Part shown: one piece after another, positions 1 through 64,000 of the stretch
Numbering within the stretch: the first letter of the stretch is position 1
How the letters are laid out: every line of letters begins with the position of its first letter
Assembly: GCF_009725985.1 (NCBI RefSeq)
Contig: NZ_RCNR01000026.1
Coordinates: forward strand, 1-64,000
Source of the DNA: Zobellia amurskyensis
GTDB lineage: Bacteria; Bacteroidota; Bacteroidia; Flavobacteriales; Flavobacteriaceae
Length of the DNA: 64,000 nucleotides
Direction: 5' to 3'
Translations under genes and position numbers: made by a program
The notes under the pieces: model-generated
Databases searched by the model: none
What the model was told of the DNA's origin: nothing
Seen by the model: only the letters and a program-made list of their open reading frames with translations

Positions 1-177
1 TTGCTGGAATTTGTAGGGCCACACATTGAAGTAGATTATATCATGAACCCATCTGTGAATTTTACGGTGGCCATTTCAACGGTTTTTGTATTGGTATTAG
101 CAGGTGCTGTCGCGGGATTTTTTCCAGCATGGCGTGCAGCCAATATCCATACCATTGATGCATTACGGGATGAATAA
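1..177 (+). CDS. MacB-like ABC permease, C-terminal end only
   Basis: The window opens inside this gene; 58 codons remain before the stop. They encode the last membrane segment of a MacB/FtsX-type permease: a hydrophobic stretch (VFVLVLAGAVAGFFPAW) followed by the family's terminal signature PAWRAANIHTIDALRDE, which matches the ends of the three complete permeases downstream (PAxxAxxxxPIxALRxE). The next permease begins 32 bases later on the same strand, so the two are probably cotranscribed. By comparison with the second block of this cluster, it should be the first permease of a permease pair, with an ATPase gene just outside the window. The family call is secure; the substrate is unknown. 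Confidence 0.85.
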   Translation: MLEFVGPHIEVDYIMNPSVNFTVAISTVFVLVLAGAVAGFFPAWRAANIHTIDALRDE

Positions 178-209
178 ATATATAACTGAACAAACCTGAT
201 CATATAATT

Positions 210-1469
210 ATGTTCAATAGAGATCGTTGGAAAGAAATTTTGGAAGTGTTGACCAGCAATTGGTTCAGAACCGTATTGACTGCTTTTGGCGTGTTCTGGG
301 GTATCTTCATTTTAATATTATTGCTTTCGGCCGGTAAGGGGCTGGAAAACGGTATCATGCAGGATTTTGGTGATATTTCTACCAATACCATGTTTATGTG
401 GTCAAGAAGTACAACTAAGTCTTATAAAGGCCTTCCTAAGGGTAGAAGTTTTCTTTTTAAAGTAGAAGATGTTCAGGCTATAAGGGATAATGTGCCTGAA
501 TTAAAATTTATTTCACCCAGAAATCAACTTGGTGGTTTTAACGGTGCCAATAATGTTGTTCGTGGAATTAAGACAGGAGGATATAATGTATATGGAGATT
601 ATCCTGAAATCAGCAAACAAGACCCAATGACCATGACATCTGGCCGGTTTTTGAATTATAATGATATCAAAGAAAAACGTAAAATAGCGATTATTGGTGA
701 AGGTGTACGAACCGGACTTTATGATAAAGATGAAGAAGTGTTGGGTACGTTTATAAAAATACAAGGGGTCAATTTTATGGTGGTAGGCACCTATAAAAAG
801 AAAAGTAATGATGGCGATGGAGAAGAAGGTCAGAAGGAAATCTATGTTCCGTTTACCACATTTTCTCAAGCATTCAACCGTGGTAATGATGTAGGTTGGA
901 TGGCTATTACCGCTAATGACGGTACTTCCATTACAAGTCTAAAAGATAAAATAATGGGAGTGGTCAAAGAGAGTCACAAAGTGCATCCTGATGACCAGCG
1001 TGCCGTTGGGCATTTTGACCTTTATGAACAATTTCAAAGGGTCCAGAGTTTATTCGGTGCCTTACGCTTTATAGCTTACTTTGTTGGTATTTTGGTCTTG
1101 CTCTCAGGTATAATAGGGGTAAGTAATATTATGCTTATTGTGGTAAAAGAACGAACTAAAGAAATTGGGATACGCAGGGCGTTAGGTGAAGACCCCTGGT
1201 CTATTAAATTACAGATTTTAATGGAATCCATTTTCCTGACTATTATTTCGGGTATGGCGGGCATAACATTGGGGGCATTGTTCATTTATGGAGTAAACAC
1301 ACTTTTAGATATGAAAGGCCCTGTAGATATGTTCGTGAATCCCAGTGTAAGTTTGGGAGTGGTTGTTGTGGCTTTGTTCATTCTTATTTTTTCAGGCCTT
1401 CTTGCTGGGTTTATTCCTGCTCAAAGTGCTATTAAAGTGAGACCCATAGATGCGCTTAGAACGGAATGA
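210..1469 (+). CDS. MacB-like ABC transporter permease
   Basis: A 419-residue inner-membrane permease of the MacB/FtsX family. One transmembrane helix at about residues 20-42 is followed by a large periplasmic MacB core domain (about 45-275) and three C-terminal helices (about 285-310, 335-360, 385-405). The cytoplasmic coupling motif VKERTKEIGIRRALGEDP lies between helices 2 and 3, and the protein ends in PIDALRTE. Unlike E. coli MacB it has no fused ATPase, so it must use a separate one such as that encoded at 2766. In this family the periplasmic domain works by mechanotransmission with an adaptor and a TolC channel. It resembles the permease at 4691 more than that at 3460 (shared SLFGDYP/VYGDYP and VHPDD segments). 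Substrate not predictable. Confidence 0.92.
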   Translation: MFNRDRWKEILEVLTSNWFRTVLTAFGVFWGIFILILLLSAGKGLENGIMQDFGDISTNTMFMWSRSTTKSYKGLPKGRSFLFKVEDVQAIRDNVPELKFISPRNQLGGFNGANNVVRGIKTGGYNVYGDYPEISKQDPMTMTSGRFLNYNDIKEKRKIAIIGEGVRTGLYDKDEEVLGTFIKIQGVNFMVVGTYKKKSNDGDGEEGQKEIYVPFTTFSQAFNRGNDVGWMAITANDGTSITSLKDKIMGVVKESHKVHPDDQRAVGHFDLYEQFQRVQSLFGALRFIAYFVGILVLLSGIIGVSNIMLIVVKERTKEIGIRRALGEDPWSIKLQILMESIFLTIISGMAGITLGALFIYGVNTLLDMKGPVDMFVNPSVSLGVVVVALFILIFSGLLAGFIPAQSAIKVRPIDALRTE

Positions 1470-1538
1470 TTACAATTTTAATATTGAGTTTTAATAGAAA
1501 GTAGTAGTAAAATAGAATAACATCAATCAATCATAAAA

Positions 1539-2651
1539 ATGAAAAAGTCAGTAACCAGAATCATCCTTTTGCTCATAGTTGTAGCCTTTGGTGGCTCCAT
1601 GTATTACCTGTATCAAAAGAATGCCGAAGACCCGGTTGTCTATGAAACTGAACAGGCCTCAAGAAAAACTATTGTAAAGAAAACAGTTGCTACAGGCAGT
1701 ATTCTTCCGTTGGAAGAAGTGCTTATTAAACCTAATATCTCTGGAGTTATAGAAGAGGTGTTTGTTGAGGGAGGAGATTATGTAAAGTCGGGCGATTTGC
1801 TTTGTAGAATAAAAGTTGTGCCAAACTTAAATGCACTTAATGATGCCAGAAATACTATTGATGAAGCAAAAATAAACCTGGATGATCAACTTAGGAATCT
1901 TGATCGGCAAAAGGGACTTTTTGGGAAGGGAGTAATTTCCAAGGTAGATTTAGAACGTGCCGAGGTTGCCTATAACCAAGCCAAGCAATCTTATGCAGCT
2001 GCTAATAAACGCTATGATATTGTAAAAACCGGTACCACCAAGGGTTTTGGCAGCTCTGCAAATACTCAAATACGAGCTACGGTTAGTGGTATGGTGCTAG
2101 AGGTGCCCGTGGAAGTCGGTAATCAAGTTATTGAAAGCAATACTTTTAACGAAGGAACTACTATTGCTACAATTGCCGATGTGGATAAAATGATTTTTGA
2201 GGGAAAGGTAGATGAAAGTGAAGTAGGAAAAATTAAAGAAAATCTTCCATTGGAAATCACCGTTGGCGCATTGGAAGGAAAGACTTTTGATGCGGTTTTG
2301 GATTACATAGCTCCAAAGGGGAAAGAAGAGAATGGAGCCATTCAGTTTGAAATAAAAGGTACTATGAAAAAACAGGATTCAGTATTTATTCGGGCGGGTC
2401 TTAGTGCAAACGCTTCGGTCATTTTAGGTAGGGCAGATAGTGTGTTGTCTATAAAAGAAGCTTTGGTTCAATTTGATGATAAAACAAAAGACCCTTATGT
2501 AGAGATAGAGAACGGTGATCAAAAATTTGAACGGAAGGATATTGAACTAGGCATTAGCGATGGAATTGATGTAGAGATAAAATCGGGCATTACCGAAGCG
2601 GATAAAATCAAGGTCTGGAACGCCATAGAAAAAGAGGAAGAAAAAGGGTAA
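1539..2651 (+). CDS. MacA/HlyD-type periplasmic adaptor
   Basis: A 370-residue membrane fusion protein expected to bridge the permease and the outer-membrane channel. It has an N-terminal membrane anchor (residues 7-25), a split biotinyl-lipoyl domain (about 60-95 and 165-215), a coiled-coil hairpin between them (about 95-160) and a beta-barrel plus membrane-proximal domain (215-370). The segment FGKGVISKVDLERAE is the usual hairpin tip region of MacA-like adaptors. It follows the permease by 69 bases and closes the first transport block. It is a clear paralogue of the adaptor at 6014, sharing VESNxFNEGTTIATIAD and FIRAGxSANAS. The tail is Glu/Lys-rich. Confidence 0.9.
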   Translation: MKKSVTRIILLLIVVAFGGSMYYLYQKNAEDPVVYETEQASRKTIVKKTVATGSILPLEEVLIKPNISGVIEEVFVEGGDYVKSGDLLCRIKVVPNLNALNDARNTIDEAKINLDDQLRNLDRQKGLFGKGVISKVDLERAEVAYNQAKQSYAAANKRYDIVKTGTTKGFGSSANTQIRATVSGMVLEVPVEVGNQVIESNTFNEGTTIATIADVDKMIFEGKVDESEVGKIKENLPLEITVGALEGKTFDAVLDYIAPKGKEENGAIQFEIKGTMKKQDSVFIRAGLSANASVILGRADSVLSIKEALVQFDDKTKDPYVEIENGDQKFERKDIELGISDGIDVEIKSGITEADKIKVWNAIEKEEEKG

Positions 2652-2765
2652 TTTAATTATTTAACAGAAAATTTGGAGTCCATCTTGTAACAATTCGGCA
2701 ACTTACATGTCATATTGCCAGATTGTTTTGAAGATTCCGAATACAATTAACAATACTATACCACC

Positions 2766-3470
2766 ATGATCGAAATTAAAGACCTTCACAAATCCTATAA
2801 AATGGGTAGCAACTCATTACATGTTTTAAAAGGATTGAATTTCAGTATTGCAGAGGGAGAACTTGTAGCTATAATGGGTTCGTCGGGATCTGGTAAATCA
2901 ACGTTATTGAATATTTTAGGGATGTTAGATGAGGCAGATTCTGGGTCTTATGTTTTAGATGGGGTTCCAATTAAGAACCTTAATGAGACCAAGGCGGCCA
3001 AGTACCGGAATAGATTCTTAGGTTTCATATTTCAGTCTTTCAATTTGATTAACTATAAAAGCGCTATGGAAAACGTGGCCCTGCCTTTATATTATCAAAA
3101 AGTGCCAAGAAAAGAAAGAGAAGAGAAAGCCCTAAAATACTTAGCACAGGTAGGCTTAAAGGAATGGGCGACTCACTTGCCCAATGAGCTATCTGGGGGG
3201 CAAAAGCAAAGAGTGGCAATTGCACGTGCATTGGCTGCAGAACCTAAAGTTCTCATGGCAGATGAGCCTACAGGCGCCTTAGATAGTAAAACTTCGTATG
3301 AGGTTATGGACCTTATTCAAAAAATTAACGACGAAGGGAATACCATTCTTGTAGTAACACACGAAGAAGATATTGCACATATGTGTAAGCGTATTGTGCA
3401 TTTAAAAGACGGTGTAATTGTCGAAGATAAAAAAGTAGAACAGGTTAGGGCTGCTCAGTATGTTAAATAG
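2766..3470 (+). CDS. ABC transporter ATPase, MacB/LolD type
   Basis: A 234-residue stand-alone nucleotide-binding subunit. It contains Walker A (GSSGSGKST, about residues 38-46), a Q-loop (FQSFNL), the ABC signature LSGGQKQR (about 142-149), Walker B (VLMADEPTGALD) and the switch histidine (VTHEED). Length and motifs are typical of ATPases that pair with MacB/LolCE/FtsX permeases. A 114-base gap precedes it, the largest inside the cluster, so a second transcription start may lie there; I found no convincing TAnnTTTG box. Its last 11 bases overlap the start of the next permease, indicating translational coupling. It is the only ATPase visible and may power all the permeases here. Confidence 0.94.
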   Translation: MIEIKDLHKSYKMGSNSLHVLKGLNFSIAEGELVAIMGSSGSGKSTLLNILGMLDEADSGSYVLDGVPIKNLNETKAAKYRNRFLGFIFQSFNLINYKSAMENVALPLYYQKVPRKEREEKALKYLAQVGLKEWATHLPNELSGGQKQRVAIARALAAEPKVLMADEPTGALDSKTSYEVMDLIQKINDEGNTILVVTHEEDIAHMCKRIVHLKDGVIVEDKKVEQVRAAQYVK

Positions 3471-4689
3471 AGACAACTGGAAAGAGATTTTTGAGACCAT
3501 TCAAAAGAACAAGCTCCGTACGTTTTTGTCTGGGTTTACGGTTGCTTTGGGGATACTCATTTTTGTGGTGCTCTTTGGTTTTGGTAATGGCTTGATCAAT
3601 ACTTTTGATGATTTTTTTGGCGATGATGCAACCAATGTTCTTTTTGTTTTTCCAGGGAGAACTACTATGCCTTATAAAGGTTATAAATCTAATAGAGCTA
3701 TTGAGTTTGATAATAGTGATTTGGCCGATATTGAAAAAAACTTTCCCTTATTTGTAGAATACATTACCCCAAGAATAACACGGCAAGATACGATCAGTTA
3801 TCTGAACGAATCCAATAGTTATACCACGCAAGCTGTTGGGCCGGCGCATCAGTTTAATGAAATGACAATTATGATGAAAGGTCGTTATCTGAACGATCTG
3901 GATATCAAGAACAAGACTAAGTATGCGGTTATAGGGCGTTTGGTGGAGCAAGATCTCTTTGGGGCCAAAAATTCTATTGGAAAATATATTGATGTTGGCG
4001 GAAGTTCTTTTAAGGTCATTGGAGTATTCCAAGATGACGGGGGGGATAATGAAGAACGCATTGTTTATATACCCTATACTACACGTCAATTAATTGAAAA
4101 AAATACAGATAAAATCAGCCAAATCGTTGTTGGTTTTAAGCCTGAAATCGGTTATGCGGGTGCCATGGCGCTAGATAAGAGCCTTGAAAAGTTTATACGG
4201 TCTAAAAAATTCATAAATCCTAAAGATCAAAATGGCATTTTTATTAGAAATATAGCTGATCAATTAAAGCAGAACCAGCAGTTTGCCCGAGTTCTACAGA
4301 TTATAGTAGGTTTCGTAGCTTTTGGGACTATCATTGCCGGTATCATTGGCATTAGTAACATTATGGTGTTTGTGGTGAAAGAACGAACCAAAGAACTTGG
4401 TATACGTAAGGCACTTGGCGCGACTCCCAAAGCGGTAATCAGTACCATTTTATTGGAGTCGGTATTTATCACTACAGTTTCGGGGTTTGTAGGCATGCTC
4501 ATTGGGATAGCTATTTTAAGTTCTTTAGGAAATAAATTGAAGGACTTTTTTATAACCAACCCATATATAGATATGAGCATAGCAATTTCGGCCACAATTG
4601 TACTTATTATTTTTGGAGCTATTGCTGGGTATGTTCCCGCAAGACGTGCCGCTCGTATTAAACCCATTGTAGCCTTAAGAGACGAATAA
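3460..4689 (+). CDS. MacB-like ABC transporter permease
   Basis: A 409-residue permease with the same plan as the one at 210: a helix near residues 20-42, a periplasmic MacB core domain and three C-terminal helices, with the coupling motif VKERTKELGIRKALGATP and terminal PIVALRDE. It is the most divergent of the three complete permeases (for example FFGDDATN and no VHPDD segment). It starts inside the last codons of the ATPase gene and stops one base before the next permease, so the three are one translationally coupled unit. Two different permeases in a row suggest a heterodimer, like LolC-LolE; this is inference. Confidence 0.92.
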   Translation: MLNRDNWKEIFETIQKNKLRTFLSGFTVALGILIFVVLFGFGNGLINTFDDFFGDDATNVLFVFPGRTTMPYKGYKSNRAIEFDNSDLADIEKNFPLFVEYITPRITRQDTISYLNESNSYTTQAVGPAHQFNEMTIMMKGRYLNDLDIKNKTKYAVIGRLVEQDLFGAKNSIGKYIDVGGSSFKVIGVFQDDGGDNEERIVYIPYTTRQLIEKNTDKISQIVVGFKPEIGYAGAMALDKSLEKFIRSKKFINPKDQNGIFIRNIADQLKQNQQFARVLQIIVGFVAFGTIIAGIIGISNIMVFVVKERTKELGIRKALGATPKAVISTILLESVFITTVSGFVGMLIGIAILSSLGNKLKDFFITNPYIDMSIAISATIVLIIFGAIAGYVPARRAARIKPIVALRDE

Positions 4690-4690
4690 T

Positions 4691-5953
4691 ATGCGATTTA
4701 TATTCGATAGAAATACATGGCAAGAAATTTACGGTTCTATCAGTAAGAACAAGGTTCGGACTGTTATTACCGTAGTAGGTGTGCTCTGGGGCATATTTAT
4801 TTACATAGCGCTTTCAGGTGCGGCCAAAGGTATGGACAATGGTTTTGAGAGCATGTTTGAGAGCATAGCCAGGAACAGTATGTTTGTTTGGGGGCAAAAC
4901 ACGAGTATGCCAAATGAAGGGTATAAGACAGGTAGGCAGATGCAGCTAAAGCTGGATGATGTGGTAATGATTGAGAACCGTATTCCTGAGGTTGAGTTTA
5001 TAGCTCCGCGAAACGTTCGTGGCTTCTTTGGTAGCCCACCTGCAAATATTGGACGGAAAAATAAAACGGGAAGTTATTCGCTGTTTGGAGATTATCCTGC
5101 GTTCACCAAAATTGCACCAAAAAAAATATATGATGGTGGTCGTTTTATAAATGATGAGGATATTGATCAGGCTCGTAAAGTAGCGGTAATAGGGGAGCGT
5201 ACACAAAAAGAACTTTTTGACAAAGATGAAAACCCAATTGGTGGGTATTTTAAAATTGATAACGTCTATTTTCAAGTTGTAGGGGTTCATAAATATGACC
5301 CAAGTGGCGGTTTTGGGGGTGATGGTGATATTTTTATACCGTTCTCTACCTTTCGAAAATTATATAATACGGGTGATAATGTTGGTTGGTTTTCCATTGC
5401 GGCCTATGACAATGTAGATGTTATAAAAGTAGAAGAGAATATAAAAAACCTACTAAAGAATATTCATCACGTACACCCGGATGACGACCGTGCTTTTGGT
5501 TCCTTCAACCTAGGGGAGCAGTTCAATAAAATTGTGGGCTTTGCAGATGGTATTACCTTTTTATCATTGATTGTGGGGATAGCTACTATTTTGGCAGGTG
5601 TTATCGGTATTGGCAATATTTTGCTGATTTCTGTAAAAGAACGAACCAAAGAACTTGGGGTGCGTAGGGCCTTAGGTGCTACGCCGGCAGAAGTGCGCAA
5701 TCAAATTGTATTAGAATCGGTATTCTTAACAGTAATTGCGGGTATCATGGGTATTATTTTAGGGGCGTTGGCATTAGCTGGCATTAGTAGTGCAACCCAG
5801 GATATAGACTTCCCATATACGAATCCTACCGTGCCCATACCGTACGTAATAGGGGCACTCGCTATAATGGTGGTACTAGGAACTTTAATAGGGCTTATAC
5901 CGGCCCAAAGAGCAGTGAGTATAAAGCCGATTGATGCGCTTAGGGAAGAATAA
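4691..5953 (+). CDS. MacB-like ABC transporter permease
   Basis: A 420-residue permease, second of the pair behind the ATPase. It has the FtsX-type topology: a first helix at about residues 22-44, a periplasmic core to about 280, then three helices. The coupling motif is VKERTKELGVRRALGATP and the end is PIDALREE. Similarity to the permease at 210 is strong over the periplasmic domain (SLFGDYP, GWFSIAA versus GWMAITA, VHPDDDRA versus VHPDDQRA), so these two occupy equivalent positions in two duplicated blocks. It lies one base after the previous stop codon and 60 bases before the adaptor gene. Confidence 0.92.
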   Translation: MRFIFDRNTWQEIYGSISKNKVRTVITVVGVLWGIFIYIALSGAAKGMDNGFESMFESIARNSMFVWGQNTSMPNEGYKTGRQMQLKLDDVVMIENRIPEVEFIAPRNVRGFFGSPPANIGRKNKTGSYSLFGDYPAFTKIAPKKIYDGGRFINDEDIDQARKVAVIGERTQKELFDKDENPIGGYFKIDNVYFQVVGVHKYDPSGGFGGDGDIFIPFSTFRKLYNTGDNVGWFSIAAYDNVDVIKVEENIKNLLKNIHHVHPDDDRAFGSFNLGEQFNKIVGFADGITFLSLIVGIATILAGVIGIGNILLISVKERTKELGVRRALGATPAEVRNQIVLESVFLTVIAGIMGIILGALALAGISSATQDIDFPYTNPTVPIPYVIGALAIMVVLGTLIGLIPAQRAVSIKPIDALREE

Positions 5954-6013
5954 CAAGGAATTTTGTAACAAAAAGGAAAACAACAGAACCAATAGACAAT
6001 AAACACCTGAAAA

Positions 6014-7156
6014 ATGAACAAGATCGTAAAATATATCTTAATTGGTATTTTGGTACTAGGCGCTTTATGGGCCGCAGCTTTTTTTATAAAATCCAATAGT
6101 AAAGATGCTGTTACCTATGAAACTTCAACACCTTTTATTTCTAACATAGAAAAGAAAACGGTGGCCACAGGTAAGGTAGTTCCTGAAGATGAGGTAGAGA
6201 TAAAACCTCAAATTTCGGGCATTATCCAAAAGATTTACATGGAAGAAGGTCAAAAAGTAAAATCCGGTGATTTGATAGCTACAATTAAAGTAGTGCCTAA
6301 TGAGCAGTCTTTGAACCAATCTAGAGGTAGGGTAAGAAATGCCGAACTAGCGCTTAACAACGTAAAAATTGAATACAACCGAAACAAAACATTATTTGAT
6401 AAGGGAGTGATATCAAGCCAGGATTTTAATACACTTCAACTTCAAAATGATCAAGCAATCCAAGAGCTAGAAAATGCTAAGGCAGATTATCAGATCATTC
6501 GCCAAGGGTCTGCAGGTGGTTCTTCTAGTGCCAATACCAACATACGGGCAACGGTAGACGGTACAATTTTGGAAATACCGGTAGAAGAAGGTGATCAGGT
6601 TATAGAAAGTAACAACTTTAATGATGGAACTACTATTGCCTCTATTGCCGATTTAAGCAAGATGATTTTTGAAGGTAAGGTTGATGAAGGAGAAGTGGCC
6701 AAACTAGAAGTAGGTACACCTTTAAAAATTAGTTTGGGAGCAATAGAAGGTACAGAGTTGGATGCTAAACTACGTTTTATAGCACCTAAAGGAATAGAGG
6801 AAACAGGTGCTGTTCAATTTAAGATAGAAGGTGATGTTGAGGTAAAGGATGGGGTGTTCATAAGAGCAGGTTACAGTGCTAACGCATCATTGGTTTTAGA
6901 GAAGAAGGATGACGTTTTGGTTATTCCTGAAGCTTTATTGCAGTTTGATAAAAAGACGGACAAACCTTATGTTGAAATTGAAAAAGGAAATCAAGAATTT
7001 GAGAGAAAAGATATAGAAATAGGAATCTCTGATGGTGTAAACGTTGAAATTGTTTCGGGATTGACCGAATCTGACAAAGTAAAAATTTGGAACAAGACGG
7101 AACCTATTAAAAAGGGAGATGACGAAGAAGGGGAAGAGGAAGATAGCGAAGAGTAA
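6014..7156 (+). CDS. MacA/HlyD-type periplasmic adaptor
   Basis: A 380-residue membrane fusion protein, paralogue of the one at 1539. Membrane anchor at residues 5-25, lipoyl halves at about 60-95 and 165-210, a coiled-coil hairpin between them (FDKGVISSQDFNTLQ at the tip side), then beta-barrel and membrane-proximal domains. The C-terminus is extremely acidic (GDDEEGEEEDSEE), longer than in its paralogue. It sits between the second permease pair and the TolC-like gene, 31 bases before the latter, so it is the adaptor most directly tied to that channel. In this family adaptors assemble as hexamers and gate the TolC channel. Confidence 0.9.
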   Translation: MNKIVKYILIGILVLGALWAAAFFIKSNSKDAVTYETSTPFISNIEKKTVATGKVVPEDEVEIKPQISGIIQKIYMEEGQKVKSGDLIATIKVVPNEQSLNQSRGRVRNAELALNNVKIEYNRNKTLFDKGVISSQDFNTLQLQNDQAIQELENAKADYQIIRQGSAGGSSSANTNIRATVDGTILEIPVEEGDQVIESNNFNDGTTIASIADLSKMIFEGKVDEGEVAKLEVGTPLKISLGAIEGTELDAKLRFIAPKGIEETGAVQFKIEGDVEVKDGVFIRAGYSANASLVLEKKDDVLVIPEALLQFDKKTDKPYVEIEKGNQEFERKDIEIGISDGVNVEIVSGLTESDKVKIWNKTEPIKKGDDEEGEEEDSEE

Positions 7157-7187
7157 CAATCATCAATCATAATCAAAAAATCAAAAC

Positions 7188-8540
7188 ATGAATTTTAAAC
7201 TAACAGCATTGCTGCTCTTATTTTCTATTGGGGCGGTTAGCGCTCAGCAGAAAAAATGGACGCTGCAAGAATGTGTAGACTATGCGGTAGAACATAACTT
7301 GTCCGTAGAACAGTATGAATTAGATTTACAGAATGCGCAAATAGATAAATCTGATGCAATTGGGGCTATGTTGCCTGCTGTAAACGCAAGTTCAAGCATT
7401 ACAGGTAGTACAGGTCTTTCTTTTGACCCTACCACTAATGAACCTGTTACCACTACAATATTATCGGGAAGCGGAGGTATAACTTCTTCATTGACACTTT
7501 TTGATGGCTTACGAAACCTGCACCGTTTAAATCGGGCTAAGCTGAACGCACTATCCAATCAATATCGTTTAGATGACCTTAAAGATGATATTCGTCTGAG
7601 TGTTGCTAATTCCTATTTACAAATACTATCCAATAAGGAAACTTTAAAGGTTTTTGAAGCTCAATTTGCTGTATCTGAACAGGATTTAAAGAGGTCAAAA
7701 GAATTGGTCGATGCCGGAGTATTGCCCAATGGCGATTTATTGGAGATAGAAGCTACTTTAGCAAATTTGGAACAACAAATTGTGAATACCCAAAACCAAG
7801 TTTTGATTTCCCGCATCAATTTGGCACAGTTATTACAGATAACGGATTACAAGAATTTTGATGTTTTGGATGCTGATATTGAAGTGCCTCCATCCGAGGT
7901 TCTTACGAAATCACCAGAAGAAATATTTGCTGAGGCCTTAACCTTTAGAAACGATATTAAATTTTCAAAGTCTAATATAGATTTAGCAAGTAAAGATTTA
8001 GATATCGCTAAGGGAGCCATTTACCCTACTTTGGGAGCTTTCTTTAATTACAATACAAGATATTCAGATCAAGATGGTTTTGATAATACTACAGGTAATT
8101 TAGTGCCTGCGGAAAGTCTAGTGAACCAATTATGGTTAAATGACGGTATTTCCTATGGTGCTCGCTTAGATATTCCTATTTTCAATGGCTTTTCTGTAAA
8201 GAACAATATAAAAAGGTCTAAAATAAATGTTGAAAAGGCGAAACTACAACTTGAGCAGGATAAACTGAATCTGGAGACGGATATCAATCAAGCTTATGTA
8301 GATGTAACAAGTTTTTCTAAAGCCTATGACGCCGCTCAAAAAACATTGGACGCAAGACGTTTGGCATATGATTATTCCAAGGAACGTTATGACGTAGGTC
8401 TTATGAACGCTTTTGATTTTAGCCAGGCGCAATCAAGAGTCGACAATGCAGAGGCAGAATTGATCAGGACCAAGTACGATTACATTTTTAGACTTAAGGT
8501 CTTGGAATTTTATTTTGGCTTGCCTTTAGAGTTGAAATAA
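7188..8540 (+). CDS. TolC-family outer membrane efflux protein
   Basis: A 450-residue outer-membrane channel subunit. A signal peptide (residues 1-19, ending SAQQ) precedes two repeated outer-membrane efflux (OEP) halves, about 25-220 and 240-445, each rich in long amphipathic coiled-coil helices. The N-terminal WTLQECVDYAVEHNLSVEQ is the standard start of Bacteroidota TolC homologues, and LEQDKLNLETDINQAYVDV with the following helix matches the second half. It is the last gene of the export cluster and is followed at once by a strong terminator. It should form the outer-membrane duct for the permease/adaptor pairs upstream. Confidence 0.93.
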   Translation: MNFKLTALLLLFSIGAVSAQQKKWTLQECVDYAVEHNLSVEQYELDLQNAQIDKSDAIGAMLPAVNASSSITGSTGLSFDPTTNEPVTTTILSGSGGITSSLTLFDGLRNLHRLNRAKLNALSNQYRLDDLKDDIRLSVANSYLQILSNKETLKVFEAQFAVSEQDLKRSKELVDAGVLPNGDLLEIEATLANLEQQIVNTQNQVLISRINLAQLLQITDYKNFDVLDADIEVPPSEVLTKSPEEIFAEALTFRNDIKFSKSNIDLASKDLDIAKGAIYPTLGAFFNYNTRYSDQDGFDNTTGNLVPAESLVNQLWLNDGISYGARLDIPIFNGFSVKNNIKRSKINVEKAKLQLEQDKLNLETDINQAYVDVTSFSKAYDAAQKTLDARRLAYDYSKERYDVGLMNAFDFSQAQSRVDNAEAELIRTKYDYIFRLKVLEFYFGLPLELK

Positions 8541-8561
8541 AAAACAATCTATAAAAAATAT

Positions 8562-8600
8562 AGGACCTGCTTGGTGTAATACTGAGCAGGTCTTTTTTTT
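8562..8600 (+). terminator. Rho-independent terminator after the export cluster
   Basis: The arms GACCTGCT (8564-8571) and AGCAGGTC (8585-8592) pair perfectly around a 13-base loop and are followed by eight T residues. It lies 22 bases after the TolC-family stop codon and directly before the tsaB promoter, separating the two transcription units. Confidence 0.9.
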
Positions 8601-8624
8601 ATATGTAATTTAAACCTTCTCATG

Positions 8625-8632
8625 TATCTTTG
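8625..8632 (+). promoter_or_regulatory. Bacteroidota -7 box (TATCTTTG) of tsaB
   Basis: TATCTTTG fits the Bacteroidota -7 consensus TAnnTTTG exactly. No clear TTG -33 element is present at the usual distance. Transcription would begin close to 8638-8640, at the ATG chosen for tsaB, so the upstream in-frame ATG at 8622 would lie in the promoter and cannot be the start. Confidence 0.65.
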
Positions 8633-8639
8633 CAGCCGT

Positions 8640-9314
8640 ATGAGCATAATATTAAACTTAGAAACGGCAACCACCAATTGTTCGGTGAGTATAGCCAAAG
8701 AAGGACGAATTCTGGTGATTAAGGAGCATGATACGCCTAATTATTCCCATTCCGAACAATTGCATGTCTTCATCCAAGAAGTGCTCAAGGAAGTAAATAT
8801 AGATGCTTCTGAATTGGATGCCATTGCGGTCAGTAAGGGTCCAGGATCATATACAGGTCTTCGTATTGGAGTTTCTGCCGCTAAAGGATTGTGCTTTGCT
8901 TTGGATATACCTTTAATTTCAATTGCAACACTTAGTAGTATGGCTGCTCAAGTAGCGTCAACAGATATTGATTATATTATTCCTGTTTTAGATGCACGCC
9001 GTATGGAGGTGTATTCAGCTGTATTCGATAAAGATAAAAATGAAGTAAGAGCCACAGAGGCAGAAATAATAGAAGAAAATTCTTTTTCTGAATTTTTAGA
9101 AAAAGGGAAGGTTGTTTTAGTTGGCAGTGGTGCAGAAAAGTGCAAAACAATGCTAACTCATGCCAACCTTAGTTATAATACGGATATTGTGCCGTCCGCA
9201 AATGAAATGGCTGAGCTATCCTATAAAAAATTCAAAGCAGGCGAGTTTGAAAATGTCGCCTACTTTGAACCGTATTATTTAAAAGATTTTATTTTACAAC
9301 AGAAGAAAAAGTAA
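8640..9314 (+). CDS. tsaB: tRNA threonylcarbamoyladenosine protein TsaB
   Basis: A 224-residue member of the TsaB/YeaZ group of ASKHA-fold proteins. TsaB is the partner of TsaD in making the t6A modification at position 37 of ANN-decoding tRNAs. The N-terminal strand (ILNLETATTNCSVSIA) and the GPGSYTGLRIGVSAAKGL segment are family hallmarks. TsaB has no activity alone; TsaD, TsaE and TsaC are not in the window. I place the start at 8640 because the promoter overlaps the earlier ATG; the resulting mRNA would have almost no leader. The gene is convergent with mscS, 18 bases away, with no obvious terminator between them. Confidence 0.92.
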   Translation: MSIILNLETATTNCSVSIAKEGRILVIKEHDTPNYSHSEQLHVFIQEVLKEVNIDASELDAIAVSKGPGSYTGLRIGVSAAKGLCFALDIPLISIATLSSMAAQVASTDIDYIIPVLDARRMEVYSAVFDKDKNEVRATEAEIIEENSFSEFLEKGKVVLVGSGAEKCKTMLTHANLSYNTDIVPSANEMAELSYKKFKAGEFENVAYFEPYYLKDFILQQKKK

Positions 9315-9332
9315 TTCTGTTTGTGTACTGGT

Positions 9333-10169
9333 TTAAGCCTTTAGAGACTCACCCTTTACGTGTACATCACGTTGTGGGAATGGTATTTCAATTTCAGCTT
9401 CGTCAAACCTTCTTTTGACTTCTTCAATTATAAAGAAGTGAGCGGCCCAAAAAACGGAGTTTTCCGCCCAGAACCTCAAACTAAGATTAACAGAGCTATC
9501 GCCTAAACCATCTACATACACTTCTGGCATTGGGTCCTTAAGTACGTTCTCGTTCTTTTGACAAATGTCCAGCATTATATCCTTGGCAACTTTAATATTG
9601 GAACTGTAACCTATGCCCACCTTAATATTATCTCGTCTTGTAGGCATGGCACTATAATTTACCACGTTGTTGTTGGATAATTGCCCGTTTGGTATAATGG
9701 CCAACTGATTGCCAAATGTGTTTATCTTGGTGTAAAAAATGGTAATTTCCTTTACGGAACCGTCAACCCCTTGAGCTGAAATCCAATCGCCTATTTTAAA
9801 TGGTTTAAAAAGGAGTATAAGTACACCTCCGGCAAAATTGGAAAGTGAGCCTTGTAATGCTAAGCCAATAGCAAGACCGGCGGCACCAATAATAGCAATA
9901 AGTGATGATGATTTTACTCCTAATTGGGTTATGACCAAAACAAAAAGTAAAACTTTAAGCGCTATACTAATGAAGCTCTGTAAAAAACTTTCTAAAGCAA
10001 GGTCGTAATCCTTCTTTTCAAAGAACTTGCGAACCATCTTATTTAGAAATCCTATAATCCATAATCCTACTACCAGAATAATAATGGCCATGACCACGGC
10101 GGGCAATACTTCCCACACCCAATCAATCGCTTTATCCATATGTTCTTGGTAATCTGCAAATTTTTCCAT
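9333..10169 (-). CDS. Small-conductance mechanosensitive channel, MscS family
   Basis: A 278-residue protein close in length to E. coli MscS (286). Three membrane helices are visible (about residues 20-45, 62-85 and the pore helix 90-115). The Gly/Ala-rich pore helix IIGAAGLAIGLALQGSLSNF and the following FKPFKIGDWI are diagnostic. The C-terminal beta and alpha/beta vestibule spans about 130-270. It opens under membrane tension during osmotic downshock and releases small solutes. It is likely transcribed alone: a strong terminator separates it from dodecin upstream. Confidence 0.95.
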   Translation of the reverse strand: MEKFADYQEHMDKAIDWVWEVLPAVVMAIIILVVGLWIIGFLNKMVRKFFEKKDYDLALESFLQSFISIALKVLLFVLVITQLGVKSSSLIAIIGAAGLAIGLALQGSLSNFAGGVLILLFKPFKIGDWISAQGVDGSVKEITIFYTKINTFGNQLAIIPNGQLSNNNVVNYSAMPTRRDNIKVGIGYSSNIKVAKDIMLDICQKNENVLKDPMPEVYVDGLGDSSVNLSLRFWAENSVFWAAHFFIIEEVKRRFDEAEIEIPFPQRDVHVKGESLKA

Positions 10170-10360
10170 GTACTAAATTTTTTAAGAGGGCAACTTACTA
10201 AAAACAAGGGCTTCAATCAAATTCAGGGAATTAAACTATTGTTAATCCAAGGCTCAATAACCGAATGCGTCAATAGTTTATTTGTATGTGCCCAAACTGG
10301 TTGTATGTCTATAATTTTGATGTGTAAAAAATATTAAAAAGATCAAGTTGGTAATGCATA

Positions 10361-10392
10361 AAAAAAGCGTTGCAATCTCATTGCAACGCTTT
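10361..10392 (-). terminator. Terminator downstream of dodecin
   Basis: Perfect 12-bp arms AAAGCGTTGCAA (10364-10375) and TTGCAACGCTTT (10381-10392) enclose the 5-base loop TCTCA. Read on the minus strand it is followed by a short T run, placing it 24 bases after the dodecin stop codon. The rest of the 246-base gap between dodecin and mscS (10170-10415) shows no gene; it must hold the mscS promoter, which I could not identify. Confidence 0.85.
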
Positions 10393-10415
10393 TGTTTTAT
10401 TTACTCGTTTTTGTC

Positions 10416-10616
10416 TTAATTAACCTCAAAGGTAATTTTTACGTTTACGCGGTAATTATCCATTTTTCCATCTGTAACTGTGGCACTTTGCTCGTTAATA
10501 TAAACAGACTTGATATTTTTTACTGATTTAGAAGCTTGAGCAACGGCTTGTTTGGTTGCATCCTCCCAGCTCTTATCAGAATTAGCCAATACTTCTATAA
10601 CTTTTAAAACTGCCAT
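10416..10616 (-). CDS. Dodecin family flavin-binding protein
   Basis: A 66-residue protein of typical dodecin length. Dodecins form hollow dodecamers that bind flavins (riboflavin, FMN) and act as a flavin store and buffer. Family features visible are the start MAVLKVIEVLANSDKSWEDA, including the tryptophan that stacks on the isoalloxazine ring, the helix KQAVAQASKSVKNI, and the C-terminal strand DNYRVNVKITFEV. It lies downstream of nfu on the same strand with an 82-base gap and ends at a strong hairpin terminator. Confidence 0.93.
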   Translation of the reverse strand: MAVLKVIEVLANSDKSWEDATKQAVAQASKSVKNIKSVYINEQSATVTDGKMDNYRVNVKITFEVN

Positions 10617-10698
10617 AATATTTTATTTTTATGATTCGCTTCAAATTACGAAAATATTGAACAGGATTCTTGATTCTAAACCAATAAAAATTAGTTCA

Positions 10699-11613
10699 TT
10701 AGCCATTTACGGCAACGACCTCGTTCACTTTGTCTCCCATCATATTTTTTAGCATGGTTTCAATACCATTTTTTAATGTGAAGGTAGAAGAAGGGCAGCC
10801 ACTACAGGCGCCTTGTAAAATAACATTTACCGTTTTACTGTCTTCTTCGTATGATTGAAAGAGTATGTTTCCTCCATCACTGGCAACGGCAGGCTTTACA
10901 TATTCCTCAAGAATATCTACTATCTGTTGAGACGTGTCGTCTAATTCTGCTACAGGTTGGTTTGGTGCGGAACTATCTTGAGCAGCTTCTTTTGTTTTGG
11001 CTATTGCGCTCTCGGAAACAGCTTCGTTTCCATCCGCAAGGTATTCGCGTATATGTTCGCGTAATTGCATGGTAACGTCTTCCCATTCCGCTACATCGTA
11101 TTTGCTAACGGAAACATAGTTAAGGTCAAAGAAAACTTCCTTTACAAACGGGAAGTTAAATAGCTGCTTAGCTAATTCGGAATTTTTTGCCTCATCTATA
11201 TTTTTAAACTCAAAAGCACCGGGAACAATAGGTTTGTTCGCTACAAATTTCATTACAGATGGGTTAGGGGTAACCTCGGCATAAACCGTAATGGCCACTC
11301 TTTTATTGGTAAGCTCTTCTTCGTTCAGAATAGGCTCCTCTGCATTTAGATAGTCCACCAATTGCTGGGCAACCTCGTCTTTAACGTCGTCCCAATCAAC
11401 AATGTCATAGCGCTCAAGGCCAATAAAGTTTCCAGAAATATATACCGTTTTAATAAACGGAAGGTAAAAAAGTTGCTGGGCCAAAGGTGAATTCTTGGCT
11501 TCGTCTATATTTTTGAACTCGTAGTTCTTGTTTTTGGTCAGAAAGTGATTCGTCTCAAATTTTAGAATCGCAGGGTTGTTGGTTTTAACAACCGTAATTG
11601 TATACTCCTTCAT
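10699..11613 (-). CDS. NifU/Nfu-type iron-sulfur scaffold with doubled N-terminal domain
   Basis: A 304-residue protein with two tandem Nfu N-terminal domains (about residues 1-95 and 102-195), each with the pattern FKNIDEAKNSxLAxQLFxxPF, a linker, and a C-terminal NifU domain (about 220-304) with the [4Fe-4S]-binding CSGC at residues 270-273. Nfu proteins carry assembled clusters to target apoproteins. A single N-terminal domain is the common form elsewhere, so the duplication is notable, though it may be usual in flavobacteria. I start at the ATG giving MKEYTITVV rather than an ATG nine codons upstream, because the extension lacks similarity to the second domain copy. Confidence 0.9.
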   Translation of the reverse strand: MKEYTITVVKTNNPAILKFETNHFLTKNKNYEFKNIDEAKNSPLAQQLFYLPFIKTVYISGNFIGLERYDIVDWDDVKDEVAQQLVDYLNAEEPILNEEELTNKRVAITVYAEVTPNPSVMKFVANKPIVPGAFEFKNIDEAKNSELAKQLFNFPFVKEVFFDLNYVSVSKYDVAEWEDVTMQLREHIREYLADGNEAVSESAIAKTKEAAQDSSAPNQPVAELDDTSQQIVDILEEYVKPAVASDGGNILFQSYEEDSKTVNVILQGACSGCPSSTFTLKNGIETMLKNMMGDKVNEVVAVNG

Positions 11614-11746
11614 GGTGTCAAAATTTTTGTAAAAATACAACCTATTTCCGAACAGTCCGTATGGAATTGTCTATATAATAATGTTACGTTTCATCCGTTA
11701 TACCTTATATTTAGTCGATCAATCAATCATCCACTATATCCAACAG

Positions 11747-12763
11747 ATGAAAAACCGATTACTGCTCTTGCTAGCGTCTCTTGCCTTTGCTTTTCAATCT
11801 ACCGCGCAAGAAGGTATACCTGTATATTTTGATTACCTCTCGGATAACTATTATCTCGTTTACCCTTCAATGGCCGGTATTAGTGATGGGGGCAAAATAA
11901 GGGCTACTGCAAGAATGCAATGGTTTAGTGTAGAAGATGCGCCAAATTTACAAACGATAAATGCCAATTTTAGAATAGGTGAAAGCAATAGCGGGGTGGG
12001 AGCCATCATTTTTAACGATGCCAATGGTTACCACGCGCAGACCGGCGTAAAATTAACCTATGCCCATCATTTAAAACTTGGTGGAGATGCAAGAAGCCTT
12101 AATCAGTTATCTTTTGGATTTAGTCCAACGTATTTGCAAAGCAGTTTGGATGAAACCGAATTTCGTTCGGCACAACCTGATAATGCTTTGATAGGTAGTA
12201 AGATTAGCGAAGGTTACTTTAACATGGACCTGGGCTTTTCATATAACCTTAGGGAGTTTTACGCTCATTTTGCGGTGAACAACCTGTTAAGCAGTAAGCG
12301 TAATTTATATCGTTTTGGCCGACAGGATCCTGCAAATGTGCCCGTAATTGATAATTTACGAAGGTATTTGTTTTCGGTAGGTTACATTTTTGGTAAGCAA
12401 GAATGGCAGCTAGAGCCTTCTATTTTGTTTCAGATGAGTGAATTTACAGAAGAAAAGTCTATCGATTTGAATGCTAAGGTCTATAAGGACGTAGACTTTG
12501 GTCGTATTTGGGGAGGACTTTCATACCGTAGAAGTTTTGAAGGTGCCCAATTTGCTACATCAGATAGTTTTGGAGAGCAACGTTTGCAACTGTTTACTCC
12601 AATTGTAGGGGCTAATATTGGGAATTTTATGGTGTCTTATAATTATTCCTATCAATCAGGAAGTGTTGTTTTTGATAATGGCGGATTTCATCAAATCACG
12701 TTAGGATATGACTTTGGACAAAAAGAACGTAAATATGATTGTTACTGTCCTGCAGCTCAGTAA
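11747..12763 (+). CDS. PorP/SprF-family outer membrane protein
   Basis: A 338-residue predicted outer-membrane beta-barrel of the T9SS PorP/SprF family. A signal peptide (about residues 1-20, ending STAQ) is followed by the typical start region (YLVYPSMAGISDG, RMQW) and alternating barrel strands, ending in the Cys pair region YDCYCPAAQ. PorP/SprF proteins tether type B T9SS cargo at the surface. An ATG 22 codons upstream would add a non-signal extension, so I chose the start at MKNRLLLLL. Unlike the copy at 22328 it has no adjacent cargo or OmpA gene, so its partner must be elsewhere. Convergent with the vWA gene at a shared terminator. Confidence 0.85.
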   Translation: MKNRLLLLLASLAFAFQSTAQEGIPVYFDYLSDNYYLVYPSMAGISDGGKIRATARMQWFSVEDAPNLQTINANFRIGESNSGVGAIIFNDANGYHAQTGVKLTYAHHLKLGGDARSLNQLSFGFSPTYLQSSLDETEFRSAQPDNALIGSKISEGYFNMDLGFSYNLREFYAHFAVNNLLSSKRNLYRFGRQDPANVPVIDNLRRYLFSVGYIFGKQEWQLEPSILFQMSEFTEEKSIDLNAKVYKDVDFGRIWGGLSYRRSFEGAQFATSDSFGEQRLQLFTPIVGANIGNFMVSYNYSYQSGSVVFDNGGFHQITLGYDFGQKERKYDCYCPAAQ

Positions 12764-12792
12764 ATACTGTGTAATCTAGATAAAGAAAATAA

Positions 12793-12820
12793 AAAGCATC
12801 CTGAATTTTCAGGATGCTTT
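12793..12820. terminator. Bidirectional terminator between convergent genes
   Basis: AAAGCATCCTGAA pairs with TTCAGGATGCTTT, with A and T runs on the two flanks. It lies between the PorP/SprF-type gene (plus) and the vWA gene (minus) and can serve both. Confidence 0.85.
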
Positions 12821-12841
12821 TTATTTTATGGCAAAAGGTTG

Positions 12842-14029
12842 TTATTCTTCCCACTTATAATTTTTTTTTGCAGCCTGTTTTTTGATGGCTTCCAGCATCG
12901 CATTTTCTAGCTCCCCTTTTTCGCCTTCTTTCTGTTGTTCAGCAATGAATTTTTCGCGTTTGGCATTTAATTCTTGAATCTCATTTTGAATTGTACTTCG
13001 TTCGGACTTCTTTTCTTGAACATAAGCTTCCATTTCCGTTTTTGACTTTCCTTTTAGTTCCTTTGGTAGTTCGGTTTCTTCAAGCATGGCAATATCAAAA
13101 GACTCATCTTCTAGGGCATCAACTAAATCCCAGTTCTTGTTGTTGTAAAGTCTGGAGCTTTTACTTACGGCTCTTTTTACCGCTACGGCTTCTTCCAGTT
13201 CATAAGCGTTGGAGTCTTGAGTACGTTGTTTTTCCATTTTTGCGGTTCCCAAGGCTCCGTAGGAGATATAGGTCTGATTTAGTTTGGAATTCAATTTTAT
13301 GATAACATCGTCATAAGGCGTATCAATATGAACAACTTTTCTATTGTGGTCAATAGCTATATATTCACCTCCGGTTAAAGTGGCGCCGTTTTTCCAATCG
13401 GAGTTAATACCTTGCTCATAGTTCCCGCAGAAAATGGTGTTGACTACAATGTCTTTTTCTTTGGCATTGGTGACCGCGTCCTTATAGTTTAATTTTCCTT
13501 GGGTAAACGGCTCGTTACCTGCAATGAAAATCATTTTAAGATTATCGGGATTATCGCCCCAATTCAATTGTTTTAAAGAAGTATGGATAACCTCGCCGCA
13601 ATATTCTTCGCCTCCATTGGTGGTCAATGAGAATAGCTTTTCTGAAATCTCGTCCAAGTCTCCACTAAAATTCAATACTTGCTGAATATACCCTTCCCTA
13701 GAGGATAGGTTGTCGTTTCCGTATTGATAAAGGGCAATTTGTAATTCCGGGCGTTGCTCGTTGCCACACTTGGCATAGGTGAACTTGTTTACAATGTCCC
13801 AAAGTTGAGACTTAGCTTGGTTGATGAGTCCATCCATACTATTGCTAGTATCCAATAAAAGGGCAATTTTAACGGTATTGCTTTTAGGCCTGTCATTTGT
13901 ATCTGGTAAAAAACCCTGGGCCAATACAGGTTTTGTTGTTTCTTTTTTGGTTTTTAGCTCGCAGCCGTACATGCTTGTTAAAGCAAGTGACATAAAAGCC
14001 AATCCTAGAATCTGTCTAATGTTTTTCAT
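12842..14029 (-). CDS. von Willebrand factor A domain lipoprotein
   Basis: A 395-residue protein with a signal sequence and a lipobox-like site ending at Cys23 (TSMYGC), so probably an envelope lipoprotein; the residue at -3 is Met rather than Leu. A VWA domain spans about residues 52-250, with the metal-site motif DTSNS at 60-64 and a following Thr region (SLTTNGGEEYCGEV). The C-terminal 100 residues are charged and likely coiled coil (EIQELNAKREKFIAEQQKE). VWA domains bind proteins through a divalent metal; the ligand here is unknown. It stands alone, without the MoxR ATPase that accompanies many bacterial VWA proteins. Confidence 0.8.
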   Translation of the reverse strand: MKNIRQILGLAFMSLALTSMYGCELKTKKETTKPVLAQGFLPDTNDRPKSNTVKIALLLDTSNSMDGLINQAKSQLWDIVNKFTYAKCGNEQRPELQIALYQYGNDNLSSREGYIQQVLNFSGDLDEISEKLFSLTTNGGEEYCGEVIHTSLKQLNWGDNPDNLKMIFIAGNEPFTQGKLNYKDAVTNAKEKDIVVNTIFCGNYEQGINSDWKNGATLTGGEYIAIDHNRKVVHIDTPYDDVIIKLNSKLNQTYISYGALGTAKMEKQRTQDSNAYELEEAVAVKRAVSKSSRLYNNKNWDLVDALEDESFDIAMLEETELPKELKGKSKTEMEAYVQEKKSERSTIQNEIQELNAKREKFIAEQQKEGEKGELENAMLEAIKKQAAKKNYKWEE

Positions 14030-14274
14030 AATTTAATTTTTTGAACTCTATTAAGAGGGGATTAATGTTTTTGTAAGTGTTATTGATGAGGTAAAAGTAG
14101 AAGCAACTTAATTCTTGTAAAACCTGTTTTGAGTGAAGTGGCCTTTTGAAAGAGGGAACGTTCCTTTTGGGTGTGTGAAGCCTTTAAAACAATTCATTTT
14201 TCGCCCATTTAGTGACAGATGACGTTTTTTAATGACGCATAATTCAACTAAGTTTACGTTGTACAAATAATCAA

Positions 14275-16230
14275 ATGCAAACAGTTCGCTACATATTGTT
14301 TTTCCTTTTTATTGGGTGCTCCACAATGAACTCTTGGGCGCAAAAAGAGGTGCGCAGTAGCAAAATGGCTCAGCCGCAAAGTAGTCTTCATAAAGTATAT
14401 TTGGATTCTGCCAACTCCTACAAGCAAAGTGATATTAAAAGAAGCATAGATTACATCACCAATTCCATTGCCGTACTTGGAAAACAGGCTGATAAAAAAT
14501 CGCTTTCGGAATCATTGGTCGCTCTGGGTGAAGTATATCAATATCATAAACAATATGACCTGGCCATTACCAATTATAAGGATGCTCTGGAAGCCCACAA
14601 ATCTACCCGGACCACCTTGCTCTTGGGTGAAGCCTATATTTTGAACAAACAATTTTCAGAAGCAGAAAAGGAATTGCAGCCTTTACTGAAAATAGAAGGC
14701 CTTAAGTCGAATCAAAAGGTGAGCTTGAACGAAAATTTGGGTGATGCTTACCGCGGATTAGGTTTGATAGATAAAGCCGTAGCCTTTTATGAGGAGGGGT
14801 TAATTGTGGCTAAGAAGAATCAGATATCTCCCAAAGTAGCCGATTTAAATTCAAAAATTGCCGATACGTATGCTCAAGATGATAAGTTGGTTGAGGCAGG
14901 TGCGTACTACAATAGTTCCTTGCAATTAACCGAAGGTCTGGAGCCCAAACGAGCGGTACAGGAAAAAGAAAAAGTAGCTGATTTCTACAATCAAAAAAGT
15001 CAATATGGTGCAGAAATAGAACTTCGTAAAAAAAGCCTTAACGAACTAAAAACCCTGCCTAAGGGAAGAACAACTAAGAAAGAGGCCCGAGGAGATTTTG
15101 ATTCTATTACCTCGCAACGTATCAATTACAAAATTGCCAATGCGTACATTGCTCAGGACAAGTATGATGAGGCTATTCCATACCTTAAAGAGAGTATAGA
15201 AGAGGCAGGTTCGGAGAATGACCTAGTGGTGCAAAAAGATGCAACACGCAAACTTTCCGAGGTGTTTGAATATAAGGGAGACTATCCAAAGGCTTTTGAA
15301 ACCTATCGTAATTATGTGTCCTTGGTAGATAGTCTGTATGTACAAAAGGAACAGGAAATCTCTAGGGCCGCACTTTTTAATCGTGAAATAGCTTCTAAGC
15401 AAAACCGTATTTCGGGGCTCGAGCAAGAAAGAGAGTTGTCACAGAGTAAATATGATTTGGCGGTTACGGGTCAACAGCTCATTCAGGAGAGCAACAAGCG
15501 CCAAAAGTGGATTATCTATTCGCTGATATTCGGGATGATTTTATTGGGTCTGGCCGCATTTTTCTTTTATCGTAGCAATCAACAACAGAAATTAGCGAAC
15601 AATCTCTTGGCACTAAAATCGCTACGTTCGCAGATGAATCCACATTTTATTTTTAATGCCCTCAACTCCGTTAACAACTACATCGCAAAGAGTGATGAGC
15701 GTAGTGCCAATCGGTTTTTAAGTGAATTTTCAACCTTAATGCGTTCGGTTTTGGAAAATTCCGAAGAAGATTTTATTCCCCTGTCCAAGGAATTGGAATT
15801 ATTGGAGCTCTATGTAAAGTTGGAGCATTCCCGTTTTCCGGAAAAGTTCAGTTATGAATTGAATGTAGATAAGGGGCTAGATGTTTCGGCTTTTGAAATT
15901 CCGCCTATGTTGCTTCAGCCTTACATAGAAAACGCTATTTGGCACGGGCTTAGATATAAAGATGAAAAGGGGCTTTTGAAAATCGATGTAAAACCAAAAG
16001 GAGTGACATCCCTGGAGATAACTATTACCGATGATGGGATAGGTAGAAAAAAATCATCTCAATTGAAAACCCAGAACCAAAAGAAACAAAAATCAAAGGG
16101 AATGGGAAACATCAAAAAACGTATTGCCATTCTGAACGATATGTATAAAAATAAGGTAGATGTTGCTATTTCTGACCTTACCAAAGAGGGCTCGGGAACT
16201 AAGGTGGTATTCGTTTTACGAAAAGATTGA
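14275..16230 (+). CDS. TPR-containing LytS-type sensor histidine kinase
   Basis: A 651-residue membrane kinase. It has a signal peptide (residues 1-23), a periplasmic array of about seven tetratricopeptide repeats (about 40-380), a coiled coil, one membrane helix (about 411-431), then a His_kinase domain with the phospho-acceptor region MNPHFIFNALN (about 454-464) and an HATPase domain whose N-box is LLQPYIENAIWHG (about 546) and G-box DDGIGRKKS. This is the usual Bacteroidota form that signals to LytTR regulators. The TPRs probably sense a protein or peptide ligand in the periplasm. The cognate regulator gene follows 29 bases later. The 245-base upstream region holds a perfect 10-bp palindrome at 14155. 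Confidence 0.93.
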   Translation: MQTVRYILFFLFIGCSTMNSWAQKEVRSSKMAQPQSSLHKVYLDSANSYKQSDIKRSIDYITNSIAVLGKQADKKSLSESLVALGEVYQYHKQYDLAITNYKDALEAHKSTRTTLLLGEAYILNKQFSEAEKELQPLLKIEGLKSNQKVSLNENLGDAYRGLGLIDKAVAFYEEGLIVAKKNQISPKVADLNSKIADTYAQDDKLVEAGAYYNSSLQLTEGLEPKRAVQEKEKVADFYNQKSQYGAEIELRKKSLNELKTLPKGRTTKKEARGDFDSITSQRINYKIANAYIAQDKYDEAIPYLKESIEEAGSENDLVVQKDATRKLSEVFEYKGDYPKAFETYRNYVSLVDSLYVQKEQEISRAALFNREIASKQNRISGLEQERELSQSKYDLAVTGQQLIQESNKRQKWIIYSLIFGMILLGLAAFFFYRSNQQQKLANNLLALKSLRSQMNPHFIFNALNSVNNYIAKSDERSANRFLSEFSTLMRSVLENSEEDFIPLSKELELLELYVKLEHSRFPEKFSYELNVDKGLDVSAFEIPPMLLQPYIENAIWHGLRYKDEKGLLKIDVKPKGVTSLEITITDDGIGRKKSSQLKTQNQKKQKSKGMGNIKKRIAILNDMYKNKVDVAISDLTKEGSGTKVVFVLRKD

Positions 16231-16259
16231 TAAGCTGCTTTTTCAATTAAAAATCCAAT

Positions 16260-16988
16260 ATGAAATTAAACGCCATACTTGTAGAGGACGAAGCCAATAG
16301 CCGTGAAATATTACGGAACTATTTGGGGAAATACTGTATTGATGTCAATTTGGTTGGGGAGGCTGCATCTATTCAAGAAGGACTGGAGCTTATACAAAAA
16401 CATGAATTGGACCTTGTGTTTTTAGATGTTGAAATGCCTTTTGGCAACGCCTTTGATTTACTGGACCAGTTACCAGACCGTACGTTTGAGACCGTATTTG
16501 TAACGGCCTATAACCAATATGCCATGGATGCCTTGAACAGCCATGCGGCCTATTATCTTATGAAGCCCATAAACATTGATGAATTGATAAAGGCGGTGGA
16601 ATATGTACAAGAAATTAAACAAAAAGAAATTGAGCTGACGGATACGGTATTACAACCTAAATTAAAATCCGTAGAAGGGAAGATAACCCTACCGCAGCAA
16701 GACGGTTTTCAAGTGCTAAATGTTGCCGATATTCTCTATTGTAAGGCCGATGATAATTATACCGAAATCTATTTAGAGAATAAAAAGATTTTGGTCAGTA
16801 AGACCTTAAAGTATTTTGAAGATGCTTTGTCCGGTTTTTCATTTGCCCGCATTCATAAATCGTACTTGGTAAATGTTAACGAGGTAGTAAAATATAGAAA
16901 GGGAAAGGGAGGTAGTGTGGTAGTTTCAAACGGAAAAGAGTTATTGGTTTCTGCCTCCAAGAAAAAAGAGTTTTTGGCGTATTTTTAG
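16260..16988 (+). CDS. LytTR-family response regulator
   Basis: A 242-residue two-component regulator. A receiver domain (residues 1-120) has the acidic pocket E9/D10, phospho-acceptor D56 (VFLDVEMPFG), the switch Thr in VFVTAYN and K in MKPIN. A LytTR DNA-binding domain (about 145-242) has the typical ILYCKADDNYTEIYL and FARIHKSYLVNVNEV segments. Partner of the kinase just upstream. LytTR regulators bind direct repeats of about 9 bp; targets cannot be deduced here. Confidence 0.95.
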   Translation: MKLNAILVEDEANSREILRNYLGKYCIDVNLVGEAASIQEGLELIQKHELDLVFLDVEMPFGNAFDLLDQLPDRTFETVFVTAYNQYAMDALNSHAAYYLMKPINIDELIKAVEYVQEIKQKEIELTDTVLQPKLKSVEGKITLPQQDGFQVLNVADILYCKADDNYTEIYLENKKILVSKTLKYFEDALSGFSFARIHKSYLVNVNEVVKYRKGKGGSVVVSNGKELLVSASKKKEFLAYF

Positions 16989-17019
16989 AACATATAGAAT
17001 TAGGGTAAAGCAAATTAAA

Positions 17020-17529
17020 ATGATAAAAACGATAAAAGGGAAAACCCCACAATTTGGAACGGACTGTTTTATTGCCGAGAATGCAACCATTGTTGGTGAT
17101 GTAACTATGGGAGACCAATGTAGTATTTGGTACAATGCCGTACTTAGGGGAGATGTACATTTTATAAAGATGGGCAATAAGGTTAATGTACAGGATGGTG
17201 CCATAGTGCATTGTACCTATCAGAAATCGCCAACAACAATCGGTAATAATGTCTCAATTGGTCACAACGCCATTGTTCATGGGTGTACATTAAAAGATAA
17301 TGTACTTGTGGGTATGGGAAGTATCATTATGGATGATTGTATTGTGGAGAGCAACAGTATTATTGCGGCTGGGGCGGTGGTTACAAAAGGTACGCATATT
17401 CCTTCGGGAAGTGTATTTGCGGGTACACCCGCAAAAAAGATAAAGGACATTAGTCCGGAGCTGAGTTCAGGGGAAATAGACCGTATAGCCAATAATTATG
17501 TTATGTACAGTAGTTGGTTTAAGGAGTAA
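17020..17529 (+). CDS. Gamma-class carbonic anhydrase-like hexapeptide protein
   Basis: A 169-residue left-handed beta-helix protein of the gamma-carbonic anhydrase/YrdA group. The three zinc ligands expected in the trimer interface are present: H64 (AIVHC), H82 and H87 (IGHNAIVHG). Hexapeptide turns run from about residue 20 to 145, followed by a C-terminal helix. Many members lack measurable carbonic anhydrase activity, so the reaction is uncertain. It lies 31 bases after the response regulator and may be on the same transcript, while fabD downstream has its own promoter. Confidence 0.9.
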   Translation: MIKTIKGKTPQFGTDCFIAENATIVGDVTMGDQCSIWYNAVLRGDVHFIKMGNKVNVQDGAIVHCTYQKSPTTIGNNVSIGHNAIVHGCTLKDNVLVGMGSIIMDDCIVESNSIIAAGAVVTKGTHIPSGSVFAGTPAKKIKDISPELSSGEIDRIANNYVMYSSWFKE

Positions 17530-17545
17530 GAACAGTGCACTGTAC

Positions 17546-17575
17546 TTGGGACTTATACTTAATTTGCTATTTTTG
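17546..17575 (+). promoter_or_regulatory. Bacteroidota promoter of fabD
   Basis: TTG (17546-17548) and TATTTTTG (17568-17575) are separated by 19 bases, matching the Bacteroidota consensus TTG-N19-TAnnTTTG. Transcription should start near 17582, giving a leader of about 17 bases before the fabD ATG. Confidence 0.8.
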
Positions 17576-17598
17576 CACCCACTAAAAAATTAAAAAGA

Positions 17599-18486
17599 AT
17601 GAACGCATATATATTTCCCGGACAAGGAGCACAGTTTGTAGGTATGGGCTTGGACCTTTATGAAAAATATCCACTGGCCCAAGAACTGTTTGAGCAAGCC
17701 AATGAAATCCTTGGTTTTTCTATTACCGATATTATGTTTCAAGGTACCCCGGAAGACCTAAAACAGACCAAAGTTACCCAGCCGGCTATTTTTTTGCATT
17801 CGGTAATTCTTAGTAAGGTAATGGGTGATAGCTTTAAGCCGGATATGGTTGCCGGTCATTCTTTGGGAGAGTTTTCTGCTTTGGTAGCTAACGGAACGCT
17901 GGGTTTTGAAGATGGATTAAAATTGGTTTCACAGCGTGCTTTGGCCATGCAAAAAGCGTGTGAGCTTAAACCGAGCACCATGGCGGCCGTTTTAGGGCTG
18001 GAAGATGCTATAGTAGAAAAAATATGTGCAGAAACACCAGGTGTTGTAGTTGCCGCTAATTATAATTGTCCAGGTCAATTGGTGATTTCCGGTGAGGTTG
18101 AAGCAATAGAAGCAGCTTGTGTAAGTATGAAAGAAGCCGGGGCAAGAAGGGCTTTGGTACTTCCTGTAGGAGGAGCATTTCATTCGCCTTTAATGGAGCC
18201 TGCACGTGAGGAGTTGGCGGCAGCTATAGAAAACACCAATTTTGCAACGCCAAAATGCCCAGTTTACCAGAATGTGACTACTGTAGCGGTAAGTGACTCC
18301 ACTGAAATTCAAAAGAACCTTATTTCACAATTGACCGCTCCCGTAAAATGGACACAAAGTGTGCAGAATATGGTAAGCGATGGAGCCTCCCTGTTTATAG
18401 AGGTTGGCCCAGGTAAAGTGTTGCAAGGGTTGGTTAGAAAAATCGCTCCAGGAGCAGAAAGTCAGTCGGCAGATATCCCAAGTTGA
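17599..18486 (+). CDS. fabD: Malonyl-CoA:acyl carrier protein transacylase
   Basis: A 295-residue FabD, which transfers malonyl from CoA to ACP for fatty acid synthesis in the cytoplasm. The opening FPGQGAQFVGMG, the nucleophile elbow GHSLGE with catalytic S88, and the active-site histidine H195 in GGAFHSPLM are all present. VGPGKVLQGL near the C-terminus completes the pattern. Length is normal. The gene has its own promoter and is not beside other fab genes here. Confidence 0.97.
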   Translation: MNAYIFPGQGAQFVGMGLDLYEKYPLAQELFEQANEILGFSITDIMFQGTPEDLKQTKVTQPAIFLHSVILSKVMGDSFKPDMVAGHSLGEFSALVANGTLGFEDGLKLVSQRALAMQKACELKPSTMAAVLGLEDAIVEKICAETPGVVVAANYNCPGQLVISGEVEAIEAACVSMKEAGARRALVLPVGGAFHSPLMEPAREELAAAIENTNFATPKCPVYQNVTTVAVSDSTEIQKNLISQLTAPVKWTQSVQNMVSDGASLFIEVGPGKVLQGLVRKIAPGAESQSADIPS

Positions 18487-18638
18487 TGTTTCATCCGTAT
18501 ATGATGTAGTTCATCCATTAAACCTTGATTTAACCCCTAAATTGACGGTTGTGGATGATTTTTTTAGTAATATTGATGCCCATTTAGCCAGGACCTACTT
18601 TATTTGCTGTGAATTGAATTTTTGTTCAAAGGACAGTT

Positions 18639-21600
18639 ATGAAATTGAAAAAGAAAAAAGCTCGCTTTGCCCGTAGTTTGAGAGCACATGGCAAAATCGT
18701 TCTATTGTTGCTTTTATTTTTAGGTGTTGGCTCTGTGGCCAGTGCTCAAGTTGTTTCTCTATCCACATCGGCAACCAATGTTACCGAAGGGGGAGCGAAT
18801 CCAACCTTTACTATTTCTAGGAATTCAAACCCCTTAACTACTAATACCGTTAATTACAGTGTAACGGGAACCACTACTTCGGGTGCGGATTTTACGGCAC
18901 TTGATGGAACTGTTAATTTGAATTTTTTCAATCAATCAGTTACTACCACAATAGAAATTGACGATGATAACTTAGTTGAAAATGCTGAGACTATAATTAT
19001 AACTATAGTAAGTGCATCAGGCGGTGCGACCATTAATAATGGTGCTAGAACGGCAACCTTTACTATTACGGACAATGATGAGGGTACTTTTACCTTGAGC
19101 AGAACGCCCGCTACACTTGCAGAAGACGGCGCTGCAACTGCAACATTTACTCTTAACCTTGATAAATCTAATGCCACTGGTGCAGCGGTAACTATACCAT
19201 ATACTATTACTGGCACAGCTACTAACGGTACGGATTATTCCGTTCAAGGTGCAAGTCCATTGACTTTTCCCGAGGGTGTTTTAACTAGGAATATAAATAT
19301 TGCAACAATTGGTGATACGGACCCTGAAGCCAACGAAACTATAATCTTAACACTCGGAAATCCAAGTAACAATACCCAATTTTCGTACACTCAAATGCCT
19401 GTAGCGCAACGCACGGTAACGATCATTGATAATGATTGTGCGGCTGGAGATACTCCGCCAACCATAAATGGAAGGGCAAATGCGGTTTGTAACCCTCCTA
19501 CTGCTACTGTTAATTTAAATACGTACGTAACCGGAGGTGCAACTAGTGCTCCGGCCGGTAGTTCATTACGATGGAGTAATAATGCAAATCCAACGGCAGT
19601 AGGGGCTCTATTACCTAACCCTAATATAACTGCCACGGGAACTTATCATGCCGTTTATTGGGCAAATGACAATTCCTGTTTTACGGCCAGTAGCCCTGTT
19701 ACCATAACGTTTAATACTCCGCCATCGGTAGGGACGGTAACTACCCCGTCAAACGCATGTAACAATGCCAATGATGATTTTGGGCCAACTCGTATTCCAT
19801 TAAATTCATTAATTACAGGTAACGATGCAGGTACATGGACCTATACTTCAGGACCAGCAACGGTTAATCCTACGGGAGCCAATAATCAAGTTAACTTTAG
19901 AGGGCAGCCTGCAGGCGCTTATGTTTATACGTTTACAACAACAGGTGCTGAGGCACCTTGTACTAATGATTCTATATCGGTAACCATAAATGTTGATGAT
20001 TGCGACCCTTGTACCGCTGGAAACGCAGCTCCGGTTTTGGATACCAGTATTCAGCGGACCTTTTGTGATGATATAACTACAGGACTTAATGACTATGCGC
20101 CTAATAGTGGGCCTAATGGAACCGTATTGCGTTGGGCGACTGATGATGCTGATCCTACAGGAAGTTTTGTCCCGAGCAATAGGCTAAATGACCCATTGCC
20201 TGGTACATATTATGGTTTTTACTATGATGCGGTAAACGATTGTGCAAGTCCTCTATTGCAGTTAACACTAGCTCAGAGCGAAACACCGGAAATTACCAGT
20301 TCTGCAGGCGATAGTAGATGTGGTCCGGGAAGGGTGGTGCTTAGAGCCACAGCAACACAGAATGCTACAATTAATTGGTTTACACGTGCAACAGGTGGTT
20401 CGCCAGTGGGTACAGGAGCTAGTTTCGCTATTAATGATTTAGCAAGTACAACTACCTATTATGTGGAAGCAGAAGCCAATGGATGTAAGTCATCTCCAAG
20501 AGTACAGGTTGAGGCAGTTATTTTTCCTCCAGTTACTGCAGGGAACCCAGAAAACGCATCTTCCTGTAACGCCGCTCAATTTGGTACTACCACTTTAGAT
20601 TTAGATACCACTTTTGCCAACACTGCTAGTGCAGGTGGTTGGGCTTGGTCTTCAGGTCCCGCCAATGTTACCATAAATGGAGAAAATGTGGTAGATTTTC
20701 AAGGTTTGCCAAATGGTACATATGTATTCTCATATACAACAACAGGTGCTCAGGCACCTTGTGAAAACGAAACAGCTGAGGTTACAATCTCCGTTAGTAG
20801 TTGTGATACGGATGACGATGGAGATGGGTTGTTAGGTGGATTAGAATCAACACTTGGTACTGACCCAAATAACCCGGATTCGGATGGTGACGGAATAAAT
20901 GATGGAGATGAAGTGGGTGATGATTTTGATAACCCTTTAGATGAAGATGGGGATGGTATTATAGATGCGTTGGACTCCAATATTCTGGATACCGATTTGG
21001 ATGGTGTTGTGGATCAGTTGGACCCAGCGAACAATAATGCATGTATTCCTGATAATTCCAATGGACTTTGTGACACGGATGGTGATGGAATTACCGATGG
21101 ACAAGAAGAAACGGATGGCACCAATCCTTTAGATGCCTGTGATCCTGATATCAATAACGGTAATTGTGATCCTACGCCAATTGACCTTGAGGTAGTGAAA
21201 ACGGTTGATAAAGCCGAAGCCATAGCGGGAGATGAGGTAATTTTTTCCATAGCGGTAAATAATTTATCCAATAGAGTAGCTCGTAATGTTACCATTGGTG
21301 AAATGCTAGAAACCGGCTTTGAGTATAAATCACATACTGCTACAGAAGGAAGTTACATAGTAGCTACTGGTGAGTGGACAATTACCGAGATTCCGGCTAA
21401 TGGAACGGTAACTTTAAGTATAACTGTTGATGTTCTAGATGGCGGACCATATACGAATGTTGCCGAATTGTTGCAGTCTTTTCCCGTTGATGAAAACCCG
21501 GAAAATGACAGCTCAGAGGTGACTTTAAATATTGATTTGCCCGAGGGCATTGATTTGGTATTGGAAAAGTTCGCGAGAATCGTAAAAGAAGGCGATACTT

Positions 21601-22319
21601 TAGGTATTCAACGTCCTTACAATGATTTAAGTAGAGTTAACCCATTGGTTGGACAGGAAGTTATTTTCACCATAAAAGTTACGAATAAATCGAATGAAGA
21701 TGCGGTTTCTAGAATTGTAGTTAGTGATTTGATTCCGTTTGATAGCGAAAGTATGTTTGAATATATAAGTCATGTTGCCGATAAAGGAGGATATAACCAA
21801 AATACAGGCGAATGGCGTGGAGATTCATCTGGTAGTTTTGACTTGATACGAAATGAAGTCGCTACTCTAGAAATTAGGGTACGGGTTATCGCTGAAGGAA
21901 CTTATGAGAATACAGCTGAAATTAAAAGTTCTTCTCCAGCGGAAAGTGAAGGAAACTATGATAACAATATAGATACAGCAACGGTTACCGCTAAATTTCG
22001 AACGGAAGCAGAATTAGGAATCATTTTTAATCAATTCTCACCAAACAATGACGGTACAAATGATGTTCTTAAAATAAATAAGGAGCATGAGTCGACCCCT
22101 GTAGACCTTGTTTATGATATTAAAATTTTCAATAGATACGGAAAAGTGGTTTTTGAAGGTGATCAAATGACCGATGAGGTCATTTGGGATGGTACATGGG
22201 AAGGGAAACAAGCACCTGACGGCACTTATTTTTATGTCCTTAATGTAACCTTGCAAGAAGAAGTAGAAGGTTTTGATACCACAACCACTAAAAAAGGCTG
22301 GATTCAGCTCATAAGATAA
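18639..22319 (+). CDS. T9SS type B (gliding-type) surface protein with Calx-beta and TSP3 repeats
   Basis: A 1226-residue secreted protein. After a signal peptide (cleavage near residue 36) come two Calx-beta domains (about 38-140 and 140-265), Ig-like/PKD-like sections with paired cysteines (265-715), calcium-binding thrombospondin type 3 repeats (about 719-840, many DxDxDG), two DUF11 domains (about 847-965 and 969-1120) and a C-terminal gliding motility-associated type B sorting domain (about 1124-1226: FNQFSPNNDGTNDVL, FNRYGKVVFEG, APDGTYFYVL). It should be exported by the T9SS and held at the surface by the PorP/SprF-type protein encoded 8 bases downstream, as for SprB with SprF. Likely an adhesin. 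The 152 bases upstream contain no confident promoter. Confidence 0.92.
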   Translation: MKLKKKKARFARSLRAHGKIVLLLLLFLGVGSVASAQVVSLSTSATNVTEGGANPTFTISRNSNPLTTNTVNYSVTGTTTSGADFTALDGTVNLNFFNQSVTTTIEIDDDNLVENAETIIITIVSASGGATINNGARTATFTITDNDEGTFTLSRTPATLAEDGAATATFTLNLDKSNATGAAVTIPYTITGTATNGTDYSVQGASPLTFPEGVLTRNINIATIGDTDPEANETIILTLGNPSNNTQFSYTQMPVAQRTVTIIDNDCAAGDTPPTINGRANAVCNPPTATVNLNTYVTGGATSAPAGSSLRWSNNANPTAVGALLPNPNITATGTYHAVYWANDNSCFTASSPVTITFNTPPSVGTVTTPSNACNNANDDFGPTRIPLNSLITGNDAGTWTYTSGPATVNPTGANNQVNFRGQPAGAYVYTFTTTGAEAPCTNDSISVTINVDDCDPCTAGNAAPVLDTSIQRTFCDDITTGLNDYAPNSGPNGTVLRWATDDADPTGSFVPSNRLNDPLPGTYYGFYYDAVNDCASPLLQLTLAQSETPEITSSAGDSRCGPGRVVLRATATQNATINWFTRATGGSPVGTGASFAINDLASTTTYYVEAEANGCKSSPRVQVEAVIFPPVTAGNPENASSCNAAQFGTTTLDLDTTFANTASAGGWAWSSGPANVTINGENVVDFQGLPNGTYVFSYTTTGAQAPCENETAEVTISVSSCDTDDDGDGLLGGLESTLGTDPNNPDSDGDGINDGDEVGDDFDNPLDEDGDGIIDALDSNILDTDLDGVVDQLDPANNNACIPDNSNGLCDTDGDGITDGQEETDGTNPLDACDPDINNGNCDPTPIDLEVVKTVDKAEAIAGDEVIFSIAVNNLSNRVARNVTIGEMLETGFEYKSHTATEGSYIVATGEWTITEIPANGTVTLSITVDVLDGGPYTNVAELLQSFPVDENPENDSSEVTLNIDLPEGIDLVLEKFARIVKEGDTLGIQRPYNDLSRVNPLVGQEVIFTIKVTNKSNEDAVSRIVVSDLIPFDSESMFEYISHVADKGGYNQNTGEWRGDSSGSFDLIRNEVATLEIRVRVIAEGTYENTAEIKSSSPAESEGNYDNNIDTATVTAKFRTEAELGIIFNQFSPNNDGTNDVLKINKEHESTPVDLVYDIKIFNRYGKVVFEGDQMTDEVIWDGTWEGKQAPDGTYFYVLNVTLQEEVEGFDTTTTKKGWIQLIR

Positions 22320-22327
22320 TTTGGATA

Positions 22328-23311
22328 ATGCAGTATAGAACACTAAAATCCTTTTACGGTTACATCTGCTTTGCTATAGGTGTATTGTTCATTTCGGCAA
22401 ACGGTTTTGCCCAAAAAGAACCACAGTATACGCAGTATATGTACAATATTGGTAGTTTCAACCCTGGTTATGTAGGATCGGTTCAGAATCCTGAAATAGC
22501 AGCTGCCTATAGGGCACAATGGTTAGATGTAGATGGGTCTCCCCGTACTATTCGCTTAGGCACCAACATACCATTTGCCAATGAAAAAACAGGCATGGGG
22601 TTCAATATTATAAGTGACCAGTTAGGTCCTTCAACTCAGACATATGTGGAGTTGGCCTATTCCTATCAATTTAATGTTTCGGATAAAGCAAAGCTTTCTT
22701 TTGGTATGGATGCCGGTGGTTCATTCTTAAATGTAGATTTTTCAAAGGGTACGTTCGAAAACCCCGGAGAACCTATTTTAGGGCGCGAGACCATTTCAAA
22801 ATTCTACCCCACAATTGGGGCTGGTTTTTTCTTGTACGAAGATGATATTTGGTACTTGGGAGCTTCTATACCCAATTTTTTAACGGATGGAATCTATAAT
22901 GATGATGTCGCCACCATTATAGAAGATAAAATGCAATTTAATTTTATTGGAGGGTACGTTTTTGATGTTTCGGAGACATTAAAGTTCAAACCTGCTTTTT
23001 TATTAAATTATATTAACGGAGCTCCATTGAACACTAATCTTAGCGCTAACTTTTTGTTTAATGATCGGTTTACAATGGGCGCATCCTATCGTTTGGGGAG
23101 TGCCGTTAGCGGTTTAGTTGGCTTTCAGATTACGAGCGGTAGCTTTATTGGTTATTCTTATGATTACAACACAAAACCACTAGGAGAGTTTAGTAGTGGT
23201 TCCCATGAAGTTATTCTTAAGTTCTTCTTGGGTAAAGGTGATGGTTCCGGAGGAAGCAACAAGAGCTTAAAAGGAAAACCAAAACAAATAGATACGCCAA
23301 GATTTTTCTAA
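22328..23311 (+). CDS. PorP/SprF-family partner of the type B cargo
   Basis: A 327-residue predicted outer-membrane beta-barrel. Signal peptide to about residue 28 (NGFAQ), then the family's opening QKEPQYTQYMYNIGSFNPGYVGS and RAQWLDVDGSPRT, followed by barrel strands. It lies between the type B cargo gene and the OmpA gene with gaps of only 8 and 9 bases, so the three form an operon. Known SprF-like proteins are needed for secretion or surface attachment of their neighbouring cargo; this role is inferred from context. Confidence 0.93.
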   Translation: MQYRTLKSFYGYICFAIGVLFISANGFAQKEPQYTQYMYNIGSFNPGYVGSVQNPEIAAAYRAQWLDVDGSPRTIRLGTNIPFANEKTGMGFNIISDQLGPSTQTYVELAYSYQFNVSDKAKLSFGMDAGGSFLNVDFSKGTFENPGEPILGRETISKFYPTIGAGFFLYEDDIWYLGASIPNFLTDGIYNDDVATIIEDKMQFNFIGGYVFDVSETLKFKPAFLLNYINGAPLNTNLSANFLFNDRFTMGASYRLGSAVSGLVGFQITSGSFIGYSYDYNTKPLGEFSSGSHEVILKFFLGKGDGSGGSNKSLKGKPKQIDTPRFF

Positions 23312-23320
23312 TATTAGACT

Positions 23321-25258
23321 ATGAAATTCAAAATCTTCATATTACTTTTTACGTTGACCGTGGCACCTTCGTTCGGTCAAGAAATGACATCTAAGGGCGA
23401 CCAGTATTTCTACGGCTATGCTTACGAAGATGCTATTCTTGAGTATAATAAACAAATGCAGAGTGGTAAGTTTATTACCAATCATCAGCTTTTGAATTTG
23501 GCCGATTCTTATTTTAAGACCGGTGAATATAATAAGGCTTCTAAATTATACCTTGATATTAATAAGAATGATACCATTATGTCTGCCCATCGCTTTAACA
23601 AGATGTTGCAGAGTTTGGCTAAAATTTCGGAGCAAGAAAGAGTTAAGGCCTTTTTGAAATCAAAAAGTAATTCACTTGAAAGTGAACTTGTAGAGAATGC
23701 GGAGTTCAACTATCTTTTACAAGATAAGAAAGAAACGGAATCTGTTGGGTTTTTTATTTTCACTTTAAACGGTAATAGCGAATTTTCAGATTTTTCTCCT
23801 GCTTTTCATGAAGACAAGTTGCTGTTCAGTAGTGGAAGAAAGAACAAATCAAAACGTATTTATGGTCCGTCCGGAGAGTCTTATTTAGATATTTATGAGG
23901 CCGATATAGAAAAGGGCGGAAACATTAGCAATGTTAATGTATATAAAGGTGTACCTGATTCCCCTTTTCATAAATCTACACCTTACTATTCAAGTACTAC
24001 AGGCGGAACTTACTACGTGCTTTCAAATGCCAATGGAAAACATTTATCTTTTGATGAGAAAGGAAAAAATGCATTGGCCATTGGTATGGCGTATGAAGGC
24101 GGGCTTTTTCGATTTTTACTAAAAGATTTAAGTACTTCTTTCTACTATCCTTTTTATGATGAAGCAAGTGAAAGGTTATATTTTGCTGCAAATTTTGATG
24201 ATAGTTATGGGGGAACCGACCTTTACTATGTAGTGACCAACAATGGTCAGGTTATGTCCGAGCCCATCAATATGGGGCCTAGGATAAATACGCCAGGTAA
24301 TGAAATTGCACCTTTTGTTTACGATAATAGCCTCTTCTTTTCATCGGATGTTTTTTATGGAATGGGTGGTATGGATGTATACCGAAGCAACATTCAACCA
24401 GACAACACCTTTAGTATTCCTGTAAATTTAGGTGAAGGAATCAATACGAAATATGACGAATTCGGTTTTATTATACGTCCAGGTGAAGGCCACGAATTAA
24501 TGGGGTACTTTTCATCTAATAGACCGGGCGGAAAAGGTAATGACGATGTTTATGGTTTTAAGGTTTCGGGTAAACCAGGTCCGCGCACACTTATATTTAA
24601 AGGAACTGTGGTAAAACCTCCTTATGACACACCTATTTCTGATGTTGAAGTGAAGGTCTTTGACAACGACGGGAATATACTAAGTCAAATGATGACGGAT
24701 AACAATGGAGCCTATCAAGTAGAGATACCCTATACAGACGTGGTTTCAATGAAGATTTCAAAGGATGGTTATTCGACTTTCACAGAAAAATATAATCCCA
24801 AGGAATTAGAGGAATTACAAAAGGCGCCGTCCCAAGTACAGTTAGTCTCTTTAGAGGATATCGTTAGGGAGAAGGAGGATAAAAACGTGTTGAGTTTGAA
24901 TAACTTCTATTTTGAGACTGGAAAAAGTAATGTAACTATAGCAATGACACCAGAATTGGACAAGGTTGTAGATGCTATAAAAAAGTTTCCTAAGCTTAAG
25001 ATTTCAATTGAGACCCATACGGATAGTAGAGGGGGAAGCAGTTCTAACAAGCGAATATCAGAAAAACGTTCCGCTGCAATAAAAGCATATTTATTGGCGA
25101 ATGGGGTTCCAAAAGAGAATATTACCAAAGCTGTAGGTTATGGTGAAGAGAAGATTACCAATAACTGTACAAATGGGGTTTATTGTCTTGATTTTCTGCA
25201 TAAGCAAAACCTCAGAACTTTATTCGTTATCGATAATTATGATGAGTTGAGCAATTAG
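23321..25258 (+). CDS. T9SS-linked OmpA-family protein (TPR-like, PD40, OmpA)
   Basis: A 645-residue periplasmic or outer-membrane-associated protein. Signal peptide 1-19; helical TPR-like region to about 130; a PD40/WD40-like beta-propeller (about 150-430, repeated DxxPxFxxDxLxFSS-type blades); a CarboxypepD_reg-like beta-sandwich (about 428-505); and an OmpA peptidoglycan-binding domain (about 530-645). The OmpA core TDSRG and the following SEKRSAAIKAYL are kept, but the usual final NRRVE is replaced by KQNLRTLFVI after an insertion with two cysteines. It resembles the PorE-like architecture that anchors T9SS components to peptidoglycan. Last gene of the operon. Confidence 0.9.
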   Translation: MKFKIFILLFTLTVAPSFGQEMTSKGDQYFYGYAYEDAILEYNKQMQSGKFITNHQLLNLADSYFKTGEYNKASKLYLDINKNDTIMSAHRFNKMLQSLAKISEQERVKAFLKSKSNSLESELVENAEFNYLLQDKKETESVGFFIFTLNGNSEFSDFSPAFHEDKLLFSSGRKNKSKRIYGPSGESYLDIYEADIEKGGNISNVNVYKGVPDSPFHKSTPYYSSTTGGTYYVLSNANGKHLSFDEKGKNALAIGMAYEGGLFRFLLKDLSTSFYYPFYDEASERLYFAANFDDSYGGTDLYYVVTNNGQVMSEPINMGPRINTPGNEIAPFVYDNSLFFSSDVFYGMGGMDVYRSNIQPDNTFSIPVNLGEGINTKYDEFGFIIRPGEGHELMGYFSSNRPGGKGNDDVYGFKVSGKPGPRTLIFKGTVVKPPYDTPISDVEVKVFDNDGNILSQMMTDNNGAYQVEIPYTDVVSMKISKDGYSTFTEKYNPKELEELQKAPSQVQLVSLEDIVREKEDKNVLSLNNFYFETGKSNVTIAMTPELDKVVDAIKKFPKLKISIETHTDSRGGSSSNKRISEKRSAAIKAYLLANGVPKENITKAVGYGEEKITNNCTNGVYCLDFLHKQNLRTLFVIDNYDELSN

Positions 25259-25288
25259 ATTACACTTTAAATCAGTAGTTGTTTAATT

Positions 25289-26542
25289 CTAATTAAATAC
25301 AACTATCCAAAAGTAATACATAGAAAATAGGGAAAGGAAAAGAATGCCTAAATAGGTAAGTATTTGTAATGGCATATTAGGCTTGTCTTGCAACGGTATT
25401 TCTTCACTCATGACATTTTTCAAGTTCATATAGCCAACAATTGGGGCCACTATAAAAGAAACAAAAGTTGCTAAGGCAACTAATTGCCCCATATTAGACT
25501 TAAAAACACTTACCACTATAAAATTTACACATGCTAAGACAAGTATGCCAACTGCGAAAATTTGCTTGTTTCCAGATAGCTTTAAGTTAGAGAATAAAAG
25601 GTCTATAATGTCTAAACTTACGCGTGCCAGCGCATCATGTGCGGTCATGCAAGTACTGAACATGGTAGCAAAAGCAGCGATGGCAATAAGAATATACGCC
25701 CATGGTCCTATATGGGTAGTAAACAATTGAACAATCTGATCTGCAAAGGTTACGGCATTACCGCTTAATGCGGTATTGGTGCCATATAACGTCATGCACC
25801 CAATAGCCAAAAAGAAAATAGCTAGTAGAGATGTGGTAAAATATCCTACCTTAAATTCTTGTAAAGATTCACGTAAAGAGGGCTTGGGTTGGGTTTTCCA
25901 TTTTTCAACACTCCATAAACTTACCCAACTAGAAGCCTCAACAGTAGTTGGCATCCACCCCATTAGACTAATCAAAAATAGAATTCCCATGCCATCAAAT
26001 ATAGGGGGAGGGGTGAAGTTTGCTACTTTATCTACCGGGCCTTTAAAAATAACGACTACGGTGGTAATTAGAAGTGCGGCAAATAATATTGAAACTACAA
26101 ACTTTAAAGAAACCTCCATGAAACGATACTTGCCAACAATGAGCAAAAGACTAATAAACCCGAAAAGGGCAAGTGAGATATAATTGATGTAAGTTTCGGG
26201 TATCTGAAAAAGATTGATGAATAGACCCGCAGTTACCGTATATAAGGCTGCTAGGATGGTGAAAGTTGTGATAAGGGTAATCAGGGCATAGAACCATAGA
26301 TAGTGCTTCCCTCGGTTTAAATAGCCTTCCGTAAGTGTTTTTCCAGTAACATTGGTGTAACGTACGCCAAACTCAAAAAAGGGGTACTTAAAAATGTTGG
26401 CTAAAAGAATAGGTATGGCCATTATCCAGCCGTATTGGGCACCCGCTTTAGTAGATAGAACTAGGTGGGATGTGCCTATAGCCATACTGGCGAACAAGAG
26501 ACCCGGCCCCAGATTTTTTAATAGGATTTTTAGTTTTGACAC
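25289..26542 (-). CDS. Nramp-family transporter lacking canonical metal motifs
   Basis: A 417-residue membrane protein with about 11 helices and the LeuT-like fold expected of Nramp metal transporters (start KNLGPGLLFASMAIG; later TCMTAHDALARV). The canonical helix-1 DPGN and helix-6 MPH motifs are absent: helix 1 reads AIGTSHLVL and helix 6 reads LMGWMPTTVEASSW. It therefore belongs to a divergent Nramp-related branch, and transport of Mn2+ or Fe2+ should not be assumed. The start codon is GTG. It lies 52 bases downstream of the SanA-like gene on the same strand and probably shares its transcript. An AT-rich hairpin overlaps its stop codon. Confidence 0.8.
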   Translation of the reverse strand: MSKLKILLKNLGPGLLFASMAIGTSHLVLSTKAGAQYGWIMAIPILLANIFKYPFFEFGVRYTNVTGKTLTEGYLNRGKHYLWFYALITLITTFTILAALYTVTAGLFINLFQIPETYINYISLALFGFISLLLIVGKYRFMEVSLKFVVSILFAALLITTVVVIFKGPVDKVANFTPPPIFDGMGILFLISLMGWMPTTVEASSWVSLWSVEKWKTQPKPSLRESLQEFKVGYFTTSLLAIFFLAIGCMTLYGTNTALSGNAVTFADQIVQLFTTHIGPWAYILIAIAAFATMFSTCMTAHDALARVSLDIIDLLFSNLKLSGNKQIFAVGILVLACVNFIVVSVFKSNMGQLVALATFVSFIVAPIVGYMNLKNVMSEEIPLQDKPNMPLQILTYLGILFLSLFSMYYFWIVVFN

Positions 26543-26594
26543 GTAAGACGGATTAAGGCAGCCAAAATAAGTCTTTTTAAAATAAAAAAATAGG

Positions 26595-27230
26595 TTATTT
26601 TATCTCAACACGCTCGCCAAAAAACTTAGGCTGAGTGTTGAATAGCAGGTCAATGAAAACTTTAACCCGTGCTAGGTATTCACGCAGACGAACTTTAAGA
26701 CCTTGCTGCCCGGTTATACTTTTTGCATTATAACCAATAGCTTTCAATCCTTTTTTTTCGGCCAAGTAGATGGCTCTTTGATTGTGGAACTCTTGAGAGA
26801 TTACGGTAACATTATCCAAGCCAAAAACCTCTTTGGCGCGAACCATGGAATCCAGGGTTCTGAAACCGGCAAAATCCAAGAATATTTTTTCGGAAGGAAT
26901 ACCGTTCGCTACCAAGTCTTTCTTAAAAGTATTAGGTTCGTTGTAATAGCGGGTACCATTGTCCCCACTTACCAATACAAAATCTATTTTTTTTGCTTTA
27001 AAAAGTTCAATGGTGGCCTGTATACGATAGGTGTAGTAAGGGTTGGGCAGTCCGCCAATCAATTTTTTTGAAGTTCCCAACACTAGACCAACTCTATTTT
27101 TAGCAATTTCATTAGAATTGGAAAAGGTTTTTCCTTCTGCAGATGAACTTATTATAAAATCACACAGTAGGATAAATATAAAAAGGGCAATAACAAGTAA
27201 TCCACCAATTTTATAGTGCCTTTTTCTCAT
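26595..27230 (-). CDS. SanA/YdcF-type DUF218 inner-membrane protein
   Basis: A 211-residue protein with one N-terminal membrane helix (residues 9-29) and a DUF218 domain (about 47-200). Conserved features are VLGTSKKL, the VSGDNG loop, and ISQEFHNQRAIYLAEKKG. E. coli SanA affects the envelope barrier to vancomycin at high temperature; the biochemical activity of the family is unsettled. First gene of a probable pair with the Nramp-like transporter. Confidence 0.85.
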   Translation of the reverse strand: MRKRHYKIGGLLVIALFIFILLCDFIISSSAEGKTFSNSNEIAKNRVGLVLGTSKKLIGGLPNPYYTYRIQATIELFKAKKIDFVLVSGDNGTRYYNEPNTFKKDLVANGIPSEKIFLDFAGFRTLDSMVRAKEVFGLDNVTVISQEFHNQRAIYLAEKKGLKAIGYNAKSITGQQGLKVRLREYLARVKVFIDLLFNTQPKFFGERVEIK

Positions 27231-27286
27231 ATAGTTGTTAAGTGAGCCATAAATATAGGTAAAAGAAAGTCTAAGGGCACTTTCTA

Positions 27287-27583
27287 TTAAATAAGCTCGT
27301 TCAACTCTTTTTCTAATTGTTGAATTTCTGAATGTATAGTAAGATAACCTCTTTTGGGAACTAGGTCTAGTTTTTCAGCCATTTGGTTCGCTTCAAACAA
27401 GATATTGCTTAAACGGATATTGAAATTACGTGCTTTTTCATATTTTCTTCCGTCTGAATTACCGTAGTACGAGGTTTGAAACCTATGTTTTAATTGGTAT
27501 AATTTTTCTAATAGTTTGTCTGTGGGTTGTCCAAATGTAGGTTTTTGAACCTTGTTTGATGACTGTGTAAAATTCGAGGCCAT
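27287..27583 (-). CDS. Small conserved-looking protein of unknown function
   Basis: A 98-residue, mostly helical, charged protein that I do not recognise. The C-terminal two thirds contain heptad-like stretches (NIRLSNILFEANQMAEKLD and IHSEIQQLEKELNELI), suggesting a coiled coil. No signal peptide or membrane segment. I start at the ATG giving MASNFTQ; a TTG seven codons upstream would also be in frame. It lies 56 bases upstream of the SanA-like gene on the same strand and may lead that operon. Confidence 0.55.
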   Translation of the reverse strand: MASNFTQSSNKVQKPTFGQPTDKLLEKLYQLKHRFQTSYYGNSDGRKYEKARNFNIRLSNILFEANQMAEKLDLVPKRGYLTIHSEIQQLEKELNELI

Positions 27584-27604
27584 ATAATCAAAAAATTTAA
27601 GCAA

Positions 27605-28283
27605 AGGCTAAATTGATAATAGCCTTATTTGGTTAATATTATGATTTCGAGATATTAGGAATTAACGTCAATATTTATGAAGTACACCGTTTTTTTCGAT
27701 GAGTGGTGTGATTTTATTTATTTTAAGGACTTTATTTTATTGATTTTTTAATTTCCTTGATTTTGTTTTTTTAATATTTCACTTCAAAAAAGCTCTTATT
27801 ATCTAAAATATTGTCTAAAAAAATATCACTATTTGATTTGAAATTAGGTAAAAGCTTTATTTTTTGTAGGTTTTTGCTTGTTAATTTTATGCGAGTTAAA
27901 TCAGTATGATGTATTTCATCGATAAAAGCTTGTAAGTGAGCTATTTTAAATTTGTTACGTAGTTTAAATTGAAAATAATCTCTTAGGTTTAAGTAGAATT
28001 AACCCCATCAATTCTTACTCTTTATTTATCGGCTTAGCTTGGATTTTAGTAGTTAGTTTGACCAAACCAATCTATTAATAATGAAACAAGCCAAAACCAA
28101 TTTATGGAATGACGTCTTCGTTATTTCCAGAAGTTACCGCTTACCCATTATTCTTCCCCCTAATAATTTATCCGTTATCTATAACGGCAGAGTATTCATG
28201 CTCAATTTCTTCCCCCATCAAAAAGAAACTTTCCTGATTTTCAATCATATTATTAACACCAAGCCAGCCTTATACATCCGCGT
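27605..28283. other. Long intergenic region upstream of the giant secreted protein
   Basis: Between the divergent small protein gene and the 18.6-kb gene there are 679 bases. The first 400 are strongly AT-rich with T runs. From about 28000 the plus strand becomes rich in C and poor in G, as in an unstructured leader, and contains the short reading frame described separately. I found no promoter box meeting both the -33 and -7 consensus, no clear hairpin and no RNA gene. Confidence 0.5.
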
Positions 28284-28287
28284 ATGA
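28081..28287 (+). CDS. Possible 68-codon leader ORF overlapping the giant gene
   Basis: This frame opens with ATG and ends in TGA within the sequence ATGA, where the ATG is the start of the giant gene, the classic 4-base overlap of coupled genes. The peptide (MKQAKTNLWNDVFVISRSY at its start) has no signal sequence and no similarity I recognise. Codon use is C-rich, unlike neighbouring genes, so it may simply be leader sequence. Coding status is doubtful. Confidence 0.25.
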   Translation: MKQAKTNLWNDVFVISRSYRLPIILPPNNLSVIYNGRVFMLNFFPHQKETFLIFNHIINTKPALYIRV

Positions 28288-31200
28288 AAAAAATTACTCT
28301 TCTAACCGTATTGGTTCTTTTTACAACTTTTATTTTCGGACAAACGCCATGTTCGCCTATAAGTTCATTGAACTGCACAGAAATTGCATCCAGTTTACCT
28401 CTTCACCTTAGTTTTGACGCTACGGATGTGGGAATACTAAATTCAGGTTTTACTATGGTAGACCCGCCTTCATCAAGATTAAGTTCTGATGACTTAGGGG
28501 CAGACCCCAATGTGCCTGGGCTTTTAGTAGGTAATCTTTCTATTGTTGGAGGTAGGTTGAACGTTACGGCTACTAATGGGATAAATTACAGTCAACCTTC
28601 TGGATCCCCGCAAAGTACATTCACTAATTCGCAAATGAATGCGCTTGGGACTGGACTTTCCATAGGAAGTACTAAAGTGGAAATATCCGCAATTTTAGAT
28701 CAACCTAATTTTGCAGGAACGGCTGGCAGTAACTCACAACAAGCAGGTATATGGTTTGGGCTCAATGAAGATAATTTTGTAAAATTAGTAGTTGTTAAAT
28801 CATCCGCTACACAGCAAAAAGTGCAAATGGTTGTTGAACAAACCGATTCAGGAAATTCTTCTAATTTAATTTTAGAAGAGTTCAACACTGCTGTTTTTCC
28901 AACAAATGGGGTGAGCTCTATAAGTTTAAGATTAGAGGTGAATCCATTGGATAACTCAGTAAGAGGGTATTATAGTTTAGATGGGGGTATAGAGGTTCAG
29001 TTGGCGGGAGATTCAGATTTTTTAACAGTTCCCAGTTCATTTATTACTGGAGTTGACCACGATAATGATGGTATTACCCCAGCTTTAACTTATGCGGGAA
29101 TTATGACTTCTACGAGAAGGGCTACGGGAAGTACAATGGTCGTGTCATACGATGAATTTTCGGTAGATGAAGTAGTCTTACCTAATACAGAAACTGATAT
29201 TGTAAGTTTTGCTTTGTTAGAGGAAACGGGTTTGGCTGTTATTGATTCTGGTGATCATACAATAAATACAGAGGTGGGTGGCGCTTCTGATTTAACGAGC
29301 TTAGTCCCACAAATCTCATTTTCGCCAGGAGCAATTATAAATCCCGCTTCCGAAGAAACTACAGATTTCAGTAATGGTCCTATTACTTATACGGTTACCG
29401 CTGAAGATGGAGTTACAACTCAAGATTGGTTAGTAACGGTAGTTAAAGAAGAGTTTCCGTTTGAAGCGCATATCAACTTCCAGGATAACCCTGGTACTAC
29501 CATTCCTCCAGCGGGATATTTGGCCGATTACGGGAAAGCCTTTGGTAATGCTGCCGTGGACTTGAACGGGAATAGTTATAACTATGGTTGGAAACTGGCC
29601 TCTTCAGGTAATCCTTTTGATGCTTCGGATGAAGTTGCGGGCAACTCCACCGGGGTCGGACGTATGCGCCTTGGGAACATATCTAATTATAATGCAGCGT
29701 CACATCAAGAAAAATTAGAAGGGACCTTGGTTCATTTTCAGGGAGATAATATTGCTGGCTGGGGCGATGGTCAACCTCGAAAGAGCGAACTGTTTTGGGA
29801 AATAGAAATTCCCAATGGCGTTTATGAGATAACCATTGGCCTTGGAGATAAGGCTGCAGGAAATACGGATAGCCGGCACAGTGCTACTGTTGAAGGATAC
29901 TCTATTATTTCCGCGTTTGTTCCTGTTGAGCAAGAAGTACGTACTTCCACTATGGTGGTACAGGTATCCGATGGTTTGTTGACAATTGATGGAGTAGGAG
30001 GTTTTAATTCAAAAATCACACACATTGATGTTGTTGAAACTACGGCAAGTCCCGTAAATGGTTTATTGACCTTTACTCCAGCTACTGCGGACCAAACCAT
30101 AGAAGCGAGGGTAAATACAAGTTTTTTAACAGAGTTGGTCGGTTCAGGTGCTGTGAATATTGGTTTGATCATAGATGATAATATAGATGAGACGGGCAGT
30201 AATGATTGGCTTACGATTCCCGTGAAAACAGACTTGGGCGAATATCATTTTGATGTAAATGGGACATCTCTTGTAGAAAATGACACTCGTAGCAATACCA
30301 TTATTGCCACCGCAAAAGGCTTTGTTCCAGCTCAGTTGACTCTAAACCTAAATGTTGAGGCTAGCGAGCCTTCTACATTTGCTTTTTTAGATGATTTTGA
30401 TGCCTATGCTTTGGGTAACTTACATGAGGTGGCACCCACGCAATGGCTCAAGGAGAAGCCTGCCGATGTGGCCATACCGGTTTTAGGGGAAGGTATTACC
30501 CCAAACACCACCCAGTCCCTTGATTTTTCCAATGGGGCCCATACGCACGACTTGATACCTTTAACGGAAGCCCCGATAACCTTGGAGGCCGACCAGCCAT
30601 TTTATTTTAGTACCTATTTTAATGTGGGTAGCGTAAGCAACCGGGTCCGTACGGCTATTCTCATCGCGGATGATGTGCCCGGAGATCAATGGGTAAGGGA
30701 ACAGGTGGCCAGTGATGGCAGTAGTGGCCTTATAGCCCGAATTGGCTTGGGAGGCCCCGGTTCCGATAACGGAAATTTACCGGTAGATTCTGATAAGACC
30801 TTCCAGTTTGTGGTAAAAGGCGAATGGGATGGGGCCGGTACCATTAACTATTCTTGGACCATTGAACCTAAGCTCGATTTGGCCCAGACGGCATGGACCT
30901 CGGCAGGAAGCCATACAGTAGAGGGAACCCCCAAGATCGATCGCTTATTCATCAGTTCGGTGGGTACCAACGATGCTAAAATTGGAGGGATACGCCTCGC
31001 TTCGGATTATTCCGTAGTAGTGACCGAAGAATTTAATACAGCTCCCCTTATAGAAGATCAGGTATTCGCTATCGCGGAAGATGCTCCTGTGGGGACTTCC
31101 ATTGCCACCGTAGTGGCGTCCGATTCAGACCCTTTGACCTACGCGATTACCGCAGGTAACGATGATGAAACCTTTGCCATAGATCCCAACAATGGGGAAC

Positions 31201-34200
31201 TGACTACTTTACTTCCCTTAGATGCCGAAACCGTAGCACAATATGTACTTACGGTCGAGGTTGGTGATGGAACGAATACGGTTTCTGCGCAAATTACTAT
31301 AAATGTTGAAGACGTGGTGGAGGTAGAACCATGTAGCCCTTTAAGTTCCTTGCCTTGTAATCAGTTGGAAGTATCACTACCAGTATCGCTAGACTTTACG
31401 GTACCTAACGGAAGCCTTTCCGATACGGGCTTTCCAATGGTTTTAGCGCCAAGCTCTAGACTCTCTTCAGATGATACAATTGCTGATGTTGATGTTCCGG
31501 GGTATGCACAAAGTCTTTTAATCCAAGATGCTTCTGGATTATCAATAACAAGTACTAAAGGTATTTTTTACAGTCAGTTACCTGCTCAGGGCACACCAAG
31601 TAGTACGGAAACCAATTCACAAATGAACGCATTGGGCATTGGTTTGTCCGTGCCGTCAACTGTATTCAATTTATCCGCTACCCTAGAAAATCCGGATTTT
31701 TCCGTTAGTGCAGGAAATAATTCACAACAGGCGGGAATCTGGTATGGACTGGATGAGGATCACATCGTAAAATTAGTAGTCTCTAAAACAGGGAACACCA
31801 GTAGAAAGATTCAGTTGCATATAGAAAATATGGATCGTACTACTTCTGAAACGGCATACCTAGAATTGAATACAGGTAACATTACTTCAAATACAGGAGA
31901 TATTAATTTGCGTTTAGAGTTAGATCCTGTAAACAATACGGTTTCTGGGTATTATACGCTTGAAGGAGGAGTTGAAGTTTTAGTTTCTCAAGGAGGAACG
32001 GATGCTTTACCTGTTCCTGCAAGTTATTTTTCCGGTATAACATACGATAATGAAAACCCATCTGAAGTATTAAGTTTTGCTGGAATATTTACAACACATA
32101 GAAGGGCTGAAATTAATCAAAGCATTACAGTTTTGTTCAAGGACTTTGAAATAACTCAAGAAGAAGAGCCATTATCGATTCTGTTCAATGTTAATGAGCT
32201 GAATTTTATTGGAGAACAGAATTCAGATATCGCCACGCAGAGTGTTACTGTTTCTGCAAGCTCGGGTAATCCTACTTTTGTGCTTTCAGATGATCCTGAT
32301 TCGGATTCATGGTTAATTTTGCCTACGGAACAGGTATTGGGCGAAATAGAATTTGGAGTTCGTTCGGATATACCGGTAGGTTCTTATGGTACTACAATTT
32401 TTGCTAGCGACCAACCTGATTTGGGCTATGCCAATGCTGAAATGACAATCAATTTGGAAATTACCGAAACGATTAATGATTTTGCGGTAAACATTAATTT
32501 TTCAGATCAGGTTACGACCGCTCCGGTAGGTTATGAAAAAGATGGGGGTGATGCCTATGCAGACAGGGGCAACGGTTTTTCATATGGATGGTTGGACGCT
32601 ACTACGTCCCAGCCCGCCGATTTGACCAAAAATGGCAGAAACAGAGCCGTATCAGGGGTGAGTGAATTGAACAATACCCTGATACATATGCAATATGGGG
32701 ATGTGTCCTCCAATGCTTCCAATGGTTATTTAGCAGATGCCAAATGGGAAATTGAAGTACCGAACGGAGATTATTTGGTAACGGTTTTCGTAGGTGATCC
32801 CGATGTAGATACTCCCGCATCCAATACTCCAGCCCATAGGATAAATGCTGAAGGGGTAACTTTGGTAAACGACTATGTGCCTACAGGTACGGCCGGTGCA
32901 AGTTCCAGATTTACATCGGAAAGCACCATAGTAAGTGTTAGCGATAATAGACTTACCCTTGATCCATTAGGCGGGTCCGGTAAGAATACAAAAATCAATA
33001 GTGTGCAGATCGTGGCCACTTCCGTGGGTGTTCAGACCCCAAAGGTAGTCGGGATAACACCATCTGACGGGGCTACAGGAGTATCGGTGAGCAGTAGTGT
33101 TTCCGCCAATAACCTCTTACTTCCAAACTCCGATACCAATGGTAATGCGGGGGTGGATAATTCGACTATCACCAATACTACGGTACGTTTATTTAAACAG
33201 GGGAGCGCTACCCCTATAGGGGCCAGTGTTAATGGAACCGGTGGTGGCGATGCCATTAATTTGGTGCCGAACCTTCCATTGGAGGCCAATACCGTTTATG
33301 TCTTTGAAATTGATGGAGTGTTGGATTTGGTAGGGGAACCTTTCGAATTCTTTACTTCTTCATTTACTACAGGTGATGGAAATACCGGACCGGTTACCGA
33401 TTTGGACAACGTTTCATTTACCAATGTGGGCGTCGTGGGGTCAAATGGAAAATATTCGACCCTTACCATAGGACCTGATGACAAGTTGTACGGGTTGGAA
33501 ATCTCAGGGGATATTCACAGATGGAATATCGATACGGACGGAACCCTAACCGATGAGGAAGTATTTACGGCATGGACAACCGCTTATGGAGGAAGCCGTA
33601 CTTCCGTGGGGCTTGTTTTTGATCCTGCGGCTACCTCATCTAACTTAATCGCATACGTTTCCCATAATTCAGGAGGGTTAAATAGCGCTCCGGATTGGGA
33701 TGGGAAAGTATCCAGGCTAACTGGGGCCAACCTTGAAAATGAAGAATTGCTGGTGACCGATTTACCTCGGTCAACCAAAGATCACTTGACCAATAGTCTT
33801 ACGTTTAGACCCGGTGAGCCCAATGTAATCTATTTTAACCAAGGGAGTAATAGTGCCGCAGGGAAACCCGATAATTCTTGGGGCAATAGGGAAGAAAGTT
33901 TATTGACGGCCGCAACCCTAAGATTGGATCTTTCCCTTTTACCGGGTACGCTACCATTAAATGTACGGACAACAAGGGATGCCATGGCGATAAATAACGT
34001 GGATGTCAATTCCCCGACTTTGGATGGCTTGTACAATCCGTATTACGTAAATGCACCTTTAAAATTGTTTGCTACAGGTATTCGTAATGCCTACGATTTG
34101 GTATGGCATTCCAATGGGCAATTGTACGTGCCTACCAACGGTACCGCTGGCGGGAGTAACGCACCTGCGTCTATTGATGGCACAAGACGGCCCGATGGTT

Positions 34201-37200
34201 CGTTCTATGATCATAGCAACCCTTTGTACCCTAGTGTTCCTTTTTCGGATGGAAACAATGTACAACGTGATTGGTTGTTCAGAATAGACCCCAATACAAG
34301 CATTGGGTATTACGGACATCCAAATCCGTTCCGAGGTGAGTTTGTTCTAAACCGAGGAGATGCCGATGTTAGTAAAACTGCCTATGATGGTGTGCAACCT
34401 GATGAAAACTATAGGGGTGCTGCCTTTGATTTTGAATTGAACAAATCACCGAATGGTGTTATTGAATATCGAAGCAATGCTGAAAACGGTAACTTAAAAG
34501 GAGCTTTGTTGGTCGTTAGGTATAGTGGGGGGAGTGATATCATCGCCTTGGTCCCAGATGGGTCAGGAGGGGATATATCAACCTTTAAAGAGGGAATACC
34601 TGGATTTTCAGGTTTTCAGGACCCCCTAGACTTGGTAGAGGATACCACTAACGGAAATATATATGTATCGGACTATGGAAGAAGCCAAATTGTATTGCTG
34701 AAACCTAGCAATCAAGCCTCGCCTACGCCACTTATCGTATTGGATACGGAAAAGATAACAGGTGATGCTATTTCGAATTCAGGATCATTCACGAGCGAGA
34801 TTTTGCTGTCCAATTTAGGAAATGCCAGTTTGATGGATGTCCAGGCCCAAATTTTGGGGGCGGACCAAGATCAGTTTTCGATTGTCGGTTTGCCAACTTC
34901 GATAAATGCCCAGAATTCGGCCTCGTTTCAAGTGGTATTTACACCAACGTCGAACGGACCTAAATCGGCAGAATTGACCTTGACGGGCACCAATGCCGAA
35001 CCCGTAGTCGTGTCATTGAACGGTCTGGGTAAAACGGGACTGGGAGGAAATAATGAGCCTTCATTGCAGTGGATATTGGATACCCATTTGGGCGATGGCG
35101 CCGTAAATGTGGGAGATACCGATCCGACGACCAACCTTATCAATTTGCCGAATGGCAGCGGTTATAACGATATTTTAGGTGATGAGGTGGCCGTTCAAAA
35201 GTTTGAAAGGGCTGTTGATGCGCCGGTTACCGTAGAGTTATTGAGTGTGTACGGACCTACCAATACCACTCCGGTAGTGGCATTTGGATGGTATGTTAGT
35301 GGTGATACCAATACTACATCGGAATTGTTTACGGTTTCCAACAGTCCCGCTAGTAACGGACAGACACTTAACGCCCCAATCGTGGGGTCAACCGAATTTG
35401 ATCCAGGCGCGGTGAGTTTTGGTTTCTATAGTCGATGGCCATTTTTTGGTGACCGACATTTGTTTAGCGAAGATGCCCTCAATACATTCGCCGATGCCAT
35501 TCCGCATCATGTACGGGTATATGAGCTTCCTGGGGAAGAGAATGCCTATATTATCGCTACGGAGGAACATATTTCCGGGTTTGACTACCAAGATATTGTC
35601 GTCATTGTTAGAAATATTAAATCCTTTGACGATGCACCTACCTTAGCTTGTTCCCCTATTAGCATTTTTGAATGTGACGAGCTTGAAGTAAACTTGCCCT
35701 TTTCTTTGAATTTTGACGGAACCGAAGGTGGATTGGCCAATACAGGCTTTACCATGGTCGATAACCCTTCTGCAAGGCTTGCGGTAGATGGCCCAGTTTT
35801 CAATCCAAATGTTACAGGGTATGAACCCGGTAGGATAAGCTTGTCCAATGGCAATCTGGTTCTAAATGCCGCGAATGGTATCGCCTATTTGCGTAATGGT
35901 CCAGGTGCTGGAACGAGCACAGATGTAAATTCACAGATCAATACTTTGGGTGTAGCCGTCGATGCCGATAGTTACGGAAGTTTTAGTATAGAAACCTCCT
36001 TGGTAAATCCGTATAACGATGGCTCCAATAATTCGGAGCAGGCCGGAGTGTGGTTCGGTCTTGATGAGGATAACTATGTAAAGTTGGTGGCTTCAAATGG
36101 CAATAGGGTAGAATTACTGTCTGAAGTGGCTGGTCTTTCGGCAACCTCACAATCAATAAAAGCCGATAATATTACAGAGTTACATTCCAGTAACGTAGGT
36201 CTACGGTTATTCGTCGATATTGAAAACAGCCTCCTTGTTGGATATTACTCCTTGAACGGTGGAGCCGAAGTCGAAGTGGGTTCTTTGCCGCTGCCCTTGG
36301 GTTTTGTTGCCGGGAATTCTTCTTATGATGACTTATCTTTCGCGGGTATCTTCAATACAAAACGAAGGGAGGCCACGGCCATTGTAACTCATACTTTTGA
36401 ACATTTTAGGATAGTTTCCGATGATGTAGTGGCCTTTGAGCCGGTTAAAATCAATTTTTCGCTTCCTGAAGATGTACCGCCCTTAGGATACCTGGTAGAT
36501 TCCGGTTTGGCCTATGCCGATCGTGGCAACGGATACAACTATGGTTGGATGGCTACTGATGGAGTAACAGGTTTAGATCTGTCTGATAGAGTTCGCAATA
36601 GAGAGGTCGGTGGCGTTGATATTTTGCAGAATACCCTAGTACATATGCAGTATCAAAATGTAAAACCTGAAGGACAAGAGGGAATTTGGGAAATAGAAAT
36701 ACCCAACGGGAATTACACGGTTGCCGTAGGGGTAGGAGACCCCAATGTTGATGGTCAGGCGGGCACAGAACCTTTTCATACCATAAACGTTGAAGGTGTA
36801 AATGCGGTAAACCAGTATTCACCAACCGGTGCTGAAGGGGCGCCGACACGTTTCTCCTCGGGAGTTACGAACGTAACAGTTACTGATGGTAGGCTTACAA
36901 TAGACGCTTCCGGTGGTTTCAATACAAAGATTAACTCTTTGGAAATTAGCCAAGGTAGTGGTGCGGTTCAACCATTTTTTGCGAATGTTAATCCAGTAGA
37001 TAATGCAAATGATGTGAGAATCGAAGATTTTCAGATCAACGTTGAGGTTATCGTTCCTGACGATTATGAGATAGATAATAACACCCTTGCGGGCAATATC
37101 AATCTATTTGAAGTTACTGCGGGCGGAGATGTCTTGGTACCTTCCAATTCCAATGATACAGGAGGAGGAGACGCCATTACGCTCACTCCAATTCAAGATT

Positions 37201-40200
37201 TAAAGGAATTTACTACTTATCGCTTTGTTCTTACTAGTAACATAGAGGCAAACCGGAGGGGCGATTTAAATGATAGAATACCTTTCCGTGCTTTTGAGTC
37301 TACATTTGAAACGGGTGAACTCGATGATGGAACCACAACTATTCGAGATTTGACAGGAGTTGAATTTACCAAGGTTTCGGGTGTGGCCAATTTAGGCCCT
37401 GGTGTAGATAACCAGCGTTTTTCGAGTTTGGTAATCGGACCTGATGGTAAGTTATATGCCAGTACCATTGGCAACTTTAATTCAGATGGCCGAATTTATA
37501 GATGGGATATGGCCATTGATGGTACTTTGAGCAATTTGGAGATTTTAAGTCCACCCTTACAAGGCTCGCCCCATCCTGAAACTACTGTAGGGGGTAATGA
37601 TGATAGGTTGATTATTGGCCTGGCATTTGACCCTACATCTACAGCGGATAATCTTGTTGCCTACGTAACCCATAGTAAAGCCTCTATTTCGGGCGGACCG
37701 GAGTGGGATGGCAAACTATCGCGTTTGACCGGTCCGGATTTGTCTACGGTAGAAGATCTTGTTATCCATTTGCCTAGGTCGGTAAACGATCATTTAACCA
37801 ATAGCATTGCTTTTGATGCTCAAGGTGATTTATATATTAGTCAGGGCAGTAACTCGGCAGGTGGTAGTCCCGATGGTAATTGGGGCAATAGACCAGAACG
37901 CCTTTTGGCCGCAGCTATCTTAAAGTTGGAGTTGGACAAGTTGCCAAATGATCTACCATTAAGTGTTTATACTACGGATGATATTTCAGTAATTAACACG
38001 GCACCGAATGGTAGTCTGCTAATGAGTGATACGACTTATAATCCATATGCAACTAATTCACCGTTAACGGTCTTTGCTTCGGGTATTCGAAATGCTTATG
38101 ATCTGGTATGGCATTCCAATGGTTGGTTGTATGTGCCCACCAACGGAACCGCCGGTAACAATAACAGCTCGCCTAATTCGCCTTCAACTTCTGATTATCC
38201 GTTGGCAAGGCGTATCGATGGCTTGACCACAATTCCCAATGCCCCTAAATTATTAGGCGGGGAAACACAAAAAGATTGGTTGTTCAAGACCAAAGGAGGG
38301 TCGTATCATGGTCATCCCAATCCTTATAGGGGTGAGTTCATCTTGAATCACGGTGGTATTTCGTACAGTGGATTACCAGGCCAAGTAGAGGCTTCTTATA
38401 CTGATGTGGGCAAATACCCCAATGATTTGGCACCAGATCCAAATTATCGTGAGCCTGCATTTGATTTTGGAAAAAACAAATCGCCCAACGGGGCCATAGA
38501 ATATAAGAGTGATGCTTTTGAAGGAAAATTACAGGGCCTTCTTATGGTAGTCCGTTTTAGCGGACAGGACGACTTATTGGTATTGGACCCCAAATCAAGC
38601 GGGGATATTGCCGAAGCCTATAGTAGTATTCCAGGACTTAGTGGTTTTGATGACCCATTGGATGTGGTGGAAGACCCCACAACAGGGAATATCTATATTT
38701 CGGAATACGACCGCGACAATAACGGAACTGCTCGATTGACCCTGCTTAGGGCGGCTACCCCGGCAAGCATGGGGCCATCCATAGTGGCTACTCCCGATGA
38801 ACTTATTTTTGAAGCGACAACGAACAACGAAGGAAGCAACACTGATACAAAAACGGTAGAAGTAAATAATGACGGTAATGCCGTGCTGCATATTTCGAGT
38901 GCAAGCCTAACAGGTACTTTTGCAAGTCAATTCAGTGCTGTTCAACCCTCCGGATCCGTAACGCTAAACCCAGGGGAAAGTCAAATATATACGTTGACCT
39001 ATACGCCCGGTTTAGACGGAACGGACTTAGGTTATCAAGATGCTGTACTTACTTTAGAAAGTGATGATACGGATACCCCCAGTCTTGAAATAGGATTACA
39101 CGCCTTGAAAAAATCTGGTTTTGAAGGAGGTCAGGAACCTGCCTTGCAAGATGTTGTTGATGCTTTGGGAATCGGTATAACGGTAGGATGGACGTCCTTG
39201 TCCAGCTCCACGGATCCTACTCCTGTAGGTGATGAAGTAGAAGTGGAAAGATGGGTGAAGGTATCCGAGCAACCCGTTAAGGTTACTCCTGTTGGACGAT
39301 ATTCTCCAAGGGAAGAATTACCTTTCGGTTGGTATACCAATGATGGAGCTATTATAACCCATGAGGTAGGGGTGCTAGCAGATGATATAGAAAATGCACA
39401 AACCTTGTTTCCCCCAATTACTTCAGGTACTGATACCTTTGACCCACAAGGCGCGGTATTTGGATTTTATGTTGAATCGCAATCTTTCGGTAGGTTCAAT
39501 TATACCGAAGATGCAATTAACACAGGCGGAGTGGCCCATAGGGTTAGGATATATCCCGTAAATGATAGGGAAGGGAATGCCGTTGAAAATAGCTATCTCA
39601 TAGCTTTTGAAGATGCCTCCAATGGCGATTATCAAGATTATATGTTTATCATCGATAATGTAATTCCTTTCGAAAGTGGCGTTCTGGCCTTGGATTTTGA
39701 TAAAGAGGATATGAGTTTCTTTACTTCGATCAACCAAGAGAACGTGCCGCTACAATCGTTGACATTAAACGGTAACGGAGGGATTACCTCATCAGAAATA
39801 AACTTGCAAAGCACCGAAGAATGGGTCGTTCTTCCCGATACCTTTGAAATGGGTGCGGCATTTGAAGTAGGTGTAGATGTTTCAGGTTTGTCTATTGGGT
39901 CTTATGTGGCTACAGTGAGTGCTATCGCACCAAATTACACCGAAGCTTTTGTGAATATTGCATTAGAAATCACAAACGAACTGGTTTATACCTATCAGTT
40001 CAATTTTCAAGACCCGGATGAATTGGAGGTGTCCCCAGAGGGGTATATTGATGATGTGGGTGCACCTTATGGCGTAAAAAATACCGTTCTCGGAGACCTT
40101 AACTATGGATGGGTAGTGCCAGGTACGCTTACCCCGGCCGATGCCGCCACCAATGCAAGGAATAGAAATACGGGTACGAACGATGATGCCTTGATAAAAA

Positions 40201-43200
40201 CCTTTTCCATTGTAGGCCATAGGTCGACCAATACTTATCCGCTTCGCGATTGGATAGTAGAGGTGCCTAATGGAATATATTCAGTGAATATTGGTGTTGC
40301 CGGTGATCCTGATTTTGCGGATAGCAACCATGTCTTAGATGTAAACGGGGTTGTTGTGGTCGATTATAATCAAGCAAGTATCGTTCCCGAGAATTTTGAT
40401 AGTTTCCAAAATACCAAGCAGGTAGAGGTAACCGATGGTTTGCTGCGATTGTCTTTGGCTCCCGCCGGAGATAACGCCAAAGTGAGCTATATTCGATTGG
40501 CTCCTGTTGATAGCTCCTTGTTGCCGCCAACTATTTTGGCGACATTCAATGGAAATGAAAGAGCTCCCGATGTGTTTAGGGGAGCGGTAAATATAGCTCT
40601 AGAGGCTACCGATGAAAGCGGAAGTGGAGGAATAGCCTTTATAGAATATGTGCTTGACGGGGCACCGGTTGAAAGCTATGCCGACGCGTTCGATATAGCC
40701 GACGAAGGAGACCATACCCTTGTCGTTACGGCCGAGGATAACAATGGTAATAGTTTAGCCAAGACGTATAACTTTACTATAGAAACCCCAACGGGTGCAT
40801 TGTTGGCCATAGAAAATATGACCAAGGTACCAGGTACCGATAGAGGTTTTCCGGCAGATGATTATTATACTTTTTATCGCTTGGGCAGTCCGGGCTCCGC
40901 TCAATTTCATGATATAAATGTTATGCGTTTGAATAATACGGGTGCGGGTGATTTAGTCGTGACCGAGGTCAATATATCCGACGCTAACGACTATACTTTT
41001 GAATTACTCGATTTGAACGGGAACACGGCACAATTGCCTATAACGATTCCGTCAGGAAGCTATGCCGATGTAGACATCACATTTATCGCGACCACGGGAA
41101 GTGGCAACAATGGTATTTTTGTAGAAGATATTGAAATTGTTTCCAATGCGGACAATGCGTTGAATAACAAGGCTGTGCTTCACGGTGGGTATGCGCCACA
41201 ACCAGAGGGAGGGGATGAGATCCATGCACAGGAAGTTTTCGATGCCTTTGGTTTTCAATCTAGTATGTTGAGCATTGTTAACGATGAGGGAAGCATTACC
41301 CCGCCCAATAACCTTGCCTACAGACCAAGTTCCAATTTTCCTATTGAGGTAAATATTGAGGCTGGATATGAAGGTGATTTGATTTTGAGCGATGCCTTTG
41401 TTCAGGCAGATCCAAATCAACCGGTTATCGGTATTCAATTATCGGCCTTGCACGGTACGGGTTCAAACGGAGCTAGATTTGTAGAGGTCGGTGGTACGGA
41501 AACCGTTGGTGGAATCAGTTTTTCCCATACTGGAAGCAACTACCAGACCTTATTGCCTAAGAATAGTTCGGGAGTGATCAATTTTGATACAAGTAATTCG
41601 ATTTCCGAGCCTTTTAGAATTGCGGTTGCCAATTACCTAACGACCGGAGGAAACAATATTTCAGGAAATAGACCTGACCTGTTGGGGGCTAGGGTTTACA
41701 AAGTAATCGACCACAACGGCAATGTTGTTCCTAACGAGTATATCGTATTGCAAGATTTTGTTCAGGGTGGTTGCGGTGCGGGATCGGCAAATTGTGATTG
41801 GAACGATAATACTTTTTATTTCATAAACATCCGTCCTCAGGCCGTACCGACGGCGCAGCCCGACCAAGAGTACTTGGCCAATGTAGGGGAGGCGTTCAGT
41901 ATAGATGTCGCCTCGTATTTTGATAAAGGATATGCGGGTAATATGTTGACCGTAACAGCTACGGTAAACGGGGCAAGCCTTCCGGCTTGGATGACCTATG
42001 ATGCTCAGGCCGCTACGGTTTCGGGTACAGCCCCCATAGATGCTACAGGTAGTTTGCCGGTAGTGTTAAGTGCTGTAGACCTCAATGGTCTTATGGCTAC
42101 CACAACTTTGACGGTCGCTATTAACGAAGCTCCGCTTGCCATGGGTGATGATATAGAAACGACTCAAGATACGGCCATTCTTTTGGAAGGCTTGTTGGCG
42201 AACGATTCGGAACCTAATGGTCAGGTCATTACGATTGTTACCGTAGATACACCTCAAAATGGTGAAGCAGAGCTACAAGTTGGTGGCACTTCTATTTTGT
42301 ATACACCAAACTCTGGCTATGTCGGTTCCGATAGTTTTGAGTACACGATTGAAGATGAGACGGGACTTTCGGCTACGGCAACGGTTTCCATAACCGTTAC
42401 CCCTCAGAATCAAGCTCCGGTAGCCATGCTTCAAAGCAGTGTACAGGAAGGGGAAGCTGCCTTGTATGTTGAGTTTGTGGGGAGTGGGTCGACCGATGAA
42501 AATCCGGCTACGTTACGATACGAGTGGAATTTTGGAGATGGAACGGCAAATAGTACCGATCCCGATACGAGCCACACCTTTACCTCGGTTGGTGTTTACA
42601 CAGTCGTCCTTACCGTTATAGATGATGGGAATTTAATAGGAACGGCATCGACGACGATTACGGTTTCGGCACCACCTAATACAGGGCCGACCGCTGTTGC
42701 CGCAGTCACGCCATTGAACGGGGCCAATTCCCTATCGTTTAATTTTGACGGTAGTGCATCGAACGATCCCGAAGGATCGCTCAGCTATCTCTGGGATTTT
42801 GGGGATGGAAATACGGCTACTACGGCCATTGTAAACCATTCCTATGCCTTAGCAGGTATTTATGATGTCTCCTTGACGGTTACCGATGAAGGTGATTTAA
42901 TAGATGCGGTTACGGTACAGGTAGAGGCCAAAGAGGCTGTAGTGTCCGACTTTGCCTTGAGGATTAACGTAGGTGGCCCAGAGCTTGTTTACCAAGGGGA
43001 AACCTTTGTACAGGATCAAGGCTTCGTTGGCGGTAAGGTATTTGAAAATGCCAATGCATTGGTGCCTGAGTTATACCAGACGGAGCGTAGTGCTACCCCA
43101 CCTGTATTTGACTATAACCTTCCCTTGGAGAATGGCACCTATGAGGTAACCCTGCACTTTGCCGAAATTTATTGGGGAGCCACAGGTGGTGGAGCTGGAG

Positions 43201-46200
43201 GTGTTGGTAAACGTGTTTTTGATGTTTCCTTAGAAGAAAATGAAGTGCTAACTGATTTTGATATAACCCTTGTGTCAGGTCCGGAAACCCCAGTGGTAAG
43301 AGCGTTCGAGGTCATAGTGCAAGACGGTATTTTAAATATGCATTTTGATGCAGGTGGTGCCAATGGTGTTGACCAACCCAAACTATCGGGTATTGAGATA
43401 GTAAGTAAAGATGATCCGGTTATTCCTTGTGCATTGCCTGATGCTTGGACCAATAACGACATAGGCTCGGTTCAAATAGCGGGAGAAACCTGTTTTGAGA
43501 ATGGTAGATACGAGGTCAGTGCTTCAGGTGCCGACATTTGGGGCAGTGCCGATGAGTTTCATTACGTATACAGAGAGTTGACCGGTGATGGTGAAATCGT
43601 TGCGCAAGTAATGAGTTTGGGGGCGACAAGTGTCTGGGCCAAAGCAGGTGTCATGATGAGAAATGATCTGGAGGCCAATTCGGTTTTGGCCCAAATGATT
43701 CTCTCGCCAAACCCTAACAGCTTAGGAGGGGTAGGACATAGCTTCCAAGATCGTCCTGTAAAGGGTGCTGCAATGGGTAGTGCCAACTTTACAACGCCAC
43801 AATCGGTTCCGGGAGGCTTCCCCCACTATGTGAGATTGGTGCGATCGGGGAATACCTTTACCGGATATGTTTCCGAAACGAATGGAAATTGGACTCTTGT
43901 TGGATCTAAGGTGCTACCTATGAACGAAACTATTTTTGTAGGTCTAGCTACTACTTCCCATAACGATGATCAGCTTACGGATGCAGCGTTCGAGAATGTA
44001 AGTGTTCAAGAAGAAACACAACAGAATGAGGTTCCGGAAGCAGCCATAGTAACAAATATCTCTACAGGCACGGCTCCGTTGGTAGTTAGCTTTAACGGAA
44101 ATGGTTCTAGTGATGATAAAAATATTGTAAGTTATACTTGGAACTTTGGGGATGGAACGGCAAATGGTGCAGGAGCCCTTGTCGAACATACGTTTACCAA
44201 TACAGGGAGTTTTGATGTTACCCTTACCGTTGCCGATGAGGAAGGTGAAGTTGGTGTGGATGTGGTGACTATTGTCGTTGAAGCAGCGAACGAGGCACCC
44301 GAGGCCGTGGCTACGGCTACTCCCTTAAATGGAGAAGCTCCTTTGGAGGTGAGTTTTACAGGAAGTAATTCAACTGATGACGATGGTGCGGAAAACCTAA
44401 ATTTCGCATGGTCGTTCGGAAACGGTGATACTTCATCGCTGGCCGATCCAGTTTATGTTTACAACACTGAAGGAACGTATACCGTAAGCTTAACGGTGAC
44501 GGATTCAGAAGGACTTGCCGATCAGGAAACCCTGACCATGGTGGTCAAAGAGCCGGTGGTAGTAGGTGATTTTGCCTTGCGAATCAATGCGGGAGGGCCG
44601 CAATTGACCCATAACGGACAGGTGTACGTGGCAGACCGTGATTTTGTGGGAGGTAAATCTTATACGAATAGCAGTGCCGAGGTACCTGAATTGTATAAAA
44701 CAGAACGCAGCGCATTACCTCCTAATTTTGGCTATGACATTCCATTGGCAAACGGTGAATATCAAATTACGTTACATTTTGCCGAAATTTTTTGGAATGC
44801 TACAGGAGGAAGGTCTGGCGGAGTAGGAAGACGCGTGTTTGATGTGGTCATGGAAGGAAATACCATTTTGGACGATTACGATATCTTCGATGAAGTAGGA
44901 ACCGAAACCGTGGTGACCCGAACGTTTGACGTAACCCTTGTCGACGGCGTGCTAAACCTTGGTTTTGATGCCAATGCACCGGATGGGCGAAACGAGCCCA
45001 AGTTGTCGGCCATTGAGATTGTTAGTGTAGGTGTCGTCAACGAAGCGCCGGTCGCTTTTGCCAGTGCAACGCCTTTAAATGGTGTAGCCCCGCTAGAAGT
45101 TAACTTTAACGGTAGCGGTTCGATTGATGATGTGGAAGTGGTCTCCTATACATGGGACTTTAAAGATGGCGGTAACTCAAATCAAATGAATCCGGTCCAT
45201 ACTTTTGTTACACCAGGTGAATACAACGTTAGTTTAATGGTAACGGATGCCCAAGGCGAAACGAATACAGATAATGTAACTGTTATTGTGGAAGAGCCCA
45301 TAATAAATGATTTCGTGTTGAGAATTAATGCGGGTGGTCCGCAATTGACCCACAATGGAGAGGTTTACGTTGCTGATGACAATTTCGTCGGAGGTAAGTC
45401 GTATACAAATGCAAGTGCTAATGTACCCCAGTTATATAAAACGGAACGTAGTGCTAATCCACCTATTTTTGCTTATGAAATTCCGGTTCCGGATGGTGAA
45501 TATCAGGTGGTGCTTCATTTTGCTGAAATTTTCTGGAATGCAGAAGGGGGAATTCCTGGAACGGTAGGAAGACGTGTTTTTGACGTACAGATGGAAGGTC
45601 TTACGGTACTTGATGACCTTGATATAATTGCAGAAGTAGGTTCGGAAACCGTAGTGCTGAAGAATCTTAATACCACAGTAAATGATGGTATGTTGAATTT
45701 AGTATTTGATGCCCAAGGTAGTGATGGTAAAAATGAACCGAAATTATCGGCCATTGAGATTATAGGTAACGGTTCCATAGTTCAGATTGACCCTGTAGTT
45801 AACGCCGGTGAAGATGTCGAAGTTGATTTGATCGACAATGAAATCAGCTTGGTAGGAAGTGGGTATGATCCAGACGGCGGGGCCGTAAGTTATCAATGGT
45901 CACAAGTTTCTGGGCCGGATACTGCAATTATGACAAATAGTAATACTCCGGAATTGAACGCCATATTTTTGGTTGACGGAGTGTATGTATTGCGATTAAC
46001 GGTAACGGATGATGAAGGAGATGCTACTTTCGATGAGGTTCAGGTTACCGTTAATAGCGGGGCTAAAGAAGAAGTGTGGTTAGAGGCGGAATGTGCCATA
46101 GTAGGCGCTGGCTGGACCGTGGTAGATGATTCATCAACATCGGGAGGTCAATATGTCTTGCCTCCGGCAGGCTTCAATTCTTCGTCCTCTAATATAGGGC

Positions 46201-46889
46201 AAGCCATAGTTACTTTTAACTTCTCGGTAGCAGCCGGTTCTTATACCATTTTCGGACTTGTTAAAACACCGAGTGGTGTAAATGATAGCTTCTGGGTACG
46301 GGTAAACAATGGCTCATGGGTAAGATGGAACAGTATTCCCGCAAGTAACGAGTTTGCATGGCACAGAATACACCTTAATGAGCAAGTAAATAGCCCACGA
46401 AGTTTTGATTTTATAGAAGGAGTTAACAAAATTGAGATTGGGCATAGGGAAGATGGTGCAGGTCTGGATAAGTTATATCTAACGAAAACAGGTGGTGTAC
46501 CTAGTGACCTTGGCGGTTCGGCTACAAATTGTGGAGGAAGCGGTAAAACTATTAATGAGGTATTTATTACCGATAATTTACAACCAGAGGCTATTGCAGA
46601 TGCTGTATTTTACAGTGAAAAAGTTTCGAATGAAGTAGATTTATATCCTAATCCCGCAATAGTGGAAACAAGGATTAGACTTCAGAATCCTGAAGTTGAA
46701 ATAACACTGGTTTATCTACACGATGTTTCTGGTCGTCTTTTAGGAGTTTATGAAGGACAAGAGTTGAAAACAGGTGATGGAGAATATTTACTTAATGTCT
46801 CTAACCTTACGAACGGCATGTATTTACTTCGTATAGGTATTAGCGATGGAGATATTTTTGATAGGAAATTAATTGTTGATCATCGGTAG
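28284..46889 (+). CDS. Giant T9SS-secreted multidomain carbohydrate-binding/propeller protein
   Basis: 6201 residues, about 650 kDa. Order seen: signal peptide 1-19; lectin-like module A1 (23-300); DUF5018-like (305-389); malectin-like B1 (393-586); BACON-like; LamG-like (699-912); cadherin (919-1012); A2 (1017-1296); BACON-like; B2 (1400-1584); SbsA-type Ig; sorbosone-dehydrogenase-type propeller 1 (1712-2141); choice-of-anchor D; DUF4114-like C1 (2256-2452); A3 (2456-2716); B3; Ig; propeller 2 (3027-3493); anchor D; C2 (3614-3800); BACON-like; B4 (3900-4077); Ig; anchor D; C3 (4311-4519); He_PIG and cadherin-like; PKD x2; malectin 1; DUF1349-like; PKD x2; malectin 2; PKD; malectin 3; K319-like; CBM6-like (5927-6074); type A T9SS domain (about 6115-6201, DLYPNPA). 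Domain names are by eye. Probably a surface polysaccharide-binding or -oxidising protein; true function unknown. Monocistronic, ending at a strong terminator. Confidence 0.9.
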   Translation: MKKITLLTVLVLFTTFIFGQTPCSPISSLNCTEIASSLPLHLSFDATDVGILNSGFTMVDPPSSRLSSDDLGADPNVPGLLVGNLSIVGGRLNVTATNGINYSQPSGSPQSTFTNSQMNALGTGLSIGSTKVEISAILDQPNFAGTAGSNSQQAGIWFGLNEDNFVKLVVVKSSATQQKVQMVVEQTDSGNSSNLILEEFNTAVFPTNGVSSISLRLEVNPLDNSVRGYYSLDGGIEVQLAGDSDFLTVPSSFITGVDHDNDGITPALTYAGIMTSTRRATGSTMVVSYDEFSVDEVVLPNTETDIVSFALLEETGLAVIDSGDHTINTEVGGASDLTSLVPQISFSPGAIINPASEETTDFSNGPITYTVTAEDGVTTQDWLVTVVKEEFPFEAHINFQDNPGTTIPPAGYLADYGKAFGNAAVDLNGNSYNYGWKLASSGNPFDASDEVAGNSTGVGRMRLGNISNYNAASHQEKLEGTLVHFQGDNIAGWGDGQPRKSELFWEIEIPNGVYEITIGLGDKAAGNTDSRHSATVEGYSIISAFVPVEQEVRTSTMVVQVSDGLLTIDGVGGFNSKITHIDVVETTASPVNGLLTFTPATADQTIEARVNTSFLTELVGSGAVNIGLIIDDNIDETGSNDWLTIPVKTDLGEYHFDVNGTSLVENDTRSNTIIATAKGFVPAQLTLNLNVEASEPSTFAFLDDFDAYALGNLHEVAPTQWLKEKPADVAIPVLGEGITPNTTQSLDFSNGAHTHDLIPLTEAPITLEADQPFYFSTYFNVGSVSNRVRTAILIADDVPGDQWVREQVASDGSSGLIARIGLGGPGSDNGNLPVDSDKTFQFVVKGEWDGAGTINYSWTIEPKLDLAQTAWTSAGSHTVEGTPKIDRLFISSVGTNDAKIGGIRLASDYSVVVTEEFNTAPLIEDQVFAIAEDAPVGTSIATVVASDSDPLTYAITAGNDDETFAIDPNNGELTTLLPLDAETVAQYVLTVEVGDGTNTVSAQITINVEDVVEVEPCSPLSSLPCNQLEVSLPVSLDFTVPNGSLSDTGFPMVLAPSSRLSSDDTIADVDVPGYAQSLLIQDASGLSITSTKGIFYSQLPAQGTPSSTETNSQMNALGIGLSVPSTVFNLSATLENPDFSVSAGNNSQQAGIWYGLDEDHIVKLVVSKTGNTSRKIQLHIENMDRTTSETAYLELNTGNITSNTGDINLRLELDPVNNTVSGYYTLEGGVEVLVSQGGTDALPVPASYFSGITYDNENPSEVLSFAGIFTTHRRAEINQSITVLFKDFEITQEEEPLSILFNVNELNFIGEQNSDIATQSVTVSASSGNPTFVLSDDPDSDSWLILPTEQVLGEIEFGVRSDIPVGSYGTTIFASDQPDLGYANAEMTINLEITETINDFAVNINFSDQVTTAPVGYEKDGGDAYADRGNGFSYGWLDATTSQPADLTKNGRNRAVSGVSELNNTLIHMQYGDVSSNASNGYLADAKWEIEVPNGDYLVTVFVGDPDVDTPASNTPAHRINAEGVTLVNDYVPTGTAGASSRFTSESTIVSVSDNRLTLDPLGGSGKNTKINSVQIVATSVGVQTPKVVGITPSDGATGVSVSSSVSANNLLLPNSDTNGNAGVDNSTITNTTVRLFKQGSATPIGASVNGTGGGDAINLVPNLPLEANTVYVFEIDGVLDLVGEPFEFFTSSFTTGDGNTGPVTDLDNVSFTNVGVVGSNGKYSTLTIGPDDKLYGLEISGDIHRWNIDTDGTLTDEEVFTAWTTAYGGSRTSVGLVFDPAATSSNLIAYVSHNSGGLNSAPDWDGKVSRLTGANLENEELLVTDLPRSTKDHLTNSLTFRPGEPNVIYFNQGSNSAAGKPDNSWGNREESLLTAATLRLDLSLLPGTLPLNVRTTRDAMAINNVDVNSPTLDGLYNPYYVNAPLKLFATGIRNAYDLVWHSNGQLYVPTNGTAGGSNAPASIDGTRRPDGSFYDHSNPLYPSVPFSDGNNVQRDWLFRIDPNTSIGYYGHPNPFRGEFVLNRGDADVSKTAYDGVQPDENYRGAAFDFELNKSPNGVIEYRSNAENGNLKGALLVVRYSGGSDIIALVPDGSGGDISTFKEGIPGFSGFQDPLDLVEDTTNGNIYVSDYGRSQIVLLKPSNQASPTPLIVLDTEKITGDAISNSGSFTSEILLSNLGNASLMDVQAQILGADQDQFSIVGLPTSINAQNSASFQVVFTPTSNGPKSAELTLTGTNAEPVVVSLNGLGKTGLGGNNEPSLQWILDTHLGDGAVNVGDTDPTTNLINLPNGSGYNDILGDEVAVQKFERAVDAPVTVELLSVYGPTNTTPVVAFGWYVSGDTNTTSELFTVSNSPASNGQTLNAPIVGSTEFDPGAVSFGFYSRWPFFGDRHLFSEDALNTFADAIPHHVRVYELPGEENAYIIATEEHISGFDYQDIVVIVRNIKSFDDAPTLACSPISIFECDELEVNLPFSLNFDGTEGGLANTGFTMVDNPSARLAVDGPVFNPNVTGYEPGRISLSNGNLVLNAANGIAYLRNGPGAGTSTDVNSQINTLGVAVDADSYGSFSIETSLVNPYNDGSNNSEQAGVWFGLDEDNYVKLVASNGNRVELLSEVAGLSATSQSIKADNITELHSSNVGLRLFVDIENSLLVGYYSLNGGAEVEVGSLPLPLGFVAGNSSYDDLSFAGIFNTKRREATAIVTHTFEHFRIVSDDVVAFEPVKINFSLPEDVPPLGYLVDSGLAYADRGNGYNYGWMATDGVTGLDLSDRVRNREVGGVDILQNTLVHMQYQNVKPEGQEGIWEIEIPNGNYTVAVGVGDPNVDGQAGTEPFHTINVEGVNAVNQYSPTGAEGAPTRFSSGVTNVTVTDGRLTIDASGGFNTKINSLEISQGSGAVQPFFANVNPVDNANDVRIEDFQINVEVIVPDDYEIDNNTLAGNINLFEVTAGGDVLVPSNSNDTGGGDAITLTPIQDLKEFTTYRFVLTSNIEANRRGDLNDRIPFRAFESTFETGELDDGTTTIRDLTGVEFTKVSGVANLGPGVDNQRFSSLVIGPDGKLYASTIGNFNSDGRIYRWDMAIDGTLSNLEILSPPLQGSPHPETTVGGNDDRLIIGLAFDPTSTADNLVAYVTHSKASISGGPEWDGKLSRLTGPDLSTVEDLVIHLPRSVNDHLTNSIAFDAQGDLYISQGSNSAGGSPDGNWGNRPERLLAAAILKLELDKLPNDLPLSVYTTDDISVINTAPNGSLLMSDTTYNPYATNSPLTVFASGIRNAYDLVWHSNGWLYVPTNGTAGNNNSSPNSPSTSDYPLARRIDGLTTIPNAPKLLGGETQKDWLFKTKGGSYHGHPNPYRGEFILNHGGISYSGLPGQVEASYTDVGKYPNDLAPDPNYREPAFDFGKNKSPNGAIEYKSDAFEGKLQGLLMVVRFSGQDDLLVLDPKSSGDIAEAYSSIPGLSGFDDPLDVVEDPTTGNIYISEYDRDNNGTARLTLLRAATPASMGPSIVATPDELIFEATTNNEGSNTDTKTVEVNNDGNAVLHISSASLTGTFASQFSAVQPSGSVTLNPGESQIYTLTYTPGLDGTDLGYQDAVLTLESDDTDTPSLEIGLHALKKSGFEGGQEPALQDVVDALGIGITVGWTSLSSSTDPTPVGDEVEVERWVKVSEQPVKVTPVGRYSPREELPFGWYTNDGAIITHEVGVLADDIENAQTLFPPITSGTDTFDPQGAVFGFYVESQSFGRFNYTEDAINTGGVAHRVRIYPVNDREGNAVENSYLIAFEDASNGDYQDYMFIIDNVIPFESGVLALDFDKEDMSFFTSINQENVPLQSLTLNGNGGITSSEINLQSTEEWVVLPDTFEMGAAFEVGVDVSGLSIGSYVATVSAIAPNYTEAFVNIALEITNELVYTYQFNFQDPDELEVSPEGYIDDVGAPYGVKNTVLGDLNYGWVVPGTLTPADAATNARNRNTGTNDDALIKTFSIVGHRSTNTYPLRDWIVEVPNGIYSVNIGVAGDPDFADSNHVLDVNGVVVVDYNQASIVPENFDSFQNTKQVEVTDGLLRLSLAPAGDNAKVSYIRLAPVDSSLLPPTILATFNGNERAPDVFRGAVNIALEATDESGSGGIAFIEYVLDGAPVESYADAFDIADEGDHTLVVTAEDNNGNSLAKTYNFTIETPTGALLAIENMTKVPGTDRGFPADDYYTFYRLGSPGSAQFHDINVMRLNNTGAGDLVVTEVNISDANDYTFELLDLNGNTAQLPITIPSGSYADVDITFIATTGSGNNGIFVEDIEIVSNADNALNNKAVLHGGYAPQPEGGDEIHAQEVFDAFGFQSSMLSIVNDEGSITPPNNLAYRPSSNFPIEVNIEAGYEGDLILSDAFVQADPNQPVIGIQLSALHGTGSNGARFVEVGGTETVGGISFSHTGSNYQTLLPKNSSGVINFDTSNSISEPFRIAVANYLTTGGNNISGNRPDLLGARVYKVIDHNGNVVPNEYIVLQDFVQGGCGAGSANCDWNDNTFYFINIRPQAVPTAQPDQEYLANVGEAFSIDVASYFDKGYAGNMLTVTATVNGASLPAWMTYDAQAATVSGTAPIDATGSLPVVLSAVDLNGLMATTTLTVAINEAPLAMGDDIETTQDTAILLEGLLANDSEPNGQVITIVTVDTPQNGEAELQVGGTSILYTPNSGYVGSDSFEYTIEDETGLSATATVSITVTPQNQAPVAMLQSSVQEGEAALYVEFVGSGSTDENPATLRYEWNFGDGTANSTDPDTSHTFTSVGVYTVVLTVIDDGNLIGTASTTITVSAPPNTGPTAVAAVTPLNGANSLSFNFDGSASNDPEGSLSYLWDFGDGNTATTAIVNHSYALAGIYDVSLTVTDEGDLIDAVTVQVEAKEAVVSDFALRINVGGPELVYQGETFVQDQGFVGGKVFENANALVPELYQTERSATPPVFDYNLPLENGTYEVTLHFAEIYWGATGGGAGGVGKRVFDVSLEENEVLTDFDITLVSGPETPVVRAFEVIVQDGILNMHFDAGGANGVDQPKLSGIEIVSKDDPVIPCALPDAWTNNDIGSVQIAGETCFENGRYEVSASGADIWGSADEFHYVYRELTGDGEIVAQVMSLGATSVWAKAGVMMRNDLEANSVLAQMILSPNPNSLGGVGHSFQDRPVKGAAMGSANFTTPQSVPGGFPHYVRLVRSGNTFTGYVSETNGNWTLVGSKVLPMNETIFVGLATTSHNDDQLTDAAFENVSVQEETQQNEVPEAAIVTNISTGTAPLVVSFNGNGSSDDKNIVSYTWNFGDGTANGAGALVEHTFTNTGSFDVTLTVADEEGEVGVDVVTIVVEAANEAPEAVATATPLNGEAPLEVSFTGSNSTDDDGAENLNFAWSFGNGDTSSLADPVYVYNTEGTYTVSLTVTDSEGLADQETLTMVVKEPVVVGDFALRINAGGPQLTHNGQVYVADRDFVGGKSYTNSSAEVPELYKTERSALPPNFGYDIPLANGEYQITLHFAEIFWNATGGRSGGVGRRVFDVVMEGNTILDDYDIFDEVGTETVVTRTFDVTLVDGVLNLGFDANAPDGRNEPKLSAIEIVSVGVVNEAPVAFASATPLNGVAPLEVNFNGSGSIDDVEVVSYTWDFKDGGNSNQMNPVHTFVTPGEYNVSLMVTDAQGETNTDNVTVIVEEPIINDFVLRINAGGPQLTHNGEVYVADDNFVGGKSYTNASANVPQLYKTERSANPPIFAYEIPVPDGEYQVVLHFAEIFWNAEGGIPGTVGRRVFDVQMEGLTVLDDLDIIAEVGSETVVLKNLNTTVNDGMLNLVFDAQGSDGKNEPKLSAIEIIGNGSIVQIDPVVNAGEDVEVDLIDNEISLVGSGYDPDGGAVSYQWSQVSGPDTAIMTNSNTPELNAIFLVDGVYVLRLTVTDDEGDATFDEVQVTVNSGAKEEVWLEAECAIVGAGWTVVDDSSTSGGQYVLPPAGFNSSSSNIGQAIVTFNFSVAAGSYTIFGLVKTPSGVNDSFWVRVNNGSWVRWNSIPASNEFAWHRIHLNEQVNSPRSFDFIEGVNKIEIGHREDGAGLDKLYLTKTGGVPSDLGGSATNCGGSGKTINEVFITDNLQPEAIADAVFYSEKVSNEVDLYPNPAIVETRIRLQNPEVEITLVYLHDVSGRLLGVYEGQELKTGDGEYLLNVSNLTNGMYLLRIGISDGDIFDRKLIVDHR
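31332..35648 (+). repeat. Tandem super-module, copy 1 (A2-B2-Ig-propeller 1-anchor D-C1)
   Basis: Codes for residues 1017-2455 of the giant protein. The domain order is repeated in the next 4 kb. Shared markers include the opening CSPxS...C...LPxSLxF and TGFxMVxxPSxRL, the YADRGNGxxYGW motif, DHLTNS, RNAYDLVWHSNG, YVPTNGTAG and GHPNPxRGEF, in the same order and similar spacing. Nucleotide identity is patchy, so the duplication is not recent. Confidence 0.8.
35649..39680 (+). repeat. Tandem super-module, copy 2 (A3-B3-Ig-propeller 2-anchor D-C2)
   Basis: Codes for residues 2456-3800. It starts directly where copy 1 ends and repeats its order, except that the BACON-like domain between A and B is missing. 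A short shared stretch, GGTATGGCATTCCAATGG, occurs at 34100 and 38104, showing residual DNA identity. A partial third block (BACON-B4-Ig-anchor D-C3, without A module or propeller) follows. Confidence 0.8.
42948..43410 (+). repeat. Malectin domain 1 of the giant protein
   Basis: Residues about 4889-5043. Contains the malectin features RINVGGPE, the Tyr-rich TERSATPP segment, YEVTLHFAEIYW and GKRVFDV. Malectin domains bind glucose-containing oligosaccharides through exposed aromatic residues. It is more divergent than copies 2 and 3 and is followed by a DUF1349-like domain. Confidence 0.8.
44568..45026 (+). repeat. Malectin domain 2 of the giant protein
   Basis: Residues about 5429-5581. Very similar to malectin 3, including RINAGGPQLTHNGxVYVAD, VGGKSYTN, YQxxLHFAEIFWNA and GRRVFDV. 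It is flanked by PKD domains on both sides. Confidence 0.85.
45309..45770 (+). repeat. Malectin domain 3 of the giant protein
   Basis: Residues about 5676-5829, 741 bases after copy 2, with strong similarity at DNA and protein level. The repeating unit is therefore one PKD plus one malectin domain. It precedes the K319-like and CBM6-like domains. Confidence 0.85.
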
Positions 46890-46917
46890 ATGAGAGCGAG
46901 TCCAGCCTAGTCTAATT

Positions 46918-46949
46918 AAAAAGGGAGCAATTAAATTGCTCCCTTTTTT
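46918..46949. terminator. Bidirectional terminator between the giant gene and ablB
   Basis: AAAAAGGGAGCAAT and ATTGCTCCCTTTTT form a 14-bp hairpin with a 3-base loop, with A and T runs on opposite sides. It ends the giant gene (plus) and can also end the proC-proB-proA-ablB unit (minus). Confidence 0.92.
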
Positions 46950-46986
46950 AATAATAAGTCTCATTGAACAATGTCCAGAAAATTAT

Positions 46987-47829
46987 TTAATTACAATACC
47001 AGACATTCATACTTTCCAGTTTTCCTCTAATAAATGTATTATTCATTAGGGTGCCGCCCAGTAAGAAACCATGTTTGCTAAAGGTTATGTTCAACCCATA
47101 GGAAGTGGCTCTTACCAGTGCAAAAATGGTTTTGTGGTTCCCGTTTGAAATGTGCTTTTTGATTTCCTGAACCAAATAATACGAGAAGTTTTGACCGTTA
47201 TAATTGGGGTGAGTGGCAAAATCTACGATTTCGATATAGGATTCCTTTTCGTGTATCTTTAAAATTGCCGTTACCAATAATTCATCTTGGTCAAAAAGAC
47301 CGTAAAATTCATGGTTGTCATCAAGAAGTTTTAAAAGATATTCGGGCTCATGTATGGGAAAAGGATATGTGTGAAATGCCATTTGGTGCAATTCCACCAT
47401 TACTGGAATATCTGTTTTACGCAATTTGCGTACCTCCATATGATCAGGTAATGAAAAATGAGCGTCTTCTTGAGAGCTATTGGCGGCTAAGGCAATAGTT
47501 TTTACGGAAGTAATGGTTTTTTTCTCATGGATATCGCTTTTGCTACGTTCTATTGTGCGATAGTCCGATAGAAAATATCCCGCTTTTTCACCATTATAAA
47601 GGTTGGGTATCTTGGCTTCTACCACATATCCATTTGATTGAAAAATTTCTTTTGCATCTTCAGGAACACGACCTACAATCTTGTCATAATTCTTTTGATG
47701 CGCAATATCTTCCATTCTTTTTATGAGCGAACTCCAATTATACCGCTCCGCTTCCATTAGGTACACACGATTGTGTGTACGGCCGTGATGCATTGTGGCA
47801 CCGTCAATTTTTTCTAAGGTATCAAACAT
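46987..47829 (-). CDS. ablB: Beta-lysine N6-acetyltransferase AblB
   Basis: A 280-residue GNAT enzyme of the AblB group. The N-terminal half carries the AblB-specific pattern HHGRTHNRVYLME, KIVGRVPEDAKEIFQSNGY and IPNLYNGEKAGYFLS; the C-terminal GNAT fold (about 135-280) has the acetyl-CoA region VDFATHPNYNGQNFSYYLV. AblB acetylates beta-lysine made by lysine 2,3-aminomutase (AblA), giving the compatible solute N-epsilon-acetyl-beta-lysine in methanogens and some bacteria. No ablA is in this window. It lies 36 bases after proA on the same strand, so it may be the last gene of the proline operon. Substrate is inferred from the family. Confidence 0.85.
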   Translation of the reverse strand: MFDTLEKIDGATMHHGRTHNRVYLMEAERYNWSSLIKRMEDIAHQKNYDKIVGRVPEDAKEIFQSNGYVVEAKIPNLYNGEKAGYFLSDYRTIERSKSDIHEKKTITSVKTIALAANSSQEDAHFSLPDHMEVRKLRKTDIPVMVELHQMAFHTYPFPIHEPEYLLKLLDDNHEFYGLFDQDELLVTAILKIHEKESYIEIVDFATHPNYNGQNFSYYLVQEIKKHISNGNHKTIFALVRATSYGLNITFSKHGFLLGGTLMNNTFIRGKLESMNVWYCN

Positions 47830-47865
47830 ACGCTTATCTAATTTGTACTGGTGTGTAATATATCT

Positions 47866-49065
47866 CTACTCCCTTATTTGCCCTTCACCAAAAATGTAAT
47901 ATTTATTGGTGACCAATTGTTTGAGGCCTAGAGGGCCACGATGGTGTAGCTTGTCTGTACTAATGGCTAATTCTGCACCAACTCCCATTTGGCCTCCATC
48001 CGTAAAGCGTGTGGAAGCATTTTGATATACTGCAGCACAATCTACTTGCTCCATAAAACGTTGGGCAGTTTCTTTGCTCTTGGTCATAATGGTAGCTGAG
48101 TGCCCTCCTGAATGCTCATTGATGGTCTCAATAGCGTCTTCAGTCTTGTCTACAGTACCAATACAGCACTTCATGGCTAGAAATTCTTCTTTCCAAACTG
48201 ATGCTTCAGGTATTAACGTCTCATTTTTTAGTATTTTTTGTGCGCCTTCGTCAACCAAAAGGCTGACGCCGTTCGCCTTCAGTACATTGGCCAAATCAAC
48301 CATTTTTTTGGAATAGTCTTCAATGTCAGTATGGATAAGGATTTTATCCAGTGCGTTGCATGCCGATATTTTAGCTGTTTTTGCATTAAGAATAATTTTC
48401 AGGCTCATTTCCCAGTCCGCTTGCTCATCAACATATAAGAAATTATTACCTCTACCACTTACCAATACGGCACATGTAGCATGCTCTTTTACAAAAGCAA
48501 TTAACCGTTCACCACCTCTGGGAACAATCAAATCCAGCTTTTGGTCGGGATTTTTCAAGAATGCTTGGGTTTCTTCCCTGTTCAGGTTCAACAATTGTAT
48601 ATAATCTGTTGAAAGCCCATTTTCCTTTAAGGCACGATGCCAAAAATCCACAAGAACTGTGTTGCTATGAAGCGCTTCTTTCCCTCCTTTTAAAAGAATT
48701 TTGTTATTCGCTTTAAAAGCAAGTACAGCAGCTTCAATAGTAACATCGGGACGGGATTCGTAAATAATCATTATTGTCCCAAATGGAGCTGTTTTATTGG
48801 TCACCTTTAATCCGTTGGGCAAATCTTCGTTAGAGATTTCTTTGCCTACTGGGTCCTCTTGAGAACGTACTTTTTGTACGGCTCCTATCATTTCTTTAAT
48901 TTTCTTGTCGTCTACTATTAGTCGTTCGTAGAGCGCCTTATCATCTTTGTTGAATAGGTCTAGATCTTTCTTATTGGCTTCCAGTAGTTCTGTTCGCTTT
49001 TCGTCCAGAATACGGGCCATAGAGTCTAGTACCTTGTTCTTTATATTTGTTGTAACTAACTTCAT
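47866..49065 (-). CDS. proA: Glutamate-5-semialdehyde dehydrogenase (gamma-glutamyl phosphate reductase)
   Basis: A 399-residue ProA, which reduces gamma-glutamyl phosphate with NADPH, the second step of proline synthesis. The aldehyde dehydrogenase fold is evident, with IMIIYESRPDVTIEAA, KGGKEALHSN, and the catalytic cysteine in KISACNALDKILIHT. The end QMGVGAELAISTDKLHHRGP is typical. It starts on the base next to the proB stop codon. Confidence 0.97.
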   Translation of the reverse strand: MKLVTTNIKNKVLDSMARILDEKRTELLEANKKDLDLFNKDDKALYERLIVDDKKIKEMIGAVQKVRSQEDPVGKEISNEDLPNGLKVTNKTAPFGTIMIIYESRPDVTIEAAVLAFKANNKILLKGGKEALHSNTVLVDFWHRALKENGLSTDYIQLLNLNREETQAFLKNPDQKLDLIVPRGGERLIAFVKEHATCAVLVSGRGNNFLYVDEQADWEMSLKIILNAKTAKISACNALDKILIHTDIEDYSKKMVDLANVLKANGVSLLVDEGAQKILKNETLIPEASVWKEEFLAMKCCIGTVDKTEDAIETINEHSGGHSATIMTKSKETAQRFMEQVDCAAVYQNASTRFTDGGQMGVGAELAISTDKLHHRGPLGLKQLVTNKYYIFGEGQIRE

Positions 49066-49851
49066 TTATGCTTCTATTTTGTCTAGGGCTACTCTGGTGC
49101 CCACATTTTTACCGTCTATAATATCTATTACTGTACGGTCTCTCTTGCCGTTCGCAATATAGGTGGGGATGCTATTAGCCGCCGCTTGTTGAGCGTAATC
49201 TAATTTTGAACCCATGCCACCTCTGCCTTCTCCTGCTTCCTTATTGTTGTCTTGAATGTATTTATCCAGATTTTCTTCGGGATTTACGTGCTCCACAAGG
49301 TCACTGTTCTTTGAGTCCGGGTTTCCGGTATAAAGACCATCAATATCCGTTAGGATAATCAATTTGTCCGCATTCATCAATTGCGCGATCAAACTGGCCA
49401 ACTCATCATTGTCCGAAAACATGGACATGGTTACGGAGACCGCGTCATCTTCATTAGCAATGGGCACGACACCTTCGGCTAATAATCCTTCACAACATTT
49501 AATCATATTTTCACGATGCACGCCAGGACTAAAATCTCGTTTAGTGGGTAGTACCTGAGCACATTTTAAACCGTAATCATGAAAAATATTATAATACAAA
49601 CGCATCATTCGTGGTTGGCCAATAGCTGAGTACACCTGTCTTCTTTGTGTGTTATTTTCAATATTGGAATTCCCTAAAACCTCTTTTCCGGCAATTACGG
49701 AACCAGAGGATACTAATATGGTTTGAATGCCGCGCTCGTAAAGTTCAGCAATTTGTTCTACCAATCTACGTAAGACAGGGCGTACAATACGGTTATCTTT
49801 ATTGGTCATTACGTTAGTGCCGACCTTTATTACTATAAGTTCTTTATGCAT
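49066..49851 (-). CDS. proB: Glutamate 5-kinase without PUA domain
   Basis: A 261-residue amino acid kinase-fold enzyme that phosphorylates glutamate to start proline synthesis. Motifs include VIKVGTNVMTN, LVSSGSVIAGKE, the substrate loop NEDDAVSV and ILTDIDGLYTGNP, and GGMGSKL. The C-terminal PUA domain of E. coli ProB (367 residues) is missing, as in many bacteria. I start at the ATG overlapping the proC stop by 8 bases (ATGCATAA); a longer frame would run 18 codons into proC. Confidence 0.95.
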   Translation of the reverse strand: MHKELIVIKVGTNVMTNKDNRIVRPVLRRLVEQIAELYERGIQTILVSSGSVIAGKEVLGNSNIENNTQRRQVYSAIGQPRMMRLYYNIFHDYGLKCAQVLPTKRDFSPGVHRENMIKCCEGLLAEGVVPIANEDDAVSVTMSMFSDNDELASLIAQLMNADKLIILTDIDGLYTGNPDSKNSDLVEHVNPEENLDKYIQDNNKEAGEGRGGMGSKLDYAQQAAANSIPTYIANGKRDRTVIDIIDGKNVGTRVALDKIEA

Positions 49852-50659
49852 AATTCTCTTCTTTACCAAGTTCAACTGCACGGTCAAAGGCTGCGAAGGC
49901 AGCATCTTTTATAAGTTCACTTACATTGTTGTCGTCCATAGAATCAAGGGCCGCTTGTGTAGTGCCGCCTTTACTGGCTACGCGGTCCATCCAAGAATTA
50001 GGGCTAAGATTGTTCTGGTTGAACAGCTCAATGGCACCCGTAAAGGTTTCGCTCACCAAAACGGTAGATACTTTTTTGGAAAAGCCCATTTGTAAAGCAG
50101 CTTCCATCATACTCTGCATGAAATAGAAAACGTAAGCAGGACCACTGCCGGAAATCCCCGTAGAGGCATCTATAAAGTTCTCATCAAGCACCCTGATGGA
50201 TTTTCCCGTGGTATCCAATAAACTTTCAACCGTTAATAGTTCTATTCTTGAAACAGCTTTAGAAGCTGTGTAAGAGGTAAGACCTTTTCCAATTTTTGCC
50301 GGTAGGTTGGGCATAGCACGAACAATTTTGTCCAGACCTGTTTGCTCGATCATAGAGTCAATGGTAATGCCTGCCATGATGGAAATCAAGATTTGTTCTG
50401 GGTTCACCATAGGTTTTATGGTCTCGAACAATTCATTGGCATGATAGGGCTTTACTGCTATAAAAATTATATCCGCTTGCGGCACACATTCCTCTAGTCT
50501 CTTAAAGGTGTCAAAGTGTGCAATTTCATCCAGTTCTTTCAGTTTCTCTTCGGAACTGTCCAATACCATAATGTTCTTTTTTTTGAGCAATTTTGATTTA
50601 GACATGCCTTCTGCATAGGTTAATCCCATATTTCCGGCTCCGATTACTAATACTTTCAT
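49844..50659 (-). CDS. proC: Pyrroline-5-carboxylate reductase
   Basis: A 271-residue ProC, the last step of proline synthesis. An N-terminal Rossmann fold has VIGAGNMG (residues 5-12), and the C-terminal dimerisation domain has SGSGPAYVFYFM and VASKGGTTQAALDSM. It is the first gene of the proC-proB-proA cluster and its stop overlaps the proB start, so the whole proline pathway is coupled here. Confidence 0.97.
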   Translation of the reverse strand: MKVLVIGAGNMGLTYAEGMSKSKLLKKKNIMVLDSSEEKLKELDEIAHFDTFKRLEECVPQADIIFIAVKPYHANELFETIKPMVNPEQILISIMAGITIDSMIEQTGLDKIVRAMPNLPAKIGKGLTSYTASKAVSRIELLTVESLLDTTGKSIRVLDENFIDASTGISGSGPAYVFYFMQSMMEAALQMGFSKKVSTVLVSETFTGAIELFNQNNLSPNSWMDRVASKGGTTQAALDSMDDNNVSELIKDAAFAAFDRAVELGKEENYA

Positions 50660-50716
50660 GAATTTTTGTTTAAAGGGTTTCTTATGAATTTCTAAAGTAA
50701 AGTGTTGTGGTTGGTT

Positions 50717-50908
50717 TTAAATAAAGAGTTGACAATCGTCATAGTTTTTGATTTTTCCGTAATAGGTTTTACGGTATTTCTGTAGGGTGTTTAAAGGTAG
50801 CCCTAGGAAGTAGCGCTTAATGGAAGTTACTCTTGTTGTTAACGGTCCCATTTTCGCGCTATAGTGCTTTTCTGTTTTTGTCTTTCTTCTGATATATAAT
50901 AGCCTCAT
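50717..50908 (-). CDS. Possible small basic protein
   Basis: A 63-residue frame with a protein-like, strongly basic composition (RRKTKTEKHY, TSIKRYFLGLPLNTLQKYRK) ending NYDDCQLFI. No signal peptide or membrane segment. The bases before the ATG are A/T-rich, as is usual for starts in this phylum. I do not recognise a family. It lies 57 bases upstream of proC on the same strand. Confidence 0.4.
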   Translation of the reverse strand: MRLLYIRRKTKTEKHYSAKMGPLTTRVTSIKRYFLGLPLNTLQKYRKTYYGKIKNYDDCQLFI

Positions 50909-50998
50909 AAAATTTATTTAGCTTGTAACATACTATAAAACATTGCTATCGCAAGTATATGATGTTAAGGTTTTGTTATTGTAGTCCAATTGGGTTAC

Positions 50999-51021
50999 TA
51001 TCTTACTTGTTATGTAAGATA
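50999..51021. repeat. Inverted repeat TATCTTAC/GTAAGATA
   Basis: Eight-base perfect arms flank a 7-base spacer (TTGTTAT). The half-site GTAAGATA recurs at 51223-51230 and its core GTAAGA in the inverted repeat at 51132. It lies in a 429-base non-coding stretch between the small basic ORF and the tRNA genes; it may be an operator or a small structured RNA. Confidence 0.45.
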
Positions 51022-51131
51022 TATCAATATACATGTAGTTGTTTTATAGTTGAATGATAAAAATCGTGATAATCAGCATAATAATAAATACGGAGGGTTT
51101 GTGAAAAATATAAGATTACTGACGGTATTTG

Positions 51132-51156
51132 TTTTGTAAGAAACAATCTTACAAAA
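51132..51156. repeat. Perfect 10-bp inverted repeat TTTTGTAAGA/TCTTACAAAA
   Basis: The arms enclose a 5-base loop (AACAA), giving a hairpin with four T or A at the ends but few GC pairs. It is not directly after a gene (the closest upstream gene on the minus strand is tRNA-Leu, which already has a terminator), so a simple terminator role is not obvious. Confidence 0.5.
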
Positions 51157-51296
51157 TTTCTGATAGCAAGTAGTTACCTAGGAATTGCCCTCTGTTTGAA
51201 TCAATATTGATAAAAATAATGCGTAAGATATCTCTCGATAAAATGATAGGGGGTGTATTTTCAATAGGAGTTAATTTGATAAAACCTCTAAAAACC

Positions 51297-51333
51297 AAAA
51301 AACCCTCGAAAATCAGAAGATTAACAAGGGTTT
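51297..51333 (-). terminator. Probable terminator of the tRNA operon
   Basis: On the minus strand, AAACCCT (51333-51327) pairs with AGGGTTT (51306-51300) around a 20-base loop and is followed by further T residues. It begins 4 bases after the 3' end of tRNA-Leu. Confidence 0.55.
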
Positions 51334-51337
51334 AAAG

Positions 51338-51421
51338 TACTCGAGACGGGACTTGAACCCGTACGGACTAATGTCCATTGGATTTTAAGTCCAACGTGTC
51401 TACCAATTCCACCACTCGAGC
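51338..51421 (-). tRNA. tRNA-Leu (anticodon UAA)
   Basis: 84 bases, with the long variable arm of a class II tRNA. Acceptor arms GCTCGAG and CTCGAGT pair over 7 bp (one G-T), the D-arm reads TGGTGGAATTGGTAGACACG, the anticodon loop is CTTAAAA with UAA, and the T-arm is CGGGTTCAAGTCCCG. Discriminator A; the 3' CCA is not encoded. It is cotranscribed with tRNA-Gly, 75 bases upstream. Confidence 0.97.
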
Positions 51422-51496
51422 CGCTATTGGTAAAGTCTTTAACAAAAAAACGCCGTCAAGCAGCGTTAAATATGTTGAGCAACATTTTGCTCTTAG

Positions 51497-51569
51497 AGCG
51501 AAAAACGGGATTCGAACCCGCGACCTCCACCTTGGCAAGGTGGCGCTCTACCAGCTGAGCTATTTTCGC
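51497..51569 (-). tRNA. tRNA-Gly (anticodon GCC)
   Basis: 73 bases. Acceptor arms GCGAAAA and TTTTCGC pair perfectly, with discriminator U as expected for glycine tRNAs. The D-arm is GCTCAGCTGGTAGAGC, the anticodon loop TTGCCAA carries GCC, and the T-arm is CGGGTTCGAATCCCG. CCA is not encoded. A strong promoter lies about 50 bases upstream. Confidence 0.98.
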
Positions 51570-51616
51570 ATTTTGTATTAAGGTAAAGAACGTGACATCT
51601 TTCACAGATGCGGATG

Positions 51617-51646
51617 CAAATTTAATACAATTCTCTAAAACGCAAA
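51617..51646 (-). promoter_or_regulatory. Bacteroidota promoter of the tRNA-Gly/tRNA-Leu operon
   Basis: On the minus strand TTTG (51646-51643) and TAAATTTG (51624-51617) are 18 bases apart, an almost perfect match to the phylum consensus. Transcription would start near 51610, about 40 bases before tRNA-Gly. Confidence 0.8.
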
Positions 51647-51702
51647 GAAAATTTATATGAAATCTTAAAAATAAAAATGAACCTATTTTTATGAGCTAAA
51701 AA

Positions 51703-54324
51703 TTAAGAAGTGGCCTTCTTATTTTTGGTTAACAATCGTTTTATTTCATTCAATTTCATCAGGGCTTCAACCGGAGTTAAGGTGTTGATATCTAGGTAGG
51801 TGATTTCTTCTTTAATTTGCTCTAACAATGGGTCGTCTAAATTAAAGAAGCTAAGTTGCATCTCATCTTGGGCGCTTTGTAATTTATCCGTTAGCTCTTC
51901 ACTTGAGTGCGATTTTTCAAGTTTTTTCAGAATTTTGTTCGCTTTGTGGATGACTTGAGAGGGCATTCCCGCCATTTTTGCCACATGAATACCAAAACTA
52001 TGCTCACTTCCGCCTTCTGTTAATTTTCGAAGAAAAAGTACGTTGTCCTTTAATTCTTTTACCGAAACGTTGTAGTTTTTAATGCGGTCAAAGGTATTGC
52101 ACATCTCGTTAAGCTCGTGGTAATGCGTAGCAAAAAGCGTCTTTGCACGAGCTGGATGCTCATGAAGATACTCGCTAATAGCCCAGGCAATGGAAATACC
52201 GTCATACGTGCTCGTTCCTCTTCCTATCTCATCCAAGAGCACTAGGCTGCGCTCAGAAAGGTTATTTAGGATAGAGGCCGTTTCGTTCATTTCTACCATA
52301 AAAGTAGATTCGCCCATAGAGATATTATCGCTGGCACCTACTCGCGTAAAAATCTTGTCTACATATCCTATTTCGGCAGCTTCCGCGGGTACAAAAGAGC
52401 CCATTTGTGCTAAAAGCACGATTAAAGCGGTTTGCCTAAGAATAGCAGATTTACCACTCATATTAGGTCCCGTGATCATAATAATTTGTTGCTCGTCTCG
52501 GTTTAGGATTACATCATTGGCAATATAGGCCTCGCCCAATGGCAACTGCTTTTCTATAACAGGATGTCTACCGTTCTTAATATTAATTTCGGTAGAGTCG
52601 TTTATGACCGGTTTGGAGTAATTATTTTCTTTTGCAAGCTGAGCAAATCCACAAAGACAATCTAGTTGGGCAATTTGCTGAGCGTTATTTTGAACAGGGG
52701 CAATGTATTCTTGTGCCCAAACCACCAACTGGGAGAATAGTTGCTGTTCAAGATTTAGGATACGTTCTTCTGCGCCTAAAATCTTGGCTTCGTATTCTTT
52801 AAGTTCCTCTGTAATGTAGCGTTCTGCATTCACTAAGGTTTGCTTACGGATCCATTCTTCTGGTACTTTATCTTTATGTGTATTGCGGACTTCTATGTAA
52901 TAGCCAAAAACATTATTGGAGGCTATTTTAAGGGAAGTAATGCCTGTACGTTCGGTTTCGCGGGTCAACATTTTATCTAGGTAGTCCTTGCCTGAAAATG
53001 CCAATCCACGAAGTTCGTCTAGCTCATCGGAATAGCCATCGGCAATAGTCTTGCCTTTGGGAATGTGTACCGGCGCCTCCTCGTTAATCATTTCTTTAAT
53101 CTTACTACGTAACATATCGCAAGCATGTAATTGATCGGATATGAGCTGTAGCGATTCATCTTCGCTCTGCGCCGTGAGCTGCTTTATGGGAATAATAGCC
53201 TCAAGTGAGTTTTTAAGCTGAACTATCTCTTTTGGGTTTACTTTTCCTGTAGCTACTTTGGATATGAGGCGTTCCAAATCGCCCATTTGTTTAATGCGTT
53301 GCTGTATTTTCAACAAAGTATCATCATGACCCTGCAAATAGGAAACTACTTGATGTCTTCGGCTAATTTTTTCAGTATTTTTTAGAGGTAGTGCCAGCCA
53401 CCGCTTAAGCATACGTCCGCCCATAGGGGACAGGGTTTTGTCTATGATACTTAAAAGAGTTACCGCATTTTGGTTGTTGGAATGGTACAGCTCTAAGTTT
53501 CTGATAGTAAAACGGTCCATCCAAATATGTTCCTCTTCGGCAATGCGCTTTAAACTATTAATATGCTGAAGTTGCCTGTGTTGTGTTTCCGATAAGTAAT
53601 GCAAAACTACGCCGGAAGCTATAATGCCATGACTTAAATGGTCAACACCAAAACCTTTTAAGGTACTTGTTTTAAAGTGGTTGGTAAGCGTTTCTTGGGC
53701 ATAGTCGTTTTGATAGACCCAGTCTTCCATAAAGAAGGTGTGAAACTGCTTCCCAAAAATATCTAGAAATTCTTTTTTGTGTTTTTTTGATACCAAGACC
53801 TCGTTGGGAGCAAAGTTCTGTAAGAGCTTATCAATTTGTTCTTCCGTACCTTCTGAGGTCAAAAATTCACCTGTGGAAATATCAACGAAGGAAACACCTA
53901 GCAATTTTCTGCCAAAATGAACGGCGCAAAGAAAGTTGTTGGTCTTTGCGTTTAGAATATCATCGTTCATGGCTACACCGGGAGTAACTAACTCCGTAAC
54001 GCCACGTTTTACAATGGTTTTGGTCATTTTTGGGTCTTCCAGCTGATCGCAAATAGCGACCCGCTCACCAGCTTTCACCAGTTTTGGCAAGTAAGTGTTG
54101 AGCGAATGATGAGGGAAACCGGCCAATTCGGTCCGGTCACCACCATTGTTTCGGTGGGTGAGTATAATGCCTAAAATCTTGGAAGCTCTAACGGCATCTT
54201 CCCCAAAAGTTTCATAAAAATCGCCTACACGAAACAATAGTAGAGCATCAGGATACTTGGTCTTGATAGCATTGTACTGTTTCATTAAAGGCGTGACCTT
54301 TTTTGTTTTTTCGGTTTTTCCCAA
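51703..54324 (-). CDS. mutS: DNA mismatch repair protein MutS
   Basis: An 873-residue MutS, the mismatch sensor of DNA repair. The N-terminal mismatch-binding domain has the Phe-x-Glu motif (GDFYETF). Connector, core and clamp domains follow, then the ABC-type ATPase with Walker [10 protein letters not shown], Walker B and the [12 protein letters not shown] segment, and a helix-turn-helix dimer region near the end. The only start codon compatible with the conserved VTPLMKQY opening is TTG at 54324; an ATG at codon 14 would remove that segment. An in-frame stop lies a few codons upstream of the TTG. No mutL is nearby. Confidence 0.96.
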
Positions 54325-54484
54325 AGCGATAAGAATAGTTTAATTTTACGGCGAAAGTCTGTAAAACGAAAGTACTATTTTTTCTAGGGAAGATATACTA
54401 TTGTTGATATTTGAGGATAAGTTTATCTTCAGCGTTTTACATGGTAAGTAACCTTAAAACAACTCCTGTACGGGAACTCATAGC

Positions 54485-55024
54485 ATGCGTAAACTTAAGA
54501 ATGAAGAACTAGATCGATTAGATGTTGAAGCCTTTAAAAAGGCGGATAAATCGCCTATTGTTGTTGTATTGGATAATATTCGAAGCTTAAATAACATTGG
54601 TTCGGTTTTTAGAACTTCCGATGCTTTTCTGATCGAAAAGATATACCTCTGCGGTATCACGGCGCAACCGCCACATAAAGACATTAGAAAAACGGCCTTA
54701 GGTGCAACTGAAAGTGTGGCTTGGGAGTATAAGGAAAGTACGGTTGATTTGGTGAAAGCATTGACTGCGGACGGATATACGGTCTTGGCTATTGAGCAGG
54801 CTGAAAATGCTATAATGCTCAATGAGCTACAAGTTGACTCGGCTAAAAAGTATGTTCTAGTATTCGGTAATGAGGTAAAAGGGGTGTCGCAAGAAGTAGT
54901 AGATGCTAGTCACAATGTAGTAGAGATTCCTCAATACGGAACCAAACATTCATTGAATATTTCTGTAAGCGCCGGAGTAGTTGTTTGGGATCTATGGTCT
55001 AAAATAAATACCCTGAAATCTTAG
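54485..55024 (+). CDS. TrmH/SpoU-family RNA 2'-O-methyltransferase
   Basis: A 179-residue SPOUT methyltransferase. The three family motifs are visible: DNIRSLNNIGSVFRTSDAF (motif 1), LVFGNEVKGVS (motif 2) and IPQYGTKHSLNISVSAGVV (motif 3). They form the knotted SAM-binding site. Members methylate ribose 2'-OH in tRNA or rRNA; the exact target cannot be read from sequence. Its stop codon overlaps the convergent folK-dNK stop by 4 bases, with no terminator between. Confidence 0.93.
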   Translation: MRKLKNEELDRLDVEAFKKADKSPIVVVLDNIRSLNNIGSVFRTSDAFLIEKIYLCGITAQPPHKDIRKTALGATESVAWEYKESTVDLVKALTADGYTVLAIEQAENAIMLNELQVDSAKKYVLVFGNEVKGVSQEVVDASHNVVEIPQYGTKHSLNISVSAGVVVWDLWSKINTLKS

Positions 55025-56166
55025 TTCGGCAAATGAATGGCGAACTTTGTGATTTTATCGATAATGGTTTCGTAATCATCCTCGTTTTCTACAAAATCAA
55101 GGTCGCCCAATTCAATAATTAAATTATTCTGTTCAGGATATCCTTTAATGAACTCAAAATATCCTTTGTTAATCTTTTGTAGATAGTCAGGAGCAATTTT
55201 TTGTTCGTAATCCCTGCCTCTTTCCTTAATGTTTTCTAATAAGCGTTCAGTAGTTTGGTACAGGTACACGTAAACTTTGGGCTTTTTTACCTCTTTATAC
55301 ATGAGGAAGAAAAGCTTTCTGTACAGTTCAAATTCTTCTGCTTGCAGCGTTATACGGGCAAATATGAGGGATTTGTAAATATCATAATCACTCACCATGA
55401 ACTTCTTGAACAAGTCATATTGAGAAGTGTCATCTGTAAACTGTTGGTATCTATCTGCCAAGAAAGACATCTCTAACGGAAAAGCGTAACGGCTTTGGTC
55501 TTCATAAAATTTGGGTAGAAAAGCGTTATCGGCAAAACGTTCCAATACTAGTTTGCCATTAAACTCTTCAGATATTTTATTTGCCAATGTAGTTTTACCG
55601 GCACCAATATTCCCTTCAATGGCTATAAAGTTCAAATGAGAGAAAAGGTCAGACCTGTTCCTGTGTAATTTATAAGAGGTGCGTTCCAATTTTCCCTTGT
55701 CACGGCATTCTTGAACAAGGTTTCGTGTATCCTTGTTCAGGATAGGGTGATAAAACTGTGGAGCAATATCAGATAAAGGTTTAAGTACAAACTTCCGGTA
55801 GGTGAGTTCTGGATGCGGAATAACCAAATTTTCGGATACAAAAACTTCCCTTTCGTAATATAAAATGTCTATATCAATAGATCTAGGTTGGTAGCCATCT
55901 TCTGCAAATCGTATCCTGCCCAACTTGGTCTCAATGTCCAAAAGAGTTCGTAAAAGCTCTTGCGGAGGCAGTGTTGTTTTAAGTGATAGGCAAATATTCA
56001 TGAAGTCGCTAGACTCAAAGCCCCAAGAGCTTGTCTGGTATACATGAGATATCCTTTCAACTTCTCCGGCGGTATTGTTTATAGCAAATACCGCATCCTG
56101 TAGGTTGTTCAAAGTATCACCAAGATTGCTGCCTAGTGAAAGGTATACTGTTTTGGGGTTGCTCAT
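55021..56166 (-). CDS. folK: FolK (HPPK)-deoxynucleoside kinase fusion
   Basis: A 381-residue two-domain protein. The N-terminal part (about 1-150) is 6-hydroxymethyl-7,8-dihydropterin pyrophosphokinase (YLSLGSNLGDTLNN, YQPRSIDIDILYY, VIPHPELTYRKFVLKPL), a folate-synthesis enzyme. The C-terminal part (about 175-381) is a deoxynucleoside kinase of the dAdo/dGuo/dCyd type with P-loop IEGNIGAGKTTLA, the ER pair in LVLERFADNAF, and DRYQQF. To my knowledge such fusions occur in flavobacteria. The two reactions are not consecutive in one pathway. I start at MSNPKTVYLSLG because the 13 upstream codons overlap the sppA promoter region and add nothing conserved. Confidence 0.92.
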   Translation of the reverse strand: MSNPKTVYLSLGSNLGDTLNNLQDAVFAINNTAGEVERISHVYQTSSWGFESSDFMNICLSLKTTLPPQELLRTLLDIETKLGRIRFAEDGYQPRSIDIDILYYEREVFVSENLVIPHPELTYRKFVLKPLSDIAPQFYHPILNKDTRNLVQECRDKGKLERTSYKLHRNRSDLFSHLNFIAIEGNIGAGKTTLANKISEEFNGKLVLERFADNAFLPKFYEDQSRYAFPLEMSFLADRYQQFTDDTSQYDLFKKFMVSDYDIYKSLIFARITLQAEEFELYRKLFFLMYKEVKKPKVYVYLYQTTERLLENIKERGRDYEQKIAPDYLQKINKGYFEFIKGYPEQNNLIIELGDLDFVENEDDYETIIDKITKFAIHLPN

Positions 56167-56205
56167 AATATATAACAAAGAAACAAAAAGTAGATGTGAG
56201 TTCAT

Positions 56206-56213
56206 TATCTTTG
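56206..56213 (+). promoter_or_regulatory. Candidate -7 box (TATCTTTG) of sppA
   Basis: Exact TAnnTTTG match 25 bases before the chosen sppA ATG; predicted leader about 18 bases. No clear -33 TTG. It supports the start at 56238, because the alternative ATG at 56196 would lie upstream of the transcript. Confidence 0.6.
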
Positions 56214-56215
56214 AG

Positions 56216-56223
56216 CAAAAATA
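56216..56223 (-). promoter_or_regulatory. Candidate -7 box (TATTTTTG) of folK-dNK
   Basis: Exact TAnnTTTG match on the minus strand, 50 bases before the folK ATG. It lies only two bases from the opposing sppA box, so the two divergent promoters occupy the same DNA and the transcripts would overlap at their 5' ends. No clear -33 element. Confidence 0.45.
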
Positions 56224-56237
56224 CTAACCCAATTTTC

Positions 56238-58001
56238 ATGAAATTTTTAAGAAATCTTTTGGCAGCCATTATCGGTTGCCTAATAGCTTTTGGCGTTATT
56301 TTTATAATGTTCGTTATTTTCATTGGGATTGTAGGGAGTTCTGAAGAAACAGTTTCCATAAAAAAGAACTCAATACTAGAGCTACAACTAAAGTTGCCTA
56401 TTAGTGATTATGTAGGTGATAATGAACTAGATCCCTTTACTGGAGCATTTATGGAGCAATCCCAAGGTCTGGATGAAATTTTACATGCCATTACCGTTGC
56501 CAAAGATGATGATGATATTAAGGGAATAAGCATCAACAATAATTTTATGATGGCCGGTCTTGCCCAAACTCAAGCGGTAAGAAAAGCATTAGAAGAATTT
56601 AAAGGCGCTGGTAAATTTATTTATACCTATGGTGATTTTTATATGCAGAAAGATTACTACTTGGCCAGTGTGGCAGATTCTGTTTTTATAAACCCGGTAG
56701 GTGGATTGGATTTTCGCGGATTGTCTTCGGAAGTTCTGTTTTTTAAAGACTTACAGGAGAAAACAGGTGTAAAGATGGAAGTCATTCGCCATGGAAAATA
56801 TAAGAGTGCCGTAGAGCCTTTTATTGCCAATGAAATGAGTGAAGCAAACCGGACCCAGATTAAAGAGTTGATCGGTTCGTTGTGGGGCTCAATAGTTGAG
56901 GATATTTCTATGGGAAGAGGAATATCTACTGCCGACTTGAATATCATTGCTGATACTTTAGGAGGAAGAACTCCGGAATACGCTAAGGAAACAGGATTGT
57001 TAGATGATGTTATTTTCTTTGATCAATATGAAGAAAAGCTAAGGAATGCCATCAATTTGAAGAAAGATGATGATTTAAATATTGTAGCCTTAGAAGATTA
57101 TGTAATTCGCTCCAACAAGAAAGTGCTAAAAAGCGGAAAAGATAAGGTTGCTGTTGTTTTTGCGCAAGGCGAGATTTTATACGGTGAAGGTGGTCCGGAT
57201 GTTATTGGGCAGGGCATCATAAATGAAGCTATTATTAAGGCGAAAGAAGATGATGATGTAAAAGCGATTGTTCTTCGGGTGAATTCACCAGGAGGAAGTG
57301 CTTTGACTTCCGATATCATTTGGCGAGAAATTACATTGGCAAGGGAGAAAAAGCCTGTGGTGGTTTCTATGGGTAATGTGGCCGCTTCGGGAGGGTATTA
57401 TATTTCAGCGGGAGCAGATAAGATATTTGCAGAACCGACTACAATTACGGGTTCAATAGGAGTTTTTGGGACCATACCTAATATGACCGAACTTGCCGCC
57501 GACATTGGTATTAATGCGGAGCAGGTGGGCACGAATAAAAACTCAGTAGAATATTCGGTTTTTGAACCAATGACCAATGAGTTTAGAGGATATGTACAAG
57601 AAAGTATTGAGAGTACCTACAACACTTTTTTACAACGGGTGTCTCAAGGTAGAAATATGAGTATGGCCGAAGCGGATAGTTTGGCGCAAGGTCGTGTTTG
57701 GAGTGGGGTAGATGCAAAACGCATTGGTCTTGTAGATGAATTGGGTAATCTGGAAGACGCCATTGCGGAGGCTGCTAAAATGGCTGAGCTTAGTAATTAC
57801 GGGATCAAGAAATTTCCTAAATATAAATCCGGTTTTGAACGTCTAATGGAAGATTTAGGTGGTGCCAGTGCCAAAGTAAAGCAAGAATTCATAGAAGAGG
57901 AAATTGGTACAGAGGCCTATTCCATATTAAAACAAGTGAAATCTGCCATGGAGCAGGAGGGGGTACAAGCACGTATGCCGTTTGTTCTTGATATAAAATA
58001 A
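56238..58001 (+). CDS. sppA: Signal peptide peptidase SppA, long (67K) type
   Basis: A 587-residue inner-membrane serine protease that degrades signal peptides left after secretion. An N-terminal membrane helix (about residues 10-33) is followed by two tandem S49/crotonase-fold domains. The catalytic lysine lies in the first half (RHGKYKSAVEPF) and the catalytic serine in the second (NVAASGGYYISAGADK), as in E. coli SppA. The end of the protein is normal for the family. I start at MKFLRNLL, which puts the membrane helix near the N-terminus and fits the promoter. Confidence 0.95.
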   Translation: MKFLRNLLAAIIGCLIAFGVIFIMFVIFIGIVGSSEETVSIKKNSILELQLKLPISDYVGDNELDPFTGAFMEQSQGLDEILHAITVAKDDDDIKGISINNNFMMAGLAQTQAVRKALEEFKGAGKFIYTYGDFYMQKDYYLASVADSVFINPVGGLDFRGLSSEVLFFKDLQEKTGVKMEVIRHGKYKSAVEPFIANEMSEANRTQIKELIGSLWGSIVEDISMGRGISTADLNIIADTLGGRTPEYAKETGLLDDVIFFDQYEEKLRNAINLKKDDDLNIVALEDYVIRSNKKVLKSGKDKVAVVFAQGEILYGEGGPDVIGQGIINEAIIKAKEDDDVKAIVLRVNSPGGSALTSDIIWREITLAREKKPVVVSMGNVAASGGYYISAGADKIFAEPTTITGSIGVFGTIPNMTELAADIGINAEQVGTNKNSVEYSVFEPMTNEFRGYVQESIESTYNTFLQRVSQGRNMSMAEADSLAQGRVWSGVDAKRIGLVDELGNLEDAIAEAAKMAELSNYGIKKFPKYKSGFERLMEDLGGASAKVKQEFIEEEIGTEAYSILKQVKSAMEQEGVQARMPFVLDIK

Positions 58002-58025
58002 CATTGAAATAATTGAACCAAAATA

Positions 58026-58054
58026 AAAAGAGCCAGCTTATAGCTGGCTCTTTT
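58026..58054. terminator. Bidirectional terminator between sppA and the OmpA/TSP3 gene
   Basis: AAAAGAGCCAGCT pairs with AGCTGGCTCTTTT around a 3-base loop, with A and T runs at the ends. It serves the two convergent genes. Confidence 0.9.
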
Positions 58055-58076
58055 GGTATGTAATTGTTTTGATATT

Positions 58077-60176
58077 TTATTTCACTAAATTAATTTCTAC
58101 CCTGCGGTTTTGGGCACGACCATCTTTGTACATGTTCGTGGCAATGGGTTTATCTTCACCATAACCAACGGCTGTTAATCGAGAGCTGTCAATTCCTTTT
58201 TCTACTAAAAAGTCTTTTACTGAAATAGCTCTAGATTCAGATAGTTTTTGGTTGGTAGCTTTACTACCTACGCTATCCGTATGGCCTTCTACGGTAAATT
58301 TCGCATCTGGGTATTCTTTTAAAATTCCAATAATGTCTACCATAACACTCGTTGATTCTGCCTTTATACTCGCTTTTCCTGAATTAAAAAGAATGGTTTT
58401 GGCATAGTCGTTTAATTTTTTCTGTACTTCCTCTGTTACTTCAGGTGCTTCTGGACAACCATTATTGGCAACTGTTCCGGCTTCATTAGGGCATTCGTCA
58501 TTTTTGTCCAAAACACCGTCACCATCAGTGTCAGGCCATGGGCATCCTTCGTTTTCGGCAGCTCCTGCTTCATTAGGGCACTTGTCATCCTCATCCAATA
58601 CATCATCACCATCAGAATCTACTAGCGGGCAACCATCGTTAAGTACTTCGCCTGCTTCTTCAGGACACTTATCGTCTTTGTCAACTACTGTGTCACCATC
58701 GGTATCGGGCCATGGGCAACCGTTGTTTTCCGCTGGACCAAATTCATCAGGACAATCGTCCTTTCTGTTTACTATTCCATCGCCATCCCTGTCTTTTGGT
58801 TTCCCTTGGTAAACCGGTATTTTTAATCCTGCATAAACATCGGCTGCTTTTGAGTTATCGCTTAATAACAACGTCATGACAGACCCCGAGCCTATATATA
58901 GAGGTCCAGCTCTAAAACCAGCGCCCCACTGTGCACCAGAACCTTGTGTAAGACTTACAGGCATGTAGAAACTAAACCACTTGCTTTCAAAACGAGGTGT
59001 AAAAGAAACCATGGTAGGTATTCTGTTCGTGTTCGCTTTGGAATTAGAACGCAATGAAAAATCTGTATTTAAATTGAGGTAAAATCTATTGTTCAAACTA
59101 TAGTCTACGTTGAAATGAAGCGCCGTAGGCAGTGCGAATTTTTCAGAAGATCCTGTTCCTGTTTGAGTATATAAGTTGTCTAGGATATCCTCTAGATTGT
59201 CTTCGTTCTCAAAATCATCTTCGTTTACGGTTCCTGTAATATCATAGGTGTTCTGGGTACCATTTTGATAATTGATGGAACCTATATCACTAATGGCAAG
59301 AGCGAACTTTAATTTGTATTTATTTAGGTGTTTGAATGAGTTTGAAACGTCTTTTGAAGCATAAGATGCATAATCTGGTCTCCATTCGTAAACTGCTCCT
59401 AAATCTACGCCAAAGCCTGTTGCGCCACCTACGATTTCAACTTCAAAATCCTCAAAGTTATCATCAATATTGTCACTATGCCCATAGTTTACTTCCCCAA
59501 CGGACTCAATGCTTCCCGTGGTTTGTCCACCAGGAAGGGGAGTGCCATCGGCATCATAATCTATGGTAATGTTTTTTCCGCTGGCATAAGCATTGCCCAT
59601 ACCCTGTAGGTATTTTAAAGAGATACCTCCTTTTAAGAAATGCTGGTCTTTGTTCATGAGAACCTGCGCATAGGTAACACCAACTTCTGCCCAAGCATTT
59701 GCTGTAAGGTATACATCGTCTTCATCGATCATGAGGTCATCGTTCTCATCAAAATCATTGGAAAGGCTTTCAAAAGTATTTCCGTTAATTTTGTTTACGT
59801 TGTACCCAACTCTTCCTCTTGTAAATATGGCCAAGGAGCTTTTGGGCGTTAGGTTGAACATAAAAGAAGGACCTAGAACATCTGCATTACCAAAGAAATT
59901 GTTGCTGTCTTTGGGATATTTCTTGCCATCGGTATCAAAGTCAAAATCTGATGTAACTACATCGCCCAATTTTAAGCCGTAGTAATCATTACTGAAGAAA
60001 GTACTTGCACCTACAATATTAATGTCGGTTTTAAATCTGGAATCGGTAATATTTGCAGGGTTGGCAATTAGGCTGTGAACACCGCTGTAATTATCTGTCA
60101 GAAAACCGACATACGATTGTGCTTTGGCACTTAGTCCGCCCAAAACAAGTAATGATGTAAGTATCGTTTTTTTCAT
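58077..60176 (-). CDS. OmpA-family outer membrane protein with TSP3 repeats
   Basis: A 699-residue outer-membrane protein. Signal peptide 1-19 (LSAKAQ); an N-terminal beta-barrel-like region (about 20-455) resembling the DUF5723 group of Bacteroidota; four thrombospondin type 3-like calcium repeats (about 460-575, recurring DxDGDxVxDxxDxCPxExG); and a C-terminal OmpA peptidoglycan-binding domain (about 585-699) with GHTDSVGSKATNQKLSESRA and the complete NRRVEINLVK end. It probably links outer membrane and cell wall. Such proteins are abundant in flavobacterial membranes. Monocistronic between a terminator and the divergent transporter gene. Confidence 0.92.
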   Translation of the reverse strand: MKKTILTSLLVLGGLSAKAQSYVGFLTDNYSGVHSLIANPANITDSRFKTDINIVGASTFFSNDYYGLKLGDVVTSDFDFDTDGKKYPKDSNNFFGNADVLGPSFMFNLTPKSSLAIFTRGRVGYNVNKINGNTFESLSNDFDENDDLMIDEDDVYLTANAWAEVGVTYAQVLMNKDQHFLKGGISLKYLQGMGNAYASGKNITIDYDADGTPLPGGQTTGSIESVGEVNYGHSDNIDDNFEDFEVEIVGGATGFGVDLGAVYEWRPDYASYASKDVSNSFKHLNKYKLKFALAISDIGSINYQNGTQNTYDITGTVNEDDFENEDNLEDILDNLYTQTGTGSSEKFALPTALHFNVDYSLNNRFYLNLNTDFSLRSNSKANTNRIPTMVSFTPRFESKWFSFYMPVSLTQGSGAQWGAGFRAGPLYIGSGSVMTLLLSDNSKAADVYAGLKIPVYQGKPKDRDGDGIVNRKDDCPDEFGPAENNGCPWPDTDGDTVVDKDDKCPEEAGEVLNDGCPLVDSDGDDVLDEDDKCPNEAGAAENEGCPWPDTDGDGVLDKNDECPNEAGTVANNGCPEAPEVTEEVQKKLNDYAKTILFNSGKASIKAESTSVMVDIIGILKEYPDAKFTVEGHTDSVGSKATNQKLSESRAISVKDFLVEKGIDSSRLTAVGYGEDKPIATNMYKDGRAQNRRVEINLVK

Positions 60177-60194
60177 GCTTGGTATTTTTTAAGC

Positions 60195-60202
60195 TATTTT
60201 TG
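60195..60202 (+). promoter_or_regulatory. Candidate -7 box (TATTTTTG) of the queuosine-precursor transporter
   Basis: Exact TAnnTTTG match 80 bases before the ATG; the -33 TTG is not at the right distance. The implied leader of about 75 bases was examined for a preQ1 riboswitch, and none was recognised. Confidence 0.4.
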
Positions 60203-60282
60203 GTTTTTAAGTAGTCTTGCAATAACGAACAAGCATCGGTGAAATTGTACCGTTCATCGATCACTTTAATAGGAAAACACTT

Positions 60283-60993
60283 ATGAATGTAAAAGATAGC
60301 CGTTTGGCATATCAGATATATCTTTATTTGGGAGCCCTTTTTATTACCTCTTTAGTGGTCTCGAATCTTATTTTTCAGAAGTTTTTCTATTGGAACCCGT
60401 TTGGTGATTTTACTATTTTTGGAGTTTCTTTGTTTGAGGTGTCCGTTGGAATTTTGCCTTACCCCATTACCTTTTTGATCACAGATTTAATTTCTGAGAT
60501 TTATGGCAGGAAAAAGGCCAACCAGATTGTTACTGCCGGTATTTTTGCGAGTTTATTTTCTATGGGGATTATTCTTGTGGCAGAAGTAGCGCCGGCCATA
60601 CCATCTTCTCCAGTAGATGACAGTACGTTCACTAGTGTTTTTGCACTTTCTCCTGTTGCTGTTTTGGCGTCTATGATTGCCTACCTCTTTGCCCAGTATA
60701 TTGATATTGCCATCTATCATTTCTGGAAAAAACTAACCAAAGGCAAATATCTTTGGGTACGTAATAATTTTTCAACTTTTCTTTCTCAGTTTGTAGACAC
60801 CTTTACCGTGGTGGGGCTACTCTGTGTTTTTGGGATTCTGCCGTGGCACCTATTTTTTGGCTTGGTGGTGAGCGGATTCATTTTTAAGATTTTTATAGCA
60901 TTTCTAGACACTCCTTTTTTGTATTTGCTCGTATATATCATGAGAAAACGGTTCAAATTAGGTGTAGGTGAAGAAATAGTCCTAGAGGTATAA
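60283..60993 (+). CDS. Queuosine precursor transporter, YhhQ/VUT family
   Basis: A 236-residue inner-membrane protein with six predicted helices. The motif LITDLISEIYGRKKANQIV after the second helix is the family hallmark, as are FAQYIDIAIYHFWKKLT and FVDTFTVVGLL. E. coli YhhQ imports preQ0/preQ1 for queuosine modification of tRNA. No queuosine genes are adjacent. The 176-base gap after it, before the AsmA-like gene, shows no further feature. Confidence 0.92.
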   Translation: MNVKDSRLAYQIYLYLGALFITSLVVSNLIFQKFFYWNPFGDFTIFGVSLFEVSVGILPYPITFLITDLISEIYGRKKANQIVTAGIFASLFSMGIILVAEVAPAIPSSPVDDSTFTSVFALSPVAVLASMIAYLFAQYIDIAIYHFWKKLTKGKYLWVRNNFSTFLSQFVDTFTVVGLLCVFGILPWHLFFGLVVSGFIFKIFIAFLDTPFLYLLVYIMRKRFKLGVGEEIVLEV

Positions 60994-61169
60994 TATTCAA
61001 TGCTTTTTTGAGTTGTATCGGATAGGGTTAAGAATCTTGATTTAAGAGCTAAAAAGACCGAGCCGCTTTCATTAGGTTAAAACTTGTTTAGAAGCGGTTT
61101 CAAGGTTTGAATAAATCCATATCTATTTTGTTCCGTTAAGTTTTATAAATCAGCATTTGAAATAGAAGT

Positions 61170-63890
61170 ATGAAAAAGAAAATAGTTAGAATTATTGGCG
61201 TAGTAGTGCTACTTATATTGGGTATATTGATTGCGGCGCCCTTTTTTCTTGAATCTAAAATTGGTGATATCATTAAGAATAACGTGAACAATAATGTGAA
61301 CGCTACGCTTGATTTTTCGAAAGCCGATTTAAGCCTTTTTAGTAATTTTCCTAATGCGGAGGTTAGTCTGGAAGATGTAGTGTTATTGAATAAAGCTCCA
61401 TTTGAAGGTGATACACTTTTTGCATCTAAGAAAGTAGCTCTTGCCATGGGTATTGGAGAGTTGTTTAAAGGGCAGGATGAACCTATAGGGATTAAAAGTC
61501 TAACCGTAGATGGTGCTCTTGTAAACGTTACTATAGATAAGGAAGAGAATGCAAGTTTTGATATAGCCATACCATCAGAAGAGCCCAATGCGCCTGCTGA
61601 GACTGAAACAACTGATGGATTCAATCTTGATTTACAATCGTATGCCATAACGGATACCAGAATTATTTACGATGACCAGTCTACCGGTATGCGTTTGGAG
61701 ATTTCGGAGATGCAACATAATGGTAAAGGAGACCTTTCTTTAGAAAAATCAGAGTTGGATACGTTTACCGAAGCTTTGGTTTCTTTTGAAATGGACAGTA
61801 CTAATTACTTGAACAAGAATAAAATTCAGTTAGATGCCCTTATTGGTGTGGATTTAAAGGAGAGCAAGTATACTTTTTTGAAAAATGAAGCACTTATCAA
61901 TCAATTGGCATTGGTGTTTGATGGTTTTATTAAGGTGAATGAAAACAATCAAGAGATTGATATTTCGTTTAAAACCCCATCTTCCGACTTTAAAAACTTC
62001 TTAGCGGTTATTCCAGAGGAGTATTCCAAGAATATAGAAAATGTAAAAACTACCGGAAACTTTATACTTGAAGGTAAATTTAATGGTATTGTTGATGAGG
62101 AGCATATTCCTAAATTCAATATAAAAATCAATTCTGATAATGCATCTTTTAAATACCCGGATTTACCTAAATCAGTTAGGAATGTCTTTATTGATACTGA
62201 AATAAATAATACAACAGGTATTGCAGAAGACACATATGTAGATATAGATAAGTTGTCCTTTATGATTGATGAGGACAAGTTTAATATGACGGCCAATATT
62301 AAAGAGCTTATGGGCAATACAAAAGTGAAGGCCCATATAGATGGTAAAATGAATTTGGCCAACCTTAAAAAAGCATATCCTGTGCCTGCGGACCTGGACC
62401 TAAAAGGGCTTTTAGTGGCAGATGTAAGTACGGCTTTTGATATGGCTTCCATAGAAAAAGAGCAATATGAGAAGACCACTACAAACGGAAAAATCAGTGT
62501 TAGCGATTTTGAATACAAGTCTGCTGAAATACCAAACCCCGTAAAACTAAAAACAACAAGCCTAACTTTTAATCCTTCTACGGTTACACTTAATGAGCTA
62601 AGTGGTACTACCGGGAAAACAGATTTTAGTGCTAAAGGAACTATAAAAAACCTGTTGGGCTTTATGTTTAATGACGAAAAGGTAGAGGGTGATTTTGATC
62701 TTTCATCTAACACCTTTGCATTGAGCGATTTTATGGTTGAGGAATCAGAACCGGAAGCTACAAATACTAAAACCGAAGGAGAAAAAACAGCAGGTACTAC
62801 AGAAGAAAAAATTAAGATTCCTTCTTTCTTGGATGCTAATATAAATGCATCGGCAAATACCGTTCTTTATGATAATCTTACTTTAAAGGATGTAAAGGGT
62901 AATTTGAAGATTAAAGATGAGAAGGCAACACTTTCTAATATGACGTCTTCTATATTTAATGGTAAAATGGCTTTTAACGGTGAAGTTTCTACCAAAGAGG
63001 AGACACCAACATTTGCGATGAATTTAGATATGAAGCAGTTGGGAATCAGCGAGACCTTTAAGTCGCTTGAGCTTTTTAAAGCTGTGGCGCCAATTGCTCA
63101 GATTTTAAAAGGAACGTTAGATTCGGATATAAAACTATCCGGTAGTCTTACGGATGATTTATTGCCGGACCTTTTGACTTTGACCGGTGATATCTTTGCG
63201 GATATTATGACCAAGGAAATTGATTCGGAAAGCGCCCCATTGCTAACCGCATTAGACAGTAAATTAAATTTCATCGACCTTAAACAACTCAATCTAGATG
63301 ACTTGAAAACCAAGCTTACTTTTGAAAACGGTCTGGTAAATGTGAAGCCGTTTACGGTGAAGTATAAGGATATAGCCATTAATGTAGGAGGTAGTCACAC
63401 TTTTGATAAAAAAATGGATTACAAGGCTACTATGGAAGTGCCTGCTAAATACTTGGGTAGTGATATAGGCAAGTTAATCGCTCAAATAGGTGAAGATGAT
63501 CTTAAAGATTTGAAAATTCCTGTTGTTGCGAATATTGGCGGTAATTATGATAACCCTAGTGTAAGCACGGATTTAACCTCTGGAGTAAAGACCTTAACAA
63601 ATCAGTTAGTTGAGATTCAGAAGCAAAAACTTATTAATAAGGGTAAGGATAAGGCAAAAGATTTAATCGGTAATGTTCTAGGTGGAAATTCATCTAAAAC
63701 CGATTCTACTAAAACATCCACCAAAGATGGCGTAAAAGAAGTTTTAGGAGGCCTTTTAGGAGGTAGTAAGAAGGATACGACCACGGTTAAAACGGACACT
63801 GCGGCACCAAAGAACAAGGAAGAAGATGTGGTTAAAGAGAAAGCCAAAAATATTTTAGGAGGTCTGTTGGGCAAGAAAAAGGAGAAGTAG
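61170..63890 (+). CDS. AsmA-family envelope protein
   Basis: A 906-residue protein with one N-terminal membrane helix (residues 7-27) and a long repeating beta-groove region typical of AsmA-like proteins (AsmA N-terminal domain in about the first 300 residues, AsmA_2 domain about 580-800). Proteins of this family bridge inner and outer membrane and are implicated in lipid transport. The C-terminal 110 residues are low-complexity, with three GxLLGG-type segments (NVLGG, EVLGGLLGG, NILGGLLG) separated by Lys/Thr/Asp-rich linkers, probably disordered with short amphipathic helices. Confidence 0.88.
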   Translation: MKKKIVRIIGVVVLLILGILIAAPFFLESKIGDIIKNNVNNNVNATLDFSKADLSLFSNFPNAEVSLEDVVLLNKAPFEGDTLFASKKVALAMGIGELFKGQDEPIGIKSLTVDGALVNVTIDKEENASFDIAIPSEEPNAPAETETTDGFNLDLQSYAITDTRIIYDDQSTGMRLEISEMQHNGKGDLSLEKSELDTFTEALVSFEMDSTNYLNKNKIQLDALIGVDLKESKYTFLKNEALINQLALVFDGFIKVNENNQEIDISFKTPSSDFKNFLAVIPEEYSKNIENVKTTGNFILEGKFNGIVDEEHIPKFNIKINSDNASFKYPDLPKSVRNVFIDTEINNTTGIAEDTYVDIDKLSFMIDEDKFNMTANIKELMGNTKVKAHIDGKMNLANLKKAYPVPADLDLKGLLVADVSTAFDMASIEKEQYEKTTTNGKISVSDFEYKSAEIPNPVKLKTTSLTFNPSTVTLNELSGTTGKTDFSAKGTIKNLLGFMFNDEKVEGDFDLSSNTFALSDFMVEESEPEATNTKTEGEKTAGTTEEKIKIPSFLDANINASANTVLYDNLTLKDVKGNLKIKDEKATLSNMTSSIFNGKMAFNGEVSTKEETPTFAMNLDMKQLGISETFKSLELFKAVAPIAQILKGTLDSDIKLSGSLTDDLLPDLLTLTGDIFADIMTKEIDSESAPLLTALDSKLNFIDLKQLNLDDLKTKLTFENGLVNVKPFTVKYKDIAINVGGSHTFDKKMDYKATMEVPAKYLGSDIGKLIAQIGEDDLKDLKIPVVANIGGNYDNPSVSTDLTSGVKTLTNQLVEIQKQKLINKGKDKAKDLIGNVLGGNSSKTDSTKTSTKDGVKEVLGGLLGGSKKDTTTVKTDTAAPKNKEEDVVKEKAKNILGGLLGKKKEK

Positions 63891-63897
63891 AGCCAAT

Positions 63898-64000
63898 TCA
63901 GGCATTTTGCTTGAGTTTTTTATCGTACCAAACGTAGCCTAAAAATATAGCCAGGCTAATTAAAGAACCCCACAGTAGACCGGTTCTCATGCTATTGGTG
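63898..64000 (-). CDS. C-terminal end of an unknown membrane protein (partial)
   Basis: The last 33 codons of a gene that runs past the window edge on the minus strand. They encode one hydrophobic helix (GLLWGSLISLAIFLGYVWY) followed by a short basic tail (DKKLKQNA). Too little remains to name a family. Convergent with the AsmA-like gene, 7 bases apart, with no hairpin between. Confidence 0.6.
   Translation of the reverse strand, partial: TNSMRTGLLWGSLISLAIFLGYVWYDKKLKQNA

Follow-up and report, generated by a model that had tools for sequence, protein, structure and literature searches.

The window analysed here, a 64,000-nucleotide stretch of DNA from Zobellia amurskyensis, contains a giant gene whose T9SS-type product is rich in folds that bind glycans and carries two sugar-dehydrogenase-type propellers, as an initial annotation proposed and as Pfam, NCBIfam and fold matches bear out. 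Twelve of 78 loci with homologues of the giant also have wza and wzc, genes of exopolysaccharide export; this linkage is new here and suggests that the target is polysaccharide made by the cell itself, so that the giant may help to order the coat and not serve in feeding. We give an even chance to the reading that the giant is an accessory T9SS type A surface protein, a multivalent scaffold to which exopolysaccharide made by the cell itself would bind; this reading is the best supported, ranking ahead of an algal adhesin and then of a dominant enzyme role. We infer surface display, sugar binding, the identity of the polymer and any chemistry along the following lines. Its sorting domain would hold the giant in place once it had crossed the outer membrane; the many lectin-like, malectin-like and malectin domains would bind the polysaccharide that is secreted and order it around the cell, with the PKD, Ig and cadherin domains as spacers; and the two propellers would bind, and possibly modify, the polymer's sugar residues in a conserved pocket. 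To our knowledge, very large bacterial proteins have seldom been assigned a function. No description of the giant or its class was met among the matches listed from the open-licence PMC literature, and the accessible portion of a paper on Zobellia and macroalgae (PMC9296495) does not contain the words malectin, PKD, cadherin or exopolysaccharide.

The frame opens with ATG and, as had been claimed, runs for 6201 codons without an internal stop; the predicted protein has a computed mass of 658.6 kDa and a pI of 4.1. The first 20 codons probably encode a signal peptide, classical-looking when the translation is read by eye. The type A sorting domain previously assigned to the C-terminus is matched above cut-off by both PF18962 (42.5 bits, cut-off 27) and TIGR04183 (33.5 bits, cut-off 23), and CHU_C, the type B C-terminal domain (CTD), gave no Pfam match in the giant at E values up to 0.01. 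An assembly artefact, named beforehand as a possible refutation, is ruled out by intact frames in independent assemblies, including that of G035, a 5.5-Mb genome in one contig; in three congeners the frame has 6202-6204 codons. The GC content is 44.4% in the gene versus 40.1% across the window. Upstream of the gene, sigma-70-like sites were not more numerous than expected by chance, and the flavobacterial promoter pattern had no match there (5 in the window versus 4 expected).

Pfam, run on thirds of the protein, and NCBIfam were used to name the domains (Table 1). Above the Pfam cut-offs were Cadherin, the first copy of Big_5, Malectin in three stretches (PF11721, 298.2 bits summed), PKD in six stretches, Big_9 and He_PIG. 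GH43_C2 scored 26.4 bits summed over the lectin-like repeats (cut-off 22.7) and 18.6 bits for the first repeat alone. The malectin-like domains had no clear Pfam family; by structure, copy 4 matched the N-terminal domain of YxiM (2o14, Z 14.4) and plant malectin-like receptors (Z 11-12). Thus, of the domains listed in the initial annotation, the cadherin, PKD, malectin and sorting domains were recovered by Pfam, the DUF4114 label held only as a sub-threshold match of one copy (11.5 bits, cut-off 27), and the CBM6-like label near the C-terminus was unsupported, with no CBM_6 match and a best match to GH115_C of 12.7 bits (cut-off 24.1). An internal repeat is a feature absent from that annotation. 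Segment BLAST identified a repeated unit, present in two copies, of ConA-like, malectin-like, Big_5, propeller, anchor-D and DUF4114-like domains, followed by a partial third unit lacking ConA, Big_5 and propeller and then by PKD/malectin repeats. Identities between copies were 38-46% for ConA domains 1, 3 and 4, 47% for the propellers and 25-52% for the malectin-like domains; the segment labelled ConA2 had no good match to the other ConA copies. The grappling-hook protein GhpA gave a single low structural match (Z 7.7, rmsd 11.3) and was not among the sequence matches at E 0.1, and comparison of unit 3 with viral predicted structures gave low-TM matches.

Table 1. Features of the giant gene and its cassette, in window positions.
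Feature	Position	Strand	Evidence
Cassette: leader, gene and terminator-like repeat, ~19.3 kb	27726..46988	+	Absent from three congener loci
Whole gene, 6201 aa	28284..46889	+	ORF and translation
Probable signal peptide, first 20 codons	28284..28343	+	Read by eye
ConA/LamG-like domain 1	28350..29183	+	Weak GH43_C2; 46% identity to ConA3
Malectin-like domain 1	29466..30053	+	Similarity to copies 2-4; fold tested on copy 4
Segment labelled ConA2	30384..31034	+	Kept in relatives; Pfam matches none
Cadherin domain	31062..31307	+	PF00028, 58 bits
ConA-like domain 3	31332..32168	+	Segment BLAST
Malectin-like domain 2	32481..33026	+	Segment BLAST
Big_5 domain a	33036..33371	+	PF13205 27.9 bits, cut-off 23.6
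Propeller 1, sugar-dehydrogenase fold, His1834/Arg1934/Asn1935	33384..34712	+	AlphaFold2 and VIA-align, Z up to 31.9
Choice-of-anchor-D / ASH-like Ig domain 1	34722..35018	+	Matches below cut-off
DUF4114-like domain a	35040..35483	+	35% identity to copy b
ConA-like domain 4	35649..36383	+	Segment BLAST
Malectin-like domain 3	36438..36953	+	52% identity to copy 2
Big_5 domain b	36966..37283	+	19.4 bits, below cut-off 23.6
Propeller 2, His3170/Arg3269/Asn3270	37338..38723	+	GSDH 26.4 bits, cut-off 25
Choice-of-anchor-D-like domain 2	38769..39080	+	NF012200 43 bits, cut-off 45
DUF4114-like domain b	39132..39563	+	11.5 bits, cut-off 27
Malectin-like domain 4	39990..40508	+	Z 14.4 to YxiM 2o14
OmpL47-type domain	40584..40781	+	NF047446 37.3 bits, cut-off 40
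Anchor-D copy 3 and DUF4114-like domain c	40794..41831	+	Separate gene in five relatives' loci
He_PIG and Big_9 domains	41859..42395	+	Pfam
PKD 1-2	42405..42947	+	PF18911; edges from sequence
Malectin A	42948..43403	+	PF11721; edges from sequence
DUF1349-like domain	43425..44015	+	27.2 bits, cut-off 32.4
PKD 3-4	44025..44567	+	Pfam; edges from sequence
Malectin B	44568..45011	+	PF11721
PKD 5	45039..45287	+	Pfam
Malectin C	45309..45773	+	PF11721; edges from sequence
PKD 6	45804..46052	+	PF22352/PF18911
Module near C-terminus, no family above cut-off (earlier CBM6-like)	46068..46553	+	
T9SS type A sorting domain	46641..46877	+	PF18962, TIGR04183
Terminator-like inverted repeat	46913..46953	+	Repeat search

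Propeller 1 was covered by an AlphaFold2 model of aa 1390-2410 built with 43 sequences (mean pLDDT 86.5, pTM 0.71). By VIA-align its nearest structures were PQQ sugar dehydrogenases and AA12 pyranose dehydrogenase (sGDH, Asd and AA12; 1cq1, 2g8s and 6jt5), at Z 26-32 with a maximum of 31.9. The propeller of HHIP (7pgm), an animal signalling protein unlike the giant, has the same fold and scored Z 24.4. Scanned on its own, propeller 2 passes the Pfam GSDH family (PF07995; 26.4 bits, cut-off 25), and propeller 1 on its own does not. Searched against PDB sequences at E values up to 10, a profile of 22 propellers matched only three sGDH entries, the best at 1.2e-5, with a conserved Asp-His aligned with the KDH of sGDH. 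In the accessible parts of two papers, His144 of sGDH is given as the likely base, and Arg228 and Asn229 lie beside the PQQ ketones (PMC6881810, PMC6881789); their equivalents are His1834, Arg1934 and Asn1935 in propeller 1 and His3170, Arg3269 and Asn3270 in propeller 2. These three residues are invariant in 110/110 aligned propellers, a set to which the window contributes two and several loci contribute multiple copies. Residues other than Arg occupy the equivalents of the PQQ-binding Arg406 and Arg408 in a local profile alignment of moderate quality (probability 62%, E 7e-5) to seven GSDH sequences, obtained from 7/9 GSDH loci; the global alignment of propellers with GSDH had a probability of 3.5% over 51 columns, leaving only the local one usable. 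The stretch around DPLD has no Arg in either window propeller. As far as the accessible text of the source goes, Arg408 of sGDH binds PQQ, and AA12 has one Arg in common with the bacterial enzymes, the Arg408-type one replaced, and no equivalent of Lys377 (PMC6881789), a position at which the propeller profile alignment is unreliable.

PqqE scored 63.9 bits in the genome, below the cut-off of 381, and all 14 control genomes were also below it, so that this search lacks a positive control; the result is compatible with PQQ that may be supplied by import. An electron-acceptor domain was not found among the Pfam and NCBIfam family matches of the giant. We conclude that the propellers probably have an enzyme-like pocket with an altered cofactor site. 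The initial annotation's suggestion that the protein perhaps oxidises polysaccharide is thus half supported: the invariant His and Arg-Asn speak for it, and the PQQ-binding Arg pair missing from both window copies speaks against it. Any oxidation by the giant's propellers is putative. Within the sugar-dehydrogenase fold, the propellers appear to form a subgroup whose catalytic core is intact and whose cofactor site is altered, and they may accordingly offer novel chemistry or a new way of binding polysaccharide.

Relatives of propeller 1 were collected by scanning genome contigs, and the best 80 of 245 stretches correspond to 78 distinct loci, many of which have very long frames. The giant is kept in scattered relatives. 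Among 19 joined relatives, 15 have frames closed by stops, with 4078-7355 codons from stop to stop and a sorting-type motif at the end; of the other four, two break off in runs of N and two reach the contig edge. Of the joined sequences, L010 has 32 unknown residues and L026 is without a clear start. Intact homologues occur in Flavobacteriaceae, Cyclobacteriaceae and Saprospiria. With a threshold of E 1e-60, propeller relatives were present in 17/397 genomes of a family sample and in 6/395 of a phylum sample, the latter too few for a retest of linkage. The core tree (FastTree only, 36 rows, with 7 others omitted as short or distant) has Cyclobacteriaceae and Lewinellaceae each as one clade, and the Flavobacteriaceae row Robertkochia is without a firm place. 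Propeller identity to Cyclobacterium is 75-78%, versus 59-60% for MutS. A recent transfer between Flavobacteriaceae and Cyclobacteriaceae was rejected, the tree keeping Cyclobacteriaceae and Lewinellaceae as clades and being compatible with a single Flavobacteriaceae origin; any such transfer would at most be old.

To examine the surroundings of the homologues, 11 loci with shorter homologues were read by eye, and export genes were nearby in five (L041, L047, L048, L050, L057) and not in the other six. By Pfam, L041 and L057 each have wza (Poly_export), and L057 also has a wzc-like protein. Small wza and wzc HMMs built from the five loci were then run over L001-L100. Among the 78 loci from the best 80 of 245 stretches, wza and wzc were found together in 12, distributed over six genera: one Algoriphagus, four Neolewinella/Lewinella, one Paraflavisolibacter, four Mucilaginibacter, one Segetibacter and one Cnuella. 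Five of the 12 are the HMM seeds and match by construction; the other 66 loci, several of them incomplete, lack the pair. The expected number of wza genes in the 1.49 Mb of the loci is 0.99 (from 104 in 155.9 Mb of 30 genomes), giving a Poisson probability of 8e-10 for 12/78, a figure that ignores relatedness and takes its density from genomes with long homologues only. We therefore place the weight on the six genera instead, and, the linked loci being in few genera, the 12 are not independent.

Proximity was also scored in the 30 genomes with long homologues. The giant is within 10 kb of wza in six (G015, G022, G023, G024, G026, G028), and in G025 a smaller homologue, not the giant, is within that distance. 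No wza lies within 10 kb of the giant in 24/30, including all flavobacterial and all Cyclobacterium genomes, with some giants at contig ends; in 23/30 neither giant nor smaller homologue is within 10 kb. As a control, mutS was within 10 kb of wza in 0/28 by the same hand comparison. Separately, the mutS matches have one in-frame stop in 5/30 genomes (G004, G011, G015, G016, G027). In Algoriphagus chordae the order is wza-wzc-kdsB-wza-wzc-giant, all co-directional (kdsB named by eye), and in Neolewinella antarctica a 1247-aa homologue lies among wza, wzc and glycosyltransferase-like genes, the last named by eye. Cu-binding MopE motifs occur in a Neolewinella homologue (L113:9707-13447) that lies in a run of exopolysaccharide genes.

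The modules that the giants hold in one chain are divided among genes in some relatives. The propeller and the anchor-D/DUF4114 modules are separate neighbouring genes in five loci (L041, L051, L052, L057, L074), and intermediates with both modules in one shorter chain occur in six (L041, L046, L050, L060, L065, L070). A T9SS tail is present on the anchor-D proteins tested (L041, L051, L057), and the five short propeller proteins tested have no T9SS tail in Pfam. The contrast of fused with separate genes, together with the repeated proximity to wza and wzc, makes a role in building the bacterium's own coat testable.

The window gene itself has no wza nearby, both wza genes of the genome being on other contigs. 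One of these two loci, on contig C21 (L108:3638-16627), comprises Polysacc_synt_2, a DegT aminotransferase, wza and wzc and ends in a co-directional 2123-aa protein (L108:3638-10006). This protein (2122 residues scanned) resembles the giant in having a GSDH propeller, two malectins, PKD and a type A T9SS tail. It differs from the giant in its single, strong GSDH propeller (123.8 bits), its CBM6 and FG-GAP domains and its place in an exopolysaccharide locus. The architecture differs, and the company is again exopolysaccharide genes.

Of nine Zobellia genomes, counting the one that holds the window, four carry the giant, which spans 6202-6210 codons; three others lack it and encode a standalone propeller protein (583-601 codons), and two have no propeller match. 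At three congener sites without the giant the flanking genes adjoin, 286-293 bases apart. At the two of these that have the GNAT gene, homology to the window ends at 27702-27725 and restarts at 46989; at the third (L131), which lacks GNAT, the left homology ends near 27585 and restarts only in a proA-like gene. From this break and resumption, the leader, gene and terminator-like repeat form one unit, and from its absence at the same site in three congeners that unit is a one-gene accessory cassette. A search for a mobile-element boundary found no repeats of 20 bases or more flanking the cassette. The GNAT gene beside the cassette (46987-47829) was not found at 2/4 congener sites (L131, L135), so that variation at this site extends beyond the giant gene. 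A clean presence/absence site within one genus is a basis for natural and engineered comparisons.

The scaffold reading is weakest in that neither the window gene nor any flavobacterial copy compared lies near export genes. Malectin and PKD domains are also found in enzymes that degrade food polysaccharide, which counts against it as well. That lack of linkage to wza in the window and in flavobacterial relatives favours instead an adhesin that recognises foreign surfaces, algal or other; its glycan-binding domains would attach the cell to the polysaccharide of seaweed or prey, and its propellers would be binding platforms only. The abundance of glycan-binding folds fits an adhesin too, as does the habitat of the giant-bearing genera, which we take to be largely marine; and HHIP was solved with heparin bound, so that a propeller of this fold can bind polysaccharide. 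We nonetheless hold an adhesin to be rather unlikely, because shorter homologues in other genera sit beside exopolysaccharide export genes and the pocket residues are invariant across phyla, beyond the needs of a plain platform. That invariance, the propeller 1 fold and a profile matching sGDH alone among PDB sequences argue for an active enzyme, with two propellers that would oxidise or otherwise modify polysaccharide in a pocket related to that of PQQ sugar dehydrogenases. Against this stand the missing Arg406/Arg408 equivalents in both window copies, PqqE below cut-off in a search without a positive control, and the lack of an electron-acceptor domain among family matches, and we think an enzyme a little less likely again than an adhesin.

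A gliding-motility adhesin like SprB of Flavobacterium johnsoniae is very improbable. SprB is likewise a giant T9SS protein of similar mass (669 kDa) but, in the accessible text of the source, is highly repetitive with a type B CTD bound to SprF (PMC9143113), whereas the giant has mixed domains and a type A CTD. Further, no cognate PorP/SprF gene is adjacent to the giant, the one at 22328 adjoining and following a CHU_C protein. To return to the scaffold reading, the Vibrio matrix proteins RbmA, RbmC and Bap1 resemble the giant in proposed role only, that of organising the cell's own exopolysaccharide, as far as the accessible part of the source describes them (PMC4108314). A bolder extension, which we consider improbable, more so than the enzyme, is a family of polysaccharide-editing scaffolds at the cell surface. 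The giant would capture exopolysaccharide at the Wza pore, and its paired propellers would modify or cross-link it through the His/Arg/Asn pocket without the usual use of PQQ; the family would exist as separate proteins in some relatives, as fusions of 4000-7000 residues in others and as a one-gene accessory cassette in the window's genus.

Elsewhere in the window, Pfam named no polysaccharide-degradation gene among 20 other ORFs (those before 12842 and small overlapping ones excluded), in agreement with the initial annotation; the nearest Pfam-named neighbours of the giant are the DUF218 and GNAT genes. A T9SS type B set at 18639-25258 consists of a CHU_C protein (Calx-beta, DUF11), PorP/SprF and an OmpA-type protein. 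An 87-bp tandem repeat of 1.9 copies (58476-58640) lies within a DUF5723/OmpA gene, and two tRNA genes are on the minus strand at 51338-51569.
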